A stretch of 64,000 nt of DNA from Owenia fusiformis (lineage: Eukaryota; Annelida; Polychaeta; Sabellida; Oweniidae). Positions 1 to 64,000 of this stretch are shown here, piece after piece (position 1 is the stretch's first letter; each line of letters begins with the position of its first letter). Under the pieces are notes generated by a model. The model worked only from the letters and a program-made list of their open reading frames with translations, did no database searches and was not told the DNA's origin. Position numbers and translations under genes: made by a program. The DNA lies in the NCBI GenBank assembly GCA_903813345.2, contig CAIIXF020000007.1, positions 9,741,730-9,805,729 on the forward strand, given 5' to 3'.

Positions 1-104
1 TACTCATCCACTGAAAACTCTCTTCCTCTGTACACTCAGGCCTTTGTTCAGCTATTATCACTATCCTTTCATCCTTTAACACTTTTATAGAAAATACTGC
101 AATT
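1..104 (-). CDS. DIP2: DIP2 exon 23, continues beyond window
   Basis: Encodes RIAVFSIKVLKDERIVIIAE and RPECTEEESFQWM, nearly identical to vertebrate DIP2. The acceptor is TTCCAG at 110-105, and the exon is cut by the window edge. Confidence 0.94.
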
Positions 105-3100
105 CTGGAAGAGAATGAAAGAATATTAAGACATGTTTTGGAATTCTTTTTTTCTTCAGAGGATTTAGGTTGGGTTGGTTCTAGTCTTTTTATTTATTGC
201 CACTTATCCTGAACCTCAGATTTCTGCCCCAGTTTAATCAAATTCAACACCAAATGTGTTATAGGTTCATAAATCAAAATTATTATTTTACTTCCATAAT
301 TCTTTCACATGGTTTTATATAACTTAGATATACATGCAACATACAAATAACCAACATAACTGAACATTGAATTATTCTCCAACAGAAAATGTTAAATCCT
401 CAATTCATGTAATACTCCAAAATTAAGGTAGGCCTATTGCAATGGCTCATGAAAATCTCCATGCAAAAGGTCCAAATAAATGAGCCACTTTCCACATACA
501 AGGCCTACCTTAAATAAAACATGAAATAACATGTAACATATCAACAAAACAGGCTCCAATATGTTCACATACAAAAAACCATTGATTATGTTGATCACTG
601 TATATGGGCTTAAACCCAAGGATAAGAGATATCTTGGATGGAGGAAGAACTCTTCTAAATACAATAAAGACCTAAAAACAAAATCATTACAGAGGCCATT
701 TGAAGCTGAATAGAAAATATGTTCAACATAATTTTCCCCAGATACAACAAGTTTAATCATACAATCAATGGTGTTGTTTAACTCTATTCATCTTAAGATT
801 CTGTCACAGAGAAGGATAAAAGTAAAAAAATTAAGTACATGTAAATGATAATTTGAGATTTTGAATAATACACTTTTCAAATCAAAAAATGTTAACTTTC
901 ACTAACCTTCCTCGATAAATGAATTTCATTGGTTCTACTGCTAAGACTGTTGCTATGATGTCATCTGTATTGTGACGCCTACCGGAGACTGTCATTAATC
1001 CTTCTCGACTTCCACAGACAAATATTAAGCCACCCTAATAAAATGAACAAAACAAGATAATGGATTTTCATGCAATAACTATTTACCGAACCATGACATA
1101 TTTATTACTTTTAAGAACTAAGAGATACAATAAAAATTCATATATAATGAGATGTACACTTACAGGGCCCAAAAATCCTAAAAGTCCTGTCCTCACATAC
1201 GTTTTTTCTCCTAGAGGCTTACCATCACTACCTAATGGTTGAATCTGGAAAGAATTAAAAATAATATTACAATGTATAATAAAATAATCTATTCTTCTAA
1301 TTTGATGTAATTAGCCCTGAATATCTATCTCAAGATTGATAGTCAGTTAATGTATGTTCACATTTTCATGCATTTCAAAATGTCAGATGATGAAAGTGGA
1401 CCTAAGTAAGTATGGGATACAGCTTTTATGTAAAATTTGTTTCAGATACAGGGTTATCTCTCTGGAGACATCACATATTTCCCTCGAGATAAACCCAGTA
1501 CCTTAACCCTTTCAGTACATAACCCTTAAATAATGCTTACTTTAAATACAGTGTTTGTGATGCCTTGTAAGCCCCAATAACCAGAACCAGTGCTGCCTGA
1601 AGAGATGGCCAGCTCTCCCACCTCATCAGTCTTACACAACATGGGATCTCCATCTATTTTGATCACCACCATTTCAGCTGAAACAACATACATATGAGTT
1701 AATGTCAACAGTGCAATATGACACACTCCTTGCCCCCAAATCAAAGTAAATGGACATTTATTTTAAATTTAGCCTATTCCTTTTAAAAATTGGTGTGCAA
1801 TGGCAGTTAACATTAAACCAATCAATGGCTACAACACGAGGAACATACATGGGCAAAATATGTGATACACCTCCCAGGGTTAAATTAACAAAACATCCTC
1901 TGCAATTTGAATTCATAGTACTTGATGGCAGAACTCACCTCCAGGCATGACTTGGCCACAATCCTGTAACGTCAATGATGTAAGGCTGTTTTCTGAGTCT
2001 ACTCTGACGACACCATGACTGAGGCCTTGCATAGAGAGAACACCCCGCCCTGTAGCACTACTACTGCTTCGGCCCGGTCTGGTGAATAATAGTGAACATA
2101 TAGATGTTTATTAAGAAGTGTTAGATATGATAAACAGTGCTTGATTAAATCAATATACATGCACAACAAAGTTCAGAACTAAGTAAAACATATTCAGATC
2201 TTGGCACTGGTCTGCTTCTGTAAAAAGTTGAACAGGTAAGCAGTTTTCCTGGAATTTTGATGACAAGATTTATGTGGTGCCCACCTACCCAGATGCAGAA
2301 GATGACAACAATAAAGTCTGCCCACCCAGCTGCAGAAAACAACAATGATATAGCACTTGGAAAAAGTATGATAACAATCTGGGCACAAATAGCACTTGGA
2401 AAAAGTATGATAACAATCTGGGCACAAGTAGCACTTGGAAAAAGTATGATAACAATCTGGGCACAAATAGCACTTGGAAAAAGTATGATAACAATCTGGG
2501 CACAAATAGCACTTGGAAAAAGTATGATAACAATCTGGGCACCAATTGCAATTGATGATAAATTAAATCTTAAAAATAGTTCAGATTTAACATCTGATAT
2601 TTACTTCAGTTTAAATCAATACATGTATTCGTAAAATTGACACTGACCTGCGTACTGAGACAGTGAGTGTCTCTGGACAACTGGCACAGGGACACACAGA
2701 CTCAGGCTTTAAACCTTTCTGTTGAAATACAGTCAGAAATGAATCACATGATGTAAGAGACCCTGAAATAGAATAAAAAAAACATTGAGTCACACAATGA
2801 AAGTGACCTTGAAACAAATAAAACAAATAAAAAAAAAGGCATGAGTGAGTCTGTAATAAAATGAAAAAAAAATATATAAAGCCACATGATGTAAATGATC
2901 ATATCATGAAAACAGAAAAGGCTTCATAATGATTCACTATTGATATGGTTTAAATTACTTTACTGCATTATAGTATAAAGTAGCATAAGGTATACATGAG
3001 ATGAGACTTACAAGGATTAGCACCATCAGCCACTAGTAACATACGTAGTGAAGATAAGTTGATGTCTTTGTGATCTTTTTGTGCTAGGAGACCCCAGTGC

Positions 3101-6100
3101 ATGTCACGTGACTTCACTATGGCAACCGAAGCTGAAACAAACAAACATTTTGCACTTTACACACTTTTTGACCATAATCCCTTACAGTGTAGTTCAATGA
3201 AAGACCTTGTAAATGTATATTTTCTAGTTTTCTTGCATCAGTCTGCGTGATACCCCCCCCCCCCTCCTTTGGCAGCCTAGATTTCTTTTTATTGAACATA
3301 GACAGGGGATATGGAGAAAAGAGAAGAAAACTTACACTTGAAGCAGAACTTAAATTTTTCCACATTGGTTAATTTTTACTTGATTCAAATCAATTAAAAT
3401 AGAAGGTAATATTTCAAAATGAATTTGAGGAAGTGGGTCATGTATGAATGACAGAGGAGCAATATCAGGGTGGATAAATTTATTTTACCTTTATATTTTG
3501 TAATCATTTTCATCCATGAGGCAGGATCAATCTTCATTAAAGAGTAGGGAATAAATATCACATGCATTCCACAAAAAACGCTCTGCAATAAAATAAAACA
3601 AGAAGATATTAACTGATGTATCAAACCTAGAGATGAGTATTTTGGCAAAAAATTGACCATATGATATATTTACATGATGTTGGACTTGAAACACAAAGGG
3701 CAACATTGAACTGAAAACTGACGACACTTATAATGTACACTAGATACATTTTAATTACAACTGTTATATAAATAATGCCTTACACATTAAATGTCCTTTG
3801 GGATGAAATTAAGACTGCAAATATGTGTAACAATTAAGATTAAAGTGTAAAGTGTAACTTACACTTAAAATGCCGTGCCACAGTCCGACATCTTTTTTGA
3901 AGTCCAGAACACAGACCATGACTTCACCCTCTGTATAGTTGCACGCAATTGTGAGGGCTCTACAGTGACACAACATCTGAGACCTGGTTACTGTCACTCC
4001 CATAACGCTACCATCTCTGTCTGTTGTATACTGAAGTAATACAGATGTATAGGGGTTCAAATGATAGTATATAATAGGGAAAGGGGGTGTGTAGTGAGAG
4101 ACTTGGTTAGTCACACTAGCATCTTTGAACCTCCATTTCCCATTGGATTACATGGTAATGACGATTTTAAAAAATTCATCTTTATCATCAATTTTCAACC
4201 TATTGCAATTGAGGAAAAAAATTGAGAAAATTTGGAGGTATTGGAAATAAAGTCAAGTTACGTTTCCATCAATATTATAAGTTATTTCATCGCCGGTTAA
4301 GTAAATAAAAATTCAAACGTAAAGAGGCTTTAACACGTAGTTCAATGGGGGAGCTAAGGTTGCCAAACTTATGGAGGGGAGTGTATATTGTTATACAATA
4401 TGTATGGGATTAAAATGATGGTAGATCTTGAACATTTACTTCATTGTTTTCAAATGTTAACTTCAGTATGTGTCCGGCATGCTCAATGTATTTAACGAGT
4501 TGAAAAGTCTGAGGCAATATAGACCAAGGGACAAGACAGTTGTATTCCATTTGTCTCGCATATAATGCCTCTTATAATAATCTGAAATACATGGTATAGA
4601 TCCATACTTTAAAGAAGACTGTTGAAATGTTGAGCATGAGTTAAAATAACAGGTCGTGACAAATACACGTCATTCAATTAGAGAAATCCAAATGATAAGA
4701 GACTTTGCATGGTCCATCTTGCCTCAGCTTTTACATGACGTATGATCTACACTGATTCTTCAAACACCACAGTTCTAGCATGCCGTTAATATGTGGATAC
4801 ATACCCTTACCTCAACATAAGCTGGAGCATCATCAGACAGTCTTGAAGGTGGGAGGAAGTCTTTGTGGGGTTTACTGAGGTGTTCTGTAATCATCCATTT
4901 CAGTCGAGGCCAACCTACAAAAAATATGTCAACTTCAATTTAGGTGAGACTAGAGGAATTAATTTTTGAGGATGGTATTCATCAACTTATAAAAAGCCTC
5001 GACACAACATGATCAAAAAGGGTCATAAATTTTACATAAAAGTGATACATTTGGTACAATACATTCAAGGTTTAAATAAGGGATCTTAATTATATGTCCT
5101 TATATTTGAGGTTTTAAGAGTACTTTTGATGTGATTATCTAACTGTTATGTAAAGATTTGCCACACCTTTATTTTAAAACTAAAGCTTTGTTGTACCTTT
5201 AAATTGTGAAACATCTCCTGTTGGTGACTTGGGTAGGCCTTTCATACAGGCCTCTGATGTGAGAGCGACAGTCACGTTGAGGCTTCCAAGTAAGAAGCCA
5301 ATACCTTGACTACCAGCATCCTGTAAAAATGTAATCTATAAAACATATGGCTGTGTTGAAGCCGCAATTTGTCCCCAGATGAGAAAATACATTAATGAAT
5401 CTGTGGAACATTTAGGATTGCTTTACTCCATTAGATCTAAGCTCATAACCGGCAGGGAGCCTGAATATAAGGCTGATATATGATGCAGTCTTTAAAGTCA
5501 AATCTTAATCTGTCCATCTAAATAAAGTTACTTGCAGAGAATACAAAAATAGATTAATAAAAAACTTACCCGTTTAGTGAGAGGGACCTCAATAGGGACG
5601 GGGACTATACCAGCTGTGATGCATCCATAGAAGGCACACATGTAAGATATTGGGTCATTGTTAGGGTATACGAGAGCCACCTGAAAATGAAAACATAAGG
5701 TTGAGAGTCACTCAGATTGCGTTCTACAGCGCCAATAATACTTAGACATTGATGTTGAATATAGGTTAATGAAACACAGAATGAAATTATTACCCTATCC
5801 CCTGGTTGTAAGTTGCCCTCTCCCTTGTGCCCAGTTCTGTGTAAGAGCGTGTAGGCGATTTTGTGGCATCTGCTCATAAGCTTGCCTAAAACATAAACAT
5901 TGCATTGGTGAATTCAATACTTAGCTTTCCAATGGTACTGAATTTAATGTGATAGATTGTGTTGGGATAAACACTGCATTATGGAAATATAAAGTTGTAA
6001 AAATATACCAAATTACTTATTGGAAATTTTTTAATCACTTTTAGGGGTTTCATTCAACTTTTACTGACAACAGGCAAAACGAATGAAAACAGACAAAATA

Positions 6101-9100
6101 ATTTAAAAACATTGAAACATGACAAAACTCCTTAAAAAACAGTCAGTGAAAATCACATGTTCCTCCTGTCTTTTGATACACCTAGATTAGTTTGACATTT
6201 TAGAAATTAGATTAATTACTCAACAGTTTAACAATAAATTACATGTATATTATTTTTTCATTCGACAACTTGTAAATGTCACGATGAAAATTTAGCTTCA
6301 GCAAAAGGCCAAAGCCATAAGTTAAAACATACCATATGTAAGTGTTATGCTTGGTTTCCCATTGGTGTCGAGTGTTGTCACAGCTGTTGCTTTGTAAGTG
6401 GCAGAGCCGTAGCGTTGGACTGCTGCCTCCAAATTCCGTGGTAATCCCGACGGTATCTACAACAAATCTCAACAGCTATAAAATACAACATAAAACATGG
6501 AAATATCATATTTTGAAGTTGACATAATTTACTACTTTCATTTTTTATAGTTATCCCAACAGTATCTCGATCAATAATAAAATGACTATAACTTAGAAAA
6601 CAGTCATATCTATAATATAATATGACATTGCAAGAATAATGTATTATATCACGAGATTTTTTCAATAGGGTTAAACAATTCTTAAGCATTAAAAAGTCTT
6701 AAAAATAAAAGTATCTTGTATCTTATCTTTAATACATCATTAGCTTTGAGGAAAATTCTTGAAATGATGAAAAATTGATATTTTTTTCTACTGACCACAA
6801 GTTGTTCCCCAACTGCAGGAGTGATGGAATTGCCCTCTGGTTTTGGTGCATTCTTATCACTAGGTATCACTGGAAGAAGAAACTGTTGTTATGACAATTG
6901 TCCAATCTCCATTGTTCTTTTACATTGGCGACATTATACCCACAGATATGTTTCTGGGAATGACATTCTGATGAATTATTAAATTTTGATTTATTTTCAT
7001 TAATTTTAAGCACTGATAGTGCCATTTTTGGATTTATTTACTAGAAGCAATCAGATACATATAAATAAATTATACATACATACACACTATAGTATAAGAT
7101 TAAACATAAATACTTGAATTTTGAAGGAACCGTGAACATTCTTACCATCTGTTTCGTCATGTTCTTCTACAAAGTATTCTTTTGCTGGTTTTCGTTTTGG
7201 CCTCTAAAACATAAATGAGAGAAAGATTAATGGAAAATGTTGCATATTCACTAGACTGATATAACCGCATGGTTGTGGTTTCTGTTAATACGAGTATATA
7301 ACAAAATATGAATAGCAACTTATTAAATCAATGAACACCATTTGAGAACCTTTTCAAGTACTCCAACAAATATTATGTAATTCAAATTCTTACCTTTAAT
7401 GTGTTTAAAAGTTGTTGTATTTTAGCTGAAACCTTTCCATGTCCCCGTGACTGACCTATAAAAACACAAAAATGATTAAACAACAATATAATTGAAAGGA
7501 TAAAAACTGGATAGTTTATACAGAATAACACAAATTCCCTTGGGTAAATTGTCCCCAATGGTTTACACAGTGATATGATTTCCTCATTGGTTTATATTAG
7601 AGGGCCCATTAGAAGGGTGTGGGGTTACACTAATTATTAAAATTTAAAGTTAGGGGACAACTTGATCTGTAATATCCTTCCTCTCAGGAAACTCAACACA
7701 ACATAATCAATAACTGCATCCATATTCAAGATAGAAATCTTGCTGAAGGCTTATTGAAAGTTTAAGATTAATGGAAGCACAATCATTGATTTTAATAGGA
7801 TTGTGAATATAGAGATTGAAATTTCATTTCAAAATGTATGACAGTAAAAGGAGTATACAGGATTACCCAAAAAATGTTGTCTATTTGAACATTTCCCAAG
7901 GACTGGTTTTATAAATCATTAATAATAAATATCTCATCATCACTTTTTATTTAAAAATTGGCATATTTAACACGATTATGGTTTGAACAGTCCACCAACC
8001 TTAATAAATAAAAACAAATTTTACCCCAAAGAAACAAAAACAAAAAGACACGACATATCTTACCCTCTTCTCCCATCCCTGTGACAGCCCCATAGCTGGA
8101 GACGCGTACACTCTGTGCATGGGCGTGGCTGTAGCGCTGGCGGTCAGCTTGTGTCATCTGTGGTGTACTTGTATTGCTGGTTATGTCGGGTGGTTGGCTC
8201 GCTGCTTTCCTTGCACCAGTGACATCTGGTGGGGTGATTGGGGCTGAAATAGAAAAATTGAAGAATATTTAAAGAACTTTGGAAGGGTGTTACAGCTCTT
8301 CGAAGCAACTGCAAGGAGTATAGAGGAAGAAACAAGGTAGTGCAGCATTATTGACCTCTACCAAGGTCAACTGTCAAAGTTATATACCAACACTTAACAT
8401 CAACTGAAAAGCGAAAAAATGGCACAATCAAAATCCAAATCTTGTATTTCATGTCAATATTTTACATAAATTATGAAGATTAGTTGATACATTCCATATC
8501 GGAAAATGGTAACACTGAAAGTCAAGAAAACAATGATTTTCCCACAAATCCAGAAAAACGATTGCTACTTTTAATACCAGTGTGAGAGTGAAGCATTTGT
8601 GAAAATTTATTTATGGACTAATTAATAGGTCATAAACAATAATCCACAGCCATCTTAACACAATTATTATTGATTTATAAGACTTCTCAATGGTACTTTG
8701 AGCGTGCCACAACATTCTCTAATACAATATGTCATTGAAGACATATCAACTGCAATAAATGTCAGAATTTTAATTATAACAAGAATTAAATTGCCACTTA
8801 TCAAACATTTTTTGGACAAAACATGAGCAACTAAACTTATGAGATCAATATTACAGTCTGTAGTAACCATGCAAACATAACTCTAAAGTATTCCCATCAA
8901 ATTGTACAGCAGTTACTTTGTTTTATTTGGACTGAGTAAATCTTGAGATTATTTGGACTGAATAAATCGTGAGTTGGATTGAGTTTATTTGGACTGAGAA
9001 AATCTTAGAGTTTGATTGCGTTTATTTGGATTGAGTAAATCTTGAGATTATTTGGACTGAATAAATCGTGAGTTGGATTGAGTTTATTTGGACTGAGAAA

Positions 9101-12100
9101 ATCTTAGAGTTGGATTGAGTTTATTTGGACTGAGTAAATCTTGAGTTGGATTGAGTTTATTTGGACTGAGTAAATCTTGAGTTGGGTTGAGTTTATTTGG
9201 ATTGAGTAAATCTTTAAAACTCAATGCGAAGTAGGAGTTAGTTCCACAATTCTCTTAATCTCTTAATCAAAACATATAAAAGAACATAAACATTCACAAA
9301 CATTTCATTTGTTATTTGATAATTTGAAACAGTTGTTATTTTGCACGTGCTACACATGTACAGTCAGTAAACCATCCCTATAAGCATGTAAACAGAAATT
9401 GAATTCTGAGTCTACATTGAAATGTTCACATTGAGAGATCCTGAAAATGGGAATCCAAAGTATAAAGTGTTCACTTTTTTGAGATTAAGTTAAAGAGATA
9501 TGCTGTACATTCATGTAGTTTTATTACACATGCATGGTAACTTAACATTGCAATAAACAAAAAAATATCTCATTGAAAATGTCAAACCGACCTAGTAAAA
9601 CTTGTAAGTACATAAAATAATGAAAACAACGTAAAAGTTTAAATGAAGGAAACCAATACATTCAGAGAATCAATAAAAATGTATGGAAGTTTGGAAATGA
9701 AATAAATGTGGCGACCCCTTCTTTTGATATGCACAACTTGAAGTATCGTTTACAAAAAGGAAGTAAATGAAAACCTTTTTGTAATTCATCTCAATTGTAC
9801 CAGTAGGTGACTCACTAAAATATCTTTAAACTCTCCTGAAGATAAGCAAAATTATTTTTGCACTTCAGAATAAACCTACATTTGATGAGTTTTTTTGATC
9901 TAGTTAGATCTATTTTAAATTATATTGAAGTAAAGTAAAACATGAATACATGAACATCCTCATAAAGTGAACACATCAAAATGTTCATATTAGGGAAATA
10001 TAAACAAATGTTTTACTATATCTGGTTAAGTTTTAAAGATCACATTGGCTCCCATGTTATCAGGACATCATATGTAACCACCTTGCAATCTGCAAATGTT
10101 TTCCAGTCCCAACATCATTCACTTTAGCGTTTAGACAGATTTTACCATATAATAGGACACAGTATGCTTTAAGGATGACCTTTCAATGGTTGTGCAGGTG
10201 TGAAGTACATAAACTTATAAACCAGTTGTTTTTTCTAAATTTCTCAACAATGAAGAAGCTCTACTTTATCCAACATTTATATCCATGTAAACATTGTAAA
10301 GTGCCGACTGCAACCACCTTCAAAGTTCACAGTTTCTTGTTCAAGATCTCTTGATTTCTAGATTTTCAATAAATACCCATTATAACATATATAATAAATA
10401 CACAACGTCCATGTATTGTGAAGACTGCGGTTAGTAACCACCTCCAAAGTTCAAAGTTTCTCCATCCAGATCTAATTTCAAATCTTTGTCAAACTATGCC
10501 ACCGAGTCCTTATTACATTCTCTCAAGTTTTGTAAAATTTTCCGAAATTCTAACCACCAAGCAAATGCCGAATCTGGTCTTGTTTTTCTAATCTAGACAG
10601 ATAGTAATTAGCAACATAGTTATTGGTAACATTTCTCTTCATTCCGTTGAGGTTTCGGCTATTTCTAAATTCCAACTTGCAAAAGCTGAATGTCAACATG
10701 TATCCAGGCCTGTTACATCACATAGCTGGTTGGCTGGTCTGTTCATGATTCTGGCAAAGCTCTATTTTGTGTACAGTACACCTACATAAACTTTACGTTA
10801 ATAATGTGCATGTATATATTATATGTTAATTAAGTATACAACATGGAAATTAATGTATCCACTGTATTTATATAGAACATATTATTCTTATTCATATTAT
10901 TATATGTACATAAACTCTGTTAATAATGTGCATGTATATATTATATGTTAACCAGAACAAAGGCAACGCCAAAGCGTAGCGAATCCCATCGAACAGAAAT
11001 GGCTGGCATTTTTACAAACGAAGCGCAAATATCATAAAACAACACACCAGAAAGGCCACCATTTTCAAAATGGTTGCTCACTAGCCAAGTTGTCATCAGA
11101 AGAAATAATATGCTTTTAAGTAGCCACCTCTAAAATTTTTTGAAAAATCGCACACATACTTGTAAAATAACACACGTAAAAATGGTGGCCATTTTTCAAA
11201 ATGGCCGACTACTCCCCAAAGTTTTATTAGACAATGTGCCATGCTTAAAGTATTCACATATCAAATATGAACAAAATCGCTCCACTACTTTTCTTGTAAT
11301 AGTAAAATACGTTAAAATGGCGGCCATTTTTCAAAATGGCCACCTTCTACCAAAAGCGTCATTAGAAATAGACGGTGTTCCATGCTTATAGTATTCACAT
11401 ACCAAATATGAACAAAATCGTTCCACTACTTTTCGAGTTATAGTAAAATACATTAAAATGGCGGCCATTTTTCAAAATTGTTTTCAAAATGGCCGCCTTC
11501 TACCAAAAGTGTCATAGGACAGTGTACAATGCTTATAGTATTCACACACCAAATATGAACAAAATCGCTCCACTATTTTTAGAGTTACAGTAAAAATCGT
11601 AAAATGACGAGTAAAGGTCGCCATTTTTCAAGATGGCTGCCATGTGCTTTTTAATATCTACATTTGTAGCATTATTAATGTCCTTTATAATTTTTTTTAC
11701 ATTTAAAACATATTGCTATTACAGTTTTACATATTGCACCTAAATTACTATAAAATTGTCACTAAAATGGCCGCCATTTTGAAATGAGTGGCCATTTTGA
11801 AAATCGGCTTTAGAGCAGAACTTCTACCCTCATAGGGTATATGTGTACGAAATATGAACAAAATCGGGCCAACGATATTTGAGTTATTGCCCGGACGGAC
11901 GGACGGACGGACGGACGGAGGCGTTCCCTATATCCCTCCGAACTTCGTTCGATGGGATAATTAAGTATACAACATGGAAATTAATGTATCCACTGTATTT
12001 ATATAGAACATATTATTCTTATTCATATTATTATAAGTACATAAACTCTGTTAATAATGTGCATGTATATATTATATGTTAATTAAGTATACAACATGGA

Positions 12101-15100
12101 AATTAATGTATCCACTGTATTTATATAGAACATATTATTCTTATTCATATTATTATATGTACATAAACTCTGTTAATAATGTGCATGTATATATTATATG
12201 TTAATTAAGTATACAACATGGAAATTAATGTATCCACTGTATTTATATAGAACATATTATTCTTATTCATATTATTATATGTACATAAACTCTGTTAATA
12301 ATGTACATGTATATATTATATGTTAATTAAGTATGTAACATGGAAATTAATGTATCCACTGTATTTATATAGAGCATATTAATGTATACATAAGTTTAAC
12401 ACTGAGATGATTATGTACAGTATATATCACTTCTGAGGGAAGATATGAATAAACTTCCAAGGGATGTAACCTTTAACTATACCCTGGGACTATACCAAAT
12501 ACTGTACATAGTGAATAAAGGATTTATCTAATGATCAATGTCAGGTAGTTGAATTTTCAATTTGTAATTAAAAATAAAAATGTGTTAAAATGCTTTGTGA
12601 CTACAGTCTTAAACCAAAGTACAGTATAAATATTATATAAGAAATTAAGTGTAGTGTATCTGTATGAATACTGTATATGTTCATAGGTGTAGTGTATCTG
12701 TACATAAGTATACTATATCTGTATATACATGTACTGTATACTGCATCTGTAACAATAAATGAAACACAGCATAAATGCTCTTTTACTGTAACCATCTCAC
12801 GATAGATCAGTGGGAAACCACAGAAAACTGAAGATGTATTAAATCACATGCTCACATGTAAAATGAGTCCCCACTTATCTCAATCACAAGGGTAGAAGAT
12901 AAAAATATCCATATAAAACAGTCTTCAGTAGAAAAATAATGTTATCCTTAGGATGAATGGAGTTGTTCATGTATTAGATCTTCTAATATAATACTGTATT
13001 GGTACCATTTCAGCGGGACTTGGTACTTTTTACGTGTCTCAGTACTCATTTGATTTCTTTGTTCTCATGGGTATCTTAGTATTTATATATTTTGGTACTT
13101 ATTCTGTGTCTTAGTACCAAGATATGGAATATATACCATCTCATATCTCGATATGTCTATGGTGTCTTGGTACTTTTACACTGTGGTACTCTTTCATCTA
13201 GTTGGATGACAAGATTTTAAACTGGTTTTACAAAATAAAATATGTTCTTCACATTCTGATATCAAATGTCCTATCACAGTAGGATGCAAGGAGAGAGAGA
13301 AGGTTTGGCTGACCAAAATGTTACATAGCACTCTGTGATCATATTCACTGATAGCTAATCATACATATAATACATGAACATAATTAATATATAATATCAT
13401 CAAATTACAATCCTATAGATTGGAAGGGATGTATCTAGAATTTCTATATAATGCTTCATTCTGTATTACACACTGTGTTATACTCTCATGAGAATTTGTT
13501 ATATTCATTCAATCATTATCACCATTGCTCACCAATGATCACATTTCATGTAGATAGTGCATAACTTAATACTGAAGTCTCGCATCATCCCATGTGACCC
13601 CTCACCCCCCACCCCCAAATATCCATCTCTGACCTCTGAAGAAAGGAGAGCAAACAAATATGGGAACCAAATATTTGATACAAGACTATATTTGGACTAC
13701 CCTATTCTAGAGGTTGATTCTGGGTCTTTTAAAGAGCCCAGTACAAATCTCTGTTTCTCAGGGTTTATTTGAAATGATCCTTTAAAAATATTACACAATC
13801 ATGCAAAATCACAGCCTTCTATTGATAACATTTTTTATGAAAAATAGCAGCCATTTTGAAATTCAGCTGTCATCTTTCAAATTTCCTTTATTGGTTTCTT
13901 TCTAGAAGGTTGATAGTTTGAGGAAAGAATGATGTGATGAGTATCAGAATGTGAAAACCCCATTTATATGTAGAACTGAGTAAAATGTAATAATGTGGTA
14001 ACACTGGTAAGCTTACAAATAATTCACATTCCATTGTGTATTAACAATTTCATGTTGTGCAGTATTGCAATACATAATTTATAAGTTCCAACCATGCTTT
14101 GTACTTACAACCATGATTGAATTCTACATCTAAGGCATATGAGAAGTATACGTCAATTAATTACGTTGAAAACATAGAGAAGCCTCAGTAAGGCGCCTTT
14201 GAAAAATTGATAAATACAGTGATCTCCCCACCACAAGAGCAACTGGGTGTTCTACGCTGTTGCAAATTGAAATCAAATGCTACCCACTTGAAATTTGCTT
14301 GCACACTATCAAAAGAGTGAAATATTGAGATATGTTGACCAAAACTGGTAAAATTAGGAATTAGCATCCAATTTAAAAAACACTAGTAAAGATCACTGAA
14401 ATATGTATTGAATATCTATAAAAGTATGACATAACATTTTAAGAGTCATGGTACCTGAAAAAGGAGACTCTGAGCCTCTACAAGAATAATTTGAGCATTC
14501 TAGCTCAAATACCAAAGCTTCTAAAGATCTGACTTTGGGAAAAGGATTCACCTTTTTTTCAAATACTAGTAGTTTTTACACTAAGAGTTAAAACCCATTG
14601 CAATAATGTTTTCTGGTGCAACTTACATGTCTGAACATTACAAAAGTACAAATCTATGAATGTAGTATGAAACTAAAACCCACTTCCCGAGATATCAATC
14701 CAAAAAATGTAAAGAACATTTCCTTGATACATGTCTACTGTAGGTCATTGCGACCTATCTTACTTTTACTTCTTTCAAAAGGAAATTGGTTTCTTCATGA
14801 TTTCAGCCTTTTAGTTTTTATTTCCCAATTGGTAGCGACTTCTCCATCAATTTCCAATAAAAAGTAATTATGACATATGAAAAACATGAATAACATAGAC
14901 ACGGAACAAAGAACATGAAAGGAAAATAAAAATTCAATTTTGTCTATATGTATACAATATCTGAACCCTAAATATCGATAATAATTAGGCATGTTAATTA
15001 GTCTTGTACCAGGCCCATAATCATAATTTTTCCTGTGTTAATGTGTGTAAGAGAGTACACATGAGATTGATACCAGGCTACTTGTTAGTATCATGGGCTT

Positions 15101-18100
15101 TCCATTCTAATTGAAAGCCCATGTTAGTATGCTTCAGAATATGTTAAAATCCACCTACATATATGTGTATTTTGCATGACATCTGCCAGGGCACTCCTAG
15201 CCTGGTTTCCTGGGACGTTAATATTGGCGTATATATGAGACCGAGTCCTATCTGCCCCCATACTGGGCCCTGCCGCTGGACTGGGGGAAGAGGCATGGCT
15301 ATGACGACCACCTGAGCTAGCGGAGCGACCCGACCCAGACCGACCAAGGTCAGAGTTCTCGAATGCGCTATCATCATCTGATGAGGAATCTGCAACAAAA
15401 TAGAAACAAGTGTGTTATTACATGTAATAAACACAGGGAGGTAAAAATGACAAAGATGGTGAATATTTCCATTTAAAGCTTAGCATTACGATGCTCCACA
15501 TTCCCATACAATGGATAAAACAAAGTGGAAAGTATCAAACCCAATGTTCAATACGTATATATTGTATATAGTTTCTAAGATATGAATGAGAGATTTTTGA
15601 CATATTTTTGCATCTGTAATGCCACATAGGAATGTCTTGTTTGTTTTAATGGTTGTTTTTTTGCTTTTAAATAATGCCGCCTCCTATGTTTTCTAATCAC
15701 AGGTTGATTCTTTATCTTATAAAAGAGTCAATTATGTCTTACAAACACACACAGAGCCTAGAAACCTTGAAAGATTTGAGCTGAATGAAGGATACAGCAT
15801 CGGCTTAAATACACAGAACATATGAGTACATGTAAATGATACACAAGTACATGTACCGGTACTTTAAACGTACCTGGTGTACTACGTCTTCTATGTTGGT
15901 CACGTTTCACGACAGCCGATGTACGCTTTGAGGGCATGGGCATCGCACTCTTTTTCTCCTTGTGTTGAGCCAAGGCCTGCATCACTGCCTCCGTGCGGAT
16001 CTCTGCAAAGTTTAAGTCAAATCTCGACATTTAATACTAAGTCTCACTACAATCATTCCTAAATATTTATTTATTTCCCTTTTCCGTCAAAGAATTCCTC
16101 AAGGTGATCTAGGAGTCATCAGTGATTGATATTTGTTATGTTATATAAGCTATTGAGTTAAGTTGGACATGCATAGGCAAGCCATGTACATGTACAGATA
16201 CAGGTTTAGACATGAAGAGAGCTGAAGATGCGACAGATTTAACATGGAGTGTTGTGAAACATGTGGCACAAATGGGCAATGACGATGTGTCAATTAACAC
16301 TATGATGATTCAGTTTTATTTTAACATGTGGAATGTGATTATTAAACACAAATAACCATAAAGCAAACATTCATAATCAAATAACTTTGACATAATGCAA
16401 CAAGACATGTATAAGTCATGACTACATGTGTTAAGACATGACTGAACTAGTATGGAGATTGTCTCTATATAGATAAGTTATGACTATACAAGGTATGACT
16501 ATATTTATAATTCATGACTATACGTATATAAAGATGACTATGTATGTTATGCCTACATGTAAGAACCCTCTGAAAATTAGTCACAGCCATTTAGTCTGCC
16601 ACTTTTGTTCACTTGGGTCCCTATGGTCAATGTGAAAACTGAACATGCAAAGATGGTTGTTTCTACCATTCATCTGATCTCTTATGAGGAAACAATATAA
16701 TATTCTAATCACAAATCCTCTGATATATCAAGAAAGTATCCCTTAAGAAAAAAGCCATGGTAACCATGGTATTCCATGGTGCGTCCATGGTAATCCATGG
16801 TTTTCCATGGAAATTCATGGTTTTCCATGTTATTTTCCATGGAAATTCATGGACGCCCATGGTAATCTTCCATGGATATTTACCATGATTTTCTGTGGTA
16901 ATTGGTGGTTTGATAATTGGTTTTTAATGGATGTGTCATGGGCGGCTTTTACCATGACACATGGACATGTAAAATGAACAATTATGGTAGGATTTGTATT
17001 TACCAAAATCTCCAAAATTAATGTTTTGATGATATATCCCAGTTGGACTGAGACTTATCATAGAGAAAAAAGGGTGGACATTTCATTTTTTAGGTTTAGC
17101 AAGAACGTTCATTGAATGTTAAACTCAGCTTCCTTACAAATTAGAAAATATGTGAAAATTATATAATTTTTTTATATAGAAATATGATAGTGCAGTTAAT
17201 GCAGCACAGAGTAGGCCACAAGATTTCAAAAACAATTGTGCAAAGGGCTTTTGTGTAGATCAAGACTAGATAGAGATTGCTTATTTTTTAGGCCAAACAC
17301 TTCTTTCCTTTGAAAAAGATTAAGTCAAACTAACCCAAGCTCTGTTTTTATTTCAACACTTTCTTTAATTTTCAGTTTTAAAAATCAATATGAAATAATT
17401 TAATAAATAATTTTTTTTAAATTACATTTCGTACATTTGAGAATACAATCAAAAACCATGGTTTCTTTCTTTGAAGTTGAGGAAACTGTAATCAAAAGCC
17501 ATGGAAGTCGGTTGATTGCAATCGAAAGCCATGCTTTTCCATGATTATTTCTTTGATGTTTCGGAAAGTGCAATCAAAAGCCATGGTTTTCCATGGTTAT
17601 TCTTTTGATCTTTTGAAAGTCCATGGTTTTCCATGGGCTATTTGTTTGGTCTTTTGGATGCAGAAAAAAGAATAAAACATTTTGTTTCTAAATGAATTTC
17701 TCCAAATTAAGTCCCATTCAACCTTTATAAGAATATTATCTCTCAAATTAATGTTAAAAAATTAATCTCTTTGCAACAGATTATAATAGTTCATTTGCAT
17801 AATTCTTAAATATTCTGATCTTAATTGTTATTATGTATGATAATCTTACTCTTTCTAATGCTCCCACTTCAGTAATTATTATTGTCGGTGAGTGTAGACA
17901 GTGCAAGTCAAAAACTCATTGTTGATCAAATAAAACCAAATAAGATTTACTCCAAATAAAAATGTTTATTCAGTCTACAATGAGGGAATCCAGTGAGCTG
18001 ATTTTATCACTTATTTTGTCTTTTTTTACATCAGTGCCAAGTTAAATGAAAGCAAATCCCAGCAAACAAATTATTACTTGTAATTGTGGGGTCAAATCAT

Positions 18101-21100
18101 CAATTAAAAAAATATTGAGTAAATAGTTCTTTGTCATATGACACTATGTACAGAATGTACAAACATATATTCAGATTGTAAAAACATGGTTGTATTTCAG
18201 GCCTGAAACCAGCTTTTGTCAAGAAGGTCGACTTTCTCAAAAATTTGAGGGGGAGGGGCGTCATATTCTTCTCTCTATGATTAGTCTCAATCCAGCTTGG
18301 ATTCATTCGTTAAAATATTGATTCAATTTTGAAGATTTTGGTAAAAACAAAACATGCCAAAATTGTTGATTTTACAACTCAAGTGTCATGTTAAAAACAT
18401 GGCATGTCCATGAAAAAACAATTACCAAACCACTAATTACCACGGAAAATCATGGTAAATATCCATGGAAGATTACCATGGGTATCCATGAATTTCCATG
18501 GAAAATACCATGAAAAACCATGAATTTCCATGGAAAACCATGGATTACCATGGACGCACCATGGATTACCATGGACGCACCATGGAATACCATGGTTACC
18601 ATGGCTTTTTTCTTAAGGGATATCTACTAGAGTCTCTCATTTCTGTACATACACGTCTCTGTTAAGAGGTACAAGGGATGAGGGACTCGTGCCAGAAAAA
18701 CGCATAGTGTTTTAGCTAAGGACTTTAAACTAGCTAGTCAAAACGACATTATAGACCAGTTAGTATACCAATAAGTCATGCATTAAGTCCTTGGATCTCC
18801 CCAATCTACCTTACCACAGGTCTGTATGTAAAGTGAGGGGGTTGCCAAAACAGGGGCTTGAAGCATGTCTACTATTCAAATGATCTGTCAATCCATATCA
18901 AGAAAGATGCTAATGACCAGCTGACTGCCTTAAGGATTGAATCATTAAAAAGTATCATCTGTCAAAAATGTAATTAATTCCATTTAGACTTATTTTGACC
19001 CCCACCCTCCCCTCAAAACATATCTTCGCTGATATGTTGATGAACCAGACAATTTAAACTGGTGCTTTCATAAAACAATTTGGCTTTTATCCCAACGCAA
19101 AAAGACGTATACAATCATGTCTTTTGACAGGGTCGTTGTTTTATCAGACACCTTAATAGAGCCCTGTACAGTACATACATACAACAGAAGAATGTGGACT
19201 TACCAGAGTGGTATCTGTTATCCTCACGGGTGAGACGACGATGCGCACGTCGTGCTGCAGCAGTAGATGGACTAGGCTCAGTGGGACCAGATGCTGGAAA
19301 TAAATCACATCATTGAGACCAATAAGATCACAAGGTATAGTCACTCTTACAAATCAGTCCTGCCTGAAGATGGTTTCTTAACTTCACCTTTCCTGTGTAA
19401 CATATCCAAAATCTATTCCTGATTATCTGTATATCCAATGTAAGGATTCAAACTTCTCACATTTAGATCACATGAAATGTATAGTCATTCCTATATATTT
19501 TGTCCCGATCCGTTGCTGTTGTTGCTTGTAATAACATGTAATTGCCACAATTATAAAGCAGCATCAGTTATATCCCATTATCTCCTAAAGGAGAAACCTA
19601 TAAGCCAGGTTACACCCTACTTTGAATCATATCTCCTCTTGTAAAAACTTTACTGCTGGATACCATCCAATGCTATAATGTAACGCTTCATTCTCCCATA
19701 CATCAGAGCATACCATGGCATTTACCTCTCTCTCTTGCTAACCTATAAAGTTAGGACCGATGCAAACATTTAAGGTAGGATGGGTAGGATGAAATCTGCC
19801 TGACTAAACCAGTCTATTTCATGCTGATGGCAAGTCCAAAAGATGCCTAACCAGTACTAACTTAACCTAAAATTATACAGTAAAACCTGAACACCTGTGG
19901 AGCCTATAGGGAGGTGTTCACTATAGGTAGGTGTTCCCATAGGCGATTTTATATAGAAGTCAATGGAGTATGTGTTGACAAGAGGTGTCTACTAGACACA
20001 AGTGTTCACTAGAGAGACTGGTGTTCACAAGAGAGAGAGGCGTTCACTTAGACAGGTTTTACTGTATATCATATAATCAGTCTAATGTTACTCGACTAGG
20101 CCTACCTGAAACGTATAGCCTTACAATGTTTCAAATCTTAAAGTAACTTGACAGGTACATTATAATAATATCTCAAGTCAAAAGTTGCCTCACAAGAGCT
20201 ACCTTAATCTGAGAGTCTTATACTAATTCAAGTCTAAAGTAACTGAATTAGACCTAGACCCACCTTAATGTTAGAAAAAATTTCTAATCTAAAAGTAACT
20301 TGATTACACCTACCTTAACCTTAAAAGCGTACATAATTTCAAGTCTAAAAGTTACCTAACTAGACCTACCTGAATCTTTAGAATCATTATCACTATTTGT
20401 TATTTGAGCATTTTTGTTATCTCCTCTTATCTGGACACTTCAGTATCAGTTGGTAGCTCCTATAAGACTACAGTGAACTTTCTCAAATAAGAAAATAAAA
20501 TGTTTTGCTTCATCGATTCAGTGCTCCGAGGCATCAATATTCCATCCTATCATATTCAAAATAAGAAATCTCACCATGCTTAGATTTGAACACATGTATG
20601 TAGTATGTAAACTTACTGAAACACTATAAATAACTGTATGAAAGAATTTCATCACTCATGTTACATTCTGCGCTTCAGACAGCCAAGTTATAATACCACA
20701 AATACTTCAGAATATCAATAGATCATTTTCCTACTCAAATAGCCAAGGTAAAAAATGAATATGTGTTTAGCATGTAAACCACCACATTTTAGGTGCAAAT
20801 TAGTTATGATTCATTTAGATATATATGTACTGTGTACCTTTACTTTAAAATGTTGGGCTCATTCATTACACTTACATGGTTTCCTATAATTCACCAATTC
20901 AACCGCCATGTTGAAATGTTAAACAAATAGCCTGATATTTTCCTGATAATCCTCAATCCTCAACTTACAGTGAGTGATTATGGTGATTATCACTTTATCC
21001 ATATCATATCATATATGATATTGTATTGCGTCATATCATGTCATCATATCCATCAAATGATTTTATTATATTTCTAGAATATCTCTTGAAAGGATTCTTT

Positions 21101-24100
21101 TCCAATTTTGGCATTTTACTTTTATCCCTTAATGTCTAACAGTAAAATCGTGGTCTCAGGATGTGTAATTTGTCAACACTGTTACCAAACTGTTCACTTC
21201 CACAAAAACAATTCCTTCAGTGCTCATTATTGGAGCAACCCTTTACCAGTAAAAAACTTTCCATTTCGCATAGTTTATAGATAACTGAAAAAGCATCCAA
21301 AATAGTGAAATCAACATCTTTAGCTTAAGAAAATAAAAAATTCGGGACAAACTGTTTCTTGCTTATGTTACATGATCAAATGACATGTGAGTTATCTTAT
21401 ATTGAAGATTGTGTTAAGATTCTACAAGGGAGGTCTGCACCATCAGGTGTCACAATAATTGGGCATCAACTCAGTATTCTGAACAGGACCTAGAAACATG
21501 CTAGCACAGGCTCTGAACTTTTCACGTAATAAAAAAGTACATTGTATTTCCATTGTGATTTTTTAGCTTTTTAATTTCATTAATTTAAGCTTCTAAAGCT
21601 TTATCACTTTGCAGTACAATATCATATCTTAATAAAGGTGCATGTGAGTACTGCAACAATTTGAGGTTTTGAAAGTATGCTTGCACCCACTTATCAACAC
21701 CAATCTGAACTGTGAAAATAAGAATTATGCACTTCAAAACTTCAAACAAAAATCTTGTTAAAAACACTCATGTCTCCTCTTTAATTAGCATTGACTTACA
21801 CCATTTCATTGAATTAAAAATATTTAGTTAAAGATGCCTCGATTTACTTAAGACTACTTTAAACATGTAAAACCTTCTCTCAATATTTTGAAATTATTCC
21901 GAGGAGAAAACTTGACTGATATCAGCACAACAAAAATGATAAAACAGCAGCTTCACAGAGCTGCACAGCAAACTTAAATTTAAAAAATTCATCTAATCAC
22001 ACTTCAGTTTTAACATTTCAGCATTTATAAATCCTCACACACTTCAGAGCCAGTGGTAAATAAATGGTAGACCACCTGTTACACTAAATTCATCCAAGTT
22101 GGAGGCATCATTCTTTTACAATTATTCCATTTTTTATAGTACATAAACTTGGCTGATGATTATCTTAAAAAATGCACATATTATATATGCTGGCTTTTTC
22201 AGGGGAGAAATAACTAAAATAGAGTTCATACTTCAAAAGTTTTATATTGTATCAAATCATGTTAAAATATACATCCAGTATCAAAGATATTCTTAATCTT
22301 GGGAATTTGGTATTTGTCATTATACATCTAACCAAAATTCAAATGAAACCCTGAACTTGTGAAGATGTGAAATCTTTCTTTCAACAGAAATTCTTTGACA
22401 AAACAGGACTATAAAATTCTGCAAAAACCTTTTACCAGACAACAAATATTATGATTAAAACCTTTTACTTAAACTGATATTAGTTAGACAAAAATGGTTT
22501 GGAAAGTAAATTTTTCTATAAATATGTTTTGACTGAGAAATATAAAGATAGAGTTGACCATTTTCTATGAAAAATCTGTTTTTAAATTGTCTTAGTGAGT
22601 GACCAGATCAGCTTGACCTTGGAGTTTTAACACAAGCCATCAATTTCATGTTCCAAATATAGAGCTGTCAATCAAAATCTTGAACCATGTAGAAGAGTGA
22701 GTTATTTTTAGTTTGATTGAAGTCAGATATCTTCATCTTGAATTGTTTCCAGAAACAGAATTGAAGTTTTATAACAATGCTCAACGTTTAATTTGTAAGC
22801 ATTTAGAAAATAATTATTGATAATTATATACAGGTCATAGTGACCTACTTGTAACAGACATTGAAAAAATATTCTTGTTTAGCACAATGAAATTAAGCAA
22901 TAATCATAGATTAATTTTAGATATGCAACAAACAAAAGTGGCAGCCATTTGGAAATGAGTAACAATGTTCTGCAGTTTATTAACTCATTTCAGAACTCAG
23001 CAAGACAAAATTCACTTTTTTCTTTTTGGGGATCCATCATTAACCCAATTAGAAATGGATAATCTATTTTCACTGGTTGCGAATTATCTCATTGAAAACA
23101 CAACCAGAATCCAAGGAGGATTGGCTCCCAGAATGCAACACCGATATTCTGCAAAACAATCACCTAGCGATAGCTTTGTTGGAGAGTATCGGGTCATTCT
23201 CCATGCAGTCGTACAAATTATACAGACACGAATAGCAAATGACGCATGCGTGGAGATTAAAGAATATCGAGTTGGAACCCTGGCTTCCAATCCTCCTTGA
23301 CCAGAATCTAAATATTTTCCTGCCTATGACCTGTTTCCATTTTCAACATATTACCCCCCCCCCAGGATATCAGCAGCCCTCCTATCTTTTGTTTCATTGC
23401 AAGGCATTCTACCATTTACAGGTGACATCCAGGTTAAGATTAATATTGTACTTTATTGTTTATTTATATAAGGGGACATCTAATGCTTACAGCGCTTTGC
23501 CCCTTGTAATTGTATCTAAATGACTTGTGCTTACAATAAATATGAAAGATGATAAAAAAATGTTCTGCAGTTCTTTGCCCGTTTGGAAAAAGGTCCGTCC
23601 AGAAAACCAAGGGAATGACTTCCTGAATAGAAACCATGTAGCCTATGTTTCATTCAAACTTTCCACAAGTGATCAAGACGAGTCTCTTGATTGATTAGAA
23701 TGATTATTACCGAAAATGTTCTGTGATGGAATGTTTGAGCAACTACCTTTAAGACAAATGCTTATAAAATGTGGACCAAATTCTGTAATTTACATACCAG
23801 TTAACAAAAATTACATTTTTTCAGATAAAATGGTGGTTATTTTGAAATTTAGTGGCTATCTTGAAATTTTTTCTTGATCTCAGCTCCTGTGTCACTAAGG
23901 CACAAGCATATAAAATTTGAAATAAATTCTTTGACTGGTATTGAAGTTATCAAAGATTACATTGTTTACAAAAAAAGATGGCCATTTTGAATTGAGCAGC
24001 CATACTAATTAAAAATTCCTTTTTGAGCAGATGTCTCTTGCCCAAATGTCATCTACCTATAAAATTTGAACCAAATCTGTCAGCCGGTATTTCAGTTATC

Positions 24101-27100
24101 ACCTGGATAGACAAATAGACAGACAGAGGGATGGCTTTTTATTCTATATACCTACTGAACTTTGTTTGGTTGAATAATATAACCAGAACAACGGCAACGC
24201 CAAAGCGTAGCAAATCCCATCGAACAGAAATGGCTGGCATTTTTACAAACAAAATATATAGCAAATATCATAAAACAACACACCTGAAAGGCCACCATTT
24301 TCAAAATGGTTGCTCACTAGCCAAGTTGTCATCAGAAGAAATAATATGCTTTTAAGTAGCCACCTATAAAATTCGCACACATGTACTTGTAAAATAATTC
24401 ACATAAAAATGGTGGCCATTTTTCAAAATGGCCGACTACTCCCCAAAGTTTTATTAGACAATGTGCCATGCTTAAAGTATTAACATATCAAATATGAACA
24501 AAGTCGCTTCACTTCATTTCGAGTTATAGTCAAAAATGACAGCCATTTTTTAAAATGGCCGCCTACTATCCGAAGTGTCATGAGACAGTGTGCAATGCTC
24601 AGGAGTATTCACATATCAAATATGAACAAAATCGCTTCACTACTTTTCAAGTTATAGTAAAACCGTAAAAATGATGGCCATTTTTCAAAATGGCTGCCTA
24701 CTACCCAAAGTGTCATTAGACAGTGTGCCATACTTATAGTCTTCATATAAAATATGAAACATACCAAATATGAACAAAATCGCTGAACTACTTTTCAAGT
24801 TATAGTAAAATACGTTAAAATGGTGCCATTTTTCAAAATGGCCACCTTCTACCAAAAGTGTCATTAGACAGTGTACCATGCTTTTAGTATTCACATACCA
24901 AATATAAACAAAATCGCTCCACTACTTTTCGAGTTATAGTAAAATACGTTAAAATGGTGGCCATTTTTCAAAATGGCCACCTTCTACCAAAAACAGTGTG
25001 CCATGCTTATAGTATTCACATACCAAATATGAACAAAATCGCTTCACTACTTTTCGAGTTATAGTAAAATACGTTAAAATGGCGGCCATTTTTCAAAAAA
25101 AAATTCAAAATGGCCGCCTTCTTCCAAAAGTGTCATACGACAGTGTGCCATGCTTATAGTATTCACATACAAAATATGATCAAAATCGCTCCACTACTTT
25201 TCGAGTTCTAGTAAAATACGTTAAAATAACGAGTAAAGGCCGCCATTTTTCATAGGTGTACAAAATATGAACAAAATCGGGCCAACGGTATTTGAGTTAT
25301 TGCCCGGACAGACGGACGGACAGACAGACGGACGGATGGACGGACGGAGGCGTTCCCTATATCCCTCCGAACTTCGTTTGATGGGATAATAAGATATTAA
25401 TGCAGAATGCTTACTCACTTCGAGAGCCATGTTAGATTTTGAAACTTATGGCTCTCAAACGGGGAAATAGACAGCTGAATAAAAGTGACCTTTTAGACAC
25501 GAATTAAGTCGATCAGCTGCCTACTTCTGTTCTCTAACTATGTAATACATCATTATCATCCTTCCGTGCAAGTATTGGAGCGCTGAAGTACTTCCTTTTC
25601 GATCAAGACTTGTAATTGTTAGTCGAATGAATGTTTTTACTGCCAAATTCCAATATGGCGTTTTCTGCTCGGACATTTCCGTGAATCTCCAGAGGTTGTC
25701 CGAACCTAATTATTCTCAAAATTCATTTCGTCCGTTGCGCATCTCGATCCTAGCAGACCGCCATATTGGAAATGGGTCGAAAAAAACATTCACTTGATGA
25801 ACAATTTACAAGTCTTGATCGAAAAAGAAGTATTTCAGCGCTCCAATACTTGCACGGATTGATGATACTGATGTAAGACACAGTTAGAGACCAAAAGTAA
25901 GCCGCTGAAATCTTTATTAATATTTTAAAGGTCACTATTACTAAGCTGTCCAAGTGCGGCGTGGGAAAGCTATCGTATCAAAATCTACATAACTTTCGCA
26001 GGAAGTAACAGAATGCTCCATTCATATAATAGGAACAGAACCTAGTTTTTAACTTAACATAAATATTGCTAAACAAACAAAAATACCTATTTTTCATTTG
26101 AGAACTATAAACTGTGATATGATATCAAAATATATGTTGGCCTTGAGGAACATTCTTGATAAATGTTTCATCTAATAGCTTTTAAGTAAATCTAATGACA
26201 TTCTGATGATAAAAGCCATGTCATATACATCAGATATATACAATTAAAGCAACTTATTGACTTAAACACCCCTGTATGCATGATGAACACCTCTGCAATA
26301 TGAAGACTTTTTCATTTTTCAAACCAATTCATAATCTAAAAGAATTCCCCTCCCCTCATATTTAGTTTTTACTGTTTACCTTAGAAGGGTTTTACCATAC
26401 ACATGCATGATAGATTAAATAAATGTAAATATCTGTTTTCTATTTCTAGTAAGGGAGTAAAAAGCAATTCTAAGAGCAAGCCAGTATCATCACCTATATG
26501 TATGGTCAAAGTACTTCTGTTAGTTGAAATGGTAAGTCTGTTAAAAAACTTAAATGTCGAATACATTTATAAAATATATATCAATGAACAAATATTTCAC
26601 TCTATTGAAGTGAACACCTGTACATCTTTCACAAGTGATATTCCACGAAGCCAGAAGGGCAAGTGGAATATCACCTTGTGAAAGTGCTACAGGTATTCAA
26701 CGAAAATAGAGTGAAATATTTGTTTTATTATATCACTGTCTAGCTAAACATCCCTAATATTATTAAGTCATTAAGTCTTCAGATATTTTTACGAATCTAC
26801 TCGGTTCGTCTGCCATTTTGACTTACACTGAACTAAATTATTTACACTGAACGAAAACAAATTCTTTGAAAATTCCCGGGAGCGTGGGATATCGCTAGAT
26901 ATCTCACGGTTGTCTTATCTGATTAGCATTGCCATTGAATATCGCCAGATATCCCACGACATGTGACCCGGTTTTGACCAATCATACTGTCGCTAGCTAG
27001 ATAGTGATAAAATAATTTCACATATAGTGCATGTTTGATCATTTATAAAGAGATGCATGATATTTTGAGAAAAACGCTGACAAAATGCAAATGGTTTTTC

Positions 27101-30100
27101 TTGAACTATATATCAAAGATTTCCAAGTTATTTTGTATAGATTCCCATGTCTTATTGGTAAAAGAATGCTAGATTCAACATACTCCCCCATATCAACCAC
27201 AAAGCAGGAACTAGACCAATAAGCTAACATAAATACTAGACTCTGTAGGAAATGAAAACAAATGAATTTGTTGAAAGAATGTATGAGATGACATGAACTG
27301 GGATGATATTATCTAAATCACTACAATATTCCAGTATTTTGACAAGATTTTCTTTAATCTGTTCTGATTAAAAAATCTTAAAAATCTTTTAAATATCAGA
27401 TTTTTGTGATTTTTCAAATTTCCTACCTAAGTTCAAGGTAATTCTGACAAAGGCATAGTTGTAACTGACTTGGTGAAGCAACTAGTTGATTTAAAGCGTG
27501 GATTGATATTACTTTGTTACAAGATTTCAGCAAGACAAACTCAATAGTAGATCAATAGTAGAGTTTACTAAAGGTCACTAATGAGTCATTTTCTTCATCT
27601 TATTTCATAGACTATACAAATTACAAATAAAATACAATATACTAGAAGTGAATTTATAGTGACATATGTGGAGAGAAAATATCCCGAAAAATGTGTCCAT
27701 TGTCCAGTGAAACCTGCATATTCAAACACCTCTCTTATCAGAATACCTCTTAATTTGAACGTCTTTTTTTAAATTAGACAGGTTTTACTGTATATCAATG
27801 ATGTAGCCACAAACATATATATAAAACAAAAATGGCTCACTAAAAGCCAAACTTCATCCAATGGGATAATTAATTAAATTTGGAGAAGGAGGTAATAGGA
27901 TAATTTTATAAGAAAGTCAATAAAACTCAATTAAAGTTAGTCCAGGAGTCAATCTGAAAACTAAATCCGTATTCATCAGGAATCCAAGATGTCATTTCAT
28001 TTGAATTATGTTTTGGGACAGCACCGATCTATAGACATTGTATATGTACCAAATTGTACAACTCCGAGTAAGACTTACCTGCCGCAGCCTGGCTCCCAAT
28101 GTAAGGAGAGAGGAGTTTGCTCTTCTTCTTCTCATATCCCTTCTGTGTTATATCACCTGAAAACATACGACAAAATGCAATCAATAAATGGTTACAGAGT
28201 TCCACATTGGCTTGTCATTTTGGTAGAATATTCATTTTCAATGTACAAAAATGACATCTTAAATAAATAAACATAAAGACATCAAGAGCGTCTGAAAAAG
28301 CAGATTCAAACCATTTTCCTGTTCTTCGAAAAAATTATTTCGTCTGAATAGCAATTTGCCAAATAAAATACAAACAACCAGTACAACTATGAAAACCTCA
28401 ATAAAATCTATTTTATAGTTCCACACTGAAAAATCTTTGCCTTTTTGTTCAGAATAGCAAAAGATTTTTTATAAAACATTATCGAGAGAATGTTGGCCAC
28501 ACAGAGATTTTGGGTACAACTACTGTAATGTATAGTTACCCCTATGCCGATCTATTTGCTCTGTTTTTTATTGCCAGGCTAACAAATATCAATAATAGAG
28601 AAATAAATTGGATGATATAAAATATGACAAAATGGAATGGGGATGGCTAATTGAGACTTGACAGTAATAGGGTAAAATATCCTATTTCCATCATATATTA
28701 TGGAGTCCAATTACGTACAGAGAATCTACATATACACAGAAGTGAATTATAATGTCCAGGGAATCTAGTACTAACTATTGTTTTGACTCAGCTGCATGTA
28801 CTGTACTGCACACTTGTTCCTGACTTTCAAATTACATTAAAACTTGTATATGCGAACATATTTCATCAGAATACTGTGCCATCAAAATTACAGTGAAACT
28901 TGTTTATTACATGGATTTATTTTAGAATACCCCACTACAGTTAAACATGTGGACAACTCTCTAAATAGAACACTGCTATTAAAATTACAGTAAAACTTGT
29001 AGACAGAATATATATTGGATATTAACAGAACATTGTTTTTAGAACCTTTAGATGTAAAAGTATACCCAGAACTCTAAATTAATAAATGATGTCCTGGGAA
29101 TGATTCTTGTGCCGCTTTGTTCAGACTCAAGGCATATACAATACTATATACATGTAATGCCGACCATATTATTCATGCTTTCATGGCTAACAGCTTTATT
29201 TTCAACAGTAAAACCTGTACATTAAAACACATCATAAGAATACTTCTAAAACAAATCTGAACTTCTCTTGATGTGAACAATTTGAACAATCAGCATCTTT
29301 CTCAACAGTGTTCAATTTTGACAATTTTACTGTTTATAAATAATATACATAGGGACTCGAATAAAAACTTCCTGATTCTAATTAACATCATATGAGGAAG
29401 AAAAATATATATTTTGATTCAATAGCCGTTATCTGCTCTAAAAAACACAGTATCAATGTCCTTGAATTTTATACATAGATTCCTATGCTTAAATTAAATC
29501 CATTTTTTATATAATTTCAATTTTGTTCATAGGGAGGATAAGAAATGGTACAAATTGACCCACTCTTGCAGAAATTTTATCAATTTTAGAGCTTCTTTGA
29601 ACTGACACATTTGCGAATAAAAAACATAGGGAATTACATTTATCCCCTTTTAAGACAACATTATTCTGACTGGTTTAGAAGATCAGGATCGTATGACATG
29701 AGGCCACTCAAGATTAAAGTTAGGTGCTATACTTCTAAAGATGTAATTTGAAGGTGAACCTTACCAGCCAGTTCCTAGTGTTTACCCTTTTCCATTCTAC
29801 TAGCCACACATCCCTCTAACTATAAATAACTAGAAAAACAGCAACTCCACGGAGTAGCAAATCCCACCGAACAAAACATGTTTTGATAAAAAAATTGAGC
29901 TAAATTCAGCCACTGGTATTTGAATTATCAAAGATTATGTCTTTAAGAAACATGGTTGCCATTTTGAAATTCAGCTGTCATCTTTAGATTTCTACTTTAG
30001 CAGAGAATGTCCGTCCAATGGTATCTGGGTTATCAAAGATTACTTTTTTAATGAAAAATGGCAGCCATTTTGAAATTCAGCTATCGCCTTTGAAATTTCT

Positions 30101-33100
30101 TCTGAAGCAGATCTCCCTTTTCCCTAAACATCAGCATATAAAATTGGAACCAAATCCAACCACTAGTATTTGAGTTATAATTAATTACGTTTTTTTACGA
30201 AAAATGGCGGCCATTTTGAAATTCAGTGGCCATTTTGAAAATTTATTTTTGAGCAGAACTTCTTTGTCTCTAGGCATCAGCATATAGAATTTGAACCAAA
30301 TCCGTCAACTGGTATTTGAGTTATCAAAGGTTACGTTCTTTTATGAAAAATGGTGGCCATTTTGAAATTTAGCTACCACCTTGAAAATCCCTTCTCGAGC
30401 AGAGCTCCTATGTCCCTAGGCATCATCATGTAAAATTTGAACCAAATCCATTCAATGGTAATTGAGTTATAAAAGATAATATTTTTTTATGAAAAATGGC
30501 CGCCATTTTGAAATTTAGCTGCCATCTTGAAAATCCTTTCTCGAGCAGAGCTCCTATGTCCCTAGGCATCAGCATCTAAGATTTGAACCAAATCCATTCA
30601 ATGGTCTTTGAGTTATCAAAGATAACGTTTTTTTACGAAAAATGGCCACCATTTTGAAATTTGGTGGCCATCTTGAAAATGTCTTCTTGAGCAAGGCTCC
30701 TTTGTACCAAGGCAACAGCATATAAAATTTGAACCAAATCCATCCACTAGTATTCGAGTTATTAAAGATTATATTTTTTCTGAAAAATGGCCGCCATTTT
30801 AAATTAAGCGGCCATATTGAAAATTCCTTCTCGAGCAGAGGTCCTACACCCATAAGGCATAAGCCTATAAAATTTGAATGAAATCCGTGAACCGGTATTT
30901 GAGTTATCGCCCGGACACACGAACAGACGGACGGACGAACGGACGGACGAACGGACGGACGGACGGACGAACGGACGGCTTTTCGATATCCCCCTCGAAC
31001 TTCGTTCGGTGGGATAATAATCAGTTCTGATGCTGACAACATCTTAACAATCTCAAATGTATCTTCCATGGTATTTTATTAGAGTGGGAATGTAAATTGA
31101 ATGTTAGCTGCTTATATGTAGAACATTTAGTACAAATTCTGTTTATATTATGTAGTCTAGCTCATTTGAAAAGAGTATATTCCTTGTAATAACTACTAAA
31201 ATGATTATGTTATACATACTGGTACAATAATAGCTCTCGATATAATAATAATTATGAAATAACATAAAATCAATAATTGTATATTATATTTTCCACAATA
31301 CAAATATCCTCAGTATGAGTAGTTAAATCTCAATGTATGAAATACTACATACAGTACATAATCAGTGAAATTGAAAGCAATGGTAAGGTTTGTGTCCAAG
31401 GGATTCTTACACAGTTAACAAGGCCTAAGAAATTACTTCGGAACATATATTAGGGTTGAGGTTACATAGGTTAAATTCTTGGTAATAGATTAAGATAGTT
31501 ATTTGGTGAAATTCTGACCAACAGTCCATGGTTTGATGGTAGCTTCAACTGATATTTATGAGAAAACCTTTCATGTATTACACCATTACCCTGGATCCTT
31601 ATAGAGTAACCATACTGGCCTCTGAATATTAAATACAGTTTTAATCCAATTTAGATCTTAATAATCTCAAGAGTAGCTTTACTGGTCTTTTTGAATGTAA
31701 AATGAATGCTAGTTCTACTTATAGGTAGACTCTTCATTCTGATTTAATCTAGTAAAGGTCAAAGAACTATATTTTATGAAAGAGTATAAATAAAGCAGAA
31801 CTCTTGAAATGCATGCTCCAGTCATTTTGATCCATTAAGGCACATAATTACATAAATGACTGAAGGAATACACTGGTTTAACAACTACATACTATAATTG
31901 TACTTTAAAGTATTAATTTTAAAGATAACCATAAAAGCAACCTTGTGATATTTATATTAAATTGGTCCATGTCGGGCAACAGAGTATCGAGTTTGAATAC
32001 AAGCTTCCAATCCTCCTTGATTCTGACATTACAGTTCTCACAGACTCTGCCTTAGTACCATATGAACTCCTCTCACTCTATTTTACCCCCTCCCCCTAAG
32101 GGCTTACATCAGAGTGTGTGGATCTCACTCTGATTTTCATCTCTCTTTCACCTAAGAATGATCTATTAGATAAGCAAACTAACTAAACTTTGCACCGAAG
32201 TATAGATTTGGATTATAATATCATGTATGCAGAATTTTGTATGATTTTGATCAAAATGCTACATGTAATAATATTCTGAGTCAACAAAAATGGTGATAGA
32301 GCATTCTGAACACGTATTTGAAAATGAAGGAGGAAGTACATGTGCGCTTGATGCAATATCTTGCATATCCCCTTATTATATCAAGATCCAAATATGGTCC
32401 AATTAAAAATTACACAATCACCCTAACAGCCTTTGAGTTGAAGGTTTATCTTCACTTCAATGTTCTCATAACCTCTATATGACCTAATGGCTATTTAATA
32501 ACACCCTTTGATCATTTAATATATTAAACAGATTAGTACTCTGCAGTTAATCTTGAACTATGGTTGGCAGATAAGGTTTGGTGGGTTATTTCAGGTAACA
32601 TAAAATATTAGACAGACTCCATGTTTCAAATCAAATATTTCCTATGAATACACGATACACCAATAAAAGCTAAATTCAATTCAATCAAGTAGTCTTAGAA
32701 ACAATAATTTTAAATGAGTCAGTTTCTATTATAAGGTCAGAGTTAATGCATTGACAGCCCTTTTTTACTTTGGCATAAAAGCTGCTATAAATACTTACTT
32801 AAAATACCCCAGCGACTAATAAGAAAGTTTTTCACATCATTTCTATAGCTGTGCCCAGTTTCACTAAATACCAAATCGGCAAAAATATCTTGTATTAGGC
32901 TTCCCTGGATTTCATCCTCTCTTGAAGGGATTAAATCCCAATTATCAATATCCATTTCTAAATTCTGATATCCTTAATCGAACTAAACTCAACTTTCTTG
33001 TGCTCTTTTGTATAAACAAGGTACCGAATTGCTTCAAGAAACAGGATTGAAAAGATCAATTCATTTTCATTTTATAGCTCTTTTATTTATTTAATTTGTC

Positions 33101-36100
33101 AAACTGAAATTAACATGTCAAAAATTGATTTAACCAAGATTTTTGAAGAGCGATCTTATCAGGACATTTTTTGTAATTAAAGTATGATAAATTGGTCATC
33201 ATTTGGAAAATGGGACTTTCAAAACTGCACTTGACTTAAGAAATACATCAATTTCCAGAGAATCAAATAAAAATGTACTTAAATGTTACTAGCTGATTTC
33301 TAAAGAGGATTCCTAAACTTGTCAATTATACTCATCTTTTAGAATAATCTAATCTTAACTTCGAACCTTAAGGGGGTTCTTCTAAAGGACACCTACATCA
33401 TCATAAAATTGGAAGAAATCTAATTAAATAAACAACTGAAAGATACAAAAGAGAGAACCATATGAGTTTGACAATGCAAAATTGATGCTGCCATTCTTGG
33501 TTCATTGACTTACTCTGTGATATTCAACATCAAGGAAAGCAGTACCCAAATACTTTATCATAACACCCACACATCCCAAAATGTTTCAACTCATTTTAAT
33601 GCAATCCTAGAGTTTGCTATTGCTAAAATGAAATTGATACCCTATCCTTTTTTCATATAAAATGACAACTCATTTAAGGTATATGAGAAAATGTCTAAAC
33701 CCATTCTTCGGACTTTTAATAATTATTTTATTGAGACAGGAGCTCATCAGATCGCCATAAATCTTTGCTTGAATCGCTATAACAACTCAATTTTTGGGTG
33801 ATTACTTGACCCTAGAAAAGATTCCATCTCAACTCTGACCTTAGGAACATTATTATGACTCCCAACCATACTCTATAATACAGTGACTCCATGGTCAATA
33901 GCAATCATAAAACGAACTCTTCCAAAACTTACTTATCAGGCACCATTCATCTACTACTAGTGGGTAGAAGGGGTCCTCTTCGTCATCATCGGGTATCATA
34001 ATGTCCATCATAATGTCTTGAGCAACAAATGTGTTATCCTCATCAAGAACACAGAAAAAGTCAAACTCTGACATTTCCCCCATTGTAATTATTATGATGG
34101 GTTTATTTTTTATAGTTGTCTCTGAATATTTAGAGTCAGTTCTACCAACAAACTGGTTTTAATAAGTTTGTTTATTTTTCTTTCTGGATGAACATTCAGT
34201 AGCTTTTAATTAGATACGTGTATACTAAATGTCCAAATAAGACTAGTTTTATTGTGTTTGTGTTTTGTTTAGTTTTCTGTATCATTTCACCTCTTAAAAA
34301 AGTCTTGTTTTTTTCATCCTGGTGGACAATAATACTGTATGGTTGTTTTTAATTGGTACTACCAATGTTCACACATCATTTCCCTTATTGTAATGATCTA
34401 ACTGACTTATTTTTGAACTCTCTACCTCTGCGTATGCATTCAGTCACTTGTCAGTTTTAGCGAAAATTCACTTTAGGCATGTTTAAATGCTTCAGCATTC
34501 TCTTCAAAGATTCTGGGATGTTACTTTCCTCTGTGTGTGTATACCATTGATCTATTTAACATAGTTTAGGAACATCAAATCCAACCAGACTCCAGATATA
34601 TGCTTCAGAATGTTTACAATATACTTCTACAAAATTTCTACTTCTGTGTTAACCATTCTGCAGCGTGCGCCAAGAATTTTAGACTTTTAGTCAGCTTATT
34701 CTGATTTGACCCTCTGTATTTTGACTTAGCTGTAAAGTTAGTACAACTATGAAATGTAAATTTTTCAATTTGAAATAATCCTAAATCTGCAAAAAGCCTG
34801 TGTTAGAGCTCCCAGTTCTGATTTCTCTTTTTCAGAATTCTACTCGAAGACATCTCATATCCCAACACAAATGAGGTCCTTATCTCCCATCTGTAGATAA
34901 TATCATATAATTTCCTCAAGTTCAACAGTTCTCTATAAATTATCTTGCATCAGAATTACATGATAAAGAACTTGATGAGATACGAACACAAGATGAACAG
35001 GCTGAAAACAATGACAGATATCTAAACCATTCCTTTAGGGACTGGGTCAATATCTTTATTTGTCCTAAAAGGTATATACCATAAGTATATTTTAACATGA
35101 CCCTCCAAAATATGAAAGAACAAATTTTTCCATACGGCTCACTTTTATAAAAATGTACATGTTCACAAAAATAAAATAAACTCTCCCTCCCATAAATGTT
35201 ATTAATTGATAGGCCTACATCATCACTTTGTTGACCTTGTCCCCTAGGCCTTAAAGAGTTAGGGAAAATGAATTGAGTTAGTACATCAGTTGTAGATTCA
35301 ATTACAATTACAAAGGAAGAAAAATCTTATTTTGGACCTCAATTTCAAAATATGTCATTCAAGATGTCAGTCATTGGATTTAACCTAAATAAATAGAGCC
35401 ACCTTCAGGAAATGACTCAAGTAAAAAAAATTATGTTAATGAACTTGAAAATATGCATATACATATGTAATGCAACACATCTCCCTTCTTAAAACATCAT
35501 CTGATAGAAATCGCCATATTATTCCATGATGGCTTACTACACATTAGAATTAAGGCATCCGAGCCTAGGCAATTTTCCTTATTATGATGTTGTGATAAAC
35601 TATGTAAGTCATGCAACAACACTTATATAATGTCCTCATAGTGCAACCTAAAACGTTAATTTGCATGTATATTATCCAATATGTGTTATAACTACATGTA
35701 GAGTACATAAATTCCATATGAAAAACAAAAGTTGTTACAAATAACATCTAACTCATTGAAGACTTCAAATTGAATATACACGTACATAGATATATGCACA
35801 AATATCTAAATCTACATGAAATCTCTTTAACAGAATTTTGGGGTACAAAGCTTTATGACTTTATCATGCTGATGTTCAGTATTTAACACAGTTGTACTTG
35901 TCATGAAAATTGATTCTCCAGCAAGATTCCAGTGGATTAGCATAGTTTGCTTTATTAATCTCAGTGTTATTTAAGAAGCTTTATATTCTTGTGAAAATCT
36001 CATTACCTACCGTATTCACAGGTTATATACATAAATATAGTATTTTCAGTGGATTAACAAAAGGTATAAAATATTGGGATAATGTTCTTCTTTGTGTATG

Positions 36101-38933
36101 AAATTTAATAATCAAGATTGGGATATTTATTAGAATGTTCAAATGGTCATGTAAGGGATAGAGCTTATCTAAATTGAAATAAAAAGGGTCAATGATGAAG
36201 GATTTAGGAAAGGAATTCATTTTACAAGATTCCTATTTCTATTTATGTGTGTAAAAATCACTCAACTATCACTGACTATCATTGTGAAACATTGCAAACT
36301 TCTATCAGTTCCATTCTAGATATATGATTTATATTAATTGTATGTTCAGGACTCTTCAAGGTCCTTAAAGGTCAATTAATTTCAAGGTTTTTCATTTATG
36401 AATTCCACACCCTCCCCCTCCCTCTCCCAAGTGGCCAACAAAAACAATAACAAAAACAATACTGAGGTCAAACAAGTTGAAGGCACATTTTCAGATTGAG
36501 GGCCAACATAGAATATTCTATTCTTCCAAGCTTGGGTTATCACTACATAATAGTACATATATATAAGTATATGTACATAAGTACATGTACTATATACATT
36601 AACAGCATTTTGAATATCCATCTTGAAACATGTATGATTGATCATTGTCACAATTGTTCAAAACAAACTTATGATACCCAGTACTTAATCTTTATTAAAA
36701 GTGCTATGTGTCATTATAATATATTGACATATGAGACGAATCAAGGAAGTTGTGGTTATATGTTAATGTGACATTATGTCAGAAAGCATTGTTTAAATGA
36801 CTAAATAATTTTCTACTAAAATGGATTTATCATCTTAAACTTGAAATAATTGTACTCCAAGTAAAAGTCATCAACATATTACTGATAATGAGTGGAGGAA
36901 GAGGGGAGCTATAAAAATGTCAATAACAAGCCTGTAGCCAGGGGGGGGAAGTGGAGGAAGCGACTGCTCCCCCCCCCACCCCCACCCCCTGGCCAGAAAT
37001 TCTTTCAAATTCATGCAGTTTTTCACCATTCTGAGCACTTATATTCCACAGAATATTAGATTTAAAATATACTAGAAATCATTTACTCTTTCACCAATCC
37101 ATTGTGTTGCCCCACCTGTGACACAGGTTGGAAAAATAGAAATTGTGGGGCGGGAGACTTGATTCAAAACTAGGGATCCTGTTTATAAATGTATTAAGCT
37201 GTATATACCACAATGGTAGTCACTATTGTTCATGAACAGAAGATTCATTAATGTTCATGAAAAGAAAATAAATAAACACATAGAGATATGAACTCAATTT
37301 GTATTGACATTAATATCTATTTCATGCAAATTATAGAGCTATCTTATCTATCATTTATTTAATATTGAAACAAAGAGATAGCAGAAACCAGACAGACAGA
37401 AAACAAGTTAACAAAGAAACATAATATTGTACTTTTACAAAAACCAAATATGTGCACTTTTAGTCTCGATTCAAGTATCTGGGCCCTACTTCCCCCAAGA
37501 TCAGGTGACTTGGGGGGGGGGGTCATAAGGGCTTGGAGCAAGACATCTATTCAAACATTAAAGTCAATTTAAAAGTAAATAACCATTTATACAGAAAACA
37601 AACAACTACAAGTTTTGAAGAATTAATGTAATGTTGGTCTTTTATATAAATAATTGATCATGGAACAAAGTATCTGCATTGTGAAAATAAACAAGGAAAC
37701 TTATAATTACACTGTACATTATATCTGCTTGCAAACTGGTTTTTTTCACAGAAATTCGAGTGAAACCCCTGTACAACATAAAATAGATATCTATATTATA
37801 TATAGAATTATACCAGTTTACTTAAAATGCATATTTAATAAGAGGTGCCATTTTTTTAAAGAATTTTCAACCCTGAAGTCAACACTAATAGATGAATATA
37901 TTTCAAGGTGAAAAGTAAATTTTGTCATAAAACCAACAAAACAGCAGGAAATCTTTCACTATTTATGTTCTAAAATTCCAAAACAAGGAAACTGTCAATA
38001 AGGAAAACTGCACAAACTGGCAATATATGTGTGATTAAAAAATAGACCGAATAGACTGTCAAAATATTTTTCTGGAGTCAATCAAACCTAAAAATGAGAA
38101 TCTAAAATACCAAATGCAACATTAAAAGAAAAAAATGCTTCTCTGCCATATTATTTTAGAAGTTTGGTCTCAAAATTGGCTGAAACTACAAGAAATCACT
38201 AGAGGCAACAACTTTACTGCTCATAAAAATAAGTGTCCGACAATTTAACAAGTTAGGTAACTAAATTATGAATGTATTTTTCTATATAAAATTGCATGCT
38301 GATGGTTTGACTGCTTATTTTTATGTTTTGACAGTGACAGGTACATGTAATCGTTTTTCTGGAAGCCAAACAATTCATTCCCATGGAGGTGATTTACAAA
38401 GAGGATATTCATTGGTTGAGTGATAAAATTTAGTCAATGCACACAATTCTCAGATGTCTGCATGCAAAATCAGCTGGCATTGATAAGACCATGAGCATTC
38501 TAACATATCTGCAGGCATATCTAACCTTGCATAGTGGCAAATATGCCTGTTGCATCTTATATAAATAGAAATACAAATGAAACTTCCTGAACTTCAGATA
38601 TCCATATCGATATATCTATAGATCTAGTATCAGTAAGAGCACAGATATGTGACTTCATTCTATGATGATGAAGGTACAGAAAGTAATATCATTATTCATG
38701 GAAAAATTACAAATGACATAACCAGCACATGTACTAAACAAAAACAATTCTGACTCATAAAGTTATGCAGACCGGAAATGAAGGAAATCTGAAAATGTTT
38801 TGAAGAGACCTTGACTTTTCAAAGCAATATTTCTTGAATACTTACCCTCTGACAATTCTAAATCCAACTCCGCTAGCTTTGCCCTGATCTCCAGAGGCAA
38901 ACTAGATACATCGACTCGATTATCAGCCATCAT
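1..38933 (-). CDS. DIP2: DIP2 (disco-interacting protein 2), 5' 23 exons, partial at left edge
   Basis: Exons (minus strand, 5' to 3'): 38846-38933, 28079-28156, 19204-19293, 15874-16002, 15159-15389, 8064-8243, 7394-7455, 7146-7203, 6796-6869, 6333-6456, 5794-5885, 5570-5680, 5197-5320, 4811-4914, 3863-4030, 3489-3582, 3012-3131, 2648-2762, 1939-2078, 1541-1677, 1164-1244, 907-1034, 1-104. All have AG/GT borders and phases that join in one frame, giving about 877 residues. DIP2 proteins are near 1,570 aa, so roughly 700 residues, including the second adenylate-forming domain, lie outside. The order is an N-terminal DMAP1-binding domain (exons 1-3, ELSEGDITQKGYEKKK), a Ser/Asp-rich linker (exons 4-6), the KVSAKIQQLLNTLK segment, then the first AMP-binding/FAAL-like domain (exon 10 on). 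The family links to acyl-CoA/fatty-acid handling and neuronal morphogenesis. The assignment is by remembered family motifs, and the paralogue group (A/B/C) is not resolved; invertebrates usually have one gene. Confidence 0.95.
907..1034 (-). CDS. DIP2: DIP2 exon 22
   Basis: Encodes GGLIFVCGSREGLMTVSGRR and HNTDDIIATVLAVEPMKFIY; GRRHNxDDI is the hinge-like motif leading to the small C-terminal subdomain. The donor is GTTAGT. Confidence 0.95.
1164..1244 (-). CDS. DIP2: DIP2 exon 21
   Basis: Encodes 27 residues ending YVRTGLLGFLGP. This is the TGDLG-like motif of the superfamily, with the catalytic-loop Asp replaced as is usual in DIP2. Confidence 0.93.
1541..1677 (-). CDS. DIP2: DIP2 exon 20
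   Basis: Encodes CKTDEVGELAISSGSTGSGY and WGLQGITNTVFK, equivalent to the GEL...GYxG motif of adenylate-forming enzymes. The donor is GTAAGC. Confidence 0.93.
1939..2078 (-). CDS. DIP2: DIP2 exon 19
   Basis: Encodes RGVLSMQGLSHGVVRVDSEN and LTLQDCGQVMPG, matching the VLSMxGLxYGVIRVDSE...VQDVGxVMPG block. The donor is GTGAGT. Confidence 0.94.
2351..2543. repeat. 39-bp minisatellite, five units
   Basis: Five head-to-tail units starting TAGCACTTGGAAAAAGTATG at 2351, 2390, 2429, 2468 and 2507, almost identical. They lie in the DIP2 intron between exons 18 and 19. Because 39 is divisible by three, open frames run through the array on both strands; these are not genes. Confidence 0.97.
2648..2762 (-). 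CDS. DIP2: DIP2 exon 18
   Basis: Encodes SLTSCDSFLTVFQQKGLKPE and SVCPCASCPETLTVSVRR, matching ICPCASSPEALTVAIRR of the family. The donor is GTCAGT. Confidence 0.95.
3012..3131 (-). CDS. DIP2: DIP2 exon 17
   Basis: Encodes SVAIVKSRDMHWGLLAQ and INLSSLRMLLVADGANPW (Trp split across the intron). Both are DIP2 hallmark stretches. Confidence 0.95.
3489..3582 (-). CDS. DIP2: DIP2 exon 16
   Basis: Encodes SVFCGMHVIFIPYSLMK then SWMKMITKYK, matching MHVISIPYSLMK...W in vertebrate DIP2. The donor is GTAAAA, a weaker site. Confidence 0.9.
3863..4030 (-). CDS. DIP2: DIP2 exon 15
   Basis: Encodes YTTDRDGSVMGVTVTR, the position of the degenerate nucleotide-binding loop in this family, then CVLDFKKDVGLWHGILS. 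VLDFKKDVGLWHGIL is almost invariant in DIP2. Phase 0 at both ends. Confidence 0.94.
4811..4914 (-). CDS. DIP2: DIP2 exon 14
   Basis: Encodes GWPRLKWMITEHLSKPHKDF and DDAPAYVE, the family's GWPKLLWFVTE...HLSKPP region. The donor is GTAAGG. Confidence 0.93.
5197..5320 (-). CDS. DIP2: DIP2 exon 13
   Basis: Encodes DAGSQGIGFLLGSLNVTVAL then SEACMKGLPKSPTGDVSQFK. It matches the DAGSQQIGFLLGSCGV...KGLPKSPTGE block of DIP2. Confidence 0.94.
5570..5680 (-). CDS. DIP2: DIP2 exon 12
   Basis: Encodes VALVYPNNDPISYMCAFYGC and the GIVPVPIEVPLTKR motif, a DIP2 signature (VPVPIEVPLTRKDAGSQ in vertebrates). Phase 0 at both ends. Confidence 0.94.
5794..5885 (-). CDS. DIP2: DIP2 exon 11
   Basis: Encodes KLMSRCHKIAYTLLHRTG to LQPGDR, the classic PGDRVALVY junction of adenylate-forming enzymes. 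The donor is GTAATA. Confidence 0.92.
6333..6456 (-). CDS. DIP2: DIP2 exon 10
   Basis: Encodes IPSGLPRNLEAAVQRYGS through TTLDTNGKPSITLTYG. It contains the family's TTMDTNGKPLYILTYGKLW region at the start of the AMP-binding/FAAL-like domain. The donor is GTATGT. Confidence 0.92.
6796..6869 (-). CDS. DIP2: DIP2 exon 9
   Basis: Encodes VIPSDKNAPKPEGNSITP and GEQLV. It matches the NQPKPEG...GEQL spacer just before the first adenylate-forming domain. The donor is GTCAGT. Confidence 0.88.
7146..7203 (-). CDS. DIP2: DIP2 exon 8
   Basis: Encodes RPKRKPAKEYFVEEHDETD, the counterpart of RPKRPPLREFFVDD in vertebrates. The donor is GTAAGA. Confidence 0.9.
7394..7455 (-). CDS. DIP2: DIP2 exon 7
   Basis: Encodes QSRGHG-KVSAKIQQLLNTLK, nearly identical to the strongly conserved VSAKIQQLLNTLKRPKR block of DIP2 proteins. 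The donor is GTAAGA. Confidence 0.93.
8064..8243 (-). CDS. DIP2: DIP2 exon 6
   Basis: Starts SPITPPDVTGARKAAS (the APPDVT motif of the family) and continues through a Gln/Ser/His-rich linker to GMGEEG. Acceptor TTTCAG, donor GTAAGA. Confidence 0.9.
8921..9214. repeat. Tandem repeat, TTTATTTGGACTGAGTAAATC type
   Basis: About eight imperfect units of 25-37 bp built around 'TTTATTTGGACTGAGTAAA' and 'TTGGATTGAG'. A two-unit higher-order block (WTTATTTGGACTGAATAAATC then the GAGAAAATC variant) is repeated at about 8940-9010 and 9050-9120, so the array grew partly by block duplication. Confidence 0.9.
10785..12383. repeat. 122-bp satellite array, interrupted by a 1,009-bp insertion
   Basis: The marker word CATGTATATA recurs at 10809, 10931, 12062, 12184 and 12306. 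Intervals are 122 bp except one of 1131 bp, which equals 122 plus the 1,009-bp Helentron-like element at 10951-11959. Units are nearly identical except the last, which decays after 12350. Confidence 0.95.
10951..11959 (-). mobile_element. Helentron/pearl-like non-autonomous element, copy A
   Basis: Read on the minus strand it begins TATCCCATCGAAC and ends TTGTTCTGGT. A hairpin (10963-10980; stem ACGC/GCGT plus GC/GC, loop TTTG) lies 11 nt before the CTGG end. The 11-bp 5' terminus (11947-11957) is inverted at a subterminal position near the 3' end (10984-10994), the asymmetric terminal inverted repeat layout of Helitron2/Helentron. Inside are ~130-150-bp tandem units containing AAAATGGCGGCCATTTTTC and a (GACG)n tract near 11893-11925. 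There is no coding capacity. Insertion is between T and T with no target duplication when compared with intact satellite units. The 'pearl' relationship is inference from structure. Confidence 0.85.
14217..14398. mobile_element. CAGTGATCTC inverted-repeat element, copy 1
   Basis: Bounded by CAGTGATCTCC and AGATCACTG. The interior shares 'ACCCACTTGAAATTTGCTTGC' type words with copies near 21603, 54755 and 59497. About 182 bp, non-coding. Small MITE or SINE-like; the superfamily is unknown because no clear target duplication is visible. Confidence 0.7.
15092..15122. other. Short perfect hairpin
   Basis: CATGGGCTTTC and GAAAGCCCATG form an 11-bp inverted repeat around a 9-bp loop just downstream of DIP2 exon 5. 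Function unknown; it may be a scar of a small element. Confidence 0.6.
15159..15389 (-). CDS. DIP2: DIP2 exon 5
   Basis: Low-complexity Ser/Asp/Gly linker (DSSSDDDSAFENSDL...) followed by the conserved SALADVMQNTHI block. The donor is GTAGGT after ATA-T, chosen because it keeps phase 1 with exon 6; an alternative GTGGAT four bases downstream would break the frame. Confidence 0.88.
15874..16002 (-). CDS. DIP2: DIP2 exon 4
   Basis: Encodes EIRTEAVMQALAQHKEKK then MPMPSKRTSAVV; the latter matches the conserved MPMPSKRRS stretch of DIP2. It ends in STP before a GTACGT donor. Confidence 0.92.
16003..19203 (-). other. DIP2 intron 3 (3.2 kb)
   Basis: Mostly occupied by the 1.9-kb CCATGG element. 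The flanks (16003-16738 and 18623-19203) are AT-rich and I see nothing codable in them. Confidence 0.7.
16739..18620. mobile_element. TA-flanked element with long CCATGG-rich terminal inverted repeats
   Basis: Both ends read TCCCTTAAGAAAAAAGCC then CCATGG repeats. The left arm (16739-~17060) matches the reverse complement of the right arm (~18260-18620) with few changes; the right arm has one extra copy of a TGCGTCCATGGTAATCCA unit. It is flanked by TA at 16737-16738 and 18621-18622. The interior (17450-17640) holds further CCATGG-containing units of about 60 bp. No transposase ORF is visible, so it is non-autonomous. The TA flank suggests Tc1/mariner-type mobilisation, which is an inference. 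Confidence 0.85.
19204..19293 (-). CDS. DIP2: DIP2 exon 3
   Basis: Encodes an Ala/Arg-rich segment ending LTREDNRYHS. This corresponds to the RDERFRSDVHTEAV region of vertebrate DIP2. Acceptor TTTCCAG, donor GTAAGT. Confidence 0.9.
19878..20064. mobile_element. CAGTAAAACC terminal-repeat element, copy 1
   Basis: Ends CAGTAAAACCTG and CAGGTTTTACTG are perfect 12-bp inverted repeats flanked by TA on both sides (19876-19877 and 20065-20066). The interior carries repeated 'GGTGTTCACTA' words. About 187 bp, non-coding. The TA flank suggests a Tc1/mariner/pogo-type MITE. Confidence 0.75.
20085..20390. repeat. Degenerate tandem repeat, about 65-70 bp unit
   Basis: Words such as TTTCAAGTCTAAAAGTAACT and GACCTACCTTAATCTTA recur about four or five times at irregular spacing. 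Divergence is high, so this is an old array. Confidence 0.65.
21603..21776. repeat. Diverged CAGTGATCTC-family copy
   Basis: Shares 'GCTTGCACCCACTT' and 'AATCTGAACTGTGAAAATAAG' with the better copies at 54755-54943 and 14217-14398. The termini have decayed. Confidence 0.5.
22960..23110 (+). pseudogene. Remnant of a LINE reverse transcriptase C-terminus
   Basis: The plus-strand peptide HFFLFGDPSLTQLEMDNLF then SLVANYLIENTTRI resembles the last residues of many invertebrate LINE ORF2 proteins, which end ...LLFG...N..L...V..YI..T.RF. Only about 45 codons remain and the reading frame then enters an inverted-repeat element. This is a recollection of family motifs, not a search result. Confidence 0.45.
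23101..23308. repeat. Foldback element
   Basis: AAGGAGGATTGG near the left end and CCAATCCTCCTT near the right end are inverted. The outer 40 bp are imperfectly complementary (CCGATATTCTGCA versus its counterpart near 23265). A relative of the right half lies at 31985-32025. It interrupts the LINE remnant. Confidence 0.6.
23309..23565 (+). repeat. LINE-like 3' UTR remnant
   Basis: Continues after the foldback with a non-coding stretch ending ACTTGTGCTTACAATAAATA and an A-rich tail with a GATAAAAAAA end, typical of a LINE 3' terminus. It would be the downstream half of the 22960-23110 remnant. Confidence 0.45.
23815..24178 (-). mobile_element. Helentron/pearl-like remnant, copy E
   Basis: Contains units ('AAATTTGAAATAAATTC', 'AAAAAGATGGCCATTTTG') like copy C, a decayed GACAGACAGA microsatellite at 24110-24130 and a diverged terminus CTGAACTTTGTTTGGTTGA that corresponds to CCGAACTTCGTTCGGTGGG. 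The hairpin end is missing. Copy B starts only a few bases further on. Confidence 0.6.
24182..25388 (-). mobile_element. Helentron/pearl-like element, copy B
   Basis: The same termini, hairpin and asymmetric inverted repeat as copy A, with about seven tandem units of roughly 130-150 bp. A (GACG)n tract lies near 25310-25350. The best matching word across units is ATATGAACAAAATCGCT. It is 1,207 bp; the length difference from copy A comes from unit number. No ORF of note; the 69-aa frames are unit repeats. Confidence 0.85.
25411..26008 (+). mobile_element. Palindromic hAT-like element, copy 1
   Basis: Begins TTACTCACTTCGAGAGCC and ends CGCAGGAAGTAA. It is flanked by a perfect 8-bp duplication CAGAATGC (25403-25410 and 26009-26016). 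The middle is a large imperfect palindrome: GTGCAAGTATTGGAGCGCTG at about 25567 recurs inverted near 25840-25858, with AATATGGCG at 25653 facing CGCCATATT at 25760. No transposase. The 8-bp duplication points to hAT (P and Merlin are alternatives). Confidence 0.88.
26588..26724. repeat. Imperfect 137-bp hairpin
   Basis: AACAAATATTTCACTCTATT and its reverse complement bound the element. Arms of about 58 nt with a few mismatches (CTTTCACAAGTGATATTCCA versus its partner) enclose a 16-nt loop. Possible small MITE or hairpin RNA source. Confidence 0.75.
26883..26961. repeat. Small inverted repeat with CpG-rich ends
   Basis: CGTGGGATATCGC near the left and GCCAGATATCCCACG at the right are inverted with small changes. 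They surround TTGTCTTATCTGATTAGC. Nearby GACCAATCA at about 26977 is a CCAAT-type site. Confidence 0.55.
27705..27790. mobile_element. CAGTAAAACC element, short copy 2
   Basis: CAGTGAAACCTG at the left and CAGGTTTTACTG at the right, followed by TA. The interior 'CACCTCT...AATACCTCT' resembles copy 1. About 86 bp. Further single ends of this family occur at about 28895, 28985 and 29209. Confidence 0.55.
28079..28156 (-). CDS. DIP2: DIP2 exon 2
   Basis: Encodes DITQKGYEKKKSKLL followed by SPYIGSQAA, the most diagnostic part of the DMAP1-binding domain. Acceptor TTTTCAG, donor GTAAGT, phase 1 to 1. Confidence 0.93.
29829..31016 (-). mobile_element. Helentron/pearl-like element, copy C (divergent subfamily)
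   Basis: Same plan as A and B but different units (AAAATTTGAACCAAATCC, AAAAATGGCGGCCATTTTG). The hairpin at 29841-29858 has a different stem (ACTCC pairing GGAGT) yet keeps pairing and the 11-nt distance to CTAG. The inverted termini are TCCCACCGAAC (29862-29872) and GTTCGGTGGGA (31004-31014), each with a T-to-C or A-to-G change relative to copy A, so pairing is preserved. A (GACG)n/(GAAC) tract occupies about 30915-30978. Confidence 0.85.
33933..34083 (-). CDS. Possible alternative first exon of DIP2
   Basis: An ATG at 34083-34081 opens a 50-codon acidic segment (contains IPDDDEEDPFYPLVVDEW) that ends in phase 1 at a perfect GTAAGT donor (33932-33927). The phase matches the acceptor of DIP2 exon 2 (28156), which would give ...WCLIS-DITQKGYEKK in place of the normal N-terminus. 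A TATA-like CTATAAAAAATAAA lies about 20-30 bp upstream of the ATG, too near for a standard core promoter, and an ATTCAG acceptor-like site is also close. I do not recognise the peptide. It could instead be a chance ORF with a chance donor, or belong to an unannotated minus-strand transcript. Confidence 0.35.
38846..38933 (-). CDS. DIP2: DIP2 exon 1 (start codon)
   Basis: Two adjacent in-frame ATGs (38933-38931 and 38930-38928) give M-MADNRVDVSSLP; the family usually starts MAD, so the second Met may be the real start. The exon encodes the beginning of the DMAP1-binding domain (LAELDLELSEG) and ends in phase 1 at a GTAAGT donor. It is separated from exon 2 by a 10.7-kb intron. Confidence 0.9.
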
Positions 38934-39274
38934 GTACGAGTATATATCGAATTTTCTGCTTTAAAAATTTATCCAAATATTGTTCGCCATTTTGTACCCC
39001 ACCTTGTGCTATGTGTGAGAGTAGAAATAAATGAAGTGCGCAAATTTAATAATATCCAAAATAATAAATGAATATTTGTAAATAAAAAACTTTGTTGTTA
39101 TATAAATTAATGCATTCGTACAGCTGTTGGTTTTATGATTACATAATATGTAGATCTTTCAATATTTCAAAGAATATTTTGATTTTAGAGTTAGCGCAAA
39201 AGGTTTAGTATCTCTCATACAGTGATTTTCCGCCATTTTGACATGAAAGTCGAATAAACATATCTTCTATAACC
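38934..39274. promoter_or_regulatory. Bidirectional promoter between DIP2 and CNPPD1
   Basis: Only 341 bp separate the two divergent start codons. Two YY1-like sites face outward: CGCCATTTTG at 38985-38994 and CCGCCATTTTG at 39230-39240. No TATA box is evident at a convincing place. The CpG content is higher than in the neighbouring introns. Transcription start sites cannot be fixed from sequence alone. Confidence 0.6.
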
Positions 39275-45594
<6,320 letters not shown>

Positions 45595-45776
45595 CCAAAA
45601 GTATATTCGATTATTATTCAACTTATGAACATTTATTGTTTCATATATAAACTTTCATTTGGAAATGAGTGACAATGTTTTGACCAAAAATTTCAAAATT
45701 GTTCATTTTGACAAAAAATCCAAATCCAAAATTAATTTTCCATTTACATCTTTTGATAGCAGAACAACAAAAAATG

Positions 45777-46147
45777 TACCCTGCGTGCAGAGTCTAGTTA
45801 AACTACACTCTGCCTAGTAGAGACCATATTACAATTTAGTAGCCCCGCCCCCACGACGGGTACCGGCGACAGTTTGGGTAAATCACTTCTAACCTACGCG
45901 CTGACCTTACACCAATCAGCGAGCTTGAAGAAACATACACCAAATGCGTTCTAATTAAATATGCGCATGTCATTGGTCAATTTCGGGCTCAACGATGACG
46001 TTAGAAGGAATGACCATATAAAGAACGTCGGTCAAATTTGGCCGACGAACACTGATTGGCGCGGTGAGTTCACAGGTTTATTTTAGTTTGAAAGAGTGAA
46101 GACGAAGCTCTCTTTTAAGAAGTGAAGTCAAACGAATGCAAAGGGTA
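45777..46147 (+). mobile_element. 9-bp-TSD element with promoter-like GC-rich core
   Basis: TACCCTGCGTGCAGAG to CGAATGCAAAGGGTA, flanked by a perfect 9-bp duplication CAAAAAATG (45768-45776 and 46148-46156). Nine-base duplications suggest a Mutator-like (MULE) or Merlin mobilisation. The core differs from the surrounding DNA: GC-rich, with ACCAATCAGC (45911), CATTGGTCAA (45971), TGACGTTA (45997), CATATAAAGAAC (46015), CTGATTGGC (46052) and a donor-like GCG|GTGAGT (46064). No ORF. Confidence 0.8.
45911..46069 (+). promoter_or_regulatory. CCAAT/CRE/TATA cluster inside the 9-bp-TSD element
   Basis: Three CCAAT boxes (two on one strand orientation, one opposite), a CRE half-site and a TATA-like word in about 150 bp, followed by a consensus 5' splice site. 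Position is 1.5 kb upstream of the receptor start codon, same strand. Motif recognition only; activity is inference. Confidence 0.4.
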
Positions 46148-46599
46148 CAAAAAATGATCATGTGTAATCTATATTATATCATGTATAATGTATTACAATT
46201 ATAATTTCATAGGCAGTATTTAATATGTTAAATTGTTTGGGCAATACTCTAATAATATGAAATCATTCTCTTCACTGTGCCTTGTCCTTGACAATTTTGT
46301 ATAATAATGAGAAAGCAATTACATGTGCATGTATCAGGCCCATAGCTAGCTTTGGAAAATGCTCAGAATGGTGAAAAATTGCATGATCATGTATTTTTGG
46401 CCAGGTTTGCTCGAACTCCCTCCCCTGGCAGTGGGCCTGATGTGTGATATTGCTTAATATGACTGTATCACATCCAAATAACCAAATTCATATTTTTGAC
46501 AAATCTTTTTGGGAATCGTGGTTGTTTTCATATAAGAAATATTTTTAATAAAATTTTCCTAGAATTTAATACAACATTTGTTTGTTTTTCTCTCCTTTA

Positions 46600-46995
46600 G
46601 GGGAGGCATCAAAAGTTTAATGTCGGATTGAAAACTAAATAAATCTAGTTTTGACTCTGACCCCCCCCCCCTCCCCCCAAAAACTAAATACTATGAAAGT
46701 TGATCTCTGACTTCCGGTTTGAGAATTTGAAAAATTATTGCTAAACATGATCTAGTTTTCGTTAATTCCTATCGTAATTTGCGGCTCTTAACATAGAATC
46801 CTTTGGAATGATCTTGAAGAAAGCATCAGGTAAAATCTTTATTTTTAAACAATTCCAAGGCATTCTGAGTTAAAATTGCCAAAAATTTGAAATGTTGAAA
46901 TTTGTCGGATAGCAAACTGAAATGGTTTTGAACCCCCTCCCCCTAACTAGATTTATTTAGTTTTCTAGCCGACATCGAACTTTTGATGCCTCCCC
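46600..46995. mobile_element. PIF/Harbinger-like MITE
   Basis: Terminal inverted repeats of about 49 bp: GGGGAGGCATCAAAAGTT at the left and its complement at the right, about 46 of 49 positions matching. Flanked by TTA at 46597-46599 and 46996-46998. Length 396 bp with no ORF. A 3-bp TTA duplication and G-rich ends are typical of PIF/Harbinger MITEs. Confidence 0.85.
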
Positions 46996-47550
46996 TTAAC
47001 ATCACAATCTGTCCATGTCCCATCTTGAAAGTAGAAAATATCGAAGTCCCTTGATTCATTAGTTGACTTAAAATATAATCTTGATAATTTATGATTTGCT
47101 TGGTATGACCACTGACCTTTCATGAACTCAAGAGCCAAGTACTCAATAAATATGCTGAGTTTTGATATGGAATGAAAAAAAGCCATTTGCCTTAGCACGA
47201 TGGAATGAATACACTGGTTAAACAAAAGATAGATGGCAGTAATAAGAAAAAATAGCACACTCAGCTCATTCAATATCCATCAAACCTGACCTGTCAAATT
47301 CAGAATATAGTTCTTTATATTTTCTAACAAATTGTCTGTTAAACCTTATGAAATTTATCTATTTTTGTTATTCAAAGTTTGTTTGATTAGTTAGAAGTAA
47401 GATTTACAATTTTAGATGAATGATTTTCATCAAAAAAGGACCAAAAGATTTTTCCCGCGGATGGATTTCTAAAAGCATCAACTAAGTAATTCGGTTTGAA
47501 ATCATGGTGATAACATCTCCGGGAAATGAGCAGATAAAATTGGCTAAATT

Positions 47551-47611
47551 ATGGAATGTTATCGACAATTACAAGTACTCGTTTTGGTCGTGCTGGTAAC
47601 CAAAGCAGCAG
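47551..47611 (+). CDS. ALK4/5-like receptor exon 1, signal peptide
   Basis: [20 protein letters not shown]: short n-region, strong hydrophobic core (LVLVVLV) and small residues before the junction. Donor GTATGT, phase 1, matching exon 2. The first exon lacks homology support, so an alternative start cannot be excluded. Confidence 0.75.
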
Positions 47612-50600
47612 GTATGTCAATTCAGTGCTTGTATCTAACTATAAACGTTCTAGTCTCAAAAAATAAAAACAAACAGTTCATTTTGGGTTTTCTTCAAAAT
47701 TTTATTTTGACTCAATGATCTTGATTCATCTGGTTGTCAGTCACACACTTCAAGTTAAAAACTGCAAGCTTTTTCCTTAGTCTATAATTGTGAATATATT
47801 TAAAGGTATAAATATTATTAAAAGGTGAAAATACCAATTTCAAATAGCCTATATTTAGATCTACATTAGAGATTGTTATGATCCCAGTTTTATGTTTCTC
47901 TGCACCAGGAGGGAAGAGGGGGGGGGGGCTACTGAACAGCTAGGTACCAGGGGCGGATCTGGGAACCAACAAGGGGGCCCAAATTTCAGGTCGGAGAAAA
48001 AAACTTCCGCCCTTGCGCGAAATTTTTTTTTGAAAATTTGAGGCCCATTTCCTTCTAAATTTGGCCTGAAATTAAAAGATAAGGCCTTTTTTGGTCCAAA
48101 TTTTATTTTTGGTCCCAATTTATTTTTCTGGGCCCATCCATTGAACAAAAGATTAAAGACTGTCTAACCCTTTTTGAAGCGATTTATTCAAAAATGCTGT
48201 AGATCTATGTGATGGTAATTTGTTGAGAGAATTTCAAAACTGTTGGAGAATGGCAAATATTCTAGTGACCTTGATCAACGCCATTTTGTAGTGAGAAAAG
48301 GTGGCAGTTCGATTTCACTCAGATTTTGCCTCTCAGATTCTGAAAAACTCCAAATCTAGAGATTAGGTCAATTTAGTATAGGACCATCCCCATCATTAGT
48401 ATAAGGTCAAAACTCTGATAGTCAAAGTTATTAGAGGTGGGGCAGCCCCATCTAGATATCATCTGAGGCCACACTCCCATCCTTTTCCCATTTCTTCTTT
48501 TTGGGTTTCATTTTCAAAAATAGGTGTCAAAATATTGGAAAAGAAGACCCAAATTACCCAAATGCGAGTAGGTAGTTACCAGTTTCACCACCAGGTGGCT
48601 GATTCAGGTCAATTAACATGGCAGGTTACGGTATAGAAGAAAGTTCCCTAAACTTGAATATTATCAATTTAAGTGGCTCAATTTTCATATAACCCTTATG
48701 TGCCTGATACTTATACTAATGAAAATATGTCCAGTAAAGCAAAATATTATCTGTCCACTAAAAGAAAAGATATTTCATTTTTTGTGATTTTATGGGGTCT
48801 ATGGGGAATCTCCCCGAGCTAGAAGTCACATTTTCAAAGAAAATTAATTTTTCAAAGTTGATAAACACTTTTTAAAACCACATTTCTCGATGTAATTTTA
48901 CATGTAGATTTCAAATATGATATTACTTTGACTTTTGAATTTTGAATTTTTAATGACGTAAATCAAGATTATTTCTACTCGCATCTGGGTTAATTCCCTG
49001 TTATTATCAATTCGAACATGACTGTATTCACGCCTTCTATAAACTGTAAACAAAGTCAATGCTTCAGCTGGGTTATATTCGAGATCAATAACCCAGTTAA
49101 TACTTGTAATGTGTGACGTCATAACGGTGGGTCGTAGTAATGGCGGACCATGATGAATATTCGAAACAATTTGGTGAGTTTTCATGTTCGAATCGTAATA
49201 TAGACCTCAGAGCAGGGGTAATATCGTCGAATACACCCCTTGGGGCTAGGCACATAAGCTTTCGAACCCCTCACTCCCTTCGATCGTTCGTGGTACAGAA
49301 AACGTTTGTGCCTAGCCCTGCGGGGTGTATTCGACGATATAACCCCTGCTTTTCGGTCTATATTTCTTAAATAACATGCGTAACATACATTCTGAGGTGA
49401 TCCAATTGTTTTGAACAAACAAATGTTTGCATAAGTGATTTACATAAGTGAATCAGTCAGTGATAGAGAAGGTACAAAACGAAAGTTAATTTAAGAATTT
49501 GGATATTGTTCAAACTCCATTCATAGCAATGTACTTTAAAGTTTTACACAAATCTTGACATAAATTTTGATGTGACTGATATAGCTCATTCAAATGACTG
49601 ATCTTATCAGGAATTAGGTTTCAATATTCATAAATATAGTCATATTGAAACAGTGATTTTCAGTGAAAACTTCCGGAAAAATGTTTTAGGCCCCTAAAAC
49701 CCAAAAGTGGGCCCAAATTTTGAGGCCCATTTTCTTCAAAATTTGCCCCCCCCCCCAGATCCACCAGTGATCATGGTAAAGAAAACAGAAAGTTGAAAAT
49801 AACTAGAAAGGTTCTGTGTTTTTTGCAGGACATTCAAAATCTAGAACCAAAGAAAGTGTGTAAAAACAATTGTGTTTTAAAACTCTCAAAACAATGTTTA
49901 CATTGATTTATTAATTTTTGTTTCAAGGAATAATATGCTATGATGCCAAAGAAGCTTCTATTTCTGAAAAAATATTATGCAACGATACTACACATTTGGT
50001 AGACTGCGAAGATGGTTATTGCTTGAATGCAACTGCCAAAAAAGGTTCTCGTGTCTTATTTACGTAAGTTGTACTTATTTTGTTGACTTTTTTTCATTAA
50101 CTCCTTTTCTTTTTTTATTAACTTTTTTTATGCATCCATCATTCTGTCTGTCTAAACCATTTGGGTATGTTTCCATTGTACTTATAAAAAGTGAGATGTT
50201 GTCGTCATCTTTGTGGATGGTGGGAGCTCCCTTTTCTTGTCTGTTTATTTCCAAACTAACCACTTGATGGATAGAAAATATCAGGGATCTCTCTGGCACG
50301 TAATCTAAAACTGATTATTAGATTTTTGGCATGCTTGGTAAATTTTAAGTTGGCTTTTTTGTATTTTCTATCTTGATATCCTGTCTGTAGAATTATGTGC
50401 ACGTTTTTAGCCAAACCTTTCATTGATTCATTTCAAATTTTGGAGGATAATTTTAAAATGATTAGGTTTTGCTCTGCAGCATAACTTTTAAGGTTTCCAT
50501 TTTGGAAGTTGGGACCAGATGATTTCAAACTAAAACTAAACATAGAACAGTAAATGGTATTGATAGATAAATTCATATGTTTTGATATGAGAAAAATGTT

Positions 50601-53600
50601 TCCCAACTCCGATACAGAAAGATCTATAAATACAATTTGGCACCCAGCTCTTCTGTTTCTAATTCTTGATAGGCATGTTGCCAGATATGATTCTTGGAAT
50701 ACAACATTAATCTAAAACCTCTGAAAATACAGGTCAGAAACTAGGTTGAGTGTTATACAGTTACAATGTTTGTTTTCATAATTTTTTTGTTTAATAAGAA
50801 CACATATGATTATTGATTTATGTTCATGTACTCCAGAACTCCTCTGTCCATGTGCATGTAATCTGTGTGTATACAGGGTGTTCCCAAATAATAGTACCCA
50901 CATGCGACAGGAATAACCATGGGTTGGGATCGAAAGATTTGTCTGCCATGGTGGAGCATGCTATTTATTTTTCATAAAAGAACTAAATTATATGTAAGTC
51001 TAGTAGGTCACTAAATGATACAGATACCTTCACTGAAAGAGATAACTAATGTTCAACCATTAAATACGCATTTTCTTTTCGTATTTCAAAGCAACTTGCT
51101 ACTGATTTTGATTGCTCAGAAAATTTCACTAGAGGCAATCTCTGCGAGGTTCCATTTATTAGTTCAGTTTTATGCGCATGCGCAACAAAATCCAGCAATT
51201 GATTAGTTAAAATTATTAAGACGAATGCGCGATTAATAATCGCGACCAATCATAGGACTCGTACCAATTACTGCTTTGTACTGTAGCAACTAGGGATTGT
51301 CCTATCACAGCCTTGTACTATTTTGATCGGAAATCAACTTCTGGAAAAAAAAACTTCGAAAGAAAATATTGTTTTTCTTTTAGAAATAGAATATCCTTCG
51401 TTTATTTAGCCGATTTTTGACCAAATAAAAGACTGAAGGTAAGATCTTTTTCCGAGTCTATCAATTTTGTTAATGAAATCACAGGACTTTGCGTCCCAGG
51501 GACGGATCTTTCAAATTTTTTGTTTTGGAGTCCCTTCATCAAAATCTGGGTCCTCCTAATGTTAGACATGTTACTGAAAGCCCTGATACTGGTATATCTT
51601 AACTTTTTAATGATATTATTTAGAAATGTTTTCAGTATATAACTCTGAAGGTATTCGTGAGATCTAGATGTATTGCGTCCTTTTAATTTTTCATAAAAAA
51701 TAATGTTTGACAAATGTTTGACAAATTTGTCTGCCATGGGGGAGCAGTTTCAAATGTAGCTACATCAGGAATTCTAATATATCTTTTACAACTATTTTTT
51801 GAAGGAGTGAAATCTGAGAATGTTGTTTGGCTGTTCCAGTTATTCGATAACAACATGAATTTTCATCTAGGCAAAATGTTGACCATGGCATTTCAATGTC
51901 ATTCAGGGTCTGCAGTACAATGTTGTAATATTGGTGATGATACTAAAACATTTTTTACATTTATCAAATTTAAAAAAAATTCTAAGTCAGTATTAATGAA
52001 CATTTTTAAGAATGTCTTATCTTTTATTAGATGTTTGGAAAAAGAAATTGAAAGAAGAAGTAATTACTGCTTCTTAGATGGCTACAGGTGTTGTAACCAA
52101 ACTGACCTGTGCAATGCATATGTGTGTAGTTACAGAAATACAGCACAACTCTCAGGTCAGTAGTATCAGATTGGGTTACCAATGAGTGGCTTAAAGGAGT
52201 GCTATGGCATCAATGGGGATTTTGATTCACTGCAATTTTATCCCATCGAATGAAGTTCTTAGGGATATGGAGATTGTCCATCTGTCTGTCCAGGCAGATA
52301 TATAAAACCCAATATCATGTATACATGTACATGCATTTTATGCGTATACCCCTGTGAATACCACTTTGTTTGAAAAAATGATTTTGAAATTAGCTGGCGA
52401 TTTAGTATCTGTATTATTAAAGCAGATATGAAATGGTATTTTTAACCTTAAGGAATCAATATAATTTTTTGATAAATGTATTTGGACATGTTTTCTCATC
52501 AGTAGTGTGAAAATTATTTCACTCTAACGATCGTTATAGCTGCTTAATAAGCAATATTCGAATTGGTTGTGACATTATTGGCCCCCACGTGATCTCTCAC
52601 TGGTCCCCACGTGGCCCAGTTTTGGCCCATTAGATCATAACGTCATAATGCCAAAATGTTTTGTTATTTGTTTACACAACAATCCTATGGTTGCTGTGAC
52701 GTTGTGATTACTAAGGAACCAATAAACCAAAGCTATATTTTGTATATGACGTTACTAATCACATTGGGGCCAATTTGATTGATCAGTTAGTTTTATTTCG
52801 TTATCTATGACCGTTAGCAGTTATCTAACATTTATTTTATAATGGCTATCGCAAGAACTCTACTTCGGGCTTACAATAGAGAAAACTGCATTTTTGTAGC
52901 TGCAAGTTGAGAAAAGCTATTTCAGTTGTCCTTTAATTTGTTTTAAATAGAAAAAAGTTATAGGATATTGATTTAGTTTGAAAGTAGTTGAGCAATTTTG
53001 TTCATATTTGATATGTGAATATTGAAAGCATGGCTCACTGACTCATAGGTTCTTATATGGTATATCTGGAAAAATAAATAATGTAACATTGTTGAAATAG
53101 GCTTGATTACTTGGAAGCATATTACTCTGTCTGATGACAATATGTCTGATAGGCAGCCATTTCCAAAAAGGTGGCAATTTTATATGTGTTATTTTACATT
53201 TTTTGCTATAACTGGAAAAGTAGCAGAATGATTTTGTTATTTTTTTTGTTTTTCAATATCGCAGCAATAAAGTAATGTTGCCTGACAGTGATTAGTTGTT
53301 CAATGGGATTTGCTACATCTTGGCGTTACTGTTATCTAGCTATAACTGTTTCTACAATTCTTGTAATGTAACAATACTCTTTTTCAGAAAGAGCTCCATC
53401 TATCTCAGAACCTGACAGGTTAAGATTAATATTGGGCCTAGTGTTTGGGACATTGTGCTTGGTAATTCTCGCAATATCCATCGCAGTTTGCTTACGTATG
53501 AGACATTGTCACGAGCAGAGAAATCATGAAAATTATCCCCACAATGGATTTGTTTATCATACTTATCAGCCAGATGAGACCATTGGTAAGACAGAAACAT

Positions 53601-56600
53601 CCCTGAAGGAGATGATAGTGTCGGGGATGTATTCGGGATCTTCTGGGTCAGGTTAGTGCCTTGTTTTCAAAAAATCTTGGCGAGATCACTTTTTTTTTGA
53701 TATAACATCTAGTAAACCTCATTTGACAGGTTCTACATGTAACCACTTTCAACAATATTTTTTGAGCGATGTCGCTGTCACCATGAGGTTGTGAGTTGGA
53801 GACACGTGAACTTGCATAAAAATGCATTTATTCGTGAGTTGGAGACGCGTGAACTTGCATAAATACATTTATTCGTGAGTTGGAGACGTGTGAACTTGCA
53901 TAAATGCATTTATTTGTGAGTTGGAGACGTGTGAACTTGCATAAATGCATTTATTCGTGAGTTGGAGACGCGTGAACTTGCATAAATGCTTTTATTCGTG
54001 AGTTGAAGACGCATGAACTTGCATAACGTGAGTTGGAGACGCGTGAACTTGCATAAATACATTTATTCGTGTGTTGGAGACACGTGAACTTGCATAAATG
54101 CATTTATTTGTGAGTTGGAGATGTGTGAACTTGCATAAATGCATTTATTCGTGAGTTGGAGGTGCGTGAACTTGCATAAATGCTTTTATTATTTTGAGTA
54201 CTCTGACTTTTTTCTTGATAGAGCCCCCATAATATGTTATGATTTCAGAGAATGAAATGATGTGAATGGAAGATTTGTTTAATATTTAATGTCAGACTGT
54301 ATTGGTTGTGTTACTTGTTACTTGTAGTATTTAGACTATGACATATATTATATAATGAATGAACTGATATGAGTGCCAGAAATATAGCAGTATATGTGAC
54401 ATTATATAAGAGATCCAAACACAAAACATCCCAGTCTATATAGGTCAACCTGTCTGGTCATGACAACTTATAATTGAATGGTGATTCTTATTAGAATAAA
54501 TACATACATCTACAGTAATTTGAAATTAGAAATTAAAAATTAGAACATTTCATAATTTTATTTTCATTTGCATAGATATAATAGCTTGAATCAAGACCTA
54601 CTCCTTTTCCATCTGTGTTACCAGACTCACTCTCTTCTCCCCTTGCTTGTGTGGGAAAGTTCAGATAAAGGGGATGCATGTATTGCAGTGACCCTCCCCC
54701 CTCTGCTGTCTGTCAGTGTAGGACTGGCAATCCCGGATTTTAAGATGCTATATACAGTGATCTCCTCAGCATTAAAACAAGTAGGTGCAGCACCCACCTG
54801 AGATTTTGAAAATAGGCTTGTACCCACCTGAAAATCCATTTGCACCCACTTGAAAAATTGACATATTTTTGACCAATTTTGGTCTGAATTGTGAAACTAA
54901 GAATTTTGTACCCACCTGAGAAAAAATCTTTAAGAGATCACTGATGCAACAAAATTTAATACAATGTAATTTAGACTGATGATAATGTTACATATTTTCA
55001 ACTCATATGAAGAATGCAAAGATACATTCCCCGATTCCTTGAAGGCCTTTTGTTTGTGCAGACACATTCTCTGAATGTTATCAGGCCAGTTATCTGTTGA
55101 TAGTGTTTATAAATTGCCAATATATCTGTATTAAATTCATGGATTTGTCTTGAACTCCTGAAACCTCAGGATTTGAGAAAATAATTGCCTACTCTTTTAC
55201 AATGCCTTCAGGCGACCGAAGGGATTTACTAAAAACTTAATAATGAAATGAATAAAAAATATGAATATGAATAAAAAATTGATTACTAAATCTAACATGG
55301 TATCATAGTTAGGTAGTTTTTTTTGTACAGACTAGTATGTGATTGTCATGCTATGACATCTAAGGAGTCTTTAAAAATATATTTATATCATAGAGATATA
55401 TGAATATATAAGCACATATGCCAAAAGGGAAGGGTGACTAAAAACTTTAAGGAAACCTAACAAGAAAAGCAAACTGTAAGTGTAAATCTGTCATAAGAAA
55501 AGTAGACCCTATATATCCCAAAACCATGATCTAACGTGAAAAGAAACAATGTCTAACATCCCCCTCCCCCCTCCAATTGAGGACCAACAATATCACAACC
55601 CAGGACCAGAACACCAAGGGACATTTCATTCATACTGAGTCATTACAATACATGTTGAAGAATGCTTTAAAGTTCTCTCAACGTTTAAGTCGAACAAAAC
55701 ACCGGGGAGTGATGGCCTTTCGGCCGAATGGTATAAAGCATTTTGGAACGACATTTCGACAGGTGTTGTTGACAGTTTTAACCTCTCACTTAGAGTTGGA
55801 CTCTTATCTGTTAGTCAAAGGCAGGGCGTAATATCTTTGATTGAAAAATCGGGAAAGGATTTATCTCTGCTTAAAAACTGGCGTCCAATTTCATTGTTAT
55901 CCCATCGAACGAAGTTCGGAGGGATATAGGGAACGCCTCCGTCCGTCCGTCCGTACGTACGTCCGTCCGTCCGTACGTACGTACGTCCGTCCGTCCGTCC
56001 GTCCGTCCATCCGGGCAATAACTCAAATACCGTTGGCCCGATTTTATTCATATTTTGTACACATATACCCTATGGGGGTAGAAGTTCTGCTCGAAAGCCG
56101 ATTTTCAAAATGGCCGCTCATTTAAAAATGGCGGCCATTTTAGTGCCGATTTTACAGTAATTTAGGTGCAATATGTAAAACTGTAATAGCAATATGTTTT
56201 AAATGTAAAAAAAATTATATAGGACATAAATAAAGCTAGAAGTGTAGATATTAAAAAAGCACATGGCAGCCATCTTGAAAAATGGCGGCCTTTACTCGTT
56301 ATTTTACGATTTTTGCTGTAACCCGAAAAGTAGTTGAGCGATTTTGTTCATATTTGGTATGTGAATACTATAAGCATGGCACACTGTCTAATGACACTTT
56401 TGGTAGAAGGCGGCCATTTTGAAAAATGGCGGACATTTTGAAAAATGGCCGCCATTTTAACTTATTTTACTAAAACTCGAAAAGTAGTGGAGCGATTTTG
56501 TTCATATTTGGTATGTTAATACGTATAAGCATGGCACACTGTCTAATGACACTTTTGGTAGAGGGCGGTCATTTTTCAAAATGTCCGCCATTTTAACTTA

Positions 56601-59600
56601 TTTTACTATAACTCAAAAAGTAGTGGAGCGATTTTGTTCATATTTGGTACGTGAATCCGTATAAGCATGGCACACTGTCCAATGAGACTTTTGGTAGAAG
56701 GCGGCCATTTTTCAAAATGGCCTCCATTTTAACGTATTTTACTATAACTCAAAAAGTAGTAGAGCGATTTTGTTCATATTTGGTATGTGAATATTATAAG
56801 CATGGCACACTGTCTAATGACACTTTTGGTAGAAGGTGCCCCTTTTGAAAAATGTTCGATGGGATTCGCTACGCTTTGGCGTTGCCGTTGTTCTGGTTAA
56901 ATATAGATTATAAAATTGTTTCTAAAGTGGTAAGTAAGAGAATTGAAGCGGTTCTCTGCGCGATTATTGAACCCGATCAGACTGCCTTTGTCAAAGGAAG
57001 ACTGATTGGCAAAAACATTCGATTTATGGAGGATTTACTAGTATATACTAGAGAAAGGAAAATACCAGGCATTATTTCTTTAATTGACTTTGAAAAAGCA
57101 TATGACAGTATCGAATGGAGTTTTATTGATTTTGCGTTGCGGTACTTTAATTTTGGCGATGAGTTAATCCATTGGGTTAAGCTCTTTTACACTGATATCA
57201 ATAGCTGCGTATTGAACAACGGGCATTCTACTGGGTGGTTTAAAGTACATAGGGGTGTCCGTCAAGGAGATCCGTTAAGTTGCTCCCTTTTTGTTATATG
57301 TATTGAGGTACTTGCCCTTAAGATCAGGCAAGATGAAAATGTGAAAGGAATCGATCTAAATGGCCACACTCAGAAATTGATTATGTATGCCGATGACACG
57401 TCTCTAATACTCAAAGATGCAAATTCCCTTGAAGCTGCCTTAAGCATTTTCGAAAATTTTTATCAATTATCGGGCCTAAAAATTAATAAGGAAAAAACCG
57501 AATGTTTTAGTGTTGGTGCCAACCATGATGGTGTAAATCCGAATATTGGGGGCTGTATTTGGGTAAAGAGGCCAAGTAAGTTTTTAGGCATCAGTGTATC
57601 ATACGATCCAGAGCATAATAAGGCGATAAATTTTGACCGGAAAATAGAATCGTTGAAGAGGATTCTGAACCTCTGGGGTAAGCGAAATCTCACCATTTAC
57701 GGTCGTATTATGATAATCAAATCCCTTGCAGTTTCACAGATCGTATATTCTATGTCCATGACTGTTACGCCCGACAGCATCATTTCAAAGGTGAATACTT
57801 TGATTTATAATTTTTTGTGGAAAGGGAAATGGGATAAAATAAAGCGAAATTCTGTGGTCGGATCTTATGATCAGGGGGGCATTCGTATGGTGAACATGAC
57901 CTCGATGGAAAAAGCACTAAAAATTATGTGGCTTAAACGATTCCTTGATGACCAACTTAGCCACTGGAAAGTGATTCCGCGAATATATTTTGAACATTTT
58001 GGCGGTCTTAATCTACTTCTGCAATGTAGATATGATGTACGCCTATTTAAACAAAAAATCCCAGATTTCTATATGAATGCTCTTTCATATTATTCAACGG
58101 TAAGTGAGACGGAGGAACCAAAAAACAGTTCTGAGGTAAAGAGCGAGATACTATGGCATAATAAATACATACTTAGGGAGGGTAAACAGATATTTCAAAA
58201 AAGCCTTTTCGAAATGGGGGTTGTTCAAATAAATGATTTACTAAATGGGAATGGTAGTTTTATGGAACTGAATGATTTTAAATACAAGTTCCAGGTGGAT
58301 ATAAACTTTTTAGACTACATTAGCCTAATATCTTCCATTCCAAAGAAATGGAAATCAATTTTAAAAAGCGATCCGAAAGCGAAGTGTGAAACCGAATATA
58401 CTGAAAGCATCGAAGAGTTTTTTATTGGTAACAAAACGGTCCACATCAAAAATTTGAATACAAAAATGATTCAATTGTACATCAATCAACAATGTTTTTC
58501 TGAATCAATAAGCGTTAAGCGCTTATGTTGCAAATATAATGTTAACGCTCGAGATATGTGTTCAATGGTATATGACATAACCAAAAACCACGCTTTTTGG
58601 GAATTACAGTATAAGATTATTAATAATATTTATGCCTCAAATTTGTACCTTAAACTTGTTGGTATACGTACGAATGATAAATGTGATTTTTGCGGCCAAA
58701 AAGAGACGATTGTCCACCGTTTTTGGGAGTGCAAGAACATCAAAAGTCTTTTAAAATATTTCGGAGATCAATGGAGAGAAAGGGATATACACTTAAATGA
58801 GCAACACGTCATTGTTGGGTATTTCGATAGGAAACATTTTAGAAAGTTTAACTTTTCCGTTTTGATATTAAAATACTATGTTCATAGAGCTTATTATTCC
58901 AACATGCCACTGACTTGTGTTGGATTTCAAGCCTATTTAAACGAAGGTCTCAGACTGGAAAATATTTTTGATGAGTGATTGTATGTGTGTGGTATGCATG
59001 ATATGAATGAATGTCGTGTGAGTGGAATGGGTCTGTGTGTCGAATTTGGTATTCTTTGTATTTCTATTTCATTTGTAAAAACGGCTTACAGCAAATCACT
59101 TGTATCCTTGTATCCTTGTGTAGTGAAAATGTAAATTGAGAAAAAAAAAAAAAAAAAAAAAAAAATGAAAAATTGATAGCCAATACTCATAACATCAAAA
59201 TCCAGTCTCGAAGTCCATAGGCAATTCAAAGGGTCAACATCTGTTCGCAAAGCCATCATCATAATGAGATATATAAATAATTTTTGCTATCTTTCCTTAC
59301 AATTTTTGAGTGTAAAATTTCTAATTTAGTTTGTCATCAGTTAAAACACCAAGAAAGTTAATATTATCCTTCTTTGTAATGTTTTTGCCATCAATTTGTA
59401 TTTTGATTTCTTCAGGTTTATATGTATATCAATAAGATTTCTATTTTTTTATTAGTAGATTTTAATTAAATATAACCTCCTTTAATGAAGTTTAATTAAA
59501 TGAAGAAAACTTTCTTTTCAAGTGGGTGTATAATTCGCATTTTCACAATTAAGTCTAAAATTGGTCACGATATGCCCATTTTACATGATTTTTCTCATTT

Positions 59601-62600
59601 CCAAGTAGGTGCAAATTCAATCTCAGGTCTGTGGTAGCCTTTTTAAAAATCTCAGGGTGCTGCTCCCAATTGCTTTAATGCATGGGAGATCACTGAGCAG
59701 TTAGAACTGCAAGACTAGGTTCCGGGGTGATATCAGAATAATAATCAATTTCTGTCATCAAACTATATACATGTATTTTCAGGTCTACCTTTGCTTGTAC
59801 AGAGAACGATAGCACGGCAGATACAGCTTTATGAGACAATTGGCTTAGGTCGCTATGGAAAAGTTCTACGGGGAAGGTGGCGGGGAGAAAATGTTGCAGT
59901 AAAAATAGTCCAAGCACGAGAAGAGCAATCGTGGTCCAGAGAATCTGAGCTCTACCAGACATCCATGTTGAGACATGAAAATATACTGGGATTCATAGCT
60001 GCAGATAATAAAGGTAAGGGAGCGTTGAGTGTGTGAGAAAGTTTTGGTTATATCATTCTTGTTGTCAAAACAGGATACAATGTCATAATTAATTGAAATC
60101 TGCCTAGTATGCTGGACTTTGACATATTCCTGGAACCTGGAGTCAATAAATCACAAAAAAATGTATTGGAAAAAGTACCATGATTTTTCAAGCTGTATTT
60201 CTTGGCGACGGATGTACTCCATGAGTTAATACATGTATCAAAAGGAGCACCATGTGTATACGCATTTTACAGAACCATAAATATCAATTGCTATGGTCCC
60301 TAGAGGCAGCATTCAGACCATGAAATGAGAGTAATTTGGGAAAATTTCAAAGAATACTTCTAGCACGAGGACACATTTGAAAAATGTGAACATTTCGGCA
60401 AATCATCTTACCTCACCAGGGGACATCAAACTACTGTGAAAATGTTCATTAATTGTGTTGTTATTGAGATAGAAGATTCATACCACATGTCATTGCTTTA
60501 TTTCTTGTCATCCATCTTGTTTTCATGCACTACTTGTTTTGGCAGTCCATTGATATATTTCTCAGATTGATATATTTGAGTCAAATAGATATGACATTAC
60601 AATACACTTGGATTTTTTTATTATCTGTTTGTTTATTTCAATGTTAGAAATTGCAAAATTATCACTATCAAAGCTTTACCTTGTATCCAATATTCTTGGG
60701 ATTTTACCTGTGAAATTATTTTGTTTTGATAACAGTCACCATGGTCGCGGTCGTGGTCGCTCCTTCTACTCCCCCTGGCTACGGTCCTGCAGATGATATA
60801 ATTTACCAAATCCTTTGCAGGCTTGATGATAATTATGGTACCTAGGTTAGGGTTAAGTTCCTTTGTTATGAAGCAATTTCATTTTGTGTTTGTATAGCAC
60901 ATTAAATCTTTCATTATGATTGAAGCTTTTTGTCAGAAAGGTACCATTTTTTGAAAAACTGAAAAATTGAGAAGCACAAGCAGTTACAATTAAATGGACA
61001 AATTCCTTATTCCCTCCACTATCAAATGATCAGATAATCGTGGTGCAGTAAATAGTCGTTAGAGTTGCATTATTGATGCAGTGAGGGCCTTGAACTACAT
61101 TGGCTCTGGTGTCAATAATTTTGACTTGCTAAAATCTGCTTTAAGCTGCTATAATAAACATATAGGAGAAAATGTTCATTTTTTTGAAAAAATAGAGACG
61201 TCAAAAGATGTTTATTGTCAATTTCTGGATCAGTTTTTCATTATTGTGTCGACTCCAGTTTTCTCAAAGACTTGCACTACCACTATCAAAACCACAAAAT
61301 CATGCTTTTCAATATTTTGTTACAAGTAGGTCAAGAGTTATTTTTTTAGAATCCCATGCAAGTAGATCAAGTGCTTTTTAATTGCATACAAATAATTTAA
61401 GATAAAGCTTTAGCTTCATTCTGGTTCTGAGAATATCTCAAGCCATCAATCAAGATAAATAATCTTTCTCTGCCATACGTTTAAAGATTTGGAAATACAA
61501 GACGTCTATTCTAGGAACCCTTTGGGGTGAAATTGATGAAAACCCCCAGGTTAAACTAACCTGTTCATTCTCAATTAAATCTTTGTTCTTGAAAGCCACC
61601 CTCCAATTCATATACCAGGTATATCACATACATGTATCTGTGTCTTAACAATCTATTTGAGTAGTTTTAATCACCTTTTTTATTTGAAAGGAAGTTTGTG
61701 GTTTGGAACCATGGAAAGAACAGTTTTATAATCTCAGGTTCAGGGTTTAATTTAGATTTTATTATCTTATTGGAACAAACAGTCATTTTAGATTTGTCAG
61801 ATGTGTATGGTTTTGCATTGCTTGATTTTGTTGTTTGAACTTTCTGCTAGTGCTATTAATATATTCCTTTTCCCAAGTCTGTTCTATTTATATGAAATTA
61901 TTTAAGTTGTCATATCCCAGTAGTACCAGAACAATCAGAGAAAGTTAAAGTGGAACACATTTGGTACCTTAAAATAGTGTTTTAACCATGTTTATACACT
62001 GAGTTATTGGGTAACTTACTGAACTTTGAAAAGTGTTCCACTTACAGAAATGTTCATCTACTGGTTTTACAGCAGCTCGAAAGTAATTGATCAGTCCTTT
62101 TTTCAGGACTTACCTCTGAAAATATGCAGTACATTTAGATAACATAATCTAAGAAATATGTCTTTCAACTTTGACATAAGTAACACTGAGGCCTGGAGCC
62201 TGTCAGAATGTTAAGAATATGCAAATGAAATAAATGACAATAACATAAACCATAAGGAGAATGATTCCTGACATTCTTCAAGTGTTTTATGTAATTGAAC
62301 TCTCCAACATTGAAACATACAGGTGTTACAATTAGTTCAGATTATAACATACTTTGCAACTATTTAAACACCTCATTTTAGAAATTGGAAAAAACTGAAA
62401 AAGTGTGATATTTTGAATTTGTGCACTTTTCTTGGTATATAATGGTCAGACGGTTGAATAAGAATAATTTTGTACCCAGTTGAGAAAGTACCAAGAGGAG
62501 AAAATATGTGATGTTTTTTGAAAACACAAATACATGAACTATGTTTATAAAAAGTCTCTTGGTCAAGACTCTGCCCCCCCCCCCCCTTCCCCCTTTTCTA

Positions 62601-63664
62601 TTACTCCCACTAGAGTAAGAGACGGGGGAGGGGGTACAGGATGTTAATGCAAGATAACAAAATTGCCAATAATAACATTCCCAAAGTCCTCTCAAGGCCT
62701 AGACACCAACAAGCTGTCAAGATGAGTTTTTTATTGTGCAGTTGACATTACACGTTCATGATGACCAATGTAAGGCAGTGAGAAGACAAGAGGGATGGCA
62801 CTGTATAATGTAGAGCAAATGTTTTCATTTATTGCAGAATAACTCCCATGCACTTATTGGAAATTCAGAATATAGAAAATGATGTTTGTAAATTCTGAAT
62901 TACAAGGCTGATTTCTTATTTTGAATTTCCTAGCATTTTTGAAATGATGATTTTAGTATTTTAGAATTTCATTCAGGCCTGCAAATACCAAAGATGAAAT
63001 AATTGAAAAAATCTGTGAAATGTAATTGATGAAGAAATCATTAACTTTTCAAAATTAACAAAAATCATCTAATATTTGAATTTCCAAAAATAGATTGCAT
63101 CAATGTTCAAACATTGAGATTTTTGACAGAATAAGCTATAAACTCTGTCCATTTGTTCTCATACCTGCTTGTGTATATCTGCAGATGTTGGTCCATGGAC
63201 TGAACTGTGGCTGGTAACAGATTACCATGAGAATGGGTCTCTCTTTGATTACCTCAACAAGTATGAGATTGATACTGCACGAATGATGAAGTTTGCTATA
63301 AGTATGGCAAATGGTATTGTGCATCTACATACAGAAATAACTGGAGTATTAGGTATAGGTTTTGATTTTACTATGTTTGCAGACTAATTCTAAACATGTA
63401 TATTCCAAAAAGGATCTTTGAATCAAAGGGGAATTTTCTTGAAAATGTTCAGTGCTGGGTTATACTTTGAAAATAGCAATGAATTAAAGAAAAGAAAACT
63501 ACTAGATAATATTCTGTTTTGCATAATATCAATTTTTTAGTTAAGTTCAGAAGTGGATTTGCACATATTTATTCTTCCAGGGAAACCAGCTATCGCACAC
63601 AGAGATCTGAAATCAAAAAATATTCTTGTTAAGTCAAACCACACATGTTGCATAGCAGATTTAG
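47551..63664 (+). CDS. TGF-beta/activin type I receptor kinase (ALK4/5-like), 5' seven exons, partial
   Basis: Exons: 47551-47611, 49928-50063, 52031-52155, 53388-53651, 59783-60013, 63185-63352, 63581-63664; phases are consistent and the first 356 residues are encoded. Order: signal peptide (1-20), ten-Cys ectodomain with [10 protein letters not shown] near its end (21-~115), one membrane helix (~117-140), GS region (~185-196, SGSSGSG), then the kinase: [11 protein letters not shown] loop, VAVK Lys236, [23 protein letters not shown] at 335-342 and IADLG. The L45 segment NKDVGPW is close to ALK4/5 (NKDNGTW) rather than to BMP type receptors, so Smad2/3-type signalling is inferred. The rest of the kinase is outside. 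Whether it is the TGFBR1 or ACVR1B orthologue is not decidable here; invertebrates typically have one ALK4/5/7 gene. Confidence 0.92.
49114..49173 (+). promoter_or_regulatory. CRE plus cryptic first-exon-like unit
   Basis: A perfect TGACGTCA (49114-49121) precedes, by 18 bp, AATGGCGGACC and an ATG (49140) reading [11 protein letters not shown] up to a TTTG|GTGAGT donor (49173/49174). The donor phase (1) is compatible with receptor exon 2. Could be a promoter with first exon of a shorter transcript, a relic carried by a repeat, or chance. Confidence 0.3.
49198..49363. repeat. Foldback element, 166 bp core
   Basis: ATATAGACC ... GGTCTATAT with arms of about 65 nt, e.g. ATCGTCGAATACACCCC (49223) facing GGGGTGTATTCGACGAT (49322), and GGCTAGGCACA facing TGTGCCTAGCC. 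The loop is about 35 nt. Weaker complementarity continues outward to about 49160 and 49425. Confidence 0.85.
49928..50063 (+). CDS. Receptor exon 2 (ectodomain)
   Basis: Encodes [20 protein letters not shown] to VLFT with four cysteines, typical spacing for a three-finger type I receptor ectodomain, and an NAT glycosylation site. Acceptor TTTCAAG, donor GTAAGT. Confidence 0.85.
50064..52030 (+). other. Receptor intron 2
   Basis: AT-rich. A perfect NRF1-type palindrome TGCGCATGCGCA lies at 51173-51184, and the palindrome CGCGATTAATAATCGCG at 51228-51244. A repeated word TTTGTCTGCCATGG occurs at 50940 and 51728. An open frame at 51714-52030 upstream of exon 3 is intron read-through, not coding. 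Confidence 0.6.
52031..52155 (+). CDS. Receptor exon 3 (ectodomain)
   Basis: Encodes [20 protein letters not shown] and [12 protein letters not shown], including the CC-x(n)-CN knuckle. The NQT is a glycosylation site. Donor GTCAGT, phase 1. Confidence 0.92.
52239..53340 (+). mobile_element. Helentron/pearl-like element, copy D
   Basis: TATCCCATCGAATGAAG at the left and GTTCAATGGGATTTGCTAC then TATCTAGC at the right, matching the 5' and hairpin ends. The hairpin has partly decayed. The middle carries A-type unit words (AGCATGGCTCACTGACTCAT, TGATTTTGTTATT) and an unrelated segment at about 52500-52880 with two CCCCACGTG boxes. It fills most of receptor intron 3 (52156-53387). Confidence 0.75.
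53388..53651 (+). CDS. Receptor exon 4 (membrane helix and GS region)
   Basis: Encodes the juxtamembrane segment, a helix [19 protein letters not shown], a His/Asn-rich linker and [20 protein letters not shown]. The GS motif lacks the Thr pair that precedes SGSGSG in vertebrate ALK4/5. Acceptor TTTCAG, donor GTTAGT. Confidence 0.94.
53791..54190. repeat. 41-bp tandem repeat, about ten units
   Basis: Unit GTGAGTTGGAGACGCGTGAA plus CTTGCATAAATGCATTTATTC. Units differ mainly at the MlyI-like ACGCGT core (ACGCG, ACACG, ACGTG, ATGTG, GTGCG) and at ATGCA/ATACA. One unit near 54003-54027 is truncated. Confidence 0.95.
54755..54943. mobile_element. CAGTGATCTC inverted-repeat element, copy 3 (best preserved)
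   Basis: CAGTGATCTC to GAGATCACTG, perfect 10-bp inverted ends, 189 bp. The interior has three 'ACCCACCTGA/ACCCACTTGA' words. No obvious target duplication. Confidence 0.8.
55639..55897 (+). pseudogene. LINE reverse transcriptase, N-terminal part before the insertion
   Basis: 86 codons plus one base: [20 protein letters not shown], then [18 protein letters not shown] and WRPISLL, the standard opening blocks of LINE reverse transcriptases. An in-frame TGA lies just upstream (55636-55638). The phase (1 base over) exactly complements the frame resuming at 56898. Confidence 0.88.
55898..56897 (+). mobile_element. Helentron/pearl-like element inserted in LINE ORF
   Basis: TATCCCATCGAACGAAG to GTTGTTCTGGT, exactly 1,000 bp. 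A (CGTC/GTAC)n tract at ~55936-56010 is the complement of the GACG tract in copies A-C. About five tandem units follow (ATTTTGTTCATATTTGGTA words). The hairpin at 56868-56885 is perfect and 11 nt from CTGG. Removing it restores the reverse transcriptase frame with no base lost or gained. Confidence 0.92.
56898..58978 (+). CDS. LINE reverse transcriptase, main part
   Basis: The frame is open for 693 codons to TGA; an ATG-initiated frame from 56852 begins inside the inserted element and is not the original start. Motifs: [59 protein letters not shown] (catalytic YADD at 57386-57397), [18 protein letters not shown]. The C-terminus has a CCHC knuckle [17 protein letters not shown] (58682-58732). 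All core catalytic residues are present, but the element lacks its 5' half and is disrupted, so it should be inactive. Confidence 0.93.
59497..59695. mobile_element. CAGTGATCTC inverted-repeat element, copy 4
   Basis: Opposite orientation: TTTCTTTTCAAGTGGGTG at the left, a middle word AAATTGGTCACGATATG, and GGGAGATCACTG at the right. The left terminus is decayed. It lies about 90 bp upstream of receptor exon 5. Confidence 0.65.
59783..60013 (+). CDS. Receptor exon 5 (GS end and kinase N-lobe)
   Basis: Encodes [16 protein letters not shown], the glycine loop [16 protein letters not shown] (ATP-binding Lys), the alphaC segment [16 protein letters not shown] and [10 protein letters not shown]. 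Acceptor TTTTCAG, donor GTAAGG. Confidence 0.96.
60014..63184 (+). other. Receptor intron 5 (3.2 kb)
   Basis: AT-rich with one C homopolymer (~62573-62586). Small open frames at 60608, 61081 and 62378 show no recognisable family. I see no further structure. Confidence 0.55.
63185..63352 (+). CDS. Receptor exon 6 (kinase)
   Basis: Encodes [20 protein letters not shown] and FDYLNKYEI, then [16 protein letters not shown]. It resembles the [20 protein letters not shown] hinge of ALK4/5. Donor GTATAG. Confidence 0.95.
63581..63664 (+). CDS. Receptor exon 7 (catalytic loop)
   Basis: Encodes [20 protein letters not shown] and [16 protein letters not shown] is the invariant catalytic loop of type I receptors, and IADLG replaces DFG as usual. 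Donor GTATGT; the gene continues past the window. Confidence 0.96.
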
Positions 63665-64000
63665 GTATGTAGCTTAAGTGACTGATTTCATTTGAATTTG
63701 GTATTTACTTAATGACATTTTTATTGATGACCAAAACTATCCGAGTGTCTGATTTATCAACATATCATGTATTTTTATATCTGAGTTTCTGTGAAACATC
63801 TCTAAGCCCAAAAGCATCTCAAAAGTAAAAAAGGTTTTCTCTGCATGAGAGCTATAATTTCTCAGATATTGTGACAAGTTTTATTTATTTATTTGGACTA
63901 TTCTGGCATACTGTTTGTAAATACAGATCAAATCTTTTGCAACAGGATGCAACTGGTCTGTATGTCCTATTGTCAGATTATTCAACCTGAAAAGTCGTCA

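What the first reader, a model, noticed from the sequence alone, without database searches (positions are those of the whole stretch)
10951..11959. Helentron-like family recognised by covarying termini
Across copies A (10951-11959), B (24182-25388), C (29829-31016) and the LINE-inserted copy (55898-56897) the end near CTRR has an 18-nt hairpin placed 11 nt before CTGG or CTAG. In copy C the stem differs (ACTCC/GGAGT instead of ACGC/GCGT) but still pairs. The other terminus (TCCCATCGAAC) appears inverted at a subterminal site, and in copy C both sides changed together (TCCCACCGAAC / GTTCGGTGGGA). Paired change on both sides supports selection for structure. This layout is the asymmetric terminal inverted repeat of Helitron2/Helentron; internal tandem units plus ACGG microsatellite match bivalve pearl or HINE elements.
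Basis: partly seen in the sequence, partly recalled or inferred. Interest (0 to 1): 0.75.

Follow-up and report, generated by a model that had tools for sequence, protein, structure and literature searches.

The report
Helentron-derived repeats with covarying ends
Four repeats in this window are protein-less members of a known kind of rolling-circle jumping gene (Helentron/HINE); the same genome holds a protein-coding relative with the same ends, and subfamilies show matched base changes at the two ends.

Summary
Copies A, B, C and the LINE-inserted copy are non-autonomous Helentrons (HINEs); a fifth, decayed copy lies at 52238-53339. Such ends are abundant: 3,329 and 1,597 genome matches to two 3'-end patterns, controls 0. 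A 13.8-kb Helentron on C4, its Rep, helicase and endonuclease genes interrupted by stops, carries both HINE ends. Ten paralogous empty sites run across its joined flanks (three read), so both ends belong to one insertion. A second Helentron on C5 shares the 5' end. No target duplication of 3 bp is seen; the target is TNA/TT. Covariation is real but narrow: one column of the asymmetric inverted repeat has three matched states (T-A 32, C-G 19, A-T 4, mismatch 1 of 56 copies) and two stem pairs of the 3' hairpin co-change. The local arm of the 5' hairpin differs in step. Single inserted copies decay uncompensated (1 of 43 compensated), so any constraint acts on source elements. The Rep ORF runs opposite to the terminus-defined direction, a variant already reported. 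New member of a known kind.

The parts
10952..11960 (-). HINE copy A (T-type ends, CTGG), inserted in a 122-bp satellite array
   Evidence: exact 40-base empty site in three neighbouring satellite units
11932..11958 (-). copy A 5' hairpin (ATCCCATCGAACGAAGTTCGGAGGGAT), holding the 5' inverted repeat 11947-11957
   Evidence: fold -6.6 kcal/mol, 2 of 200 shuffles as good
10984..10994 (-). copy A subterminal 3' inverted repeat (GTTCGATGGGA)
   Evidence: complement matched on + strand
10963..10980 (-). copy A 18-nt 3' hairpin; CTGG at 10952-10955
   Evidence: fold -4.9 kcal/mol, 1 of 200 shuffles as good
11159..11580 (.). copy A tandem units of about 141 bp
11892..11919 (.). copy A (CGGA)n = (GTCC)n microsatellite near the 5' end
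24183..25389 (-). HINE copy B (T-type, CTGG)
   Evidence: tandem units 24406-25227 and microsatellite 25305-25348
29830..31017 (-). HINE copy C (C-type, CTAG)
   Evidence: tandem units 30010-30907 and microsatellite 30926-30978
55897..56896 (+). HINE copy inserted in a LINE reverse transcriptase gene (T-type, CTGG)
   Evidence: tandem units 56428-56836, microsatellite 55938-56013; joined flanks give one open frame matching RVT_1
52238..53339 (+). decayed fifth HINE copy (ends TTATCCCATCGAAT... and ...TGTTATCTAG)

Best explanation
The repeats are HINEs: protein-less relatives of an endonuclease-bearing Rep-helicase Helentron present in the same genome. Layout in the terminus-defined direction: TTA, 5' inverted repeat folded in a 5' hairpin, (GTCC)n microsatellite, tandem units of about 140 bp, subterminal 3' inverted repeat, 18-nt hairpin, CTRG. 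Shown: layout, ends shared with a Helentron, clean insertion at TNA/TT without a 3-bp duplication, paired changes among subfamilies. Inferred: the Helentron's Rep-helicase-endonuclease acts in trans; it nicks at the TT before ATCCC; one strand is peeled off by rolling-circle replication; the 3' hairpin followed by CTRG marks the stop; pairing of the 3' with the 5' inverted repeat opens the 5' hairpin and fixes the end point (the model of Bao and Jurka, PMC3627910).
For: C4 Helentron, 13.8 kb, has both ends; 10 of the 41 matches to its joined flanks run across the junction at 92-97% identity, and the 3 of these 10 that were read are continuous. C5 Helentron: Rep, PIF1 and endonuclease domains, then tandem units, microsatellite and a TCCC end identical to copy A over 69 bp. 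Copy A has exact empty sites in three satellite units; the LINE copy's joined flanks are open and match RVT_1 across the junction. Three bases before TCCC are TTA in 54 of 56 copies, three bases after CTRG are TTA in only 22 of 56. Inverted-repeat column 6 pairs in 55 of 56; shuffles mean 25.4, 0 of 5,000 as high. Hairpin: 92.6% of cells pair against 85.8% shuffled, covariation score 0.240 against 0.122, 0 of 500 for both. The local 5'-hairpin arm goes with column 6: A in 100 of 100 and C in 98 of 100 listed.
Against: C5's hairpin/CTRG end was not found in the 6.7 kb upstream of its ORF, and the C8 relative shows neither end in the 5.2 kb read downstream. The C4 genes carry stops. Inverted-repeat columns other than 6 and the CpG columns 7-8 show no covariation (438 observed, 438.1 expected). 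On the hairpin, the number of pairs changed on both sides (2 against 1.9) and of extra pair types (7 against 6.5) do not exceed shuffles. Only 13 of 25 third-family hairpins have all six Watson-Crick pairs. A 2-bp TT duplication cannot be excluded (TT on both sides in 49 of 56).
Confidence: 0.92

Rival explanations
1. MITEs of a DDE cut-and-paste transposon (PIF/Harbinger type) with a TTA target duplication.
For: All four window copies read TTA before TCCC and TTA after CTRG; inverted repeats exist.
Against: Over 56 copies the 3' trinucleotide is TTA in only 22 (TTT 16, TTG 9, TTC 4, others 5) while the 5' one is TTA in 54; triplets flanking TTATCCC...CTRG agree no more often than shuffled (14 against a mean of 12.8). 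The inverted repeat is subterminal at one end. The relative with both ends encodes Rep-helicase-endonuclease.
Confidence: 0.02
2. The matched changes at the two inverted repeats reflect a shared protein-binding site, not base pairing between the ends.
For: Two inverted sites bound by one protein would change together without pairing; only one column carries the signal.
Against: The local arm of the 5' hairpin also differs with column 6, and the separate 3' hairpin shows paired changes; these suit pairing better, though local arms may be mere lineage markers.
Confidence: 0.4
3. Subfamily markers only: a few lineage-fixed differences inherited by many copies, with no selection for structure.
For: Few independent events: three states at column 6, three at stem 6-13, two at stem 5-14; single copies decay uncompensated (42 of 43); two of five hairpin measures do not exceed shuffles.
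Against: The common subfamily states are all Watson-Crick pairs, and they occur in different combinations (inverted-repeat G with T-A and A-T stems, A with G-C and A-T stems), which by my hand count needs about four paired changes; structures slid by 1-3 columns score at most 0.072 against 0.240.
Confidence: 0.15

Closest known systems
HINE / DINE-1 with Helentron partners (PMC4067079; passages read)
   Same: Inverted repeats just inside the 5' terminus and subterminal at the 3' end, palindrome near the 3' end, TT target, no duplication, tandem repeats and microsatellite, Rep-helicase-endonuclease partner. As in DINE-1, the 5' repeat pairs with a separate downstream arm. A reversed Rep ORF is reported for Helentron-Da-40.
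   Different: Here the 3' repeat lies 31-32 nt from the end, against about 38-60 bp in the mite HINEs, and the mite repeats are themselves palindromic. The CTRG end resembles canonical Helitrons.
Helitron2 (PMC3627910; passages read)
   Same: Asymmetric terminal inverted repeats, 5' hairpin using the 5' repeat, 3' repeat upstream of a 3' hairpin, compensatory changes noted between two related elements, reversed Rep in some members.
   Different: The relative here has an endonuclease domain, the Helentron hallmark; three pair states at one column are seen rather than two elements.
Cg_HINE of Crassostrea gigas and Pearl (PMC7492417; passages read)
   Same: 5' subTIR, complementary arm, GTCY/GTCC microsatellite, satellite-like tandem units, 3' subTIR, palindrome.
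   Different: That paper could not relate its HINEs to autonomous Helentrons; here a Helentron with the same ends is found. Sequence similarity not tested.
FoHeli1/2 of Fusarium oxysporum (PMC5148889; passages read)
   Same: Asymmetric inverted repeats, hairpins at both ends, target TNAT followed by T or A, like the TNA/TT target here.
   Different: That paper found no endonuclease domain in the fungal elements; FoHeli1/2 start TCAG and end ATTTT.

Membership tests
HINE (non-autonomous Helentron) | Inverted repeat just inside the 5' terminus and subterminal at the 3' end | tested here: met
   5' repeat directly after TTA; 3' repeat 31-32 nt from the end; 11 of 11 columns pair in 41 of 56 copies
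HINE (non-autonomous Helentron) | Palindrome near the 3' end | tested here: met
   all six pairs Watson-Crick in 71 of 86; several predicted folds are weak (-2.2 to -2.5 kcal/mol, 19-31 of 200 shuffles as good)
HINE (non-autonomous Helentron) | TT target, no target duplication | tested here: met
   a 2-bp TT duplication remains undecidable, as PMC4067079 also says
HINE (non-autonomous Helentron) | No coding capacity | tested here: met
   (four window copies, frames of 60 aa or more): longest frame mostly within a copy is 166 aa, over the tandem units and flank of C; the 708-aa frame touching the LINE copy lies in the LINE
HINE (non-autonomous Helentron) | Autonomous-type partner with the same ends | tested here: met
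   of 3 close relatives: C4 both ends, C5 one end, C8 none in the part read
Helentron (the C4/C5 relatives) | Rep, PIF1-type helicase and a C-terminal endonuclease | tested here: met
   PF14214, PF05970, PF03372 above cut-off in C5, in two overlapping frames; C4 has PF14214 and aligns over residues 1-864 of the helicase-endonuclease query with 3 stops
Helentron (the C4/C5 relatives) | Rolling-circle transposition | not testable with these tools
   needs an assay
Canonical Helitron (Helitron1) | Insertion between A and T; no 5' hairpin or inverted repeats | tested here: not met
   TNA/TT target, 5' hairpin and inverted repeats present, though TC and CTRG resemble it
PIF/Harbinger | 3-bp TWA target duplication (recalled) | tested here: not met
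PIF/Harbinger | DDE transposase partner | not tested
   no DDE family was searched in the genome
Bivalve Pearl / Cg_HINE | Architecture | tested here: met
   against passages of PMC7492417
Bivalve Pearl / Cg_HINE | Sequence similarity of termini and units | not tested
   no such sequences were at hand

The most novel reading that the evidence does not exclude
The 5' inverted repeat is a switch: it pairs either with its local arm (5' hairpin closed) or with the 3' inverted repeat (hairpin opened), and source lineages keep all three sites compatible. Column 6 and its distal partner have three matched states (T-A, C-G, A-T), and the local arm differs in step with them. In the T and C types the predicted fold pairs column 6 with the arm (T with G, C with G); in the A type it pairs the neighbouring A instead, so the third local state is ambiguous. 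If right, strand-exchange recognition of Helentron ends is a selected and directly testable mechanism. (Odds lowered from 0.35 to 0.3 on rechecking the A-type fold.)
Probability: 0.3. Interest if true: 0.6.

Novelty: new member of a known kind. Interest (0 to 1): 0.36.

Why it matters
How Helentrons recognise and close their ends is unsettled. This genome offers thousands of copies in at least three subfamilies whose 5' repeat, local arm and 3' repeat differ in step, and a protein-coding relative with the same ends. That makes the published hairpin-switch idea testable by single and double base swaps. It also gives a Helentron relative for HINEs of the layout known from oysters, where the partner had not been identified (PMC7492417).

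Tried and rejected
PIF/Harbinger MITE: suggested by TTA on both sides in all four window copies, dropped after 56 copies. Other Helentrons as source: stretches of 10-18 kb at five other elements (C6:36.03, C12:19.51, C6:5.17, C6:27.12, C1:4.67 Mb) show only weak hits (5' motif with 2 errors; one 3' hit with 6 mismatches). Three remnants nearer the lineage (C11:25.62, C4:13.87, C4:27.70 Mb): no 5' end in the 7-9 kb read; the last has one variant hairpin end 8.3 kb in. Triple changes such as in L022 or L111 fall on CpG sites and may be independent decay, so they were not counted as covariation; stem positions 5, 6, 13 and 14 of the G-C type are CpG too, so of the stem changes only G-C to T-A at 6-13 is free of that doubt.

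Rows and choices: 97 copies were read: 60 loci chosen by the 3' end alone from the 100 listed (28 CTAG loci, which I took to be all in that list, and the first 32 CTGG loci; L075 was misread as the end of its neighbour L031, so 31 CTGG count), 33 hand-picked for stem diversity from the 100 listed, and 4 window copies. Eleven were removed for a shared 8-nt 3' flank (L063 and L076 probably by chance), leaving 86; L114, whose flank differs from L089's by one base, stayed in and may be a duplicate. Of the 86, 58 had a 5' match; L029 and L035 were dropped as false, leaving 56. One search used a looser 5' match (50 of 64, at least four of them false). The fifth window copy was not counted. Hairpin positions 1-4 and 15-18 or 1-2 and 17-18 were fixed by the search patterns, so their constancy says nothing.

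Literature: searches. One search (terminus letters) found 210 papers; the ten listed titles look unrelated and none was opened.

Full report
What is in the window. Four repeats of 1.0-1.2 kb share one plan. Read in the direction set by their ends, each starts TTATCCCA[T/C]CRAACGAAGTTCG..GGGATA (C has one more base in the arm), continues with a (GTCC)n microsatellite and tandem units of about 136-148 bp rich in AAAATGGCSGCCATTTT-like motifs, and ends GTTCG[A/G]TGGGATTYGCTAC..........TTGC + 7 nt + CTGG or CTAG. A, B and C lie on the minus strand, the LINE-inserted copy on the plus strand. A fifth, decayed copy lies at 52238-53339. The window belongs to an unnamed 498-Mb genome of 525 contigs, by its content that of an animal-like eukaryote (inference).

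Is it chance? No. The 11-nt terminus occurs 13 times against 0.63 expected, 0 of 100 shuffles as many; the 3' pattern occurs 4 times against 0.00. In the whole genome two 3'-end patterns with the stem left open match 3,329 and 1,597 times (up to 2 and 1 mismatches), controls 0. Three 5'-end patterns match 2,252 times (Y at column 6, up to 1 mismatch; all 100 listed have T), 887 times (A-type arm, column 6 open, up to 1 mismatch) and 293 times (C-type arm, column 6 open, exact), controls 0.

A protein-coding relative with the same ends. PF14214 finds 58 Rep matches in the genome, 57 over the cut-off. At C5:30796900-30818899 a Helentron has Rep (PF14214) in one frame and, in an overlapping second frame, PIF1 helicase and an Exo_endo_phos endonuclease. 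From about 0.9 to 2.5 kb past its second ORF come tandem units of the same kind, the ACGG microsatellite and a terminus identical to copy A over 69 bp. Its closest relatives are on C4 (93%, 81% and 93% identity in three pieces, two of them with stops) and C8 (93%, 90%, 82%, partial). C4:27741827-27755601 has both ends: GGGATTTGCTACGCTTTGGCGTTGCTGTTGTCTAG at one side and TTATCCCATCGAACGAAGTTC at the other; its hairpin-side 158 bp are 82% identical to copy A. To see whether the two ends delimit one insertion I joined its flanks: of 41 matches listed (40 of 1,042 candidates were scored), 10 run across the junction at 92-97% identity, ending 14-27 nt beyond it, and the three of these that I read are continuous there. 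C8 has neither end in the 5.2 kb read downstream; C5's second end was not found in the 6.7 kb upstream of its ORF.

Orientation. In both C4 and C5 the Rep-helicase-endonuclease reads toward the TCCC end, opposite to the 5'-to-3' direction defined by the inverted repeats. [quoted passage not shown]

Insertion. Copy A sits in a 122-bp satellite; three intact units carry its 40-base joined sequence exactly. Joining the flanks of the LINE copy gives an open frame of 133 residues in which RVT_1 runs across the junction. In 56 copies the three bases before TCCC are TTA in 54 and TAA in 2, but those after CTRG are TTA in 22, TTT 16, TTG 9, TTC 4, others 5; triplets flanking TTATCCC...CTRG agree no more than shuffled (14 against 12.8). 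So there is no 3-bp duplication. TT stands on both sides in 49 of 56, and a 2-bp TT duplication cannot be told from TT carried by the element, an ambiguity also described in PMC4067079 (passages). The target reads T-N-A-TT: T at -5 in 56 of 56, A at -3 in 42 of 56, close to the TNAT/T of Fusarium Helitron2 elements (PMC5148889, passages).

Covariation between the ends. For the 56 copies, inverted-repeat column 6 is T-A 32, C-G 19, A-T 4, A-G 1; shuffling partners gives a mean of 25.4 pairs, at most 39, in 5,000 shuffles. Without column 6 and the CpG columns 7-8 there is no signal (438 observed, 438.1 expected). All 11 columns pair in 41 of 56. The local arm of the 5' hairpin differs with column 6: an arm GTTCGGTAGGGATA goes with A in 100 of 100 listed of 887, an arm GTTCGAGGGGGATA with C in 98 of 100 listed of 293 (one T, one A). 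The T, C and A types fold into a 5' hairpin at -6.6, -7.7 and -7.3 kcal/mol with 2, 4 and 0 of 200 shuffles as good. In the T and C types column 6 pairs with the arm (with G); in the A type the best fold pairs the A next to it.

Covariation in the 3' hairpin. On 86 copies (43 distinct) 92.6% of cells pair against 85.8% shuffled, and the covariation score is 0.240 against 0.122 (0 of 500 for both); structures slid by 1-3 columns score at most 0.072. Against this, the number of pairs changed on both sides (2 against 1.9, 408 of 500) and of further pair types (7 against 6.5, 277 of 500) do not exceed shuffles, and shuffles ignore relatedness. Of six pairs, two never vary (the search patterns fixed them), two vary on one side, and two change on both sides: stem 5-14 (C-G, T-A) and 6-13 (G-C, T-A, A-T). 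T-A at 6-13 is a double transversion; A-T and the 5-14 change could be CpG decay. All six pairs are Watson-Crick in 71 of 86: 58 of 61 in the first two families, 13 of 25 in the third, which was picked for diversity. Stand-alone folds of 18-nt hairpins range from -4.9 (1 of 200 shuffles as good) to -2.2 kcal/mol (19 and 31 of 200), so some are weak.

Decay of single copies. Genome-wide, 43 first-family ends with an otherwise matching frame carry A or C at stem position 6; 1 of the 43 has the matching partner. Individual insertions therefore drift, and the matched changes are those of source lineages. The combinations of states seen need, by my hand count, about two paired changes at column 6 and two at stem 6-13.

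How it most likely works. Shown: ends shared with a Rep-helicase-endonuclease element, clean insertion, structured ends with matched subfamily changes. Inferred: Helentron proteins act in trans, nick at the TT before ATCCC, peel off one strand by rolling-circle replication, stop after the 3' hairpin at CTRG, and use pairing of the 3' with the 5' inverted repeat, which opens the 5' hairpin, to set the end. Bao and Jurka proposed this switch and noted compensatory changes between two elements (PMC3627910, passages). Shared protein binding at both repeats remains an open rival.

Known or new. The layout is that of HINEs and of oyster Cg_HINEs, including the GTCC-type microsatellite and satellite-like units; the oyster paper could not relate its HINEs to autonomous Helentrons (PMC7492417, passages). 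Here the link is made by shared ends and empty sites. Among the listings I saw no such link for this layout, which is not proof that none is in print. I file this as a new member of a known kind, with good material for testing end recognition.

Noticed in passing
G000 contigs C13, C515, C505, C158 and others: Dozens of other Helentrons with open frames of about 1,200-3,400 aa, many on small contigs, several per contig on some; most of the 52 matches reach past the endonuclease region. Suggests expansion of another Helentron lineage with other ends.
   Followed up: partly
window 24000-24179: Copy B lies next to what looks like an older, decayed HINE 5' end (...AACTTTGTTTGGTTGAATAA), a head-to-tail neighbour.
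   Followed up: no
window 10700-12381: 122-bp satellite array interrupted by copy A.
   Followed up: partly
L084, L096, L099, L101, L104, L105 and L089, L090, L095, L115: Groups of 3' ends with identical 3' flanks (ataatata; ttgaagga): HINE ends that seem to have been spread inside another repeat, not by their own transposition.
   Followed up: no
L079:8327-8362 (C4:27706326): Variant 3' end with hairpin GCTAAGCCTTTGGCGTAGC, where the usual T-T mismatch is a T-A pair.
   Followed up: no
window 55700-58978: LINE with a reverse transcriptase, interrupted by the HINE; a 708-aa frame (56852-58978) follows.
   Followed up: partly
L009:1-3099: N-terminal part of the C5 Helentron ORF1 has a charged repeat (RSRRTNEQMEEDRGVDKTRKT) and a DUF6570 domain (PF20209).
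   Followed up: no
window 53791-54190: 41-bp tandem repeat, 10 copies.
   Followed up: no
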